Below are positions 1 through 64,000 of a stretch of DNA of 64,000 nucleotides, piece by piece. The notes beneath the pieces were generated by a model. It was given only the letters and a program-made list of their open reading frames with translations, made no database searches and had not been told where the DNA came from. How positions within the stretch are numbered: position 1 is the first letter of the stretch; each line of letters starts with the position of its first letter. The DNA comes from Pseudozyma flocculosa PF-1 (Eukaryota > Basidiomycota > Ustilaginomycetes > Ustilaginales > Ustilaginaceae): positions 945,027 through 1,009,026 of the forward strand of contig NW_006920871.1 of assembly GCF_000417875.1 (NCBI RefSeq), read 5' to 3'. The position numbers and the translations under genes are program-made.

Positions 1-161
1 GAGAGAGAGAGAGAACAAGACGGGGGCTGGAAGCGGATGACCGGCAGTTTGAAGCACCAAGCCAAGGTCGAGGCCAGGACCTGGACCTAGATCAATCGAC
101 CGACCGACCACCTGCCACGCGGGCAGCAGGCCTGGCTAGGCCTGGCCAGACTGACGCGCCA

Positions 162-3100
162 TCAACGTCCCGTGGCGGCGATCCCAAACCCAATGACGCC
201 GGCGGTGCCCATGATGTCCAGCGCATTGTGCTTGTCCGTCAGCTTCTTCTCGAGCGCAGCCCGCTGCTGCGGCGGGAGGAGCGACCTCGCGTCCCCACCT
301 CCCGTCAGAGCTTTCGCTTCTCCAGCCGCCGCACCTTCGACACCACGGCTTGCCCCCGCGTTGAGGACGCTCGACGAGGGAGCAAAGCTGAAGCCGCCAG
401 CACCGGCACCGGGGCCGCCGCCGCCCATGCCGCCAGCGTGGCCACCGGCGAGGCCCCGAGCATTGGTGAAGGCATTGGCGTTGAGGCCGCTCGAAAAGAG
501 GGTGCCCCGATCGCTGAACGGCTGCAGGCCACTAGCGGCCCGGGTGGCGCCCGCTGCGTCGTCGGCTGCACCTACCGCCAGCTTGCCTCCGAGACGGCCT
601 GCGCCGCGTGCGGCCGCAGAGGCGCCGCCCTCGCCGCCCTTGAGAAGCGGCAAGGCCATGGGCGCAAAGCTGCCCGCCGTCATGAGCGTGTTCATCGTGC
701 CGCCGCCCGACGATCCCTTCTGCGCCGCCTGGAGCTGCTTGGCCAGCTCGGCGTTCTTGAGCGCCAGAGATTCGCTCGCCTCCTGGGCGAGCAGGCTGGA
801 GCCCTGGGTCGCCGCCTCCCTGGTCGCGGCAGTGGCGACTGCGTCCGTTGCCGCCGTGCCAGCTACTCGCGCCGCCGTGCCGCCAAGCAGATCTCCGGAA
901 AGCGTCGTGAGGACCTCTGTAGGCATGATGCAAAGCAACGAATGTTAGGATGGCGTCGGTCAGAATGTCCGGCCCCGACGTGGGCGCTGGCAGGTGCAAG
1001 GTCAACTCACTGGGCGCGAGTGTCTCGGCACCTTCGACGACGGCGGCCACCGCCCGCTTGACGAGGCTGTGGGTCAATCGGAGTCAAGGAGTGGATGGGC
1101 GCAAGATAAGCCATCGCGCAGTCACGCCGACCTGCTTTCGGTCAACGCCTCCATCGAACTCACGTGTGGTCGCCGGGGCCATGCTCGATCTTGCGTTGGC
1201 CGTGGAGAGCGGCGTCGTCTCGCTTCTGGTAAGCTAGACCGCCAAAGGCAGCAGAGCCTGCGTTTTCGCCGAGCAGGCCACCCGTAAAGGTGGTCGAGGG
1301 CGACGCCATCTGCCATTGCTGCTGCGAGGCCATAGCCGCAGGTGCGGCGACGGCCGACTGCACTGACGCTGCGAGGCGGGGCACGGGTCCCTTGGCATTG
1401 TTGTTGGGCGTGACGAGCGGGACAGGCTCCCGGCGATGGCTCTGTGCCACCATCAGATCGCCGACGATGCCGCCGATTACCATGGCGAAGCCGCCGATCT
1501 GCATGCCGGTCAGCTTGGTGCCGCGCTTGTCGATCCTTTTGCCATTGTCGCTAGCGTCGTTGCGGCGGCCGCTGCTGTTGGGGTCATGGAGACGCTCGTT
1601 GCCCGTAGCGTCGATGTCGCGCTTGCTGATAGCGTGGGCGTTCGACGATTCGGTCGTCGGCGAAGAAGCCTGCAGCTCGCCCAGCAGACCTCCCACCTTG
1701 ACAGTCGTGCCGGTAGCGTACCCACCTCCTGCAGCCGCCGCATCGCCCAGGATTCCTCCTGTGAACTGTGTTGAAGGCCCAGCCTGGTTGAAGAGGTGGC
1801 CGGCATCACCTCCCGCGTCCGCAGGGTCGCCCGCCACCTGCTGCTGTTGCTGTTGTTGCGGTGGCTTGAAGTTGGTGTTGGGCTGGATACCATTGGCACG
1901 CAGCTGCCGCTCGAGGTCGTGCTTGTACTTCATGGCCGCGGAATCGTCGTCCAGCTTATTTGCATCGCGAGGGAACGTCATCATCGAGGTCAGGGCGCCC
2001 AGTCCGACGCCGATGGTGCCATAGAGTGCGAGGAGCTTGTTGTTCGACTTCTTTGCGGCCGCCTTGATCAGGTCGCTGTCGCTCAACTTGGCCGCAGGGC
2101 TGCTAAAGAAGCGCTTGACAAGCGGCCGGCCGGCACTGGCTCCGCTGAGAGCGCCTCCAACGCCGACGCCGGCACCGTCGAGGCGGTTTGCTGCTGCTGC
2201 GGCTCCTCCTCCTGCTCCTCCTCCCGTCTCACCGAGCAGACCACCAGTGTACTGCTGAGACGGCGAGGCATAGATCGCAGCAGCTGGCTGCGTGACGGCT
2301 TCGTTCCCGGCCGAACTCGAGGTGCCGTCCGCGGCAGGTCCAATGACGGCACGATCTCCGGGACGGCCGCTCGGCACGCCGGCGGCGCCGTAGAAGTTGC
2401 CGTACTCGCCGTCCTGCTTGGCCGAGAGCTGCTCCTGGGTCGGATGCTTCTTCTGTCTGTTCTTCTCCCACATGTCACGGATGACCGGGACGAGCATGAG
2501 CGGAATCATGCCCACGGCAATGACCGAGGTCTTCTTCATGTGCCAAAAGTTCATGCCAGGGATTCCGCGCTTCTGGAGCTGCGACGAGGCGTCCTGCGTC
2601 GTTCCGTGAGCCTCGTCCTGGTGGCACCCCTCGAGCTCTGTTGAATTGGACCGCTGTCGCGGCTCGGACGACGACGTGCGTGCAAAAGCCTTGTCGGACT
2701 CGGCCTCGGGCTTGGGTTGGGGAGCGTCCGTAGTGGAGCGGGTTTGCAGAAGAGCACCGCCTTCCCCGGCCACGGCAGCTGGTGTGGCAATGTCGTACGA
2801 AGTCGCTGCGGTACTGCCGGCCCCCGCGTACCCATAGTTCGGAGCACCGCCATGGCTCAAGCTGCCGCTGTAGCTTGCACCGGCGCCGTCACTCTTGGAC
2901 GGGTTGAGCGTGCCGCTGATACCGATCGCGGGGTTGGCAGGCGAGCCTCCTTCGTACTTGATGCCGCTTGCGTCGAGCTGGGCCTGGAGCGCCTGGATGT
3001 CGTGCAGCTGCTGCTTTCGCTCCGCGACCCTCTCGGCATGGTCCTTTTGGAGCCTGTTAAAGCCAGTGGTGAACTGGGCGCCGAGGACCTTTTGGTTGAT

Positions 3101-5065
3101 AGCCAGAGTTGGCCGCGTATGTTCAAGGGCTGGACGTCAGACCCTCGTCCTCTTCCGAGTATGTGGACCGTTCTGAGTGGGTCTGCAAGCTCCTCTCCTA
3201 TTGCGCACTCACCAGGCCAAGCACAGGTGCGACTATTGCCGGCGTCATCGTCGGCATTGTTCAGTCGGGCAGAGCAGAAGCGATGAGCGAACGTCCAGCG
3301 TCTGAAAGCAGAAGCTTGGTCCGTCCTGATCCCTGACACTTACGGACATATCTGCTCAAGACTGAGCGACGCTGCAGGCCTTCAGTGTGATGAGCCTGAG
3401 AGCAGCGCGAGACCAGAGCGAAATTTGAAGCCGTCAGTGCTGCTGCGGCTGAAGCCAGGCTCCCAGCGTGCCACATGCCTCGCTGTTCTCGACGGCACTT
3501 CACTCACCGGCTCCGCATCGATCTCTCGGGCGAGCTTGATGGCTCCTGTGGCGCAACAGAGGCAGGATGTTTCAGCGAAAGGCCGCGAACATGCATCAAA
3601 GCGGTGGCGGCGACAATCACTTTGACCGTCATCGGCTTCTGTCTTCCCATTTCCGTGCTGCTCCTCGGCGGGGTCGGCTTCGACGCTCCTCTTTTGCATA
3701 CCGGACGTGGTCGACAGCAAAGGCATCTGCTGTACAGACCCGGTGTCCGCCTGACGCTCAGCAGTTCCAACGGCTTGCTGGGGCGCAGCACTGTTGACCT
3801 GCTGCTGACTCGCGCTGCCGGTTTCTTGTGTCGCAAGCGTGCCGGCCTGCTGCGGAGCGATGGTGAACTTTGACGACGTGCCAGGTGAATCGATGAGGGC
3901 GCTCGGGATCAGGTTGCCCGACGTGTCGCGCACCCATCTGGCAGGCGGGTCGAGGAGCGCCGGCGCGTCGGGGGGCTGGACGAAGTTCTTGATGGGCAGG
4001 GCGGCATTGTTCCACGAGAACCAGAGGTTAATGAGACCAAGAAGCGAGCCTGACAGCAGCAGAAAGGGCTTAACGACGCGTCAGACGATACACTTGAGCT
4101 GATCACGTCGAGCAGCGCGCTGCTACCAGAGAGAGTTGGGAGGATTGGCAAGGGAGAAATTCGCCATACTCACTCGTTAGGGCGAGTGCAGCGGTGGCTT
4201 TCTTCTCAGTGTTACAGATGTACGAAGAGATGGGGGAAGGCGCAGAGGACTGGTCAACGATCTGCACACGATGACCCGCCCACCCGGTGCCAGGCAAGAA
4301 GCAGGGGTCAGCACGGCTCGATGACTCACAACGACCCAGTTGAACTTGACAGGAGGCTTTCCGTGCTCGAGGTAGTGGTTGAGGTCGCTGATGGCCTCGT
4401 GCTTCTGCTTGAGATCCAGCTGCTCGCGCTTCTGATGCTCGATGCTCCTAATCATCGCCATGAACTCCTCTGGGAACTCTTCGGCAGACAGATGCTCGAG
4501 ACCAGGCCCGTGTGCCTTGTAAGAGCGTGTGCTGGGGCGAATGTCGGCCTGCGAGTCGATGCGGGTGCGGTCCTCCTCGATCTCCGGACGCAGGCGGAGA
4601 CGGGCTAGCGACCTCTGCTCGGCGTCGCGGGAGCTCTCGGGCAGCTCTTCGAGCTGCTTTCCGAGCGGTCGGCTTCCCGCTTGCTGCACGCCGTCGAGAC
4701 CCTTTGACAAGCCGTTGAAGAGACGCTGCACCTCTGCTTCGCCCTTTGACACGACCTGCTTGACCTGTTGCGAGGGAGGGCCGCGTTGGGCGCGAAGAGA
4801 TCCGTGCAGAGTAGAAAAGCATGAGCATCCTTGCGAGGCTGGGGGTCGCAAGCAGCGAGGCCAGCCTCAACGTCCTTACAGGTTCCGCTTCTCCACGTTT
4901 GGCATGCTTCGCGTGGTGACGCCGGGTCTGGTCGTGGTATCGCTGGTGGAACCGAGGATCCTGCTGCCATTTGGCCTGCAGCTCGTTCTGCAGCGACTCT
5001 GGCGCGGCTCTGGCGGTGGCGCAGAGCGCCAGAAACGCAGCGACGAGGAAGAGATGGAAGTTCAT
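162..5065 (-). CDS. secretory repeat protein with dibasic sites and periodic hydrophobic helices (unrecognised family)
   Basis: I do not recognise the family. Exons supported by splice consensus and phase, from the start: 5065-4880, 4764-4330, 4261-4174, 4049-3508, then an unresolved stretch, 3129-1164, 1066-1011, 916-162. The first exon opens with a classic signal peptide (MNFHLFLVAAFLALCATARA) followed by a KR site. The long exon carries three modules of about 160 residues: a dibasic site, a Gly-rich hydrophobic helix (near 2530-2480, 2035-1976, 1504-1448), a Q/P/A-rich linker and a TGGLLGE-like heptad (near 2248, 1762, 1285). A further helix lies across the 4174/4049 splice and another at the C terminus, which ends in GVIGFGIAATGR. 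The product is about 1,350 residues. KR sites suggest Kex2 processing in the Golgi, but the helices could also make it a multi-pass membrane protein. Cellular role is unknown. Exons between 3507 and 3130 could not be fixed. Confidence 0.7.
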
Positions 5066-6027
5066 CTCGAGTCGCTGGGCGGACAGCAACCGCGTCGAGC
5101 AGCTAAGACGACGCCTGTGATGTGTTGGACAGGCGATGGAGCCGGCAGGCTGGCGGCAGCAGTGTATGAACGTTGAGGGGTAGACAGATTCGTGCCGGAG
5201 ATGCGAGCGTCAGCACGACCGACTTTGCCGAGGGTCGCAGCCCGTCAACGATCACCGCAACGACTTACGTTGTGGTGTTCGACGCAGAGGGTAGTTGTGG
5301 TGTTGGACGCAGAGCGTAGTAAGGAGTGTGGCGCGGTCCAAGTTGAAACGTCGATCGCAGGTCAGCAGTCGAGGGAATGTAGGCAAGGGCAACTTTCGAG
5401 AGAGGGGAAAATGAGGGCGATGAGAGAGGGTCAAGAGAGGGAGACGAAGCTTCCGCCAGACGTCCGAGGTATCCGGTCCCTTTTAGGGCCCAGTCAGAGG
5501 ACCGGATGGGATGATTTGGTGGGCGACCCTCCTTCATGTCGGTGTCGTCGGCTGCGCCCCGAGCAAGTCGGGCGACCCATCGGCGCCTTCACCTTGCCCG
5601 CCTGCCGCAGCCAGACGATTTCTTCCGCGGGTGTGCAGGGAAATGAAGGACCGCAGGGGCGTGGCGACGCCCCGACTCGGTGGGGACGTCAACACTTTGT
5701 CAATACTGGAATATTGTCTTGGCCGCGCCCCGTTGATGTGTCAGAGACGCAGCTGCTGCTATCAGGCAAGCACCGAAGAGTTGACCAGTCTCCATGGGCA
5801 ACTTACACGGCGATTCGCAAGGATGGTGATAATGGCTTCATTCCCCCTAAACCGTCGGTGAAATGTGCGAGTCTATCGAATGCCCACTCCGTGGCGCTTT
5901 GACTGGGCGCAGCGGCGGCTCGGCCCTGAAAGAAAGGAGGAAGACCCGCGAGCGGCAGCAGGAATGTTCGGCGAGAGGCGACTTTCGCTAGGCCTTCTGG
6001 TCGGACCACGTGCGGTTCCGCAGTCTC
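5066..6027. other. intergenic, promoter side of the repeat protein
   Basis: No gene is supported here. It lies upstream of the repeat-protein gene and downstream of the metallodipeptidase stop. Short open frames on both strands lack protein-like composition. Confidence 0.5.
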
Positions 6028-7723
6028 CTAGGCGGCGTGTGCAGCCACCTCGTGGAGGTAGAGCCCGAGCAGCTTGGTGCCCTCGATGTAGTTGGAAATG
6101 TCGATCTTCTCGTTGATCGAGTGGGCGCCGTCGTCACTGCGACCCATGGGCAGCAGGAGGACGTTCTTCTGCAGCGTGTCGGCAAAGGTGAGGGTGACGG
6201 GGATCGAGCCGCCCTCGCGCGTCAAGTCGGGCTTGACGCCGTACACGGTCTGTGTCGCCTTGACGGCCGCCTCGTAGTTCCAGTGGTTGGGGTCGGCGAG
6301 CCATGGCTTGCCGCCGTGCTCGCTGGCGATGTGGACCGTGTTCTTGCTGCCGAGCTTGGCAAACTCGGCCTCGACGTACTTGGTGACCAGCTCGACGATG
6401 GCCTCGGGGGTCTGGTCGGGGACGAGTCGCAGCGAAAACTTGCCCGTCACCTTGGCGGGGATGACAGTCTTGGTGCCGGCCTCGCCGAACGCACCCTCGA
6501 TGCCGTGAAGGCTGAGGGACGGGTAGCGCATGCGCGCCATCAGGGCGGTGGCCTTGTCGGTGCTGATAGTCGTCTTGCTGCCCGTAGCGCCCTCGACATC
6601 GGCGACGGTGAAGTCCATGACATCGTAACGCTGCTTTTCCTCGTCAGTGAGCGGAGCCACGAGCTCGTTGACGCCAGGGATGAGGATCTTTCCCTCGGGC
6701 GTGACGAGCTTGGACATGACGGCGAAGAGATCGGTCATGGGCTCGTGGACGACGCCGCCAAAGACGCCCGAGTGGAGGTCGCGAGCAGGGCCAGAAATGG
6801 TGAGCTTGAAGTAGGTGATGCCACGCAGGCCGTGAGTGAGGCAAGGCTTTGTGGTGCCGAGCCAGTAGCTGCGAGAGCGAAGGATAGGTGCAGGTCAAAG
6901 GTGGGTGAAGCGTCAGCATAGGCTTCGCCAGGCCACGGACACAGGGACTTGAGGAGCGGACCCCAAAATGGCCACCGACTCACTTGTCAGAGATGCAGAC
7001 GGCGTCTACGCCGCGGAAAAAGGCGTCCTTTTCGGCGGCGATGAGCTCGTCGAGGCCAACGCTGCCGCTCTCCTCCATTCCCTCGAGGCAGAACTTGAGG
7101 TTGACGGGAAGGTTGATGCCGGCCTGCTGGTGCGCCTCGACGACGTTGATCCAGCCGAGGACGGGACCCTTGTCGTCGGTGGATCCGCGGCCGTACAGGC
7201 GGCCGGTCTTTTCATCGTGCACCAGGGTGAAGGGCTCGGTGTCCCACCCATCCGATTTGAGCGCAGGCTGGACGTCAAAGTGCTGCAACGATGGACGAGG
7301 ACCCGGGGATCGTGTGAGGCGAGCAGGGAGAGCATCAAGGGGGTCGAATAGTGCGGGACAGTCCAGGTCAGAAGGAGGTCAGGGAGCGACAACAAGGCGA
7401 CCTCGAATCGGTCCTGCCCGACTCACGCCGTAGACGAGGATGGTCTTCTTGTTGGGGTCGTTGCCGTAGTCGGCAAAGACGACGGGGGGCAGCTCGATCT
7501 CCTGACCGTCGAGGACCTGCTTGCCGAGGGGCTTGAGCTGGGCCGTGGCGCCGAGGCGCTTGAGCTCGTCGAGGAGGAAGTCTGCCATTTCAAAGCAGTG
7601 CTTGCGGTAGGAAGCGTCGCCCGAGACCGAGGGGATCGAGACGGCCTTTGCCAGGCGATCGATGAGCGCCGGCTTATTGGCGTCGATCTGCGAGACAAAC
7701 TTCTTCTGCTCAGGGGTGGCCAT
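6028..7723 (-). CDS. DUG1: Cys-Gly metallodipeptidase, M20 family (DUG1-like)
   Basis: Cytosolic zinc dipeptidase that splits Cys-Gly in glutathione breakdown (established for yeast Dug1 and mammalian CNDP2). Three exons join in phase: 7723-7427, 7282-6984, 6868-6028, giving 478 residues, the normal length of the family. M20 hallmarks are visible: YGHFDVQP formed exactly across the first splice (metal His and Asp), GRGSTDDKG (bridging Asp), EGMEESGS (catalytic Glu pair), then the lid domain with DLHSGVFGG and a C-terminal block around [11 protein letters not shown]. The start MATPEQKKF has no upstream competitor with coding character. The second splice rebuilds ISDNYWLG, a conserved family segment. 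Its promoter lies in the long gene-poor stretch to the right. Confidence 0.95.
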
Positions 7724-10700
7724 GTTGTGCAGTGGTGTTGTGGCGGTGCGATGGACGACGACGAGGGGTGAGAGGAGTGGTGGTCGTTCAGTCGGAAGGG
7801 CCACACCCGATGGCCAAGTTCAAGCCGGCCAGAGGGGGAAAAAGACACCGGCGCTTTGGCCAGGCCCGCGCCTGGGCCAGCTCCACTTTTTCGCTTGCCT
7901 CTCTCTGCTTGGCTCCGCGTCTTTGTGAGCGGGCGCTGCTCGGAGCCGCCAGCTCAAGTCACAGTCCGAAGGCAGGCCTGCAAGGCAGCCCGGTAGAGCC
8001 GAAACAAGGTCGGGCCAGGCCGCAGCAGACCATGGTCCAGACGGCAAGCTACCCTCTCTCGCGTGCTCATCGGCATGTCCACGCCGCCAACTGGCCCGCA
8101 CCGCCATCGGCGCGGCCGCAAAGCCGTGCAAGAGTAGCAGGCAGAATGTGTCGTACCCGAAAGATGAGCCCTCTGTCGGCGGGTAACTCAGGTACCGATA
8201 CGTGGACGCCAGGATCTAACTGAGCCGTGCGACTTCAGGCATCTCTCTCCTGCTGTGGACGAAATGTTACCTGCCTTGTCGGCTTGCAACAGTAGTCGCA
8301 TTCAAACCTGAGACGGTCCAGCTCACGAACGAGAGTGCAACACCTTATGTCGCGTTGCTGACGGCGATTAAAGATTGTGTGCGCCCGCCGGACGCCACGC
8401 AGACGGAAGAGTAGCCCGAGCGGGGCGACGGAAGCCTGGCTGCGAGTGTCCCGGGAGGGGGAGTAACCGGTGCCCAGCTCAGCGCTGGCGGACAGACACG
8501 GTCGACAGCGTTACTACTTACCGCCAGTCTCTGCTCGTTCGACGTCGATTGAGTCTACCCAGCTGGCAATCAGCCCACGTCCCGCCTCGAGACACGAGAT
8601 GCCACGCTTTGCCACGCTTCGCCACGCTTTGCCACGCTGTGCCACGCTGCTCCTAGTCCCAAGGTTCGACGTGCCGAGTGTACCATGCTTCCGGCGCTCG
8701 CAACAGCGAGACGGCCTCGATGTGGGACCGCAAAACGAAGGGACCGACAAAGTGCTCCGTGGCAGCCATGTTGCGGGCGCAGCAAAGCGACGAGAAGTGA
8801 CGGCGCAACAGCAACCGCGGCGCGCCTCGTGTCGTTGCCCGTCGATGCGCGACTCGGCCAGGTGTCGAGCCTGAGCCAGCCAGCCAGTCACTCTGCCCGG
8901 CCGGCTGAGCCGCCTGGCCATGTATCGATCCATCGGGCTCGGCAACAAACGGCTGACTGCGTTGCAAGCAGCAAGCAAGCAAGCAAGCTACCGTAGACTT
9001 CTCGAGGTCGCCGTGTTGGCGTACTGCATGTACTGGTTGTCCGCATCAACTTTTGCGGCGATCAACGGGAGGCTTAGCTTTTGACGCGCTGCTCTCTCGT
9101 CCAGCGGCAGGTGCAATGGGCCGAGCCAAGGTTGCCATCGCGGCGTATTCGGACGGGCCAGGCCAACCTCTTTTCTTTCCTAGAGACGCTCGAGACTCGC
9201 GTCCACCATGGCTTGGTCGCTCGTCTTGACGCTCTGACCCCCGCGCGTATATCGCCAAGCTAGGCTAGGGCAGGTGTTTTGCGGAGCAAACATACGTACG
9301 TTATGGCGAGCGGGCAGGCGCCGAGGCATGAAGGGTCGAAGCGGCGCGTACGACGTCGACGTTGCGCTGGCTGCGACCCCGGGCCCCTGCCTGCCTGCTG
9401 CCTGCTTGGCCGCCGACGCCGCCTCCGACCCTGCACGCCCACCTGCAGCAGCCTCCGGCTCGCTTAGCTGTTGGCATGCCGGCCCCCCTGCGCCACGTTG
9501 CAACCTCCCAGGCCTGCCCGCCAGCTTGTACGCAGCGGTGAAGAGCGAGCTGGGCGACGTACGCGTTCGATGCGACGCCTCGATGGAAACCCCTCGCGGC
9601 GCCTAGGAAGCAATGAGCTGCTTAAGCTTGGCTCGTGTACGTACGGTACCTAGGCAGGCGGGGTAGTGCGACTCGGGCCGCATCCATACCGGGAGCTGCT
9701 CTGTAGCATCTATGTATCGTCGGCCGACACGATCCGTGTGGGCTTCTTCTGCCTCTGCCCGGTTTCGGTCCGTCCGCGTTGTACGTCGGATGCCAGCCCG
9801 GTGGTTGAGTGGGTACGAGGTGAGGACGATTGCCAGCAGGGATGCGAGCAGTCAGGCAGGCGGCGACCCACTGCCAACCCATCACACACAAAGGGACGCG
9901 CGCGCGCAATCAACGCAGCGATTCGAGGCCGGCCGACGTTGCCAGGTTGGCTGGCAGTGGGCGCGTGCGTTGACAGGCCCACCGACCAACACGACGCCCG
10001 CCCGTCGGAGCCCTGCCCCGTCCTGCCCTGGCCTGGCCTGCCGATACAGGTAGCTAGACAAGGTCGTCGACGTGGGACCTCGACTGTTGCGGGACGGCAC
10101 GTTGCTTGGCAGGCCTCGAGCTTGCAAACCGCAACGCAACACATAGCTACATGGCTGCTCGTGTATGTGTACGTGTGCGTGACGCTCACCCTGATGGTCA
10201 CCCAGCCTGGGCGTGGCGTGGCGTGGCCTATCTACGACGACCGAGAAAGCTCCAGGCCGAGGAGTTGTGCGTGGCCCTGCCTCCCCGGCGTCCTCGTTGC
10301 CACCCTGGTTTCTTTGGCTGCATCGCATCGTCGTTGCCGTTTCCCTCCGGCCCTTTGATGTTGCCTCGTTTGCTCAATCAAGCACCGACGACTTGCTTCG
10401 TACGCCTACGTGGCTCGAGATCAAAGCCCCCGGTCTGCGGAGCCAGCCTGGCTGGTCTGCTTGGCACCGCGTCGCCTGCCCTGACAATAATCGCAGCCAG
10501 ACGATCGTACCTGCCGCTCTCTGCTACCGGTAGGAGTTCGGCGACGCGGACTGCTGGCGGCTCTAGAGCCCCGGACTGCCCTGGACTGTCTGCCCCCGAC
10601 GATGCGATGATCAGGAGATGCTACTGCGAAGATGGTGGCGGCGGTGGTGGTGGTGGCAACAGTGGGGTGGGTGGTGGGGTGCCTACGCCCGAGGCCTCTT

Positions 10701-11564
10701 ACCATGCACCAATCTTATTGTCAGCCAACGGTAAGGGCCTTTGCGCTCTGCCAATCTTGAACGGCTACATCGGTCCGTCTGCGTAGACGAAAGCAAGAGG
10801 CGCGAGAAGGACGCACGTACAGAGGCAGAGGCAAGGAGCGATGGGGATTGCGGAGCTACTGGTGCCCGCCTTGAGGTCTCTAGAGCAGCGCCGCCCCGGG
10901 GCCGGGAGCTAGGGGTGGTACAAGAACCCCCCGCCCTCTGGGACCATGACTTGGCTTCGACCCTCTCCTCCATCATCATTGCCCCCCTCCCTCCATCTGC
11001 CCTGGCCACCGCCTTCACCCTCCCCTCCCTTTGAGTCCGACCGCCCCGACATCCCTTTCCGACCCCACCGCCCCCTTGACTACACTGCCTTCCGCAACCG
11101 TCCAATTCCCGTCTTCACATCACGTCGTGCCGGTCACACCTACATACACCTACCAGACTTCCTTTCCGAGCTAGCCTCGACCCACATTGCACTGCCCCGT
11201 TCTCTGCCCCCTTTGATCGTTCCCTGCCACCCCCACCCACACCCTCTCGGTCGCCCTCTCTCCACCGGTTGAAGAGAGTCCCCTGAGCCCCAAGTCGCAT
11301 CGACGCCCCAACCTTCATTAGAACCCACCTCACGCACCCAGTCCTCCGTCCGCCCCTAGTCGCCCACCCCGCAAAAGCCTCACGAACCAACGCATCTCGA
11401 TCCGTCCTCACACCTCGTCACCCTTCCTCCTCTCCTCCCCGCCATCCCTGTCCTCGCCTCTCTCCGCCTCCCTTGCATTGTTCCAGCCTCGCCCCCCTCA
11501 TTTCCCCTCGCTTCCCGACACCGCACGCTCTTCGGCATCACCAACTCCCTCACCCCTTAGCACC
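7724..11564. other. gene-poor stretch between divergent genes
   Basis: About 3.8 kb with no supported gene. It contains a 5-copy decamer (8601-8650), GCAA repeats near 8966-8990, CTAGGC/CCTGG words (for example 9255-9275) and GTACGTAC/GGTACC words (near 9293 and 9640). From about 11030 to 11564 the plus strand is strongly pyrimidine-rich, as in the leader of a well-expressed fungal gene, and leads into the CAP gene. Confidence 0.5.
8601..8650. repeat. tandem decamer, 5 copies
   Basis: Five head-to-tail copies of GCCACGCTNT with an exact 10-bp period and variation only at the last three positions. No spacer is present, so this is a minisatellite and not a CRISPR array. Confidence 0.9.
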
Positions 11565-13001
11565 ATGTTCTCGCACGCCTCGCTCAGGGCGCTCTCGATC
11601 GCCATCCTGTGCGCCGTTCTGCTGGCTCAGGAGAGCTCCGCATCACTGCAGAAGCGCCACCGCGTCCGCTCGCATTCGTCGCTGGCCAAGCGCGTCGCCT
11701 CGCCCGATCCCGCACCCAGCTGGTTCTCCAACTCCTGGAGCACCTCTAGCCAGAGCAACACCCTCAACGGAGACACGACGGGTGGCGGCCATTTCACCTC
11801 GAACAAGAAGTCGTCGGACCAGCCCGATGGCAACAGCTTCTTCAAGTCCTGGAGCTTTGGCTCCCCCGGCGGCGACGACAACAGTGGCTTGAGCCAGATG
11901 TTTGGCCAGCTCTACGGAGGAAAGAAGCAGGGCGGTTCCGATGCGCCACAGCAGACCCAGCCGCAGGAGGAGCAGGAGCAAGACAAGACCGCCACGCCCA
12001 TCAATGACAACAAGCACAAGACGATGCAGGGCGAGCAGCCCGCCGGACAGCAGGCCAACTCGGGCAGCACGGCTGGCCAGGGCGCCGACGGCGCTGCTGC
12101 TGGCGATAAAGGCGGCAGCAACGACAACGGAGGCAGCACAGGGTCCAACACCTCGACCAGCACTTCGACGTCGAGCCACAGCCACTCGCACTCGTCGTCG
12201 TCGGCGTCGCACTCGTCGTCCTACTCGTTCAGCTCGAGCAGCTGGTACGAGGTGACGAGCAACCAGGAGCTCCACGCCCCCTTCCAGCCCTACTCGAAGG
12301 TCACCTGGACCGCCGGCAGCCAGCAGTCGGGCGCCGTCAGCGTCGATGGCTTCTCGATCCAACGACCCGCGCCCGCCGCCACGTGCAACCAGAGGTTCCC
12401 CTACCACGGCCAGGCCGACGACAGCGACAACGGCAAGGACCAAAAGTACCTCGAGGCCTACACCGGCCAGCTCGACGCGGTGCACCAGATGGCGCTCGAC
12501 ATGCACAACAAGGAGCGCCAGAGGTACGGCTTCCCCAAGCTCGCCTGGAACTCGGAGCTGGCCGACTTCGCCGCGTGCTGGGCCGACCTTAAGCCCTACG
12601 GCCACTCGGAGCGCCTCTTCATCGCCAACGGCGAAAACATCGGCGAAGGCTACGGCGCCGGCTGCTACGACAAGCCCGAGGACGCCATGGCCTCGGTCAT
12701 CAACGGCTTCCTCGACGAGGACCGCAGCTTTGCCCAGTCCGGCTCCATCGGCACCGACACGGGCCACTATACCCAGATTATGTGGAAGTCGACGCAGACC
12801 ATGGGCTGCGCCCTCGCAGCGCGGGCTGGCGGCTTCATGGGCAACGGCGGCACCGACTCCTTCTACGTCACCTGCACCTACTACCCTGGCGGCAACATCC
12901 TGAGCCGCGTCGAGATCCAGCGCAACCTGCCGCAGCAGGTCAAACCCCCGGCCCAGCTGCGCTCGTCGTGCTCGGCCAACATCGTCCACACCCGCAAGTA
13001 G
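11565..13001 (+). CDS. secreted CAP/PR-1 (SCP/Pry-like) protein
   Basis: Single exon, 478 residues. The N terminus (MFSHASLRALSIAILCAVLL) is a signal peptide, followed by two KR sites within the next 35 residues, which suggests Kex2 trimming. Residues about 40-250 are Ser/Gly/Gln-rich low complexity with a Ser-His stretch. The CAP domain spans roughly residues 295-450: helix with MHNKERQRYG, GENIGEG, then the CAP1-type GHYTQIMWKST and the CAP2-type VTCTYYPGGN signatures. Six Cys fit the disulfide pattern of this fold. Fungal Pry proteins bind sterols or lipids outside the cell; some plant-pathogen members act as effectors. Role here is inferred from fold only. ATG at 11565 was chosen because the signal peptide begins there and the leader before it is CT-rich. 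Confidence 0.92.
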   Translation: MFSHASLRALSIAILCAVLLAQESSASLQKRHRVRSHSSLAKRVASPDPAPSWFSNSWSTSSQSNTLNGDTTGGGHFTSNKKSSDQPDGNSFFKSWSFGSPGGDDNSGLSQMFGQLYGGKKQGGSDAPQQTQPQEEQEQDKTATPINDNKHKTMQGEQPAGQQANSGSTAGQGADGAAAGDKGGSNDNGGSTGSNTSTSTSTSSHSHSHSSSSASHSSSYSFSSSSWYEVTSNQELHAPFQPYSKVTWTAGSQQSGAVSVDGFSIQRPAPAATCNQRFPYHGQADDSDNGKDQKYLEAYTGQLDAVHQMALDMHNKERQRYGFPKLAWNSELADFAACWADLKPYGHSERLFIANGENIGEGYGAGCYDKPEDAMASVINGFLDEDRSFAQSGSIGTDTGHYTQIMWKSTQTMGCALAARAGGFMGNGGTDSFYVTCTYYPGGNILSRVEIQRNLPQQVKPPAQLRSSCSANIVHTRK

Positions 13002-13698
13002 TGCGCTGCTGTCGCGCGTCTCCGATCGCGCGCGACCCTCGCCGCCCCTTGGTCCTCCGAGGAGGGATGGGGAAGCCGGTCTTCCCCGTCCCGTCTCCTT
13101 CTAGCATCCTCTGCGCGCCCATCGTGGCGGTCCATCTTGTCTCCGCTTCGCTTCACTTCGTTTTCTCTTCGCTTTAACCCCTTGTCGACGGCCCTGGGCT
13201 GGTCTCGGGCCTCCTCTTTCCAGCTTCGGTCCTCTTGGCGACCTGTTCGCCGCACCACGCTCCCTACCCCAAGGTGTCGAGGGCTTGGGCGCCGCTCATA
13301 CGTGCCCGCCCCCATCTGTCATCGTCTTTCCGCTTGGCCGTTTGTTGGCTGTCGCCTCGTAGCTGCATTTGTAATGTTCAAGCACACCGCATCCGTCGGT
13401 CGGCCAGGTGCCGGCCAAATACCTCTCTCTTCCCTGGTCGCATTCAGTTAATTTTGTCGACGAACTCGTGTGCAGAGTGCGGCGGCCGTTGTTGGTACCG
13501 CGACCCTGCGACCGCGCTGTGGGCGCTGCTGGCCGCCGTGAGGGTTCTCGCGAGCATCAGGACGCTCTGCAGGCCTACCAGAGTTCGAGAAGTGCATCGA
13601 GAGGTAGGCGGTCGTCAAGAGCGCGCAAGTGTGATCGTACAGGGCTTGTCGTCGAAGCGAGGGTGAGATCCTGCGTCGGTTGATAGCAGGCGAGAGCA
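13002..13698. other. convergent 3' region
   Basis: About 700 bp between the ends of the CAP gene and Y14. It should hold both 3' UTRs. I see no further gene. Confidence 0.5.
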
Positions 13699-14604
13699 TC
13701 ATCGCCTGGCCGGGCTTCGACTCCTGTTCCTCGTCGCTGCAGCGTTGCCACCGGGCCCTCCTCTCCTGCCGGAACCACGGATGCCGACGCCGCCGGCTGG
13801 TGGGCGGACGAAAGCAAAGTCGGCCTTAAGCGGCTGGTCGAGGAGCGTGAGGCCGTTTGCGCACGCCTCGACGGCCGCCTTGGCCTCCTCGTGCGTCTCA
13901 AACTCGATCAGCGCGTAGCCCTAGACGATAAGCAGCGCAGAGACCGGGAATGGCATAGCGAGGCAGAGCAAGGCGGGGCGAGGCAGTGAGTGACTGTGCA
14001 GCGGAGCCGGCCGGGGGGCGATGAGCGAGGGGATGATCTGCCGACGGCTCACCTTGACGTAGCCGGTGCGCCTGTCGAGATTGAGGTGGCAGTTCTGCAC
14101 CATGCCAAAGTCTGCAAACTTGTCGAGGACCTCTTCCTCTGATGCCTCCTCGTGGACGTTGGTGACGAGGACGATCCACCCCTCGACGGCTGCAGCAGAG
14201 CGAGCAGGACGAGTATAGGAGGGGAGTTTCGGAGTGTAGGACCACGAGCCGTCGTGCGGTGAGCCTGACGCATTCTGAAGGCGCAGAAGAGGAGCGAGTC
14301 TTGCGGTATGTCGTGTGGACAGCTACTTACATCGCGCGGCCCTGTCCTCGCTATCCTTTGAGCTGTCGAGGAGCTCGAAGCCGCCTGCCTTGACGCCGTC
14401 TGCGGCAGGACCATCGCCTCTCGGGTTGAAGCCTCGCCCCTTGCGCTTGATGGACGGGTCTACGTACGGTGGTGGTAGGCGCGAGAAGGGTGCTGAGTGT
14501 CAGGGACGGGTCAAGTCGACGAGGACTGAGGGACGTGGAGGATGACCCGCCGACTCACCATCGGCCATGTCGACGTCGTCAACGGTGGGGTGTGTGTCGG
14601 CCAT
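13699..14604 (-). CDS. RBM8A: exon junction complex RNA-binding protein Y14 (RBM8A)
   Basis: Core exon junction complex subunit that pairs with Mago and marks spliced mRNA. Four exons join in phase: 14604-14559, 14459-14331, 14189-14053, 13920-13699, giving 177 residues. The short acidic start ([15 protein letters not shown]) leads to [20 protein letters not shown], then RRM motif [20 protein letters not shown], which is diagnostic of Y14. The C-terminal tail is Gly/Arg-rich and ends RSRSPARR before TGA at 13699, the usual RS tail. The last splice restores [10 protein letters not shown]. It is divergent from THOC1, another mRNP-assembly gene, across about 420 bp. Confidence 0.95.
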
Positions 14605-14806
14605 GACGTGCGGCGGCGTGTCTCGATGCGATTGGGCTCGATGGCAAGGACCTGAGCTCTGGTAGCAGGGTTGAGCGAGACGATGAGGTGATTGACGTCG
14701 GGCGAGGGGTGGGAAGGATGAAAGACGGAAGGGCAGGCCAGGTCAGGCAAGGCTGGCCAGGCAGGCGTGGGCGAGGGCGCGACAGGATGTGGAGTGTGCT
14801 GCGGGT

Positions 14807-14832
14807 TGGCCTGGCCTGGCCTGGCCTGGCCT
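14807..14832. repeat. GGCCT pentanucleotide array
   Basis: Five head-to-tail GGCCT units inside the Y14/THOC1 promoter. The same word recurs in other non-coding parts of the window (41925-41966 and near 53770). Confidence 0.8.
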
Positions 14833-14989
14833 CTTGGGCCACAGAAGAAAGCCGCGCCTTTTGCGTCTTGACATTGAGACGACCCTCGAGAGCTTTTGCC
14901 CCCTTCCTCATCATCGCATCGCCTACGCCCTCATCGGCCCTTCCGCTGTCCGGTCCTGCGGCTGCACTCCGCCCCTCGCTCCGAGCTCA

Positions 14990-15027
14990 TCGACCGACCG
15001 ACCGACCGACCGACCGACCGACCGACC
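14990..15027. repeat. GACC tetranucleotide array directly before the THOC1 start
   Basis: About eight GACC units run into the ATG at 15028. The frame is open through the array from 14896, so a longer N terminus with an Asp-Arg-Pro-Thr repeat is formally possible but unlikely. Confidence 0.85.
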
Positions 15028-17898
15028 ATGAGCTTCGCCCCGGAGCAGGCCGTGGCCGAGCTGGGCCAGTGCGTCGCTCGCATGGTGCCCCAGCTGCTGG
15101 ACCAGCTCGCCGCGCTCCGATCGGATCACCCGACGACGACGCTGCTGCCACCATCGGACGTGTTTGCCCAGCTGGCACCGCTCGCCTCTTCCGACGATGT
15201 CAAGCGCGCCTTTGCCCTCATCCCGCCATCGACGGCCGGAGACGCCGACGCGGCAGCCCAGACCGACGAGGGCCTCGCACGTCTGCGCAACCTCTGCGTC
15301 GAAGTGGGCAGCAACCAACTCAGAGACGTCGTGTACCAGGCCGCCACCCCGCCCACCGATCCAGCTCAGCCGGCGACAGCCGGCGTCGGCGGCAGCGCCC
15401 AGCCCCTCCCGCAGCAGCTGGCTGACGACTCGCTCCGCAGCATCGTCGATCGCCTAGACGTCGTCCTCGCACTCGCGCTCCAAGGCCTCGTCGACACCGC
15501 GCTGCCCCTGACGCTGGTCGAGGAACTGCTCGAGCTCAACACCATACCCACCTGCTCCCAGCTTTTTGCCTACATTGAATCGCGCGTCAAGCAGCTCACC
15601 GTCGATCTTCACCCAATGCGAGGCAAGGGCCTCGTCCTCCTCCGCCTCTGCAATGAGCTCCTTCGCCGCCTCTCGAAGCCCTCCCACAAGCACACCGTCT
15701 TTGCCGGAAGGATCCTCAGCCTTCTCGCCGCCGTGTTTCCTCTGGGAGAACGCAGCGGCGTCAACCTCCGCGGCGACTTCAACGTAGAGAACAGGACCAT
15801 CCTCGAGGACCAGCCTGCTCACGATGATCGGGATGGGCACGCAGAGGGCAGCAAGAAGGTCGACGGCGGCGGTGACGGCGCAGACGAGAAGGGCGATGAC
15901 GACGACGACAAGGCCGCCGCCATCCGTCCCGACGCTCAGATGTACGAGCTCTTCTGGAGCATGCAGCGCTTCTTCTCCAACCCTCCGCTCCTCATGGGCC
16001 TCCAGGACACCTCCCGGCAGTCTTCCAGGACCGCCACCCCTGCACCACCAGCCGGCAGCAACGATGGCGGCAACCCGACACCGTCCGAAGAGGACCCGGC
16101 GCCCGACGGTGCAAAGGGCCCCATGTCCGAGCTTCGCATCAGCACCAAGCGCATCCTCGCCCTCTTTGCCGCCGTGGCAAAGCGCGAGCGGGAGCTGGCG
16201 GGCGCTGCGGCTGCCGAAAACGCCAATGCCGCCAACCAAAGCGGCGGCGCCAAGGCCAACGGCTCCAACGGCAAGGCGGCCAATGGCACGCAAAAGCCGG
16301 CTCAGCTCGCGATCGGCTACCGTGCGGGCCAGGATACGGGTGACTCGGCCACGCTCGCAAGCGACGAGGGCACTGACTCTGGAGACGGCCCGCGAAAGCG
16401 CGAGCGGTACGAGCCCGACATAAAGGACGGTGTCCGAGTCAGCAAGACTGCGAAGACCGAGGACGACGCGGACGGCGACGCCGAGATGGCGTCCGCGTCG
16501 GACGACGCCGAAGACCGGGCGCGGGCGGCCGACCTCTTCTTTCCCAAGTTCCTGACGGGCCGGCGGCTGCTCGAGTACGAGATCCGCGACGCCTCGTTCC
16601 GCCGGCACATTCTGGTCCAGTACCTCATCCTCTTCCAGTACCTCCTCTCCTTCACGCCGGTTGCGCGCGAGAAATGGAAGGACTGGAAGAACCGCAACCT
16701 GCAGGGCATGTTCGTGCTCGAGGAGGCCGACGAGCAGTGGGTGCGCAAGGTGTGGAAGGAGGTGGTGCTGTTGCTGCGCGACATTCCGCCCAACGGCCGG
16801 GCGTTCCTCGATGCGACGCTCGAGGTGCTCAAGCGCGAGGCAAACTGGATCCGCTGGAAGGCCGACTCGTGCCCCTCGATCGAGAAGCCGCCGCTCTCTC
16901 CCGACCAGATCGCCGCATTCGCCAGCGCCCGCGCCTCGCTGCTGCGCCCGCCGAGGCCCTACTCTCATCCGCTCGGCACGGCAGCGCTCAGCGAGCTGTG
17001 GGCCGAGGGCTTCCCACCCCCCGTTCCCGGCACGCGTCGGGTCGAGAACGACGAGGGTGTCTACGTCGACGTGGCCACCGATGGTCTCGAGGAGCTCGAG
17101 TTCCTGCCTCCCGTGCCGACGCTGAGTCACTACCATGGCATGATCAAGCGCGAGGAGATGAAGCTCAACATGCGTCGCCGCCAGCTCGGTATCGTCATCG
17201 ACACCGATGCTGCTGCTGCCGGGCCAGCAAAGATGTCGGCCGAGGACGCGGACAAGGAGAGCAAGGACGCCAAGTGCCAGAGCATCCGCGAGACAATGCA
17301 GAGCCTGGCGTGGCGGGCGTTGCGGGTGGCGAGCGACCAGCACCTGCACCTGTTCAAGCAGATGAAGGAGCCGGAGAACATCTCTGCCCTGATGAAGGCC
17401 ATCGACGACGAGCGCAACCCGCCACCGCCGCCAAAGGCGAAGTCGGTCGAAGCCGGCGAGGCGGACGACGAGGCAAAGAAGGAGGGAGGCGAAGATGTCA
17501 AGGAGAGCGGAGAGGAAGCGGAAAGCAAGGCCGAGGCAGGAACAGAGGCTGAGACGGCTCCGGCGCACGAGGATGTCGAGGCCAAGGAACGCGCGGCAGC
17601 CGACGATGAAGCGGCGACAGAAGCTGCAGCAGCGGCCGTGGCGGTGCCCGTCAGCGTGCCCGAAGTGCCTCAGTCTCCGGCGCCCGCCGGCGCGGCAACC
17701 GAGGATGAGATCGAGTCCAAGCAGCCGCCGACCCGAGGCTCCGACGAGGCTGCTGTCGATGCCTCCAAGGACGTCGATGCAGCCGCCGTCGACGCGGAAC
17801 TAGGTGTCGTCGAGGAGGGAGCGGTCAAAGAGGTGGGGAGCAGCGAAGTCTCGGCGGCCGTCGAGGATGTAGAGATGGCCAGCGCAGACAAGGCTTAG
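15028..17898 (+). CDS. THOC1: THO complex subunit 1 (THOC1/Hpr1-like)
   Basis: Single exon, 956 residues. THO couples transcription to mRNA packaging and export and suppresses R-loops. Recognition rests on the block at about residues 500-600: FFPKFLTGRRLLEYEIRDAS, the long helix with HILVQYLILFQYLLSF, then the KWKDWKNRNLQGMF and LKREANWIRWKADSCPS segments, all characteristic of THOC1. The N-terminal 500 residues are helical with acidic and low-complexity insertions. The last 200 residues are an Ala/Glu/Asp-rich acidic tail, longer than in animal THOC1. Start MSFAPEQAVAELGQ is chosen because the upstream frame runs through a repeat. It is divergent from the Y14 gene. Confidence 0.9.
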   Translation: MSFAPEQAVAELGQCVARMVPQLLDQLAALRSDHPTTTLLPPSDVFAQLAPLASSDDVKRAFALIPPSTAGDADAAAQTDEGLARLRNLCVEVGSNQLRDVVYQAATPPTDPAQPATAGVGGSAQPLPQQLADDSLRSIVDRLDVVLALALQGLVDTALPLTLVEELLELNTIPTCSQLFAYIESRVKQLTVDLHPMRGKGLVLLRLCNELLRRLSKPSHKHTVFAGRILSLLAAVFPLGERSGVNLRGDFNVENRTILEDQPAHDDRDGHAEGSKKVDGGGDGADEKGDDDDDKAAAIRPDAQMYELFWSMQRFFSNPPLLMGLQDTSRQSSRTATPAPPAGSNDGGNPTPSEEDPAPDGAKGPMSELRISTKRILALFAAVAKRERELAGAAAAENANAANQSGGAKANGSNGKAANGTQKPAQLAIGYRAGQDTGDSATLASDEGTDSGDGPRKRERYEPDIKDGVRVSKTAKTEDDADGDAEMASASDDAEDRARAADLFFPKFLTGRRLLEYEIRDASFRRHILVQYLILFQYLLSFTPVAREKWKDWKNRNLQGMFVLEEADEQWVRKVWKEVVLLLRDIPPNGRAFLDATLEVLKREANWIRWKADSCPSIEKPPLSPDQIAAFASARASLLRPPRPYSHPLGTAALSELWAEGFPPPVPGTRRVENDEGVYVDVATDGLEELEFLPPVPTLSHYHGMIKREEMKLNMRRRQLGIVIDTDAAAAGPAKMSAEDADKESKDAKCQSIRETMQSLAWRALRVASDQHLHLFKQMKEPENISALMKAIDDERNPPPPPKAKSVEAGEADDEAKKEGGEDVKESGEEAESKAEAGTEAETAPAHEDVEAKERAAADDEAATEAAAAAVAVPVSVPEVPQSPAPAGAATEDEIESKQPPTRGSDEAAVDASKDVDAAAVDAELGVVEEGAVKEVGSSEVSAAVEDVEMASADKA

Positions 17899-18374
17899 CA
17901 ACGCGTGCCCTTTGCCAAGCCTCCCCTGTCATGACCGATCCTGTTCAAGCAGAGCCAAGAGCAACATTCGAGCTCCATGACTGTGACGCTCCCAGCCTCG
18001 CCATTGCACTGGACACAGATGGAGAGCGCTGGAGCGGCGGGGCGAGGGTACAAGCAGGCCAAGGCAGCGGTTCGGGGAGGGTTCTCGGAAGTCGGAAGAG
18101 GAGCCTGGCGCCAGCGATCACTGAAGCCCGGGGGCAGGGCGCTGGCCTGGCTCAGAGGCGCCTCACCTCCACAGCGAGCCAGGGCCACGCAACACTTCAC
18201 TTGCCGCCGCCCTCCTTCGCAACACCACCACCACCAACAACAACACTGCTGCCGCCGCCGCCAACGAGTAGCCATTCACGCACCGCATCACGCTCGCATC
18301 TGTGCAGCGCATCTACTATCTGTGATCCATTCTCCGCCCATCTGACCCCCGCCACCGACTCGATTCCGCCCAAG
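17899..18374. other. intergenic, Rpn7 promoter
   Basis: Tandem arrangement: THOC1 ends at 17898 and Rpn7 starts at 18375. CAC/CAA-rich leader near 18220-18260. No gene seen. A proteasome-associated control element was looked for by eye and not found. Confidence 0.45.
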
Positions 18375-20224
18375 ATGGACGAGGACAATGTGCTTCCGAT
18401 CCCCAACCTGGCGCTCCAGCAGTCGCTCTTCCTCCTCGCGCACCACTCGTCTTCCCTGCCATCCTCGACGCTCTCCGCAGCATCCACATCGCTGCTAGAG
18501 GGCATCGAGAAGGACGAGATGGCACCCTACTACTCGACCATCCTCTCCGACCCCACGCTCAAGGCTTGCGTCAAACACGACACTGCGCTCCTCAAGCGAC
18601 TCCGGGACAAGAACCAGGAAGAGCTGCGCAAGATCGACGAGAAGCAGAAGGAAGTCGAGGAGAGCGAGGGCGACATGGAGATCAACGGCGTCCTCAGGCA
18701 GAGGGCCGCGTACCTGGCAAAGATTGGTGACAAGGTGAGTGGCCGCGATGGCTGCGGCGTCTCCTTGCCGGAATGCTGGCCGTACTCACAGCACGGCGTC
18801 ACCTCTTGTCCCTCTTTCCGCGCCTCGCTGGTTGCAGGACAAGGCGCTCGAGGCACACGACGTGGCCATCTCCAAGGGCGCAGGCATCGGGTCCAAGCTT
18901 GACCTCACCATGGCCAAGATCCGCATCGGCTTCTTCTTTGGCGACACCAATGTCGTCATCGCAGCCATCGCCGAGGCCAAGAAGTGAGTTGGAAACGTCG
19001 ATCGTTCCTGCGAGCTATCACGCTTGATTCGGGCGGCGCTGACCTTCGAGCACATCCACACCCGATCTCGCCGACAACTGCAGGCTGGTTGAAGAAGGAG
19101 GCGACTGGGACCGGCGCAACCGCCTCAAGGTCTACGAGGGCCTCCACCTCCTCTCCGTGCGCGACTTCCAGCAGGGCGGGCAGCTCTTCCTCGAGGCGCT
19201 CAGCACCTTCACCGCCACCGAGCTGCTCGGTTACAACGACTTCATCACGCTCACTGTGCTGGCCAACGCACTCACGCTCAAGCGCGTCGACCTCAAGAAG
19301 AAGGTGAGCTGCTTGCGAGCGCTGCTTGATGTGCACATCGTCGCGAAAACCGGATCGACTTACCTTGCGAGCCTACTGTCTGCCTCGGTTCGCCGTGCCG
19401 CAGATCATCGACTCGCCAGAGGTGCTCCAGGTCATCGACGAGATCCCTCACCTCCGCACCTATGTCACGTCGCTGTACAACTGCGAATACGGGGCCTTCT
19501 TCCGCGCACTCGGTGAGCATCATGTCGCGACCTTGCACGGACGCACATGTCGTCGCGGACCTCTGCCTTGGTCCATGCCGCGCCGGAGCTCGGAGCTGAC
19601 GCGGTCCTCGCTCGACACACCTACCCTTTCTTCTCTGGCATACTGCTGTTCGCTCGACCTGCAGCCGAGGTTGAGCAGGCGCATGTTCTCCCCTCGCGCA
19701 TCCTCTCGCAACACGCGCGGTACTATGTCCGCGAGATGCGCATCATCGCCTACTCGCAGCTGCTTGAGAGCTACCGCAGCCTCTCGATCGACAACATGGC
19801 CACCGCATTCGGCGTCAGCGCAGAGTTCATCGACACGTGAGTGGCTCCGGCTGGCACCCTCGCACGTGCTGGCGTTCGGACCTGGTCCTGACTTGTCTTT
19901 TCCCCGCTCCCTGCTTGCCGCACGCTGCACGGATGGCCGGACGACCGCACACAGGGAGCTGTCGAGGTTCATTTCGGGAGGCAGGCTGCCCGCGGTGATT
20001 GACAAGGTGCACGGCATCGTCGAGACGAGGAGGCCCGATGCCAAGAATGCGCAGTACAACCGCATCATCAAGGAGGGCGATGTGCTCTTGAGTGAGTGTC
20101 CTTCTGCTGCCAGCGACCGCTGTGCGTTGCCAGGTCGGGAGCTGACCGTGTCTCGGCCCCCGCTTCGTCCCTGCTCGCACGCGCATCAGACTCGCTCCAA
20201 AAGCTCTCGAGGACCGCCCTCTAG
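18375..20224 (+). CDS. RPN7: 26S proteasome regulatory subunit Rpn7 (PSMD6)
   Basis: Lid subunit of the 19S regulatory particle with TPR-like helices and a C-terminal PCI domain. Seven exons join in phase: 18375-18734, 18838-18983, 19084-19303, 19404-19512, 19665-19836, 19955-20091, 20190-20224, giving 392 residues, the family length. Key matches: [37 protein letters not shown], the PCI block [19 protein letters not shown] with [14 protein letters not shown], and [20 protein letters not shown]. The last exon is only 35 nt and finishes the helix that ends [10 protein letters not shown]. Introns are 80-150 nt with GTGAGT or GTGAGC donors. Confidence 0.96.
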
Positions 20225-20636
20225 ACCACCTTGACCTTTGCCATGTAGACCCGGCCTGAGCTCGAGGCAATCATCATGGCCGATGGGACGATCCGATGAT
20301 GACACAAGCGACGCGGAGCGGAACGCTGCACGGACGCAGGCGGTCGGCTCGATCGTCGTCGAGGCGTGCGATGGCGTGTGGTCTATGGCTGTGCATTCCT
20401 ATTATCTCTGCCGCGTCGTGTCTCGCTCCGGTGCTTGGCTGGGGATGATACTGTCTACGCTCGGATATATCTTCGGCGACGGCAACGCGGCGTCTAGTCG
20501 CACTCGACGAGGCTGCACACGGGAGCGGGGGGGAAGCAAAGGGACGGCATCGGGTCAGTTCGTCTTCTTTTGACCGACTCGGACCTGCCGGCCACCTGGC
20601 ACCGGGTCGATTCGGGCCGAGCATGACGACGAAGAC
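20225..20636. other. convergent 3' region between Rpn7 and APRT
   Basis: About 410 bp that should carry both 3' UTRs. No gene seen unless APRT continues into a further exon here (see its entry). Confidence 0.4.
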
Positions 20637-21356
20637 TTACTGGTACGAGGGAGCGTCGAGCTTTTCCTCGCCCTTGAGGAAGGGGAGGGCGACGACAAAG
20701 ACGTATTCGACGACGTGGCTGCCGCACTTTTTGACGAGTTCGCCGGCGGCCATTGCGGAGCCGCCGGTGGCGATGAGGTCGTCGATGACGAGTACGCGGC
20801 TGCCGGGGTTGAGGGCGTCGCGCTGCATCTCAAAGATGTCCTCGCCGTACTCCTTGACGTAGGTGGCCTGGACGCACTGGCCGGGGAGCTTTCCCTGCTT
20901 GCGGACGGGGACGAAGCCGCATCCGAGGCGCTGGGCGATGATGGGGCCGAGGAGGAAGCCGCGGGCGTCGAGGCCGACGACGGCGTCAATCTTGCGGCCA
21001 GAGTAGGGCACTGCGCCCGGTTCCAGCGGTGTCGTCGAGGCCGGCGTCGAGTCTGGCAGCGACGGGATCGTCTGGGTGAAGATGTGCGAGATGATGTTGG
21101 TGATGAGCAGCTCAAACGCCAGCGGGTCGCGCAGGACGGGCAGGATGTCGCAGAACCGGACGCCCGGCTTGGGGTAGTCGTCGTAGAAGCCTGCAGGGGC
21201 GGGATGGGGAGCGGAAGAGGATGGCCAAGGGAAGGACAGGGGGGGGGGGGGGGTCGAGGGCAGGTGTCAGCCAGCGTCTCTCAGGGCCGAGAGGACAGAC
21301 ATGCGGCGCATCGACGACGTACGGAAGAGCGACTTGAGGTGGGCGACGTCGGACAT
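20637..21356 (-). CDS. APT1: adenine phosphoribosyltransferase
   Basis: Purine salvage enzyme: adenine + PRPP to AMP. Two exons join in phase: 21356-21323 and 21190-20637, giving 195 residues. The splice rebuilds LFRFYDDYPKPGVRFCDI, a conserved N-terminal segment. Then come GLDARGFLLGP, the YGEDIFEMQRDAL segment and the PRPP loop VLVIDDLIATGGSA with its two acidic residues. A small insertion of about 12 residues rich in Pro/Ser/Thr lies before the GLDARGF block. The apparent stop TAA overlaps a perfect donor (CA/GTAAGT), so the frame could instead continue into another exon; the simple stop gives a normal length. The intron holds a run of about 15 G. Confidence 0.93.
21239..21253. repeat. G15 homopolymer in the APRT intron
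   Basis: Uninterrupted run of about 15 G on the plus strand (C on the coding strand). It sits in the polypyrimidine side of the intron before the acceptor of exon 2. Confidence 0.85.
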
Positions 21357-21815
21357 GATGGGCTGGCGGGGATGATGAAGCAAGGTGGTGGTGCTGATGG
21401 TGGTGGTCGGTGTTGGTTGCACGCTGCCCTGCACCGCGACGAGGCAAACGAGAACGTGCGTGCATCGAAGCAAGCCCCCAGGGCCGCCTGCTGCTGGGCT
21501 TCTCCCACCTGCCTCGCTCTTCTCCGGCGGCAGCCCTTGCCTCGCCAGAAAATTTGCCGGCGTGCAGCAGGCCAGGCCGGGGCCAGCCCTGGCAACGCCC
21601 GCCTGCAGCCCGATCCGGGTTCCGGGTAGCTGCAGTCAGCCGCCGGCGCTGACTGCCCTCCCTCCCCATGTACGGGCAGGGGTGGCTTCACACGGCTCAG
21701 TCACGATCCCGTCGCCAATGGCAGTCAGGGTGGCCTTCATTGGAATGTTTCGCAGGTCGACTCGAGCGAAGACGTTGGAGACGGTATCTGATCGCTGAAA
21801 AAGGCTATCACGACA
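21357..21815. other. intergenic between APRT start and Nup85 end
   Basis: About 460 bp in tandem orientation; it must hold the APRT promoter. No gene seen. Confidence 0.4.
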
Positions 21816-24568
21816 TCAGTACACGACGCCCATCTGGGCCACGCTGACCCTCGCCAGGTGTCTGGCCAGCCCGAGCCTGACCACGTCGAGCTTGTCGCCC
21901 GCACTCTTCGATGCCGGCCCATTATCCCCCGCGGGCCGCTTGGCCACCGCGCCGCCTGCCCCGCCCATGAGCTTGTTGAGGTAGCCCAGGTAGTGCTCCG
22001 ACAGCCTCGGATGCGCTCGCACCGAGCCCGTCACCTGCTCCACGATCCGCATCAGCTCAAACGTCTCCCGCATGTCGAACAGTTGCTCGTCGGCTGCCGA
22101 TCCCCACGCAAAGACGAGAGAGGTGGAACGCCGTCAGTCAGATCTGTAGCCCAGCACATTCTCCGCGCCGAGGGCGCCCATAGCAACCGCAACTCACCTT
22201 CCAACAGTGGGATGGCGTCGACCAGCAGCACCGCAAGGAACGCCTCGGGCGCCGCCTCGCTCGTGATGAGCTCCGCCAGCAGTTGCGCTGCAGCCCTCAG
22301 GTTGGCCTCGGCGTAGAGGCGGTGGAAGTCGCGGTACCGCGCCAGGAAGGCCAGCCGCGTCGAGAACAAGCCGCGCGCAGACAGGCCCTCGTCATCGGCG
22401 GCACCGCCAAACTCGCCGACGGGCGCCAGCAGCGACTGCGGTATCGAGTCGACCAACGCCATGAAAGTCTCGGCGCCGCGCTCGACGTACTCGTCTAGCA
22501 GCTGGTCGGAGATCTGCCGGATCTGGGTCGCATCCCCCGCCCGCACGCAGTAAGCCACCGCGACCCCGTACCTCCGCTCCTGCGTCATGGCTCGCGCAAG
22601 GCGCTGCGCATGGGAGGCAAGATGAACGCGTGATGGGAGAAACGCTGCGTCAGTGCTGGCTCGACGGCTGCTCTGCTCCGCAAGAAATGCCTGCCTGCTC
22701 ACCTTGCAGATAACCCTGGCCTCCTCCTCCATTCCGTGCTCGGCACACGCCCTGAGGATCTCTTCGGCCCTCTCGAAACTGCCGCTCTCCTGGTCCTTGC
22801 CCTTGCCCTTGTCTTCGGGGCCGCCCTCGCTCTCCTCTTCCATCGCCTCGTCATCGTCGCTTTCGTCCTCGCCGTCCTCGTCGTTGCTCGCCTTGGCCCG
22901 AGACTTGGACGGGGCAAAGTAGGGCACCGAGAGGATGACCTCCCGCATCTTGCGACGGCCCGCCGCGCCGCAGACGCCGAGATAGTCGATGCTGATCCGC
23001 CATAGTCCCTGCTCCTCGAGCATCTCGTCGGCGTAGCGCAGCAGCATCTTGATGCGGAGGTCTTGGTCCGACGCATCGCCCATCTCTGCCGCCGCGTCCT
23101 CCTCGAGCAGGCCCGCCTTGTCGGCCAGATCTGCAAGGTGCGCCGCAAGCCAGATGTCGGCCTCGGTCGCCTTGGACACGGCCCTGGCCACCTCGCCCTT
23201 GACGAGGTGCGCCTGGACCGCTTCGGCGGCCAGCGTGCCGTCGATGGGGAATTGCTCGAAGAGGGCGTCGACCATGCCGGGCACGTCGTCGCGCTTGAGC
23301 GTGGGCTGGACCAGATGGCCCCAGGCGCCGAGGGCCTCCCGCCAGTCTTCGCAGGCTTCAAAGACGCGGTCCTTGACGCCGGCCATGAGCTCGAGGAGGC
23401 AGCGGAACTGCGCCTCGTATTCGAGCCGCTCCTCTTCGCTCTCCTCGCTGTGGCCAGCCTGGGCCTCCATGTCGTCCATCTCTTGCTCGAGCCCGCTCAG
23501 CACGTTGCGCACCCGCCCGATCCAGCTGCGGTGCGCCGCGATAAACTCGTGCTCCATGCCGTACGCGATGGAGCGCGGCAGCGTCGAGAGGAGGTGCGCC
23601 GCCTTTTCGGCCACGCGACGCACCGCCGCTGCAGGATGCTGGTCGACGAGCGACTTGAGCACCGAGGCGGCTGAAGTGTGGAAGCCGCGCAGCACGCAGC
23701 GCAGCACGTAGTCCCAGTAGTTTGGATGCGAGTAAGGCACAGCGGCCTGGGCAATCTCCTGGCCCTCCTCGGTCGTCGGAGCTGTGCGAGCGATTCATCA
23801 GGATGCAGCAGAGTAAGCCAGCATTTCCCTGCGACGAATCGAAGGTCTTCTAGCCCACGATGGCCGGCCACTCACCAAAGTCGAACGAGTTGAGCCAGTG
23901 CAGAAGTTCTTCGCCTACCACTCCGGCTCCTCGCCCGTCGGCGGGAAAGTAAAGGATCTCTGCGAGGTGCAGGGCGGTGTGGATCGCCTGCCACTTTTGC
24001 AAGAGGTCGAGGTCCGGCTCGGGAGCGTTCTGCCCGCGTCATGGTGGAGGCATCCTGAGGCGTCAGTTGAGGAACGGCGAGCGTGGCTCAACACGGGCGG
24101 CTGCGAGAATCCCTGCACCCACCTCTAGCTGGGAAAGATAGTCGCGGACGGCGCTGCGATACAGTCCGCTGATGCGGTGGTAGTACTGCATCGTTTGCTG
24201 GAACGGCATCCTGTGTCAAGCGCGAAGACTCGAAGCAGGTCAGCAGCTGCTGCGAATGGCCCAGGTCGTCTGTCGTCTGAGCCTCGAACCCACAGGGACG
24301 CGGCGGAGTTGCCGGCCTGCCACGGTGGGACGACGGTGGCGGCGACATCCTGCTCAATCTTCTGCGCCGATGTAAAGATGGTGTAGCTTTGCGTGAAGAA
24401 CTGGCGACGTGGACAAGGAGAGTTGCGGCACCGGAACAGGTGAGACGAGGATGACAGGCGCATTCCGCTAACTTCGACGCAGCTTGGGCTCATGCTCACC
24501 TGCTTCTGCTCCGGAGTCGTGTCCCACGCGTAGCTGAGCTTCTTGGAAGTTGAGGTCGGCTGCACCAT
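21816..24568 (-). CDS. NUP85: nuclear pore complex subunit Nup85
   Basis: Y-complex (Nup84/Nup107) scaffold nucleoporin. Seven exons join in phase: 24568-24500, 24400-24294, 24210-24123, 24029-23876, 23781-22703, 22603-22198, 22093-21816, giving 726 residues, usual for the family. Recognition rests on the helical solenoid order: FFTQSYTIFTSAQKIEQD, QKWQAIHTALHLAEILYFP, HPNYWDYVLRCVLRG (a crown-type motif), then the long ACE1-like helical repeat and the C-terminal RYRDFHRLYAEANLRAAAQL block. An acidic insertion (near 22800-22900) interrupts the solenoid, with Glu/Asp and Lys runs. The start MVQPTSTSKKLSYAW is followed directly by a conserved segment. Intron 2 uses GTGGGT, the others mostly GTGAGY. 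Confidence 0.9.
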
Positions 24569-25718
24569 GGTGTGAAGGGAGCGGGGCTACCTGGCCAGCT
24601 TGTGTCGACGCGGTGTATGGGCGGCGATGCAGCTCAGTGAACGTGGGAGCAATAGTCAAGCAGCACGCTTCGTCCGCTTCCGATCTGCTGTGAGCGTCGG
24701 AGCGGGAAGCGGTGGCCTGAAGGAGGAGGGGTGAGAGGAGGGGTGAGAGGATGCGTGGGAGGTGTGGTTGCGAGAGGCAGGCCAGAAGAGGCCAGGCTAG
24801 GTGTTGATGTCGTCAAGCTGGCCAGCCAACGCCCCCCGTTCTCGGAAATCGGACCTTGGCATTGAGACCTCAGAGACTTTTTTGTGGTGGCTGCGCGTCG
24901 GCGGCGCCAGGTCAGTTCAGGCAACAGTGCAGGCCCGCCCGCCGTGCAGCTCCACCTCGCAAGTCCAGGCCAGACCGGGCCTGCCCTGTGCCGTCGGGCT
25001 GCCCAAGGCCAAGGCGACACGGCCCGGCCAAGACACAGACAGGACCATCGAGAGGCTGGTCGAAGTTTGCATTGCTTATAGTACAGAGTGAAAGAGAGAC
25101 CACGAGGCGAATAACAATAGGTTGGCCGCAGTAGGCCGCGGCAGGATGGCGCGGCGAAGACCCGTCCGAGGGGTCTCTAGGGTATGATGGGTGCGGCGGA
25201 CCGGTACGGATGTAAACGGGCGTATCCGACAGCGCCAATGTGGGCGCAGTGAGGGCGCTTGCGGGGGAGCCGGCGACAGCTCAGCAGAACATGGCGCGGT
25301 GCACGCGGGTAGAGAGCGCGCCCATCGAAGACGAGCTGAGCCCGGGCGACAAGAGGGCAGGGACGAGGTCCAGAATGAGAGCTCAGGGGCATGGGCATGC
25401 CCCGCGTGGACGTCAAAGACCCGTCCCGTGCCGTGGGCTCGCGACGGGCCAAGCGGCCGAATAAGAATCGCAAGGACAGCTGCGTGCGTGCCCCGACAGC
25501 GCCGGACGACGGCGTGCGCCGATCTGCGATGATGGTGGATGAGCAGCAAAAGTGCAGCGACCGAGCATGGTGATGCTGACGTGAGGTCACCACCGGCCGG
25601 TGCGTGCCTGCGTACGTCGCTCTTGGCTGATATGCGCCACGACGCTCAGATGTCCCGTCGTGCTACTTGCAGAGAGCCACGAAGGTGAGGATGGACGGCT
25701 GCAATCATCGTGCGCGAC
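24569..25718. other. intergenic, Nup85 promoter side
   Basis: About 1.15 kb without a supported gene. Open frames on the minus strand (for example 25076-25593) are Arg/Ser/His-rich and look like random GC-rich sequence. It holds the Nup85 promoter and the Bud20 3' UTR. Confidence 0.45.
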
Positions 25719-26283
25719 TCAGGCCTGCATGGGCGCGGTCTCGGGCTTGTCGCCCCGCTGCTTGTTGTCGACGCCCATGCCGACGGCGCGCAGGCTCTCC
25801 TCGATGGTGTAGGCGGGCTCCTCGCGCATCTTCTTGGCCCTCCGCTTGTGCAGCTTCGAGCCCATGTGCATCAGCTGGTCCTTCTGCGAGGGGAAGTGGC
25901 GGTCGCACTCGACGCAGTAGAAAAGGCCGAGACCGGCCTTGTCGACGTCGAGCTCCTTGGGGTTCTGCAGCGCCTCGAGCTTCTCCGGGTTGTTGAGGCT
26001 CTCCTGGATCTGGTCCGCGTCCAGCTTGCGAGCACGCGTGCGGGCCGCTCGCGAGATGTCTGTTGACGGGAGAGAACAGGGAAGGGTGACAGCAACGATG
26101 CGGGTCAAAGTCAGCCTCCAAGGTAGGTTGCGCTTAGGTCAAGTGCGGGCCCATCTCTCAGGTTCCGCCTGCGTGTCACCGGCCACCATCACCTCGTCGG
26201 GTCCAGCTAGCGCTTGCTGGGCTCTTTCGACGATGCTTACCTCGTCGAGCGTGGTGGTTCCGCTTGTGCCTCATACGCGTCAT
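25719..26283 (-). CDS. BUD20: C2H2 zinc-finger pre-60S factor Bud20 (ZNF593)
   Basis: Shuttling pre-60S ribosome export and maturation factor. Two exons join in phase: 26283-26241 and 26059-25719, giving 127 residues. The N terminus is basic (MTRMRHKRNHHARR), as in the family, and is followed by DISRAARTRARKLDADQI. One zinc finger is visible, FYCVECDRHFPSQKDQLMHM continuing to GSKLHKRRAK, with its C-x2-C and His ligands and the KLHKRR motif typical of Bud20. The tail after EEPAYTIEESLRAVG is short. It is head-to-head with the eL33 gene across 548 bp, which links assembly factor and substrate subunit. Confidence 0.93.
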
Positions 26284-26831
26284 GATGGGCGACGTTCGAT
26301 TCGATGATGAGGGGGGTGGGGGATGGTGACCAAAGGAGGCAATGGTGGTGGTGGCGGCCGCTACAGTGCGAGGTTTCCGCAAAAATTTCGTCGTGTGGCG
26401 GCCGCGCAGCGATATGCGGGGGTGCACCCTGCAGCCGAACTTTGCGATCGGGATCAACGCTGACCCGATGTGACGCCTTCTCACGTCGGTAAACGCGGAG
26501 CCGAGCTGCGAGCTTCGGCCGAGGCGCTCCATGAGAAAATGCAAATTTTGCACCGCGCGACCGATGGGCCTCGAAGTGGCCGCTGGTCGCCAAATTCGGA
26601 TGCGAAGAAATTGCGAGGGGCGGCGAGCAAGCGTCTGGAAGGCGGGGCGGGCGACGGCCGCGTGCCGTGTGTGGGCCGCACGCCTGGCGCCGCTGCGCCG
26701 CTGCCGGGCGCCGGGAGGGGGCAGCTGCCACTCGGTCGTTTGCCCCAACCACCTCGCTGCGATCTCTTCTCCACCGTATCCCCCCCGTCAAGACCACCCT
26801 ATCACCTCCGTCACGGAACCACATATTCACA
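26284..26831. promoter_or_regulatory. shared promoter of BUD20 and RPL33
   Basis: 548-bp head-to-head interval serving a 60S assembly factor and a 60S protein. The right part is pyrimidine-rich just before the eL33 start. No known ribosomal-protein box was identified with confidence. Confidence 0.5.
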
Positions 26832-28282
26832 ATGGTAAGCATCGACCACGGCTGTCCGAATCGCGCGCCCGACATCGGCGGACCTGGACGACCTGCGCAG
26901 CACCAACATCCGACGACGTCGACCCGTCCACGCCGATGATGGACCTTCGACCGACCGCCAAACGACCCCCTAGGACCATGCTGCCCGACCAGCGAATCCC
27001 TCCCGACTCCTTTGCGTTCGGACATGCCAACTTCTTTCAACAGCGAGTTCCCACCGCCGACCTTAGGACGTCGCATGATCCACCCACATCCCAGCAGTTC
27101 GCCTGGCATCCGATTACCGGCCGAACAGCGACATCGACGAGCCGTGGACCGGGACTGGAGCTGGGCTTGAGGATGGGCATTACTGCGGGAACGCTGGACG
27201 GGCGGTCTGGGCGAGGTCGAACTCTAAAGGGAAGAGGACGAAGCCTCGAACCATTTGGAGAGGACGCCTAGTCATGGTCCAGCCGCTCCGTCCGGCGGGG
27301 TCAAGATCCAGCGGACGATGGAAGATTGAGGTCGAAGGTACGCCGAGGGGCGAAGTGAAGGTTTCGCGAGGAGGGTTCGATAGGGGACGGTTCTGGGACG
27401 TCAGGCGGACAAGTCGCCGCTGCCGCGGCGCCTACGGCGATGGCCCTCGCAGCATCTCCATCCTCCCGGGTCTCGGCCCTTTCCTCACCAGAGAGCCAAA
27501 TAAGCGTCGGCCGGCTCAGAAGGCCATCTCGCAGCTCTTCCATCGACGTCACCCGTCCCGACACACCACAGATCGCCACGTCTTGCCAGTCGCCTCCTCA
27601 GCTTCCTAACCAGCCAACGATCCACCTACTGCCCAACCTGCGACTGCTTCGCCTCGCCTTTGCGCTCGGACTCATTCCCCGATCGCCCATCGTGACGATG
27701 CTGACGACCTGATACCTCATTCGACCCCTGTGCCTCTTCCCACGTTCAGGCTCGTCTCTACAGCAAGGCAAGGATCATGGGCTACAAGCGCGGTCTGCGC
27801 AGCCAGAGGGAGCACACCACGCTCGTCAAGATCGAGGGTGTTGAGGACCAGAAGGAGGCTCAGTTCTACCTCGGCAAGGTGAGTTTGCAAGGCAGCGCTC
27901 ACGGACGGACAATGGGATGAGCGGCAGTAGGAGGCCTGGCAGATGGCAGGACCAATATGGCCCTTGATCAGTCGCTGACGTTTTGTCGTCGATTCATCAA
28001 TTCCCTCCCATCTTCGCTCTGGCCAACTCTTTCGCCTCCCGCCTCACCTCGACCTTGCGACACCGCAACCTGCTGCTGCTCTCCGATCACACCTGGCAGC
28101 GCGTCGCCTACATCTACAAGGCGCAGAAGTCGGTCCAGGGCTCGAAGCTCCGCGTCATCTGGGGCCGCGTCACGCGCCCCCACGGCAACTCGGGCATCGT
28201 CCGCGCCAAGTTCGCGCACAACATCCCTCCCCAGGCCTTCGGCGCCTCGGTCCGGGTCATGCTCTACCCCTCGACCATCTAA
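26832..28282 (+). CDS. RPL33: 60S ribosomal protein eL33 (L35Ae)
   Basis: Large-subunit ribosomal protein. Exons: 26832-26834, 27750-27878, 28100-28282, giving 104 residues. The first coding exon is the ATG alone, followed by donor GTAAGC and a 915-nt intron; the acceptor CGTTCAG leads to [20 protein letters not shown], which matches the conserved eL33 N terminus. The second splice restores [20 protein letters not shown], then [20 protein letters not shown] and the terminal [14 protein letters not shown]. Start ATG is inferred because the second exon has no in-frame ATG before the conserved segment. Intron 2 (221 nt) may carry a small nucleolar RNA. It is head-to-head with BUD20. Confidence 0.95.
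27908..27987 (+). ncRNA. candidate box C/D snoRNA in eL33 intron 2
   Basis: Within the second intron a near-C box GGGATGA (27914-27920, one mismatch to RTGATGA) is followed 54 nt later by a D box CTGA (27975-27978). The flanks GACAA (27908-27912) and TTGTC (27983-27987) can pair to close the RNA. Ribosomal-protein introns commonly host such RNAs. The target was not identified and internal C'/D' boxes are weak, so this is tentative. Confidence 0.25.
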
Positions 28283-29218
28283 GCGGCCCTGACGCCCGTC
28301 GTCATCGTCCTTTCCTGTCCCCCTCCTCTGCCTTCCGCCTGGTTGAAGGACGGGCGGGGGGGAGAGACATGCACCAGCACCACCACCACCGCCATGCCCG
28401 ACCTGATCACCTCTACCACCACCACCTCCACCTCCTTTGCCGGTTGTATTTGTTCGCTCGCATATTCCACACCCCACCACGCGCACGCGACACCGTCACT
28501 TCGTCGGAAAAGGGAGGGACCATGCGCCTCTCTCTCTCTCTCTCCCCTTCCTACCCTTTGCCTTCGATCTGACTCGGCCTTGCCCTCACCCCGTCGTCGA
28601 ACACCTGCTTTCACTCGCATAGAGGAGAGAGGTAGAGCGACGGGACGGGTGGGGTCTCGGGGGCTCTTGATACCGAGAGCCCTCACAAAATGAAAAATCC
28701 ACCATACGCACGCATGCATGCCAATCCCCGCGTTGAAGGGCGATCGATCTTGAGCAGACCAGCTATCCAGCCAGCCAGCCAGCCAGTCAGTCAGTCGATC
28801 AGTCAGTCGACCGTCGTCTTTGGACCGGTACGACCGTCTTCCCCCGCGCCCCTCTCTTCCCCGCTCACCCCGCCGCTCTTTCGCTCGCTCACTCGCCCGC
28901 AGGCAGTGGGAGAGGCCCTTGATTAATCTCGTTTGGGATCGCGACGGGCCCCACGGTGGCCCTCTGCTCTCCACGATCCCAGACGTAAACTGCAAGGGAA
29001 GATCGAGTCTCGGCTCTTTGCAGATCGGTGCCCCTTGTGATTGCTTTCGTGGGGTCTCTAACCGTTTTGAAGGGATCCGACATCCGGTCGTGGGACGAAG
29101 CTGATTCTATGATTTGCAAGCCCTCTCGAGGATGCTCATTTTCCTTGGGCCTCGTTTCTTCTGCGATGGAGGGGCAGCGCAGCCCGCGGAATCGAAAGAG
29201 ATTGTTGTGTCTACGCAT
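28283..29218. other. convergent 3' region with simple repeats
   Basis: About 930 bp between the eL33 stop and the DUF1746 gene stop. It contains CACCAC, CT and CCAG/TCAG simple repeats (28369-28440, 28527-28548, 28762-28812). No gene seen. Confidence 0.5.
28762..28812. repeat. CCAG/TCAG tetranucleotide repeat
   Basis: Roughly ten tetranucleotide units drifting from CCAG to TCAG and TCGA. Non-coding position downstream of eL33. Confidence 0.8.
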
Positions 29219-30667
29219 CTAATCGTCGGTCGCCACCCTTTGGTACCGCCCTCCCGCGTCCTGGCTCTGTGCCCGTGCACGGCTCGACCACGCTCGTATC
29301 CGTTGCCACATACTAGCGCCGCCCCCAAGTCCGACTCGATCGGTCCAGCTGCGATGCGCTGCCGCCGCCGACGCTCTAGACTCACCGCCGACCAGGTTGC
29401 GCGCAATCACCATCCACATTGGGGGCCAGTCCTGATCCAGCATCGACACGGTCGATGAATGTGGTCGCCCGCTATCCGCTGTTTGCTGCTGCGGCCGTTG
29501 ATGATGCGCCGTCGGATCCTCGGCTGCCTGCACGGTAGGTGGTCGAGGCCGCCGCGAGAAGCGACGGATCCGCCCCGTATCTGGCCTTGACCGCCCCTCG
29601 CCGGCTGGGTGGATTGCCGAGGCAGACGACGAGGCGGCAGCCGCGACGGCGTCTGGGTTCGGTCGTGGACCGCTGACGCCCTCTGCGCCTTCGCCTGTTC
29701 CGTCGCCCGGCTTGCGCTGGCCCAGATCCCCGGTCCAGATTCTCTCGGCGAGCGGCTGTAGCCGGACCACGGCGATGGGCTGCGAGAGAGACGAATGGTC
29801 GGTCGTCCATGGCGCACTGCGTGTCGCTTCGTCGGCACGCTCCTGGATACGGTGTGATGCAAAGAGCGAGGCCTCTTCGTCGTCTACCCGGAGCACAAAG
29901 CGAACGGGGCTGGAAGTGTTAGTCGCCTTCGATGTTGCTGTCGCTCGTCGTTGCCTCGAGGGTCGTCCAGCACGAGCTCACCTGCATCCCAGCCCTGACC
30001 ACGCTCGACTCGGTCGGCCTCGCCAGCGTCGAGTGCGTCGACCTCTTGGTCTTCGTCGAGGCAGCTCTTTTCGCCCTCGGATCTGAGCTCATCGATGCCG
30101 TGCTCGAATGCGACGACGAGGAGGACGGTCTGGACGAAGGCGACAAAGAGGTCGATCAGGACCATGTGCAGCTTGCCGGTCTGGTGATCTGGTCAGGGCA
30201 AAAGGGGAGGCAAGGGGGTTTGAGTGTGCTGCCGTGGTTGCTGCGCGATAAAGAGGGAGGACTCCGTGCCACCCACCTTGGCCGACAAAGTCGATGATGA
30301 TGGTGCGTGACTTTCCTGCACCAATTGGGCCGCCGAGGACGTGGACGGTGACGATGAGGAGATTGAAGCACGAGAGGAACACGGTGAAGAACGGGAGGGA
30401 CCATGTTGGGTGCATCTGTATCGGGTTGCAGAACTGCACCTGCAGGGCCGACTTTACGAGGAACCAGAGGGTGCTGCCGTCGATGAACCACACGTAGACC
30501 AAGAGGGCAAAGACGAGGAGGTCGAGCTGAGGCGCGCGCAGATGGGGGGGAGGCGAATGTCAGATGGGCGGTCGACGCAAGGCCGGCAGAGGGGGGGAGG
30601 GGCGGCGGTCGGGGGAGTTGCACCTGCTACACACCGACTGTATGAGTTCTCTACGCTGCCGATACAT
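29219..30667 (-). CDS. DUF1746 membrane protein, Dsc4-like E3 ligase complex subunit
   Basis: Four exons join in phase: 30667-30635, 30526-30277, 30188-29982, 29937-29219, giving 402 residues. The N terminus MYRQRRELIQS splices onto LDLLVFALLVYVWFIDGSTL, then hydrophobic helices around LPFFTVFLSCFNLLIVTVHV and MVLIDLFVAFVQTVLLVVAF. This layout fits the fungal DUF1746 family, whose fission-yeast member is Dsc4, part of a Golgi/endosomal ubiquitin ligase for membrane proteins and SREBP cleavage. That assignment is from memory of the family. A middle Ser/Arg-rich region and a hydrophilic tail follow. Intron 3 is only 44 nt and could be misplaced. A donor (GTGAGT) near 29390 leaves open a different last exon. 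Confidence 0.6.
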
Positions 30668-31334
30668 GGCGAGCGAGGGCCGATGGCAGGGCTAGCCAGC
30701 GTGTAGGGGTTCCGGGGGGCTGCGTCGGCAGGCGATGCTGCTGGTGCGGCTGCTTGCGCTGTTCGATGTAGCTACATGCATGCCCTGCTTGTCGCGGTGT
30801 TGCGGTGGTGCGCTGTCTATGCCGTCGCTGTGAGCATTGGAGCCAGGAGTCTGGCGGGTGATGGCGGTGATGATGGTGGTGACGGTGGCTGGCTAGCTGC
30901 CACGCAGCCAGGGGGGGGGACGAGGTGGCGCCGGTGTGACCCGTGCGAGGAAGTGGCCAACGGTACCACCGGTGCGCGGCCTACGCCCGGCTTGGCCCAA
31001 CCGATTTTCGATTTCTCTCCACAATTATCGGCGCCTTTTTTCCTGTTCTCCTGTTCTCGAGGCGCTGGCTGATGGGTCCAGGGGCCAAAGACGCGCCTGG
31101 CCTGGCCACGCCCAGCCCATCAACGCGACCCGCCCAACTGTGGATTTCGCCTCGACTTTTGGCCGCCCTTTCCATCGAGCCTCCATCAACCCATATGCGT
31201 CCCACGTCGGCCGCCGCTCGCCACGCACACCACGCCGCCGCCCATCGCCCCCCGCCACATCCGCTGCCGGTACCCATGCACCTACCGCCGCCGCCAATGT
31301 CGTAGCAATCTCCAACCGCCTCTTCGCCCCCGCG
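30668..31334. promoter_or_regulatory. shared promoter of the DUF1746 gene and the Scm3-like gene
   Basis: 667-bp head-to-head interval. Contains GATGGTG/GGTGATGATGG repeats near 30858-30890. The plus frame stays open upstream from 30936 but its composition is not protein-like. Confidence 0.45.
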
Positions 31335-33107
31335 ATGTCACACACCATCATGCCCCCGGGCCCTCGCCAAGCAGGTGGCAGCGGCAACGGGGGCGGCTAC
31401 GGCGCCAGCGCCAGCACCAGCAGCGGCAGCAGCACTAGCACCAACGGCACCAGCACCACCAGCACCACCAGCACCAAAACCACCGGTACCAGCACCAGCA
31501 CCGCCGTCCCTGCGCCCCTCAATCCCCACAAGAGGCGCCGCCTCCAGTTCACCTCGGAACTGCCCGTCACCATCCCGCGCTGGAACCCGGACGGCACAGA
31601 GACCCAGGAGTGGCTACGCTACCAGTCCAACCTCCGCCTCAAGTCGAAATGGGACTCCATCTGCCAGAAGTTCTCAAACGCACACCTCCTCCCGCAGGAC
31701 GAGATCCACCTCGGAGACGAGCGGAAGGGCGAGGAAATGAGGGTCATCAAGGACCGCGGCATCCTCCGCCAGGTCACCGAACCCATCGAGTTTGGCATGT
31801 TCCACATCCGCGACCAGGACCTTAAACACGTCAGAATCGTCGGCGGCCGCCCAAAGGACAAGCGCAGCGTCAAAGGCACAGACGGCGACTCGAGCAGCGA
31901 AGACGAGCTCGCCGAGTGGACCCACACCGTCCAGTTCTCTCGCATCGCCAGGCCGCCCACCGCCGCGCCCAGCAACCGAAATCGCATCGCCGTCACCGCC
32001 AACGGCCACGACGATGCGGGCTCACAGGACGCACAGTTGGCCGAGTTCCTCGAGGCAGAGGCTCGCAGGCGTGCGCTCGTTGACCAGCACAGCCTCGACA
32101 GCGGCGAAGACGAGAGGGACGAGGAGGATGAGGACGACGACGAAGACGAAGTCTACGACTTTGCCGATCCCAACTGGGACAAGGGGCTCGCCAGCCCCCT
32201 CGATGATCCCGAACCCATCCCGAGCTCGAACCGCGACCCTTCGCCGACGTCGTCTGCCGACGAGTTCGACATCATAAGCGCTATGAGCGATCCGGAAGAG
32301 GACGCCTTTGATCGCTGGGCCTCGGACAAGCGCCAGAACGTCGAGGACGTCTTGACGGCCCCTGAGCCGTTTGCCTCGATCCCGTTTGGCGACATGGATG
32401 GGCTGGCGGAATGCATCGAGCGTCATCTAGCCGAGCAGGCGCCGCCGGAGTCGGTCCCGCCGGCACTGACAGCTTTAGACGACCCATTGGAAATGGACTC
32501 TTACCCTCTGATGCCGTCATCTTCGCCACGGGCGCAGCCGACGAGGGCGACGTCAGCCTCGTCGCTGGACATGCAGACGACGCCTTCTTCGCAGCGCAGA
32601 AAGAAGCAGCAGACGCCACGCAGGCAGACGCCCGCGCCACTGCAAAAGGCAGCAGCCACGCCTCGGGCCAGCATCGCCGCAGCAACCTCGCGCCCGGATT
32701 CAGCCTCGACACCGACACCTACACCAACACCGATACCAACGCCGACACCAACGCCGACGCCGACGAAGCTGACGCCGTCGAGGCGGAGCAGGAAGAAGAC
32801 GGTGACCGCAGCTGCAACACCATTGGCCGCCGACTTGAACGACGACAACGGCGATGGCGATGACGATGGCTTCTTTGGCTTTGGTGGCTGCCTGGGACCG
32901 GGTCGGTGCACCAAGTCGTTCTGCATGCAGTGCGGCAGCGTTTCGGCTGCGTCGCGGCATCGCAAGCAGAAAAGGCCGCGCGACGACGATCCCGAGACGC
33001 CGAGCAAGAGCGCCGGGATGGAAGCTGGGGAGCCGCAGAGGGCGCGATCGCAGATTCCCTTGCGAGGACAAGAGGGAAGAGGGCGGCAAAAGCATCCGCC
33101 AGATTGA
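31335..33107 (+). CDS. SCM3: Scm3/HJURP-like centromeric histone chaperone
   Basis: Single exon, 590 residues from MSHTIMPPG (an earlier in-frame ATG at 30936 is unlikely). After a Ser/Thr/Gly-rich head, residues about 60-140 read KRRRLQFTSELP, then WLRYQSNLRLKSKWDSICQK, a DEIHL motif and MRVIKDRGILRQ. This spacing (KW-x-I-x-KF, DEI-x-L, then V-x-D-x-G-x-LR) matches the Scm3 domain that binds the CenH3/H4 pair, so a centromere role is inferred. Acidic regions follow. A Pro-Thr repeat sits near 32700-32770. Near the C terminus is a Cys cluster, FGFGGCLGPGRCTKSFCMQC, with four Cys that could bind zinc. Fusion of Scm3 domains to DNA-binding modules is known in fungi. Confidence 0.65.
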   Translation: MSHTIMPPGPRQAGGSGNGGGYGASASTSSGSSTSTNGTSTTSTTSTKTTGTSTSTAVPAPLNPHKRRRLQFTSELPVTIPRWNPDGTETQEWLRYQSNLRLKSKWDSICQKFSNAHLLPQDEIHLGDERKGEEMRVIKDRGILRQVTEPIEFGMFHIRDQDLKHVRIVGGRPKDKRSVKGTDGDSSSEDELAEWTHTVQFSRIARPPTAAPSNRNRIAVTANGHDDAGSQDAQLAEFLEAEARRRALVDQHSLDSGEDERDEEDEDDDEDEVYDFADPNWDKGLASPLDDPEPIPSSNRDPSPTSSADEFDIISAMSDPEEDAFDRWASDKRQNVEDVLTAPEPFASIPFGDMDGLAECIERHLAEQAPPESVPPALTALDDPLEMDSYPLMPSSSPRAQPTRATSASSLDMQTTPSSQRRKKQQTPRRQTPAPLQKAAATPRASIAAATSRPDSASTPTPTPTPIPTPTPTPTPTKLTPSRRSRKKTVTAAATPLAADLNDDNGDGDDDGFFGFGGCLGPGRCTKSFCMQCGSVSAASRHRKQKRPRDDDPETPSKSAGMEAGEPQRARSQIPLRGQEGRGRQKHPPD

Positions 33108-34001
33108 ATTGAATGACGAGGGACGTGACCTGGCGATGGTGGCAAGACTGATACCCGGCGGCCTAAGATGGCGTCTGCCGCATAGCCCTGCGCGTCGCCT
33201 GGCCCGACGCTGCCTGCCTGTGGCCTCAACTGATACCCCGCCTCGACGTGCGCTGCGACGAGCTGAATAGACGCAGATCGAGATCCTGCTGGTCGTCGGT
33301 GCGGTGGAGAGCGAGGCAGCCAGCCGGCGGTCCGTCCGTCCCGCTCCGTTGTGGGACCGGCACGCGCGACTTGTGCTGAGGTGCCAAGGTATGAGCTGAA
33401 TGCGCAGGCGGGCAGCGACAGCAGCCGACGCTAGCAATACGGAATACCGCCGCAGCAGGAGCGAACGAGATGGGTCAAGTGCCGGCGGCGAGGGGTGCGC
33501 GGACGGGCCAACAACGGTTTCTGGCAGCGGCTGGCCCGCCGTGTGCCAGCGAGGCGGCGCTCGCTCGTGTGGCCGCTGCTGGTCGCTTGATTGGCCCCCC
33601 GCAGACGGAAGAAAGCCCAGAGCCTACAGTTGGCCCACAAGGCGCAGCAGCAGCCGAGGCGGCGGCGGCGGCGGCGGCGGCCGAGGGCCCCAAGAAGAAA
33701 TCAGAGAAAGGCGATGGGGCACCGGGCTACCCACAGACCCCAACCCCCTCACCCCCACGCATCCCTCGCGTTCCCGGCCTCCCGTCCCTTCTCCTTCGCC
33801 ACCACCATCACCACCAGCTCTCATCGCCGTCCTCGAGCAGTCCCATCAATCCGTCCGAGTCGTAGAAAAAAGGGCTCATCTTCGCAGCTCCCCACCTTCT
33901 CTCTGTCGCCTTTCACCCGAACACTGGTCCCTCCTTTCGACACCCCCGCCTCCTCTTCTTGCATCCTATCCCGCCCTCACTGCCTCGCTCCGACCTTCGC
34001 C
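33108..34001. other. intergenic, SND1 promoter
   Basis: About 900 bp. The frame of the next gene is open from 33591 but that part is Arg/Pro/Ser-rich and pyrimidine-rich, typical of a leader. A GGCGGC run sits at 33660-33680. No gene seen. Confidence 0.5.
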
Positions 34002-37000
34002 ATGTCTTCGCAGCAGCAACCCTCCCTCGCAGCAACAGCAGCAGCAGCAGCTTCTTCCAATGCCTCCCCCGCCGCAGCAGCAGCATCCAACCACGCAGCC
34101 AACGGCGGCGCCCACTCGGCCCCGCTCAAGAGCGCCATCGTACGCAGCGTCCTGAGCGGCGACACCGTCATCATCCGTCCAAAGGGCGTAAACACCCCCG
34201 GAAAGGAGGAGACGGTCCACATCGCAGGCATCGCAGCCCCCCGCCTCGGCTCTCGCGAGCGCGAAGACGACCCGCAGGCCTTTGCGTCGCGCGAGTACCT
34301 CCGCTCCCTCGTCGTCGGCCGCGAGATCCGCTACCGCATCGAGTACACCGTCCCCGCACCCGCAGCCATCTCCGGCAACACCATCTCCCAGCCTCGCCAG
34401 TTTGCCCACGTCTACCTCCCTCCCAAGGCGCCCGGACAGCCCGACACCAACGTGGCCCACGAGATCCTCGCCGCGGGCTGGGCAAAGGTGCACGACTCGG
34501 CGACCAAGCGCCCCAACGCCGGCCCCTCGGACGAGGACGAGGAGGGCGGCTGGAAGCAGCGCCTCCGCGCCGTCCAGGAGGAGGCCTCGGCCGCCGCCGT
34601 CGGCCTCTGGGGCCCCGACGAGCTGCTCAAGGTGGACCACTCGATGCCCGAGGACACCGCCGCCTTCCTGGCCGAGTGGAAGGGCAAGCCGATCGAGTCA
34701 ATCGTCGAGCAGGTCCGCGACGGCAGCATGCTCCGAGTCCGCCTCCTCCTCAGCTCCAACCACCACCAGATCATCAACCTCAGCCTCGCCGGCATCAAGT
34801 GCCCCCGCGTCGCCGGCGGCGGCGGCGGCAGCCCTTCGGACGCCAGCGAGCCCTATGGCGAGGAGGCCAAGTTCTTCGTCGAGAGTCGCCTCCTCCAGCG
34901 CAACATCAAGGTCACCCTCCTCTCGGTGCCCCAGCCCGTCGCTGCCCCGACCCCGTTTTCGGCAACCGCCTCGACTGCCTCCTCGTCCGCCGCGCCCGCT
35001 CCGGCCCCGACTGCCACCGTGCTGATTGGCATGGCCCTCCACCCCGTCGGCGACATTGCCCAGTTCCTGCTCGCCGCCGGCCTCGCCCGCTGCATCGACT
35101 GGCACGCCGGCATGCTCGCCCCGCACGGCGGCATGGAAAAGTACCGCACCGCCGAGCGCAGCGCCAAGGACAAGCAGCTCAACCTCTGGAAGTCGTACAA
35201 GCCCGCCGCCTCGTCGGCCACGGCGCTCTCGGCCCAGCCGGTGGCCGCGCGCACGTTTGACGCCGTCGTCTCGCGCATCATCTCTGGCGACACGATCCAG
35301 GTGCGCCGGGTGGACAAGGACGGCTCCCTGGCGCCAGAGCGTCGGATCCAGCTCTCCTCGATCCGCCAGCCGGCCGTCAAGGATGCCAAGCAGGCTGGCT
35401 ACGCCGCCGAAGCGCGAGAGTTCCTACGCAAGCGCCTCGTCGGCAAGACGGTCTCGGTGCAGATGGACTACGTCAAGCCCAAGGAGGGCAACTTTGACGA
35501 GCGCGAGTACGCCACGGTCCGGTCCGGTGGCAAGGACGTCGACGTCGGCGAGCTGCTCATCGCGCGCGGCCTTGCCACCGTCATGCGCCACAAGCGCGAC
35601 GACGAAGATCGCTCTCCCGGGTTCGACAAGCTGATGGAGGCCGAAGCCAAGGCCATGGCCGAGTCAAAGGGCCTCCACTCGGGCAAGGAGCTCGCCGCGC
35701 CGCGCCTCGCCGATGCGTCCGAGAGCGCGACCAAGGCCAACGCCTTCCTGCCCGGCATGAAGCGCGCCGGCCGCCTCCAGGCCACGGTCGACTTTGTCGC
35801 CTCGGCGTCGAGGTTCAAGCTGATTGTGCCGCGCGAAAACGCGCGTATCACCTTTGTCCTTGCCGGCATCCGCGCGCCCAGGACGGCGAGGAACGCGTCG
35901 GAAAAGGACGAGCCGTTCGGCCGCGAGGGGCTCGATTTTACGACGATGCGAGCGCTGCAGCGCGACGTCGAGATCGAGGTCTACTCGACGGACAAGGCGG
36001 GCGGCTTCATCGGCGCCATGTTCCTCAACAAGACCGACAACTTTGCCGCCTCGCTCGTCGAGCAGGGCCTCGCCAACGTGCACGGCTACTCTGCCGAATC
36101 GACGCCCTTCTACCAGCTGCTGGCCGATGCCGAAGCCAAGGCGCAGCGCGAGGGCAAGGGGATGTGGAAGGACTACAACGCCGCGGCCGAGGGCGACGGC
36201 CCCGACTCCGGATTCCCCGCCGCCGCTGGCGCTGCTGCTGCGACGGGCGCCGGTGTCTCGGGCCCTCTCAACGGCACATCGGCAGGTGCCAAGCCGGCGT
36301 GGAAGCTGGGAGGCGCTGGCAAGCCGGCCTCGGGTGGCGCTGCCGCCGCCGCCTCCAACGAGCCCGCACCGGCACGGGCTGACTATGTCGACTGCATCAT
36401 CTCGGACGTGCGCGGTGGGCTGGACGACGTCGACCCGCGCACCGCGTCGACGAACTCGGGCGCCGAGCCGTTCGGCTTCTCGCTGCAGGTGCTGGGCGAC
36501 CAGATCGACGAGCTGGAGAAGATGATGTCCGAGTTCGCGCTGCACCACAAGACGCCGTCGGCGCAGGCCTCGGTGGGCTTTTTCCCGCGCGCCGGCGACC
36601 TCGTCAGCGCCAAGTTTTCGCAGGACGGGCAGTGGTACCGCGCCCAGGTCAAGCGTTCCTCGACGGGCGCCAAGACGGCCGAGGTCGTGTTTGTCGACTA
36701 CGGCAACAAGGAGACGGTGTCGTTCCGCGACCTGCGGCCGCTCGACGCCGCCCGGTTCGGACGGAGCCGGCTGGCGCCGCAGGCCAGGGAGGCGCGGCTG
36801 TCGTTTGTGCGCCTGTTTGACGGCAAGCAGAAGGAGTACGTCTACGAGGCCATTGACCGCTTCCGCGCCACGGCAGGCGACGGCCGCAAGCTGGTGGCCA
36901 ACATCGACTTTGTCGAGCCGGGCACCGGCCTGCTGCACGTCACGCTGTGGGACGCCAGCAGCACGCAGCAGGGCGTCGAGATGGAGAGGCAGAGCGTCAA

Positions 37001-37157
37001 CGTCGAGCTCACCGAGGCCGGCTGCGCCCTCCTCGACGAAAAGGTCAGGTACTGGGCCAGCTACCCCAAGATGACCAAGGCGCTCCGAGAGGCCATCGAG
37101 GGCGCCAAGAAGAGGAGGGAGGGCTGCTTCGAGTACGGCGACCCCACCGAGGACTAG
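34002..37157 (+). CDS. SND1: Tudor staphylococcal nuclease (SND1/p100)
   Basis: Single exon, 1,051 residues. Tudor-SN acts in RNA metabolism: RISC-linked decay, stress granules and splicing contacts in animals. Visible domains: SN1 from about residue 43 (SAIVRSVLSGDTVIIRPKG), SN2 from about 230 (ESIVEQVRDGSMLRVRLLL), SN3 from about 418 (FDAVVSRIISGDTIQVRR), SN4 from about 590 (LQATVDFVASASRFKLIVP), the Tudor domain at about 860-920 (GDLVSAKFSQDGQWYRAQVK, then VVFVDYGNKETV with the aromatic cage) and a broken fifth SN to the end. It is longer than the roughly 900-residue animal protein because of a Gln/Ala-rich head and Gly/Ala-rich spacer before the Tudor domain. Start MSSQQQPSL follows a CT-rich leader. 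Confidence 0.95.
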   Translation: MSSQQQPSLAATAAAAASSNASPAAAAASNHAANGGAHSAPLKSAIVRSVLSGDTVIIRPKGVNTPGKEETVHIAGIAAPRLGSREREDDPQAFASREYLRSLVVGREIRYRIEYTVPAPAAISGNTISQPRQFAHVYLPPKAPGQPDTNVAHEILAAGWAKVHDSATKRPNAGPSDEDEEGGWKQRLRAVQEEASAAAVGLWGPDELLKVDHSMPEDTAAFLAEWKGKPIESIVEQVRDGSMLRVRLLLSSNHHQIINLSLAGIKCPRVAGGGGGSPSDASEPYGEEAKFFVESRLLQRNIKVTLLSVPQPVAAPTPFSATASTASSSAAPAPAPTATVLIGMALHPVGDIAQFLLAAGLARCIDWHAGMLAPHGGMEKYRTAERSAKDKQLNLWKSYKPAASSATALSAQPVAARTFDAVVSRIISGDTIQVRRVDKDGSLAPERRIQLSSIRQPAVKDAKQAGYAAEAREFLRKRLVGKTVSVQMDYVKPKEGNFDEREYATVRSGGKDVDVGELLIARGLATVMRHKRDDEDRSPGFDKLMEAEAKAMAESKGLHSGKELAAPRLADASESATKANAFLPGMKRAGRLQATVDFVASASRFKLIVPRENARITFVLAGIRAPRTARNASEKDEPFGREGLDFTTMRALQRDVEIEVYSTDKAGGFIGAMFLNKTDNFAASLVEQGLANVHGYSAESTPFYQLLADAEAKAQREGKGMWKDYNAAAEGDGPDSGFPAAAGAAAATGAGVSGPLNGTSAGAKPAWKLGGAGKPASGGAAAAASNEPAPARADYVDCIISDVRGGLDDVDPRTASTNSGAEPFGFSLQVLGDQIDELEKMMSEFALHHKTPSAQASVGFFPRAGDLVSAKFSQDGQWYRAQVKRSSTGAKTAEVVFVDYGNKETVSFRDLRPLDAARFGRSRLAPQAREARLSFVRLFDGKQKEYVYEAIDRFRATAGDGRKLVANIDFVEPGTGLLHVTLWDASSTQQGVEMERQSVNVELTEAGCALLDEKVRYWASYPKMTKALREAIEGAKKRREGCFEYGDPTED

Positions 37158-37181
37158 GGGGGGCCCGACGGCCGAGGCAGA

Positions 37182-37217
37182 ACGACCAGCACGACCAGCA
37201 CGACCAGCACGACCAGG
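37182..37217. repeat. tandem 9-mer ACGACCAGC, 4 copies
   Basis: Four head-to-tail copies just after the SND1 stop, followed by GGGCA repeats. Lies in the 206-bp convergent gap with the amidohydrolase. Confidence 0.85.
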
Positions 37218-37363
37218 GCAGGGCAGGGCAAACCAGCATCGTCTCGCATCTTATCGCACCGTGAAGCAGCTAGAGTAAGAAAAACCCAAAGTCTATCGCA
37301 AAATGGCATTCCAGTGTTCCCCCACCTTGGCTTTCGGGCCCGATGACAGCAGCGCGGATCGAT

Positions 37364-39146
37364 CTAGGTCGTCCAGCTGTCGACGCTACGTCTGGCCACC
37401 ACCTTGCCGTGCTTGATGGTGATCCTGCCAAAGGGAGGGGCCAGCGCCGCGTCCTGGACCGACGCACAGCCGTCGAGGATGGTGGCGTCGAGCAACGCCT
37501 CGGCCCCCCACGTGGCGTCTGGGTCGAGTCGGTCGCAGCCCGCCGCGGTCCGCGCATTGGTGGCGACCATGTCGAGCAGCGTCTGGCAGTCGGTGGGCGT
37601 CGCCTTTTGCCAGACGGCCACCATCATGGGCAAGAGGGCGAGCGGGTCCGCATCGCCCTGCGGCGTAAACAGGTTGGCCACGTTGTTGACGCCCATGCTG
37701 ACGTTGATGGCGCCGCCGCTCGACGAGACGAGATCGAGGGCCGGCATCGTGGCGCGCGACCGCACCGCATACCGTTCCGAACGGCCCTGCATGTACAGGT
37801 CGCTCGGGGGCAGCGAGACAAAGTGGACAGCGTCGGCGTCGGCGTCGGCGTTCGCTTCCTCGTCCTCGGCTGCTGTCTGCCTCGACGAGAGTGCGCGCAG
37901 TCGCCTGACGAGGTCGTCGAGGTCGTCGTCGGAGAAGACGGAGAGCTTGGTGCAGTGTCCCAGCGTGATGCGACGTCGTCTGCCAGCGGCCACGGTCCAG
38001 GACGGCAGGGCGAGGGCGCGATCGAGCACGTAGGGGATCAGCGAAGGCCGGTCTGGGCTGGGCGCGTCGAGGTCGTAGTCGAGGTGGAAGTCGACGTCCT
38101 TTCCGTTGCGCCTTGCCAGGTCAAAGACGAGGTCGATGTTGCGACGCTGCATCTCGACCTGCCCCTTGACGCCATCGCTGTCCGATGACCGCGGCTCGAT
38201 GTAGGGGGCACTGCCCACCGCATCGACGCCCGGCTCGATAGCGGCTTGGCGGAGCAGATCCTGGATCGAGTTCCGCTTGGAGTCGTCGAGGGGAAAGAGG
38301 GGATCCTGGGCGAAGGCGACGAGCGAGATGGTACAGCGGCTGGCGAACTCGTCCTTGAGATGCAGTCCAGCTCGCAGACAGGTGAGCGAGACGGTAGGAT
38401 CGACCTGAAAGCCAGGAGAGGGCGTGGGTCGGAAGTCAGTTGGTCTGCTTGTCGGGCGGGTTAGGGAGGCGAGGGCCTGCTCCTGGCTATCTCACCTCGA
38501 CGTGCGCGCGCATCGCCGTGACGCCGTGGGAAAGGCTGGAGGCGATCAGGCGCCTGCCTCGCTCGACGAGGTCCTCGAAGGTAAAGTCGCGCTTGGCCTC
38601 GCCGGTCCTCTTTAGCGCCTCCTCGAACGTGCCGTCGTGGATGCCGCAGCGCGAGAGCAAGAAGCACTTGTCGAGGTGGACGTGGGGATGGCAGAGACCG
38701 CCAGGGACGAGGAGCGATCCGCGCGCGTCGACGGTCATCACGGTCCTCGCCGACTGCAGATCGGGCAGCTTGGACGGCGCGCTGGGTCCCTCGCCAAGAG
38801 GGGCGTGGCCGGCTGCGACCACTTCAGCCCGGTCCAGCTCTTGTCCCAGCCCACGGTCAAACAAGTCCGGCAGGGACGATGTGTCGAGGGTCGCGACCGA
38901 GGCCAGTGGCCGCAGCGGGTCGAAGCGTGTGCCTTCACCGCTGACCTCGTCGCTCGCTTCCGGGGCACGGTGGAGCGAGATCACGATGCGGCCGTCGTCG
39001 CCGTGGCGGTAGAGGACATTGTGTCGCTCCTGCCGCAGTGATTGGCTGCACCGCGCCCGCCCACCCCAGGCTATGCGCACGTCCTTGAGCAGGAGGGAGC
39101 CGGGGAGCTCAGCGGCGTATGCCGCAGCATCTGGGCCGCCGAGCAT
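37364..39146 (-). CDS. cytosine-deaminase-like amidohydrolase
   Basis: Two exons join in phase: 39146-38496 and 38404-37364, giving 563 residues; an alternative start at 39281 adds 45. The order of conserved segments follows bacterial CodA: HPHVHLDKCF (two metal His), MRAHVEVD, DAVGSAPYIEP, DFHLDYDLD (third His), ITLGHCTKLS (fourth His), SLPPSDLYMQGR and GVNNVANLFTPQGDADPLAL. Relative to CodA, the HCDE motif reads HLDY and the HDDV motif reads VNNV, so the catalytic Glu and the metal Asp are not conserved. Substrate is therefore unknown: it may be a fungal subfamily with other chemistry. Acidic insertion (EDEEANADADADA) lies before the LPPSDLY block. It converges on SND1. Confidence 0.8.
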
Positions 39147-41924
39147 GATCGCGGCTCGGATCCGATGCTGCGATAGGTCGACTGCGGCCGGTTCAGGCAA
39201 AGAGAGAAGACGGCAACGGGTGAGCCCGTCGAGTTGCGACTTGCGAGCTCCAGCCCCCGGCGCGATGCTACGGGCCGCCACCGGCTAGACGGAGCCAGTT
39301 GGGACCGGATCGCTTGATCCTGCCTTGCCGCAGTGCGAGTCGGCGCCAACGTGCATCCGCCGAGGGCTGCGATGCGCTGCCATGCGCTTGCGCCCGCTCA
39401 CCTTTGGGTTTGTTCTGCACGCTCGACGGCACGCGGTCAGGCCTAGGCCAGGCTGTGACACGACGTGGTGCGTGGCGTGGATGCGTGCAGAGAGAAGTCG
39501 GAGCCCCGCCAACCGAAGAAGCAGCCGGCCCTGCCAGAACAAAGGCCTGCCTTTGCCTTGCTGGCGTATGGACGTGTGGACGTGGGTGGGACCGTGACGC
39601 CGCCGCCGCCGCTGCTGCTACTGCTGCTGACCCAACCTTTCCGGCGCCAAAGTTAACGTGTGTGGCGGCGGCGCTGATGAGGGCAGGCGTTACGCGCTTC
39701 TCGACGATTGTGTGGTGGTTGGGCGCACCGTCGTCGGCGTGGCTTTGCCCGGCGTGATTGGCCCACGCCGAGCCAGACGTTCCAGGCAAAGCCAGGTCAA
39801 AGGCGGCGCGCCAAAGCCTCGACTTTGACTTTGACCATGGCCCGCAAGCGACGGGCTGCTCGTCATGCTCCGCCCCGCGCCCGCATCCTTGACAAGTCTA
39901 GGCCTGGCCACGCCTTGGTGGCCACCCCTTCGACGCGGGCACCATACGGCACCCCGCTTCCCGAATACGTCGGCGCGCCACCGGCGTGGCCTGCCTGCGT
40001 GGCTCGTCTCGTCGCGATGCCAAAGCACTTGCGCCACCCACGCCGCCCACATCTCGCCGCAGGCAACGCAGGCCTGGCCGGGCGCCTCGTTGTGAACCCC
40101 AGATTGCCGCCACTCTGCAGCAAATGGGCAATATCAGCACAGAATGCCACCCCAACCCCTCCGCTTCCCCGCACAGCCTTTGATCCCTGGTACCCCACAC
40201 ACAACAGCCAAGCATGAGCTTGCTTGGAGGCGGAAACCGAAGATGCAGAACAAGATTGTGGGGCGGCCAACCATCAGCTGATACAGCAGCAATCCAGCTG
40301 GACCTACGTTCTATTCGTCCGCCAAGAGTCGAGGGCGCACCGCCGTCAGCCGACGCACCTTTCTGCCGGGCCAACAGCAGCCAGCAGCACCGAGAGCATC
40401 AGGCAGGCAGGCAAGCTATTCGCTGCCAGTAGCCAGCATGTTTGGCCAGCAGGCTTCGACGACGATTGCGAAGTTCGACCGAGGATTGCTGTCGGCGTCG
40501 ACCTGCTTGCTCCTTGCTCGCGCCCAGTCGAGCTCTGGCAACCCATGGCCATCCGTCCATCTGTGTGGACGTCGGAGTCAGACCCGCACCGACGCACGGC
40601 GAGCAGCCTCGTCGCGGACATTTCGGTCGACATGGTTCCGAGCCGTTGGGCCAGGCAGCCGCTCGCTGGCTGCGACGCCAACCTGCATTCTGTATCGCAC
40701 GCACTCGCCATCTTCGGGCAGCTCTATTTCTCCTCTCTTTCGGGCCAAATCTCCAAGGACAGTAGAAGAACGTACGAGCGAGGAAAGGGTCGGAGTTGGC
40801 GTCGGGCCAGCCTGGCGATGGCCGTTGCCAGCCGCGTGCCTGCCGGCTTTCCCCCCTTTGACCCCACATCGAGCGGAGCGGGCCCCCAAGATCTCGCCGA
40901 GCCAGCATGTCACCTTGGCGCCCCCTGCCGCGTGAGCCCGACTGCCCGACGTCGTCGAGCCAGCTGTCCGGATCTTCTCGATCAGATCAAAACGTTGGCC
41001 CGCCTCGTAACGCATCTCGCCACCAAGCACTCTTCTTAGCGCACCGCATCTCGCATGCGACCAGGCCGAGCAGGGTCAGCGCAGGACAGGCTGCCGTGCT
41101 ATGCTGGATCCCCTTTGCCCGCGGCACATCAACATACCGCCGATAGCCTGACGCCAAAACACGACATAGGAGCGGATTGAATGACTGTCGACGAGCGTCA
41201 AGTCTTGAGAAAGACGACGATGGCCTTCACCTTCCAGATCCTCTGGAAAGCTGCGCTGAGTGAAGTCTGACGCCAGGCCCGTGGGGTTGCCGGTGAGCTC
41301 GGCCAAACGATGCCAGGCTTGTTGACCAGCAGGATGCGTGCGCTCCGGATGAATCCATACTGGCTCCCTACCTCTAGAGCTCCCGCATCGTCACCAAACA
41401 GGTGCAGGTCGCCATTATTGTGCTTGTCGTCGTTCACAGACGATGGCAAGGCGACAAAGGGCTTCATGACAACCTTGGATCTTCTGGCATACCAACTGTA
41501 CCTACCTAAGGGCGGCACTGTCTGGCTCGACCGCGGCTGCGGCTCAGACCTTGGCGACGCTACCGGAACAAGGGGACATGGCGGGTCAGGGCGGCCACGT
41601 ACGGATGCAAGTGTGGTGTTTTGGCACTATCGCTGCGCCCCTTCCTGCTCATCTGGCTGGGACGCTGCGCGATCCTCTACGATCGTCTTGAAGATCTTCG
41701 GGGTGAGACTAGCACGCTGCGGCGGCTCGTGACGGAGTCGACGGAGCCGCCGCGGCCGTCGAGAGAGGCCCAGACAGGTACTGTACTGTACAGTCCATAC
41801 ATACACAGCGTAGACAGCTTGGAGTCTGCTGCAGAGTGCGGAGCCCATTCCACGCTCGATGGGCCAGCGCGTAGTTACGGTACCTACCCGCGCCGCATGT
41901 GGGCCGGTCGGATCGTGATGGTGC

Positions 41925-41966
41925 AGGCCTGGCCTGACCTGGCCTGGCCTGGCCTGGCCTGGCCTG
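41925..41966. repeat. GGCCT pentanucleotide array
   Basis: About eight GGCCT units with one GACCT variant. Same word as in the Y14/THOC1 promoter. Confidence 0.85.
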
Positions 41967-44900
41967 TCACCAGCGAGCCGGCCGATCCTCGTTCCTCTCC
42001 ATCTTCTGCTTTCCCCCATCTCCCCCGCTTGCCCCACTCTCGCTTTCGCGATGGGCGCCAGCCAGACTGCTCGGTTGGCAGGCCATTTCTTGGACCCCAC
42101 ACTTTGTGTCAATCCACCGCGGCCGGTAACCTCGACCCTACGCTGGTAGGGTACCTCGGCAATCTCGACGAGTTTATGCGGTCATAGATGGATCGATGCC
42201 TCGAGAGTTGAGCCGTGACCTTACGTCCCGCTGCCGTACCGTTCCGCAGGTTCTCGCGGCCGTGTCCATCTACATACATACATACAAGCGGTCGCGGCAT
42301 AGGGCCAACTGGGCACGGCGATGCCAGTACGCAGCTAGAGGACCAGAGTCTGCGCCAGGCAGGCCCCGTCGCCAGCTCAAGGCTCTCGTATCGCCTCTCT
42401 CGATGATGGCCATTGGGTCCACCACAAGTCGGTGACGCTCCACGGTTGCCCTGACGTATGACCGGCGCTCCATGGTCAACGGAACGTACGCACGGAACTC
42501 TCGCACAGATGGCGACTTCGGTGCCGTACTCTGTAACCACACCGCCAATCCCACCCAACCAACCGATCCGTTGATCCAGATCGGGCGGCGTCGAGAGCGG
42601 CGCAAGCAACAGCCGGCAAAACTTGGCGTACGTGGGTGGGTGCCAGATGTAGGGCGCTCGGCACGGCCTCGGTCTCAGCTCGCACCTACTCGCTCATGGA
42701 GGGCGCTGTTGCAGTAGGTCCGGTTCCGCCTGGTTCATGCGTCAGGCTTGACGTACTCGGGACATATACATGTGAAGTGAGGTGAGGGCATCGGCCCCCC
42801 TTTGCCATGCCCTCGCACACCGCCGAGGCCGACAATTGACCCGAGCCGGACCGACTCAGGCTCGTCCGCAGACGTTGTGGTGCCCGATCGGAGATGATCC
42901 GCTGGCGCTGCTCGTTTCTCGGCCCGTTTCCGACGTTGTGCCCCAACCCTTCGGCTGCTCCCCGACAGGCGGCGGCTTGGCAGACAGATTGCCGTGCCTC
43001 TGCGAACCGCTACTATCACCTTAAACCTCAGCATCATAGCATATGTATCGGCACCGACCGGTCGACCCGCACCGTCATCGCGCCGTCTCGCTGTATGGGG
43101 GAGCAGCTTGACCTCACCAACTACGCCCATGTCGAGGGTGCAGGTCTCGGACGCAACTTTACGACTCTACTTTTATCCACGCGGTACTGACTTGGATCGC
43201 CGCTGCCGCAAAGGGGGCGACCCGTTCCGTCATCGCTGGCGCCGGAGTCCCAGCGGTACCTTTGGCCCCGACGAGCGAGCCAGCGCCACCGACGAGCGTC
43301 TTCTCCAGCCCGCGAAGCAAGAGACCAAGACTCGCACAACAAACATTGACCGACCACCACATCGTCGACATCGGAAGTGCGTACAAGCAAGCCGCCGACC
43401 CCAGCATACGTTCGGCGTTGCGGCCGAGCCCACGTGGATATCCAGGGGTCTGCCTGCTGGCGTCCCACACCATCGCGACCCCTGAAACCTTTGAGTGGGC
43501 CTTGTTTGTCGCCGATGTCCTTCGACGAGCCGATGGGCGAGCAGGGGAAAGCGCTACTTACATACAACAGGCTGCGCGTGCAGCCACCGGGCCGGGCCGG
43601 CTCATCCGATCCTGGGCCAGTCCGGACCGTACCCGCCCAACGGCCCCGCCCGCCAAGGCACAGCCTCGACAGAACGCTATCGATGCCAGTCGATATCCGG
43701 GCGGCGGTCCTCGCTGGCGCTTCCGTATGCGTGTATGTGTGGCAGCGTCAGGTTGTTGACTGCCGTTGCAGCCTGCGGTTCCCGTCGAGCCGGGCCGCGT
43801 TGCAGTAGGTGAGCGTCGCGGCTCCTCGACGGCTAGGCCGGCAACACCAGCCGACGATCGTGCCTGGCCGGCCCCGTTCCCGTCGCTACCGGTAGAGCGA
43901 GCGAGCGAGATCCTTAACGCCGTCTCCGCCACGAGGCAAATGATGATGCCGATCAACTCACGCACAAGACGCCAGGCACCTGATTGGACCGTCGCCCCTT
44001 GCCATACGGTCTTTTGCGTCTGCCTGCCGGTACGTGTATGTGGCACATACATCCCCCACTGTGCTCTGATTTGAATGTTTCACCGCCATGGAGTGTCAGG
44101 GTGAACGTACCTCTTGATGTCGTCTCGTTATCGCACCGCGACTGCCGACTCGGACGTCCAGGGCGACTGCAGGACCTGCGGATCCATACGCAGCGCACGC
44201 AACAAACAAACCTCGGCCTAGGTCCACAAAGGTGGGCGTCCCGGTGCCGAAAGGTGTCCGCTCCTGCGTGGTTCGCCGGACGGTGGCGATTCGGCCAGCC
44301 CAGGCCTCGACTATGCTCCGGCGGCGACTGGACCGCCAAGACGCTACCATCGGCGGCGTCGCTCTCTGTGTTCCGTTCTACGGAAGGTCATTGGCCTGGC
44401 TCATCGGCATGGCAGGCGCGGAGCGGGACGCCGGCAAGCGACCCGTCGGCCAGTCAACAGAAGCACGTTCCTACTGTTCCTTGCCCCTAGGTGCTCGGCC
44501 GGCGTCGGCAGCCTAGCCTGCCACTCTTACTCGATTTATGTCTTTATTTCTCCTGCCGAAGAACCACAGACGCCACCGGCAGGTGCTCAGGTACCGTATG
44601 TACAGACCACCGACCACCTCCTCGCACGGAGGGTGCCGCCTGTCTCTTGGTGTCGGTACCGTTAGCAGCGAGGACACGGCCCGGCAGACATCCAACACCG
44701 GAGCTCAGCTGACCCCGTCAGACCAGGCTTTGGCAGGCCAACTTTGCACAGCGACAGGCCCTCGGTCGCGGGGCGTTGCCCGGTCTGAACAGCCCGGGTG
44801 CGAGCATCGCCCGACAGCCTCGCCGGCTACCGTACATACATCGGCACCTCAACTCTGTCCGGCCGTCTTGTACGAAGGATAGGAGTACATAGGAGGGCAT

Positions 44901-46744
44901 AGCGGGCAATTTCCCACCTTGAGATCGCCGCATGCCAAAGTGGCGCCGCTCGGCCTCAACACAGCATCCATCCTAGCCTGAACGTAGACCGGCCTGCCTG
45001 TTCGGCCCCCACGCTCTCGCTGCCGAACCCTCAGATAGAACCTAGGCCCAGGCAGTCACAGTAGGAGGGCGAACGGTCGAATGAGGGTCGCCGGCCGTCG
45101 TCAAGTCGCCCATATTCCGACGCCCTCCTGCGCGCGGGCCTCTGTAGACACGGGTGGCAGTACCGGTACGTACCTAACTTGGCCGCCCTGGTTCTGCTCT
45201 CGTCGGCGAGTGGGCTGCTCTTTGCCTCGGTGTGGACCGCAAACGGGGTTCCCAAGGCGGGGCTCGGCCATGGCTTGCGGGCGGCGATCAGGGGGATGTA
45301 GGCGTGGACAGCACGAATTGCAGGTGCCCAACGCCGACGCGCCCACGCATGCAAAAAGGAACAAGGACGCGCACAGCCTGGCCAGGCCTGCCTCTGGCCC
45401 GTAGAGTTGGGCAGAAAACAGGACGCGTGCGGACGGTTCGGAAGTCTCGGTGACACACGCCAGCACAAAGGGGGGCTCCCCTCGACCGCACGCACCTCAC
45501 CATTCCCGAGCTGATTACCGCCAGCTCCGCCTGGCTGCGAGCAAACCAGATGGCAGGCAGGCCAGGCCCGCAATGCCGGTTCACAGCAGCAGAGCGAGCT
45601 TAGAACTGCCGTATCGCAGCCCGTCGCCGTGATGGCAGCTACGCTACTCCGCCAAAGGTGCAGAGTGAACAGACCGAGTGATGGGCCTATGTGGTGCCGT
45701 TCTCTGTCGTACGCGTCTTGGACCGCCGGCACCACGGCGGCACAATTTGAGTTGTACCTATGTTTGTGTTGGGGGCCGACGAGGCTGGATCGTTCCGCAA
45801 CGTAACGGTGGCGGTCAGCGATGGTCCAGTACAGAGCGCGGAAGAGGTCTCGAACGCCCTACTAAGACGAGCCACAGGCAGTACGAAGCGGTCTTGCTGA
45901 TGTGCCAACAAGGATGTGCGCTCGCTGCGCCGCCGCTCGTGCGCTGCAGCCAGGCCAGCAAAGGCCGACGACCCCAAGCCGGTCGGCCATGACCCGCCCG
46001 ACTGAGCCAGTGGCAAAAATCGACACGGTCGGGCTGGCTCTTTCTCTTGATCGCCGTCTCAATCCACGTATGGCCTTCCTTGGCCGGACCATGCGCGCAC
46101 CGCAGTGCTCCGTCTCTGCTCGCGCCACTCTACGGTCCTGCCGATGCGAGTTACGACAGCGGGCGAGAGAGAAGCCCGGCGCCATCCATCTGAAGGGGGC
46201 TTGGTCGCCTGCCAGCCCTGAGCCTTTGGTTGGCTTGCTCGCCACCGCCGTCCCCAGAAGAGAGCTGGCCGATCGATCTACCTTTGAGCGTCGAGCCAAG
46301 GCTGGGCGAGGCGTTGGTCAGACGCCCCACCAAACGCGCATCTGCGTCGGCAAGGCGTCGGGCTGGAAGGCTAGAGCCAGGTGCGTCAGGCTAAGGCCAG
46401 TTCCGCGTCAGACTTGAGAACCCTGGCCCGTCGTCAGGGGCCTAGGCCAGGCTAGGGTCCCGCTCGCTTTTTTTCTTTTCTTTGTTGTCTCGATCTTTTT
46501 TTGCCGTTGCCTGTGCGCAGGTGCCCGGCCAAGTCACCCGCGCTGCCTGTGGCTCTCTTTCACGCCGCTGTTTTGGGGCCAGGCCTGCCTGCTGGCCACA
46601 GCCAAGCGGCGCCCAGCCAGCTGGCGGCTCGGCGGCCTGTCATCGTGGAGGAGGCGCGGCGGCAGAGACGGCGGCAGCAGCAGCAGCAGCAGCGGGGGTC
46701 GACGACGCCCTCGTCTTAGGTTGCCCGCCATAGGCAACCAGAGC

Positions 46745-46776
46745 AGGCAGGGCAGGGCAGGGCAGGGCAGGCAGGC
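46745..46776. repeat. GGGCA/GGCA array
   Basis: Purine-rich tandem of GGGCA units upstream of the pyrimidine-rich leader of the kinase gene. Confidence 0.8.
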
Positions 46777-47765
46777 CCACCGGGCATTTCAAAATAACCC
46801 TGCCTCGCCCCACCCCACCTGAGCCAGGCGGCCTTGGTTGCCATCCGGATGATCCTCACCTGCCCTCCTCTTCACCAACCCATCCTCTTGCCTTCGTCCA
46901 CAGCCAGAGCACGGTACAGCACAGTTCAGCACAGCAGACCAGACCACCTCTCCACGACCCCTCTACCAGCAACCGGGCCATAGCATACCTTCATCTTGAC
47001 CCACCACCACCTCGACCACCCTGTTCCCCCCCTTTGACCTCAGCCCAACCGTCTCTTGCTCACCCCGTCACCCCTTCACCCCGTCACCCCGGTACCATCA
47101 GCTCAACCCGTACGACGCCTTGACGAGTCCAACGTCGTACACGCCGGCCCTGTTGCTACGCCCTTTCCACGCCCCGACAGGACAGCTCAGCGGCCTCGAT
47201 CGACACCGCCCCGCCCCTCTTCATCTCGATCCCGAGAAAAAGGCAACCGCATTTCACTCGATTTGTAGCTGCACCGCAGCCCCACGACCCCACCACCTTG
47301 CCGCACGCCTGAGCTTCGGACGCGAGGCACACCTGACCTGCCTCGTACCCGTGCCGCACCACCGCCGCGCCTATACACCCCCTTTCGGTCCCTGCTCGGT
47401 CGCTCCGCCCGTCTTGGCAGCACCCCGTCACATTACGCCTTCACCCTTTTGGCGCACAGCCCCGGGCCCAGGTTCCACTCCGAGCAGACCTGGCCCACGC
47501 TCGCTCGCCACCCAGCCTGCCGCCTCTCTGTTCATCGCCGAGTGTTGTCCATCGGCCGATTCGCCGGCAGCGTAGGGCAGGCTCGCCCGAGCAGCAGCGC
47601 AAGAGCAGCTAGTGCCAGAGTGCGAGGTCCCTTTCTGTCTGCACGGTACACGGCAGATACGGCCAAAGAGGACCGATCGTTCGCGCCTGCCTCAAAAGTG
47701 GTCAGCCGCATCACCGTCTTGCGGCCTCCTCCATCCTCTTTCCAAGCTTCGAAAAGGGCGACACC

Positions 47766-50700
47766 ATGCCGGCTCCCAACGCCACCTCACGCTCTCCGCC
47801 ACCCGCCGCAGCCCAGGCCGGCTCCAGTCGAACCCCATCGCCGCCGTCGCCGTCCTCATCGCTGCACCAGGTCGGATCGCGACAGGCCACACGCACGCGG
47901 ACTCGCACGCGGCGCAACGTCTCATCATCGCTCTCGACGACGCACCGCATCCCTCACTACACTCACGAGGACCACCCGCTCAGCCCGCACAACCTCGATC
48001 GCCATGGCTACCACTCGTTTCGTTGCCTCGGCGTCCCCTTCCACGTCAAGAAGCGGTACACGTTTCTGCGCGAGCTCGGCATCGGCGCATACGGATGCGT
48101 GGCCCTCTGCCGCGACGAGGCGCTCGATTGCAACGTCGCGTGAGTGCCCGTTCATTCTGCCGCTCGTCACTGCGACGGTGCCCGCGTGTGTAGCCTGTCC
48201 TCTGACGCGCTCCTTCAACCTTCGTCTCGCGCCAACCCTGACACGTCCTGCCCCCTCATGAACAGCATCAAAAAGGTGACGAGGGTGTTTGAGCGCGACG
48301 TGCTGGCGAGGAGAGCCTTGCGCGAGGTCGCCATACTCCGCCACATTGGCATGTGCGACAACGTGACCGCGCTCCTCGACTTCGACGCCACCTTCATCGA
48401 ATTCTCGGAAATCTACCTTGTCCTCTCGGCGAGCGAGGCTGACCTGTCGCAGATCATCCGCTCGGGGCAGGCGCTCTCCGACGCGCATCACCAATACTTT
48501 GTCGCGCAGATCCTCCGCGGCGTGCGCTACATGCACGCAGCCAAGGTCGTTCATCGCGACCTCAAGCCGGGCAACCTCCTCGTCAACGCCGACTGCGCGC
48601 TGCGGCTGTGCGACTTTGGTCTGGCTAGAGCGTATGCCGACCCGTCATTCGGGGCCGGCCCAGCGCAGCCCTGCGACAACGACGAGCTCCAGATGGGCGA
48701 GGCTGACGAGCATGACCCGCTCGAAGGCCGCGATGGACAGAGCCAGGAGAGGGGACCGGACGGCCGCGACAAGGGAACCGCGCATCTCTCGCGCTCGCTC
48801 TCGCCGCAGTCGGACCTCAAGCTTCACACGCAGCGCAGGGATTCCAAGGGCAAGCAGCGACGGCTCAACTACCCGGGCGGACCGCTGACCGAATACGTGG
48901 CCACCCGCTGGTATCGCGCGCCCGAGGTGATGCTCTGCTTTCGGGAAGGATACGGGCCCGAGCTCGACATGTGGAGCGTCGGATGCATCTTGGCCGAGCT
49001 CATCGGTGGACAGCCCATCTTTCCCGGCAAAGACTACGTCGACCAAATCACCCGCATCAACAGCGTCCTCGGCTCGCCCTCGGACTCGGTGGTGGACAAG
49101 ATTGGCTCCGAACGTGCAAAGACCTACATCAAGGCGCTGCCTCGGATGCCGGCGGTCCCGCTGCAGAACCTCTATCCCACGGCTTCGCCCGAGGCCGTTG
49201 ATCTGCTCTCGCGGCTGCTGACCTGGGATCCGGCGGAGCGTCTGACCGCCGACGAAGCCCTTCGACACCCTTGGCTCAAGGCGTATCACGAGTCGAATGC
49301 CCGCTGGCAGCCGCCCCCCGCCTTCGACAAGTTTGCCGAGGTCGAGTACATCCGCTCCCTGCGCGAGTTCAAGGCCGGCCTCCAGCGAGAGGCGGACGAA
49401 GTCAGGCAGGAGATTGAGGCGCTGGAGATGGAGGAGGCCGAGGCCCTCGATGGTTCCAGCACCTCTGCGATCGATGCCGGCGACGGCGACGACGACGACG
49501 AGAGGGAGCAACAGCTGGCCCGCGAGTCGACGCAGCCCGAGAATGGCCCCGAGTCGGGGCAGCTCCCCGACACTGACGCCCACGGCGACGTGGCGGGAAA
49601 TGGGTCGCGGGCAGATGCTAGCCAGAGGGACGACGAGGGACCCAACACGGATGCCGAGCCGCAGCACGAAGGCCACGGCTCGTCCTGCGGCACCTCTGCG
49701 CGTTCTTGCAATCTGCCCGAAGCGCTCGCTTCATCTGGATCCTCGGCGGACACCCTGTCATCGACCGAAACGAGCGGCGACGAGGCCGACCCTCCATCAC
49801 CGCGCAGCCTCGATGGCTGCCGAGTCGAGAGCGCCACCCAGCCCGGCCTTCGCAAAGACGGGCAGCTGGCGCAGGTGCCGTCGTATTTTCGGCTCGGGCA
49901 TGAAGAGGAAGGACGTCAATCGATCAAACCCCTTCTCGATGACAACAGGCTGGAGCACCGGCTGGTATCGCAGCTGGAACAGCGGTTTCCCATCGATGAC
50001 GTCTTCGTGCCCGATCAGCTCCTTCAAGTGGCCCAGGGCCTGGTCGAGCATCAAATCAATGCCGCTGCCTCTTCCGCTGCAGCAGCAGAAGCGGCGATGA
50101 GCGATCAGACCCTCGGAAGCAAAGGAGCCTCCTTCTTTTCCCCCGGCGGTGGTGGAGTGGACCCCGCATGCCTCGCTGAGGCACCTTCAGATTCAGCAGG
50201 TGCAGGTAGTGGCCCGACGATCGAGGGCGGACGAGCGGGCGCGCTCCTCTCCTCGCGCCCGTCGACGGCCGTTGGCAGCGGCGGAACGGGGGCCAGCACA
50301 CCCTCTCTCGGGCAAGGCCTGCTCGACAACGTTGCTATCGCCCCTGCATCCTCGGCCTCGACATCCGGGCACGGCGTCCAAAGGCACTCCAAGCAGTTGG
50401 TCCTCGTCCAAGATGGCCTGCTGCAGTCTTCGGCCGGTCTGCTCGCTCAGATGATAGCGCGCGCAGCTGACAAAGCGCAGCCGACCTTGCTCGTCACCAT
50501 ACTCCGGCATCCAAGCACCTACGTTCGACCTCGAGACATGCGGCATGTCACCTTGCTCGACGGCAGCTCCCGCTCCGACGGATATTGCGAGGAAGATGAC
50601 GGCGAGGGCCGCAGCGCCTTCGGCCTAGCAAGCTGGAAGGGCGTCGCCCAGGCGGTGCTGGCGAAGCTCGGCCGCATGGGTGCACAGAATCGGCTCACCA

Positions 50701-51926
50701 TCATGATCGACTCGCTTGACACTCTGGTAGAGCAGAGCAGGGATGGCGTCGAGGGCGCGTTCAACCTCGTTCGGACGCTGCTCGGCAAGCTTAGCGCGCT
50801 TGGTCGCCTAGTGGTCGGCTTTCAAGGCGACTCGTCATCCACCTCGGCTGCTCTGGTGTCTGCGCTCAACACAAACCTGGTCTGGTCCGCCTCGAACGAC
50901 GGCGGCGACGCAGCGTCGACCTCGGCCGCGGCAAGCGGCACCATCCTGACGGCCAGGCTCCACGCACCGGCTGTGATGCGCTACATCTACCGCAACTATG
51001 GGCTGCGTCCATCGTCGAGCTCGGCCGCAGTGTTCCGAGCCCTGCACCCCTCCGAGGTCTCGGGTGCACGGGAGAAGCTGTCGGACGACACCACGTGGTC
51101 TGACCTCGAGGGCATCGGTGAGGGTCACCAAGAGTCCGATGCCGATGCGCGCTTCTGGGAGATCCTGCGCAACACCTCGAGCCGCGGAGCCCTGGGCATC
51201 CCTGCGTACGAAGGTGGTGGCGGCACCGCCGGGTGGTGGGCGAATGGCAGCATCGCCGCCGACGAGGTCGAGTGCGTCTTCAAACGCCCCACGCCCTTGG
51301 CTTCCCGCTCCGGTCCAACACACGCCGCCACCGTCCACGGAGATCGCATCTGCTTTGAAGACATTGTCGGAGCCGCGGCGCAGGACGGCGAGACGGCCCG
51401 CAGCCCCCGAAGCAACAGCTGGGGTTTCCTCGAGCTTCACTACCAAGCACGCAGCGGCAAGGTCTACGAGGAGCTGGTGGGCTGTGTGGTCGAGAGCTCG
51501 AGCCACGGGCGCAAGCTTTTCCTTCGGCCGCTCGACATGGTTGACCGACGCGACATCAATCAGGCTCTGCCTCAGCCTGCTCCTCCGGCCCTTCCATCGC
51601 AGCCTTCGATTGCCTCGGGCTCTGGACCGGAAGCTGCCACGTCTTCGAGAGCGGCGGGTGCGGACCCGCACGCGTCGATGGTCTCCAGGCTGCCCTTCAA
51701 CCTCTCAGAGACGGACGCTCAGCGAGCCAGGAGGGAGGACGTCCCGCTCCCGTACGCCTTCTATCAGCATTCGGCGCAGGGCGGTCTTGAAGCGCAGCAG
51801 CAACAGCAGCAGCAGCAGCAGCAGCAGGGCATGCGGGGCTCGACGGGCAAGAGCACCATCTTCTTCGAACCAGAGGCGGGAGACGACGAAGACGACGAGG
51901 ATCCCGACGACGATCTGGACCTGTGA
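47766..51926 (+). CDS. TEY-class MAP kinase joined in frame to Elongator subunit Elp5
   Basis: Two exons join in phase: 47766-48139 and 48266-51926, giving 1,344 residues. Residues about 100-500 are a MAP kinase of the Slt2/Mpk1 type: GIGAYGCVALC loop, NVAIKK (Lys rebuilt by the splice), VHRDLKPGNLL, CDFGLAR, then PLTEYVATRWYRAPEVM with the TEY activation motif, and DMWSVGCILAEL. About 70 extra residues lie between DFG and TEY. An acidic and Ser-rich linker of about 280 residues follows with no stop codon. From about 50380 the protein is Elp5-like: a RecA-type fold beginning QLVLVQDGLLQSS, IMIDSLDTLVEQ, and the diagnostic ending LPFNLSETDAQRARR, LPYAF, a poly-Gln run and DDEDDEDPDDDLDL. Elp5 normally is a separate protein. 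Two genes with a start near 50097 remain possible. Confidence 0.85.
50097..51926 (+). other. ELP5: Elp5 (Elongator) module inside the joined frame
   Basis: Elongator's Elp4-5-6 ring, of RecA-like subunits, supports tRNA wobble-uridine modification. This segment has the Elp5 core and its signature acidic C terminus. An in-frame ATG at 50097 (MSDQTLGSKG) could start a free Elp5 of 609 residues, long for the family because of Ser/Gly-rich head and poly-Gln (51798-51830). No intron, stop or obvious promoter separates it from the kinase. Confidence 0.8.
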
Positions 51927-52833
51927 TTGTCGAGACTGGCCGGCCGGCAAAGGTCCCTTTCTCCTCGATCCCAAGGAGGGAACGCGGCAACGACAGGGAG
52001 GCGGAATGGATACTACACGGCCGACTGCTCATTTTCACCACCCCCTCAACCACACCATGCTTTTAGACATCTGTAGCAAACACTAAGTGCCTTGCCATCC
52101 CGCTCCCTCACGCGCATTCTCTCACATCATTGTCCCTCTCCGCACATCCATGCATAATCACTAGCATCGTCACAATCAAGTTTAAGCTGAGCTTCATCGA
52201 GCGGCGCTCGACGGCTGACTGGTGGCCTAGGCACATAGGAAGGAACCTCGGGGAGCAGTGGGTCGGTTTCCCGAGAGCGCGCTCTGCTCTTAACGTGGCG
52301 CCGTTGGCTGACTACGATGCGTTTCAAGGGAGGGGACTCCGCGCCTCAGGCCCCCTCTTCTCGGTGCCACCTGGTCGGGGCCGGTTCCTGGCCGCCCGAT
52401 CCGCCTTGAGCCACACGTTGCGAGGAGAAAGACGGGCACGCACGGCTCTGGCTCGGGGTGCCGCAAATCTGGCTGCCCTCGCCCTCGCCCTCGCCCGCGG
52501 TGCGTGCTCAGGCTTGATCGGTTCCATCGACGGTGGCACAACGATGCCGTCGTCTGGTCGCTCGACGGCCCTCTTCCGTGCTTCGGGACGACATCTGCAG
52601 CGATTCGAGCGCCCGTCTTGCCGTGTCAAGCCAGTTAAAAGGCTCCTCGTTGCGCTGCTGGCTCGCGTGCCATGCGGCATTGGCAAGGCATTCTGCATGT
52701 GCGGGTGAATCAGTGGCATCTTCGAGACTACTAAGTTGGGATACTGATACAGTGGTTGGAGATTGGAGCAAGCCTCGGATTGGGGGAGGGGGGCGGGCAG
52801 AGACCAGGAGCGGTGCTATGGGGCGGCACGGCT
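51927..52833. other. convergent 3' region
   Basis: About 900 bp between the Elp5 end and the stop of the small hydrophilic protein. Contains CCCTCG repeats near 52478-52500. No gene seen. Confidence 0.5.
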
Positions 52834-53468
52834 CTAGGGCTTGATGCCCTTGGCCTCGAGCGTCTTTCGGTCCTCCTCCTCGAGCATCTCGTCGATCTTT
52901 GCGCCGCGCGAGGGCTCGTTGCCGTGCTCGCGCGCGGCGTCGGTGGGCTTCTCGTCGTCCTTTGCCTTCTCGCGCTGGGCCTCTTCCTTGGCCTCCTTGC
53001 CGGCCTGGGCGAGCTTGTTCTGTGCATGCCACGGTCACGGTGAGGGGAAGAAGGGGCGTTGGGGCGACAAAAACGAGATCAGCAAGCGGTCCCCTGTCAT
53101 CGTACGGCAGCCGGTCGCACGGGGTAGAGTGGAGTGGGAACAGGGCGGCGGGGGGGACACGCACCTTGATGCTCTTCTCGTCGCGCGAGTCGAGGTTGAG
53201 GTGGCTGTTCTCGACGCCCTTTTCGTGGTTCTTTCGGTCGTCGTCGTGGTGCATGCCGACGTCCGGGTTAGGGCCGGAAGCGTTACGCTGGTCGCCGTCC
53301 TCGCTGTGGGTCGGCGGGCATCGAGAGTATCGTGTCGCAGCGCGGTGGAAGGAGCCGTCAGCGGACGAACTGCTGGCTGCGCGACAGAGGGCGCGAAGCC
53401 CGGGGGAGACACCGGCGACGAAGAGGGCCTACTCACGCGTGGGTCTCGTACTTGGCGATGGTCGACAT
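52834..53468 (-). CDS. small hydrophilic protein of unknown function
   Basis: Three exons join in phase: 53468-53437, 53303-53165, 53019-52834, giving 118 residues. It begins MSTIAKYETHAEDGDQRNAS and ends EMLEEEDRKTLEAKGIKP. The whole chain is charged (Asp, Glu, Lys, Asn, His) with no Cys or Trp and no hydrophobic core, so it is probably disordered or a single amphipathic helix, like hydrophilins or LEA-type stress proteins. That comparison is only compositional. The segment HGNEPSRGAKIDEMLEEEDR resembles a short conserved motif I have seen in small fungal proteins. Donors GTGAGT and GTGCGT. Divergent from the RGG protein gene. Confidence 0.7.
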
Positions 53469-54250
53469 GATTGGGGCTAGTTGTATAGACGAGGGTGTTG
53501 GGCGTGGTCAGGGGAGCGATGATGGTGAGTTGTAGAAGGGAGAAGAGGGATAGCCTTGCCGTCGATCCGAGGTTACATACGCCGTGGGCAGGCACGTCGA
53601 TCACCTTGTCCGCACATCGAAGGCGAGCGAGCCTTGGTGCGCTCACACGACGAGGCAGAGAAGAGGGAAGAGTGGCATGTAGCACAACGTCACAGCCCTC
53701 TCACCTCGCCGCATTGTCCGCCGGCTTGGCTTCAAGGCCCCAGAGGAGGAGCGGCCAGGCTGTAGGGCTTGGGCCTGGCCTGGTCTGGCCTCGCTGCGTC
53801 GCCTGCTGAAGGCGCCGCGGGTCGAACCGTCTACCGTCGATGCTCGAGGCCAGACTGCAAGGCTGCGCTGCGGGCTTCTGCCTGGCCAGGCAGGGCCAGG
53901 CAGGGTCCACGGCCGGCCTCTTGGCTTTGTCGCGCTTGCATTCGCATTTCGTCACCTTGCCTGGCGACCCATCGCCGATGCCAGCCGATCAGCGCACGCC
54001 ATCTTGTGCGCCCGATGGATTTTCGTGGTCGGCGTTCTGCGCACAGGCCCTTGCTTGCTCGAGCTCGACTCGACTCGACTGGGCCCTGGCCGAAGAAACC
54101 GCCAGCGCTCTCCTGCCCGCGCTCGCTCGCTCGCTGGCTTGCTCTCTCTGGCAGGCCAGCCCAGCTCCCACCCGCCTGTGCCCCTGTCCTCCTTCCCCTC
54201 GACATTGCCCCGGGCCTCGTCCTCGATAGGCACAAACGCAAGCGCCCGTC
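53469..54250. promoter_or_regulatory. divergent intergenic region
   Basis: About 780 bp between two divergent genes. GGCCT words near 53770-53795 and CCAGGCAGGGCCAGGCAGGG at 53884-53906. The part next to 54251 is pyrimidine-rich. No gene seen. Confidence 0.45.
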
Positions 54251-55376
54251 ATGTCCAGCCCTCCGACAGAGAGCCAGGCCACCGTCTCGCAAGAGCAACA
54301 ACATGCGCAGCAGCAGGCCGAACCGCCACACCAAGCCCCTTCACCCGCCCCTCCAGCCGTCGAACTGACCAAAAAGGAGAGCGAGCTGCCTGCTCCAACT
54401 GAGACCGCCCACGACGACGCCACCGCCGCTGATGCTGCTGCTGCAGATGTTGCCGCCCCCGCTCCGACGCCGGAAGAAGCCGCAGCCGCAGCTGCAGCTG
54501 CCGGCAAGGCTGGCAGCAGTGCCAAGCGAGGAGGCGCAGCGCCTAGAGGAGGCGGCAGGGGCGGCGGGCCCAACCAGTACCTCAACCCCGCCCGCCACCT
54601 CACGGGCGGGCCGGCGCGCGAGAAGCTCTCGCAGCAAGAGCTCGACGCAAAGATGCAAAAGGCGCGCCTCCAGAACGAGGCCATCCTCAAGCGACGCGAG
54701 CTCGTCGAAAAGGACAAGGACCAGTACTCGGCCCTCACCGAAAAGGAGCGACAGGAGCGAAAGGAGAGGGCCAGAAAGGCAGTAGAGGACAAAAAGATCC
54801 AGGTGAGTCGACGCGCGGGTGCATATCCACCCCCCCTCCCATCCGCTGACCATGCTCGCGTTCCTCGCCCCTCTGCATCGCCCGCCGCAGCTCGCCATCG
54901 ACGAGGAGCGCAACAAGAACCGCGAGCGCAAGCTCGAAAAGGTCGACCGCCGGCAGTGGGACTCGGAAAAGGCGGGCGACGAAGCGCTGTGGCAGACAAA
55001 CTACCGCGAGTACTCGAGGCACAGCGGCGGTGGCGGAGACGAACGAGGCGCCGGACGCGGAGGACGAGGCCGTGGCGGCGGGGCCGGTGCCAGCGGACGG
55101 GGGCGTGGTCGAGGTGGTGGCGGGAGCGGGAGCGGGAGCGGAGCTGCAGCCGGCCCAAATCAAGGGCAGAGGAAGCCACAGCCGAAGACGGTCGACCTCA
55201 AGGACCAGGTACTCTTCCCGGCGCTGCCCTCGGCCGCTCCCAAGGAGGACAAGCCAAAGGACGGCGCTCCGGCGAGCAAGGCCGATGCTGCAACGACCAA
55301 GGACGATGCAGCGGCAGCGAGCAAGCCCTCGTCGACCCCGCCAGCTAGCACAACAGAGCCCGCCAAGGCAGAGTGA
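54251..55376 (+). CDS. RGG-box and coiled-coil protein, probable RNA binder
   Basis: Two exons join in phase: 54251-54802 and 54891-55376, giving 345 residues. After a Gln/Pro/Ala-rich head comes a first Gly-Arg patch (APRGGGRGGGPNQYLNPA), then a long highly charged helix from about residue 120 to 225 (Lys/Glu/Arg-rich, continuous across the splice: DKKIQ to LAIDEERNKN), a conserved-looking WDSEKAGDEALW segment, and a second RGG-type patch (GAGRGGRGRGGGAGASGRGR). The tail is Lys/Ala/Pro-rich with DLKDQVLFPALPS. RGG boxes usually bind RNA or ribosomes, so a role in mRNA or translation is inferred. I cannot name the family. Confidence 0.75.
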
Positions 55377-56796
55377 CGCGGCGTATAAGCACTTTCGCAC
55401 TGCCACCGCGGCCAGCATCGTAGACGTACCCACCCGCAATCTCTGTATACCACGAGGCAGCCGATCGCTGCGTCGAATCAAAGCATCCTCCAAGCCCGAT
55501 TTGACCGTCCGAGGCCGATGCTTGTCCCTGCGTCTGTGTCCAGTTGTTGGCGCGCAGTGGCAAAACATGGCAGTGGTCGGATGGCTTCATGCCGATCCGA
55601 TGCGAGCGAGAAGGAGGATGGGCGAGGCGAACGTCTGTGCAGGACTGGGTGCCGAGGCAGGCATGAGGGGCCAACAGCGGCGGCGGATGCACGTACTCGT
55701 CGAGCACGCCCATCGTTGGGTACGCCAAACCTGACACGCAGCGGGAGCCGTTGCGGTTGCGGTACGGCAAGAGCCAATCGGGTGCCAGCAGAGATGAGGC
55801 GGCATGGCCTCGGCGGCGCCGAGCGGCGCGGCGCGAAAGAAGCTTAGTTCGAGAACATCCGGATGGCATCGGTTTGAGCGACAACCCACGCGTCGAGCAA
55901 CTGGCTCGCACTTTGCTGGCGGGTTTGGGGGCGGGGGCATGGTCGTTGGTCGGTGCCTCGGAGAGGGAGTCATGACGTGGAAGGGAGAGGGTACGAGCCA
56001 TGTCGCTATGGCGCATGCTGGAAAGGGCGAGCAGTGAAGACGATGCGCATCGTCTCTCCGGCGGTCGCGGTGGCGGTGGCGGGGGGAAGGGAGGAAAGGG
56101 AGGAAGGGAGGAGCGAGAGGACAGGGCGATCGATGGCCGAAGGGCGATAAAGGAGACGCGCACGCGCACGCGCGACGACCCTAGACCCAGAGCTGGACGA
56201 ACCGCCGAGCCGCGCTTTGGATACTTGCCTGACCCCACCCACCGAGCCCATCGTCTCTGCTTCTCGTCAAGGCCCTCCGTCGGTCAAGACGTCCACGGCT
56301 CTCTCGGAAGAAAAAGGGTCTTCGATGGGTCGCGCGCCGGCAATCGAACCGCATCGTCAGGAGTCGTCGTCTGGTCGGTCGAGCAGCGGTGGGAACACTT
56401 GGCTTAGAAGCACACGACGACACGAGCTAGCCGGCTTGGCTGGCTGCCGGAATGGCGGCGCGGGGGAAAGGTGGGCTTGCCAAACAGGCGAAAGAGGGAG
56501 GGTCGTACTGGACAACAGAGGCGACGGAACGCCATCGATCCCGGGCGCGCTTGCCCGCCTGGGGATCGAGTCATGTCAAGTCAGGGCCGAGCTTCTTGCA
56601 GCTGCATCTTGCTGCCTTGTCGGCATCGTCGGCAGCTTCTCACTGGCAGCTTCTCACTGGCAGCTCGGGCCGAGCGAGGGACGTCAGGCCGCCTCAACCG
56701 AAGATCGTGAACTGGCCGAGACGGGTCCAATTGATGTCGCTCGCTGCATTTCGCGGGCGGGGCGGGCCGGAACCAGCAGCAGTGGGGATGATCAGG
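55377..56796. other. convergent intergenic region
   Basis: About 1.4 kb without a supported gene between the RGG gene and the secreted protein. A minus-strand open frame (55345-56238) is low-complexity and rejected. Purine-rich GGGAGG run at 56085-56120. Confidence 0.45.
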
Positions 56797-57288
56797 TCAG
56801 TCACGCGGTTCGAACCTCGGGCTTTGAGGCAGCTGGCAGGATCGGGGCTCACCCTTCAGGCCGAAGCCTTCGCTCTGTCCGCTGTTGAGCTTGCTCAAGA
56901 ACGAGGTGAAGTCCGCCAGCTGGTACGACGAGCCCGGGGCCCGGGCGCAGGACCACGACCTGCCTCCGAGCGTCTGGGGTGTGTGGGCCCCGCTGAGGCA
57001 GCTCGAGGCGCAGCCGTAGCGGGGTAGCCAGTCCGCTCCAGTGTCGCGCTGCCAGTTGATGGTCACCTCGTCCTTTTGATTGCCCGAGGTGATCCTCCAG
57101 TCCGAGTTGCCGCTGTAGCAGAGGAAGATCTGGTTGGCATGCAGTGCGGCCACCATGCTGTGGCCCGCATCGATCTTCCAGGTGCGGGCGAAGTCGGGGG
57201 CGCCACCAAAGCGCTGGGCCGAGCCGCCCGGGATGGCCGAGGCGACGAGGAGGACGAGGCAAGCAAAGAGCTTGACAAAGGGCTGCAT
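56797..57288 (-). CDS. small secreted cysteine-containing protein (effector-like, unknown function)
   Basis: 163 residues as a single exon. The N terminus MQPFVKLFACLVLLVASAIP is a signal peptide, probably cut after GGSA. The mature part has Cys at FLCYS, CASSC, WSCA and near the end, plus many aromatic and Gly residues, consistent with a small disulfide-linked extracellular fold. No known domain recognised. The frame near the end crosses CTGAAGG/GTGAGC, a perfect donor, so the last 15 or so residues may be intron and the true C terminus may lie further left. The leader contains a run of 16 G (57322-57337). Secretion is inferred from the signal peptide; calling it an effector would be a guess. 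Confidence 0.65.
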   Translation of the reverse strand: MQPFVKLFACLVLLVASAIPGGSAQRFGGAPDFARTWKIDAGHSMVAALHANQIFLCYSGNSDWRITSGNQKDEVTINWQRDTGADWLPRYGCASSCLSGAHTPQTLGGRSWSCARAPGSSYQLADFTSFLSKLNSGQSEGFGLKGEPRSCQLPQSPRFEPRD

Positions 57289-58748
57289 CGTGATGCGAAG
57301 CTGTTGTGGCAGTCTGAGTTTGGGGGGGGGGGGGGGGCAAGATCAGTGCAAAAGGCAGGGATGCGGTGCGATCGTAGACGTGGGTTGGATGGTGTGAGGG
57401 GCGGGGTGGAAGGGAGTGCAGGCTACTCTTATAGGTCCTTGCCGAGCCGCAACGCTCGAGGGCGACGGCCAAGGGCCATGCTAGGAGACAGCAGCGACGA
57501 GTAGCCAGCTGTTCACAGCGCGCACGCTGCACTTCGAGGAGGACCTTGGTGACCGGCCATTCCCTGCGGCGGGCCTCCGCTGCCCCACCTTCGGCAGGCT
57601 TTCCGATGCACTCTCTGAAGACGGCGACGAGCACGGCTGGCACGTCCGGAGGACATGAAGGGCTTCGACATGCCGAAGGACTCGGGACGAATGGAGGAAA
57701 CGGATGCGACCGAGTGAGAGAGGACCGGCTAGGCTCGTCTAAGAAGCCACTACGGCTGCCTTTCCTGGTGGGGTCGCGGCTATCTTTGCTGGCGGGGCCG
57801 CGCCCGGTGGCTTTCGGATGACTCTCCTGGTCTAGAATGGCTCTGCTTCCATGTGGGTCGTCGTAAATGAAGCTGGTGGGAGGCACATGAAGCCGACGTG
57901 GAGATGGGCGTCTGGGCGGGCAAGTCATATGTATGCATACGGAGAGCAGGGCAGGATTGACGGGGAAGAGGCGGGAGCAGGTCATCGACCCACTTCCGAC
58001 GAGGTTGGCCGGCCAGCTGGCGGGACCTCGAGTCAGAAGTGGGGCTTGTCAGCTCACGGCGAGACGCCACGGCGAGTGCGGCGTGATGCAGCGACAGAAG
58101 GACTCGGTACCGAAGAGCGGGTGCCAGAGGCGGAGGTCGTCGATGGTGATGGTGGCGGTGGTGAAGAGCGGAGCCCGGCTGCAGGCTCGCGGCAGCAGCT
58201 GCGCAAGGAAAAGTGGCCGCCGCCTGCCGTGCGTCAAACGACTGCGACTCAGCAAAGTGGCCGGGCAGCAGAAGCAAGTGCAACCTCTGAGGCCACGTTG
58301 AAAGGGCAGGCTGAGAGCCCATCGAGGCCAGCATCCCCCCTTCCTCCAGCTTCCACCAAATCGGCTCAGCACCGAGCACAGGAAGAGACGATGGCGACAG
58401 CCTTGAGCGCCTCTGTGGCAGTCACGGGCACAGACAGACGAGCACCGCGCCGGCGGTCTCCTCCAACTGCATCACGCTCTCTTGCTTCGACACTGCGCTA
58501 CGGACGATGCGTTGATGGTACAGCTTGTACAATTACAGGAGGAAGCGTCGCCTCGGGACGGCGTCTATGAGGCGTGCTGGACGCGGATACCGTCGTACAG
58601 CCGCCGCGACAAAGACCTAGCGGATGGGCTCGCGCACAGCATGCTCGCGCGAGGGTATGGGTGTTTGCAGACGACGAAGGCGATACCGTCGAGCTGCGGG
58701 CCAGGCCGGCATCTCGGACGACGTCGTGCCTGGCAGGGCCGTCACGTC
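57289..58748. other. intergenic, promoter side of the secreted protein
   Basis: About 1.46 kb with no supported gene. Contains the G16 run and a GGTGATGGTGGCGGTGGTG patch (58145-58165). Open frames on both strands are scrambled in composition. Confidence 0.45.
57322..57337. repeat. G16 homopolymer in the leader of the secreted protein
   Basis: Sixteen uninterrupted G, 34 bp upstream of the ATG on the minus strand (poly-C in the transcript sense). Confidence 0.9.
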
Positions 58749-60251
58749 TCAGCGCTGCTGCTGAGCCGCGACCGGCTTGTCGGTCCTCAGCAGCGTCGGA
58801 AAAGCTCGCGCAGAATCGTCGACGCTCTCCGGCGCCGCAGCCAGGCTGCCGTCCGCACCGGGCGGGTCGCCGAGGAAGAACGAGTGTCCGCCGCGCTCAA
58901 AGTCAAACGACGGCGCGAGAAAGTCGGCGTCGCGGACAAAGGCAAACTCGCCCGCCGGCGCCGTGTCGCGCAGCAGCTGCAGCGTCTCCTCGCCGTCGAG
59001 CTCGAGCGTGTGCTTCCTGCGGTGCGCCTCGGCGCTGAGCGGCGCCTCGCCGATCCGATGCGTGTATGCGCTGCCGGTACCGTCCTCGCCAATCAACGAC
59101 GCGTCCTGGATCCGGAGGTGCGACGACAGCAGCGCAAACGTGTCGGCGTCGAACGAATCCGACAGCGACCTCTGCGGGATCAGCGACTCGGCCCCGGAAC
59201 CTGCCGACAGCCCCGAGTCAACCTGGAACGAATTCCGATGGCTCGACTGCGCGGGCGACGACAGCGAGCTCGGCGGCAAAAGCGGGTTCTGGCCCAGCTC
59301 GGCGAGATTGAATGCGCTCAGCAGGTCCCTGGGCACCTCGAGCTTGACAAAGCTGGGATCCTCGCGGCCCGACCAGCCGGCCCACGAGGATGCGCTCCAC
59401 TGTGGAGCCATGGCCGTGTCCTTGAAGGGCGAGGGCGCGTCCGACAGCGTGAGCTCGGAGTGCGCGCTGCTGCCGGCGTCCGAGGACCGCTCGAGGTTGG
59501 ACAGGTCGACGTGCGGCGCCGGAAAGCTCGTCATCTGGCTGGTGGCCGAGTCTGGCGGCGGCGGTGGCGGCGAGACGCGCACGTTGGCGTTCATGGGCCG
59601 AGGCGTGCTTGCGGCGGTGCCTGTCGACGCGCTAGGCGCGGGCCGCAATGCCGGAGCAGCCATGGTCATGGCATGGTGCGGCTGGGCGGCGGGCAGTGAT
59701 GCGAGGTGTGCCGCCGTGCTGTGGTTGGCGAGGAGCTCGAGCTGTCGGCTGAGGTGCTGCACCCTCTCCTCCTGCTGGTGATGGTAGTTGATGCTGGCCC
59801 TGACTATGTCGCCCTTTGTGGGCTTCTTGCCCTGCACGAGCGCCTCTTGCAGCTGCGGGATGAGGCAAGCGAGTTCGTTGAAGCGCTCGTTCATTGCCTC
59901 TCTGCGCTCCTTTTCGACGGTGCTGTGGCTGGCCTTGGACGAGGGCGAGAGCTCGCTGCGCCTCTTGCGCTTGGCAGGTCTGGGCTGCGGCGTCGACGCA
60001 GACGCCGAGCCGGGCGAGTCGGACGCAACGGCCGTGGCCGACGGGATCGCGGTCGTGTTTGACAAGGATGATGAGGCGGCGTCGGGGCGTTGGGTGCTTT
60101 CTTGGTCAAGGAGGCGCGCCGCGCTAGGGCCGGGGGATCGACCTCTTGTGCTGGTGTTGGTGTTGGTGCTGGTGCTTGCTTCCGACGACGGCGTCGACCG
60201 CGACGAGCTCGAGGGGCGTGAGGCCGGTAGCTTTTTCTTGGGGGCTGCCAT
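58749..60251 (-). CDS. bHLH transcription factor
   Basis: Single exon, 500 residues. A Ser/Thr-rich head is followed by a KRKRR nuclear signal (about residues 94-98) and a bHLH at about 107-165: basic region SKASHSTVEKERREAMNERF with the His-Glu-Arg triad that reads CACGTG-type E-boxes, helix 1 to LACLIPQL, a loop with GKKPTKGD, and helix 2 IVRASINYHHQQEERVQHL that runs into a short zipper-like helix. The remainder is Ser/Pro/Ala-rich and acidic, probably transactivating, with no other domain. Targets cannot be told from sequence; related fungal bHLH regulators control phospholipid, phosphate, glycolytic or sterol genes. A 60-bp GGT array lies about 200 bp upstream. Confidence 0.92.
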   Translation of the reverse strand: MAAPKKKLPASRPSSSSRSTPSSEASTSTNTNTSTRGRSPGPSAARLLDQESTQRPDAASSSLSNTTAIPSATAVASDSPGSASASTPQPRPAKRKRRSELSPSSKASHSTVEKERREAMNERFNELACLIPQLQEALVQGKKPTKGDIVRASINYHHQQEERVQHLSRQLELLANHSTAAHLASLPAAQPHHAMTMAAPALRPAPSASTGTAASTPRPMNANVRVSPPPPPPDSATSQMTSFPAPHVDLSNLERSSDAGSSAHSELTLSDAPSPFKDTAMAPQWSASSWAGWSGREDPSFVKLEVPRDLLSAFNLAELGQNPLLPPSSLSSPAQSSHRNSFQVDSGLSAGSGAESLIPQRSLSDSFDADTFALLSSHLRIQDASLIGEDGTGSAYTHRIGEAPLSAEAHRRKHTLELDGEETLQLLRDTAPAGEFAFVRDADFLAPSFDFERGGHSFFLGDPPGADGSLAAAPESVDDSARAFPTLLRTDKPVAAQQQR

Positions 60252-63200
60252 GATGCTGCTGCTGCGGTTGGTGGGGAGGGGTCCGAAGGGAGCGGGTTGC
60301 GGACGAAATGAGGTGTGCTGTTGCTGCTGTTGCCTTGGAGCTTATCAGTGGGGGGCTATGATTGCGGGCCAAGGCGAGAGCGTCGGTGGCGTGAACGATG
60401 GGATAGGCAGACAGGGGGCGGAGAGCGACCGGGTGGCGAAGGAGGATGTGGTGGTGGTGGTGGTGGTGGTGGTGGTGGTGGTGGTGGTGGTGGTGGTGGT
60501 GGTGGTTGAGAAGAGGAAGGACGGGTCAGGGGGGCGGGGGATGGCTGGCAGATGAAGGAGGCTAGGGGACGAGCGGTGGCCAATGCCGCCGTCTTTGTCG
60601 GATGATCCGCCGCGAAGCCAGACCAGCTCGAGGCGCCGAACGTGCGTAGCATCGTCCTCCCAACCTAGGCTAGCCTGGCCTCTAGCCTACCCTCTGCCGG
60701 CATGGCATCCTGCCTGCCTCTTGCCTGGCTGCATCTGCCTGCCTGTCTTGCTCTCTCCTCTGTGTGGCTGCAGCCGCTGCCGGCGAGCGAAGGTACGGTT
60801 CGGTGGTTGTGAGGCGTTGATACTCCTTGGCTGCCCCTATCTGCAGCTGGCCTCTGTTCCGCCGCCGCTGGGTCCTTGCTTTGTCTGCGCCACCCAGCCT
60901 AGCTCAAAGCACCACAACGCAGCCAAGCAAACAAGGCCGCTAGTCACGCACCAGGCCAGGCGAGGCTAATCAAGGAGCCAGCCAGCCCTTTTGAAGCCAG
61001 CCCTGTGAAGCCAGCCTTGCTTGCCGCGTTGCTGGGCGGTCGGACCTGCTTTGGCCCATGAATAGCGGCGCCGGACGGCGGACGGCGGACGGTGGACGGC
61101 GAAGGGCGAAGGGCAGCTGAGGCCAGAGCCAGGGCCAGGGCCAGAGAGAATTGGCAGCTGGGCTCGGGCCCCCTTTCCCTCCTCGCCAGGTCGAGGCACG
61201 GAGCTTCTGAGCGCCCGCCCGACGGGTTATCGTGCGTTGCGGATCGCACCGTATCGCATGGCAAGCAGCAGCCAGCCGGAGGAGGTGTGCGCGCTGTTCC
61301 GCCTCCTGCTTGCCTGCTTGCGAGCTGGCCCATGCCAACCCCCCGTACGCCGCCACCACCTCTATTTTCGTGGAAGCGAGGGCGCAGAAGAAGGTCAGGT
61401 CAGGCAAGGAAGCGGGCGGCCAAGTCGAGCGTCAGTCAGTCGAGCAGCGCCAGATCAGAGAGCGCGCGCTAGCCAAAGCCCCGCCTGCAAGATGCATGCA
61501 AGGCCCCCAGCTGCACGCTGCATGCATGAACCCAAAAGCGCGGTCAAGTCGCTTGGCCTGGGCTAGGCTGGCCTAGCTTGTGGCCTCTGAGGCTGGCCGG
61601 TCTGGCGATTCGACCCTCGCGGCGCTGGCCTGCCTTCGCTGTGGATATCCAGCCAGGGACATGGGGCCCACGTCAAGTCAAGACACAACCACCAGCAGGC
61701 GGACGGGCGGGCCCAGGCGGGTCAGCCACACGGTTCGGTTCCACGGCACGCTGCGGTCTGTGCCCGCCGTCTCTTGCCGGCCTGCCTGCTGATTATCGTC
61801 GCGGCGCCTCTCCAACGAGCAGCTGCTGAGCTTGCGAGATGGTATCGGTGGCCCTCCCGACCGAAGAGAGCTGGGCGTTCCAGAGATGATCGCAACGGCG
61901 ACGACAGGGGGGCGGGGGCCCAGGGGCTTGTCTCTCCCCAGCCTCCCTTTCTCGATCCGACACGGGCTGGCACCCCTGCTGTACCTCCGGTCGTCTTGCT
62001 TCTGGCGCTCTCGCTCGCTTGTCTGCTGGAAGCGAGGGGGGCCTCGGAAAGGAGCAGGCCAAAGGGGGGCCGACGGTCCCGTCCCTCCCTCGTCTTGGAC
62101 CGGGGGGTTTCATCATGAACATTCGCAATTCCCCCTAGCCTGCCTCGCAGGTCCGTTGAAAGGGCATGCTGCTGCTGCAACAAGAGGCCCGGGGGTCACC
62201 ACGCCAGAGGGCGGACCGACCGACCGTATGACCGGCAGGACAGCGGACCAGTTGCCGCTTCCTACAACTGGACCAAAGGCAGCTAGACCAGTCAGGCTAG
62301 GCAGGCTAGGGCAACGAGGAGGATCTGCGCTGCGCAGCCCTGCAGCAGTTCACCTGCTCCGCTCTCGCCCACGCCGCCGCCGCCGCCGCTGCCGGCCGCC
62401 GCTGGACCCGAAATTTGCCACACGGACTGCCTCCCCTCGCCTACCGCCCTGCCCTGCACTCCAGTACGTACGTATGTACGGTGGAACGTGAGAGGTCGGT
62501 CGAATGGGCACCGGCATCGGCCCAACGTGCGGTCCTCACGGCGAAGAAGATGACGACGACGTCGACGGCGGTGGCGGCGGCGGCGGCGGCGGCATACGCC
62601 GGAAAGCTGGGAAATCGCTTCATCGGATAGCGTGCCTGCTCCGTCTCGCCTGGGCATCCGAACGAGCTCGCAATCAACCCGGCTGCCCGGCCTCATCCTG
62701 GGGCACGCACGCCAGAGGAGCCCGGTGGTGGTGTCGAGCTGTTCGGCGCCGTCGGCGTCATCTCGCAAGCTCCATACATCCATACGACGGTCAGCGGCCT
62801 GGCAGGTTGCACTGCAGACCGACTTCGGTCTGCAGGAGGATGACGGCAGCCGAACGGTAACCCTCGACCCCCGCATCCCTTTGTTGAGCATCCCTAGCTT
62901 GGCCTCGCCTGGTCTAGCCCACCTGGGCGGCATCGGACAGCCGTCGGCTCGGTCCTGTCGACAAAAGGAAGGGTCGCCTTATGTAGCTTAGCTTGCTTGT
63001 GCCCTTTCTGAGATGGTCATGAACCTGGCGGCGGCCGTCATCGCCGCAGCGGAGAGCGAGTCCCGTCGCAACTGTCCCAGCAGGGGATTGACCATGACCG
63101 CACGACCCGGACCGACCATCTGTCGACGCCACCCCGATTGTCCCGCGCCAAGCCTCAAGGCAGGAAAGAAGCAGGTTTGCCGTCGAAACAACCTGTGCTC

Positions 63201-64000
63201 CTTTGGTGAAGATTTGGGGTCCAGTTGATCTATCGCTTTCCGCTGAGCGCCGGCCGGCTTCTTTCCCTTTGTGGCGCAGGAGCAAGAGAGATAAGCTGCA
63301 ACGGCCGGCATCTCGTCCTTGGCATACTCACGGTATTGCGGCGCACTCACCCAGCCTGGCTCGCTGCCTCTTTGAGAAAAGGTAGATAGATGGACGGCGT
63401 CCGCGTCTGCCGGCAAATGAGATCCAAGGGTTGCGCTGACCAGTGCCGCATCTCGAGAGGTGCCCGCCTGATGGATCCGAGCAAGACCGGCAAGCGCGGC
63501 GGGACCCGTGCCCCCGTATCTGCCTGGATCCGGGTAGTCTGACAAAGAGCGAGCGATGGGTACAGCACCTCTTGCGCGCTCCCTAGTCTGTCATTTCGGC
63601 GATCAAAGACGGTCGATGAGGCGAGAGAGGCAAACGGCTCGTAGGAGAGAGGTCAAGTCATGGTCGGGTGTCACCTCGAGTCGTCCCTCTTGCCCACGTC
63701 ACAGCTCAGAGGGTCGGACCGTTGCAAGCTGCGATACGAGCACTTGCTGACCCCTGATTGCCCCGCCAGTGACAGAGCGGTCGGCACGGCTGCGGGTGCC
63801 GTTGCGCTTTGCCCAGAGGTTCGGCTGGACGTGCCAGATAGCGCTCGGCAGTGACTTCGCTCATGACCGTCGAGCTCGGACGGCAAGCTGAAACCCCAGC
63901 TGCAGCAGCAGTGGTACCGTAGCGCAGCGGCTAGTCGGGCCTAGCCCCGCACTGTGCTTCGTGGAACTGATGGTGCTAGGAGCGTGACCCATGTCGAGAG
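60252..64000. other. gene-poor right end
   Basis: About 3.7 kb with no supported gene. Contents: GGT array, CTAGGC/CCTGG words (60663-60690, 61561-61578, 62283-62312, 62890-62920), a GGACGGC tandem (61071-61100) and GTACGTACGTATGTAC (62464-62479). The first few hundred bases hold the bHLH promoter. Open frames such as 62988-63545 (minus) and 61832-62491 (plus) lack domain-like sequence. Confidence 0.5.
60448..60507. repeat. GGT trinucleotide array, about 20 copies
   Basis: Nearly perfect GGT/GTG microsatellite upstream of the bHLH gene, starting just after a GGATGTG segment. Confidence 0.9.

Follow-up and report, generated by a model that had tools for sequence, protein, structure and literature searches.

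A reading frame that joins a divergent MAP kinase to the Elongator subunit Elp5 in Pseudozyma flocculosa

In one stretch of the genome of Pseudozyma flocculosa PF-1 (assembly GCF_000417875.1; 23.0 Mb in 33 contigs), a sequence for a MAP kinase runs on into a sequence for Elp5, a subunit of Elongator, and this raises the question of whether the locus makes one protein, two separate proteins, or both. The window, by which we mean the whole stretch of 64,000 nucleotides that was analysed, comes from contig NW_006920871.1 (positions 945,027 to 1,009,026 of the forward strand), and all positions below are counted from its first letter unless a contig is named. A preliminary description of this DNA had proposed a Slt2-type kinase and a complete Elp5 in a single frame, and here we follow that frame from the kinase through the junction to the end of Elp5. 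As far as is known, a MAPK-Elp5 protein would combine two familiar protein families in a domain order that is new.

The joined frame and its surroundings

The spliced frame, made of exons 47766-48139 and 48266-51926 on the forward strand (Table 1), has 1344 codons, and its product would weigh 144 kDa by calculation. From 48267 the kinase, the linker and Elp5 all lie in the same frame with no stop inside, up to the TGA at 51924-51926, so that the proposal of a MAPK and an Elp5 in one reading frame is borne out. The two family names hold as well, through matches to the Pfam families Pkinase (PF00069) and Elong_Iki1 (PF10483). The accompanying statement that the kinase passes into the linker with no recognisable intron agrees with the junction, where no donor fits GTRNGY between 49380 and 50460. 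The picture needs correcting in the 5' part, in which an inferred intron at 48140-48265 makes this one spliced frame. The intron was placed by alignment to the canonical Slt2 of the same genome, not by cDNA, and its GTGAGT donor is the one that both introns of the canonical gene use.

Table 1. Features along the joined frame, with positions in the window
Feature	Position	Strand	Basis or remark
Exon 1: kinase N-terminal extension and glycine-rich loop GIGAYGCV	47766..48139	+	ATG in CACC context; end aligns with canonical Slt2
Inferred intron, 126 bp, GTGAGT...CAG, between VA and IKK	48140..48265	+	Alignment with canonical Slt2
Catalytic core (HRDLKPGN, DFG, TEY, APE) plus C-terminal extension of the kinase	48266..49466	+	
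Stretch before TEY with insertion, coding-like (z 3.8)	48642..48878	+	Periodicity and alignment with canonical Slt2
Kinase tail/linker, 232 codons, z 6.3, without known domain	49401..50096	+	Frame-0 periodicity
48 Gly/Ser/Ala-rich codons without coding periodicity, ATG at start	50097..50240	+	z -0.4
Weak frame-0 periodicity (z 2.0), leading to Elp5	50241..50393	+	
Elp5 (Elong_Iki1, PF10483), polyglutamine run 51795-51827, acidic C terminus	50394..51923	+	
TGA, the only stop of the joined frame	51924..51926	+	

Upstream of the kinase, the segment 46951-47100 has a pyrimidine fraction of 0.70 and a GC skew of -0.63, and nothing like it is seen in the kinase-Elp5 junction. Elsewhere in the window, the ORF at 30897-33104 matches Scm3 and that at 33591-37154 a staphylococcal-nuclease/Tudor protein in Pfam, and those at 11322-12998, 14878-17895, 22055-23794 and 58752-60341 match CAP, THO complex subunit 1, Nup85 and HLH, respectively; four of the ten window ORFs scanned gave no Pfam match.

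The kinase and Elp5 halves

The kinase part matches Pkinase with an E value of 1.9e-56 and keeps HRDLKPGN at residue 221, DFG at 241 and TEY at 333. When the part encoded by exon 2 was compared with PDB sequences, the three best scores, all of about 311 bits, went to 8h59 and 8ztc (both MPS1) and 5z33 (mitogen-activated protein kinase), followed by Fus3 at 258 bits and p38-beta (MAPK11) at 257 bits, with Hog1 not among the matches listed. By bit score within the best 60 of 2310 matches, the kinase is therefore nearer to Slt2/Mps1 than to Fus3/Kss1 or p38. Exon 1 alone found no PDB sequence at E 0.001; its end, including the glycine-rich loop, can be aligned to the canonical Slt2.

The canonical Slt2 is encoded elsewhere in the genome (L003; contig 25, 107273-110767), and 209 of its residues score 358 bits against Mps1. 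The two kinases are 48% identical (186 of 386 aligned residues), and the two introns of the canonical gene lie at positions unlike that of the intron in the fused gene. Like the Slt2/Mpk1/Mps1 kinases of the fungal cell-wall-integrity pathway, the fused kinase has HRDLKPGN, DFG, TEY and top PDB scores in this group; unlike them, it has about 69 extra residues ahead of TEY (86 residues separate DFGLAR from TEY, compared with 17 in the canonical Slt2), a long C-terminal fusion and no acidic docking motif. At the place where the canonical Slt2 has WHDPADEPTCP, the alignment gives YHESNARWQPP in the fused kinase; we take WHDPADEP to be the acidic common docking (CD) motif, which is located after the kinase core. 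Because this motif is absent, we file the fused kinase as a divergent relative within the Slt2 group rather than as the Slt2 orthologue, and its sequence makes it a second Slt2-group member, distinct from the main cell-wall MAPK of this genome. The earlier label "Slt2-type" was thus right as to family and silent on the divergence of this copy. For two reasons, namely the separate canonical Slt2 and the lost docking motif, the proposed tie to cell-wall signalling is weaker than it was taken to be.

Several other kinase features of the genome deserve mention. The open frame of the canonical Slt2 gene itself runs well beyond the kinase tail, to 626 codons in the spliced reading. There are two Fus3/Kss1-like MAP kinases with TEY, on contig 4 (L004) and contig 20 (L009), as is also the case in some smut fungi. 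From their motifs, a further kinase with TEY (L008) is presumably of the Ime2 type, and another (L005) is presumably GSK3.

The Elp5 half matches Elong_Iki1 over profile positions 191-287 of 292 with an E value of 1.2e-9 and 38.6 bits, above the curated cut-off of 22.5. Cut out on its own, the N-terminal half, which would correspond to the RecA-like half of Elp5, gives a weak match to profile positions 15-109 (E 0.0027, 17.7 bits, under the cut-off), from which the domain would start near 50350. The description of this half as a complete Elp5 therefore stands for its C-terminal part and may hold for its N-terminal part. The acidic C terminus, which is diagnostic of Elp5, was described correctly, the protein ending in the strongly acidic EPEAGDDEDDEDPDDDLDL; close to this end, 11 glutamine codons follow one another in a row. 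Comparisons with PDB sequences returned nothing up to E 1 for the 609-residue part counted from 50097, and for the 510-residue part only two matches (E 1.8 and 6.4), which we took as chance. A single-sequence structure model of the linker and Elp5 was unusable (pLDDT 37.4, pTM 0.24), and no Elp5 relative was confirmed in viral_contigs and genome_contigs, two collections that do not hold fungi as such.

Whole-genome searches found one Elp5, at this locus, although a highly divergent second copy would escape them. Of the other Elongator subunits, the Elp4 family (PF05625) was found at 1.3e-26, a family that was also matched in one of 14 control genomes, and Elp1 at 1.4e-93. The search for Elp6 found nothing in this genome and matched no control genome either, so that absence is not implied. 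If Elongator works in this fungus, this locus is the most likely source of its Elp5. In its PF10483 match above the cut-off, its one copy found and its acidic C terminus, this Elp5 resembles Elp5/Iki1 of the Elp456 part of Elongator. Elp5 is known as a stand-alone protein from yeast and animals; unlike that form, the one here is extended on its N-terminal side by a kinase and a linker of roughly 300 residues.

Coding signal and start sites at the junction

The kinase has no stop before 51924, and therefore, unless splicing separates the halves, ribosomes that finish the kinase would continue into Elp5. How far the open frame could be an accident depends on the stop rate assumed. At 0.0219 per triplet, measured in DNA without ORFs of at least 450 nt, the probability of an open frame by chance is 0.0059 for the 232 codons of 49401-50096 and 0.0011 for 49467-50393, values that are too low because the reference DNA was picked for lacking long ORFs. 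With the lower rate of 0.0143, taken from the DNA that precedes 19 long ORFs, they rise to about 0.035 and 0.012, so the open frame alone is moderate evidence.

Periodicity says more about where the coding signal lies. The segment 49401-50096 has a frame-0 z of 6.3, which none of 25 non-coding windows of 696 nt reached (these windows overlap, and their maximum was 3.5) and which 37.5% of 72 coding windows did not exceed. Its last part, 49872-50096, has a z of 3.1, reached by three of 160 non-coding windows of 225 nt, and position-specific periodicity there favours frame 0 (3.5 versus -3.3). Across 50097-50240, a block chosen by its ATG boundary and examined afterwards, the z falls to -0.4, and values as low as this occurred in 21 of 412 coding windows as against 129 of 279 non-coding ones; frame-0 periodicity then comes back in Elp5. 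In these comparisons the non-coding set was DNA without ORFs of at least 450 nt, which is enriched in stops and may contain short exons. Long ORFs containing N were dropped for the periodicity statistics, leaving 33 of 36.

An order-4 Markov model was built from 36 long ORFs of the genome (all 36 kept, with N positions, 4741 N's, skipped). For windows of 300 nt with starts from 49692 to 50442, its scores ranged from 0.2 down to -13.8. Of the held-out coding windows (222), 8% fell below that minimum, and of the non-coding frame scores (312), 12% lay above it. A low score of this kind is not proof of non-coding DNA, since the last of the low windows sit within Elp5. Frame 1 scored slightly above frame 0 in three windows (starts 49692, 49842 and 49917), the pairs for frame 1 and frame 0 across 49692-50216 being -5.6/-5.7, -1.0/0.2, -6.4/-10.5 and -7.4/-11.3. 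The same strong codon bias had been said to continue through the junction, and this we have to correct: periodicity is present up to 50096, absent from 50097-50240 and present again in Elp5. The dip may correspond to linker sequence, to DNA that was once intergenic, to a base error in the vicinity, or to the point at which a second Elp5 transcript begins. Most likely the 48 Gly/Ser/Ala-rich codons would form a flexible linker, and perhaps this linker is former intergenic DNA that was absorbed when the kinase lost its stop.

As for splicing, none of the 35 GT dinucleotides in 49380-50460 fits GTRNGY, a pattern that occurs on average 3.1 times per kb on the forward strand of the window, and an end of the kinase by splicing was accordingly judged unlikely. 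As for initiation, the ATG at 50097 is the only one in frame between 49428 and 50451; at the expected start of the Elp5 domain (about 50350) there is no in-frame ATG, 50097 and 50451 being the nearest. This ATG forms ATGA (50097-50100) with the TGA at the end of a 267-codon ORF in frame +1 (49297-50100), an overlap that is frequent by chance and was by itself given no weight. None of TATAWA, AATAAA, ATTAAA and AATGAA occurs in 48001-52600, which is a weak test, such signals also being missing at the 3' end of the gene itself. The 300 bp before 50097 have a pyrimidine fraction of 0.50. For 19 long ORFs the mean is 0.538 in the DNA that precedes them and 0.502 within them; the test barely separates upstream from coding DNA, and base composition was rejected as a guide to an internal promoter. 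A bacterial promoter and terminator scan (no promoter-like and two terminator-like sites) was left unused, its model not being applicable to a fungus. The 85 residues before 50097 hold no Pfam domain (one match, E 1.6, under its cut-off) and match no PDB sequence up to E 10, and no second copy of the linker was found in the genome.

One product or two, and what a joined protein would mean

The simplest reading of the DNA is a single MAPK-Elp5 polypeptide, given that the frame has no internal stop, that the junction has no consensus donor and that one Elp5 was found, and we consider it probable that one spliced gene gives one polypeptide chain of about 144 kDa, consisting of the divergent Slt2-group kinase, a long linker and Elp5. 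This is favoured by the periodicity that extends to 50096, by the lack of both a GTRNGY donor at the junction and an ATG at the start of the Elp5 domain, and by the fact that this is the sole genomic Elp5 found, in a genome with Elp4 and Elp1 genes; the missing TATAWA and AATAAA-type signals add a little in the same direction. What speaks against it is the block without periodicity at 50097-50240, together with the Markov dip and the three windows in which frame 1 exceeds frame 0. The joined frame has more in its favour than a chance run-on. Rather unlikely, though of more weight than the remaining alternatives, is a dual output in which the fusion comes from a long transcript, while a promoter inside the kinase tail also yields a stand-alone Elp5 from the ATG at 50097. 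This would account for the position of that ATG, the only one in frame shortly before Elp5 and exactly where periodicity drops for 48 codons, and would fit a genome in which a single Elp5 was found; however, the DNA directly upstream (49401-50096) looks coding, and the 300 bp before the ATG are not pyrimidine-rich, for what that test is worth.

The other two possibilities would make the locus a pair of ordinary neighbours. It is improbable that a base error removed the stop of the kinase gene or shifted the frame at the junction between two normal genes. The coding score does dip there, and frame 1, which equals, exceeds or comes near frame 0 over 49692-50216, ends at a TGA (50098-50100) that overlaps the ATG, but position-specific periodicity just upstream favours frame 0, and the kinase and Elp5 halves share a frame. 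Least probable is that a non-canonical intron near the junction brings the kinase onto a stop codon of a different frame. Such an intron could draw on any of the 35 GT dinucleotides and could lie under the dip in coding signal; against it, not one of these fits the consensus, and the three introns read so far, one from the fused gene and two from that of the canonical Slt2, share the donor GTGAGT, the survey having covered GT donors alone.

Returning to the single joined protein, it can be hypothesized that its origin was the loss of the stop codon from a kinase gene lying directly ahead of an Elp5 gene. Elp4, Elp5 and Elp6 form a ring with two copies of each, and, with less certainty, the Elp5 end of the fusion may dock in this Elp4-Elp5-Elp6 ring of Elongator, in which case, with the fusion at the N terminus of Elp5, each ring would carry two kinases. 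A kinase tethered in this way could phosphorylate Elongator or nearby proteins and so tune the modification of wobble uridines in tRNA, and an internal start at 50097 may also yield some separate Elp5. Ordinary MAPK regulation of the fused kinase is disfavoured because its docking motif is lost. A loss of this kind would fit a tethered kinase, and would also fit one that is drifting away from MAPK control. It is thus a tentative proposal, possible but rather doubtful on the sequence features at hand, that an active MAP kinase is held in Elongator by its fusion to Elp5, having given up recruitment by docking and reaching its substrates by tethering. In fission yeast, signalling by the stress kinase Sty1 and Elongator reportedly act in related pathways, there as separate proteins; here the kinase and Elp5 would be covalently joined.

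Should the locus turn out to give only stand-alone products, it would serve as a warning that, where fungal genomes are rich in GC, genes lying side by side can be connected by an open frame. The joined protein, if produced, would name a kinase that sits permanently on Elongator, a MAPK paralogue that swapped its docking motif for physical tethering. It would also offer a direct genetic handle on the signalling control of tRNA wobble modification, in that the two functions could be separated with a kinase-dead allele at a single gene. And if the kinase is both tethered and active, a MAPK module would have the modification of wobble uridines in tRNA as its direct and stoichiometric output.
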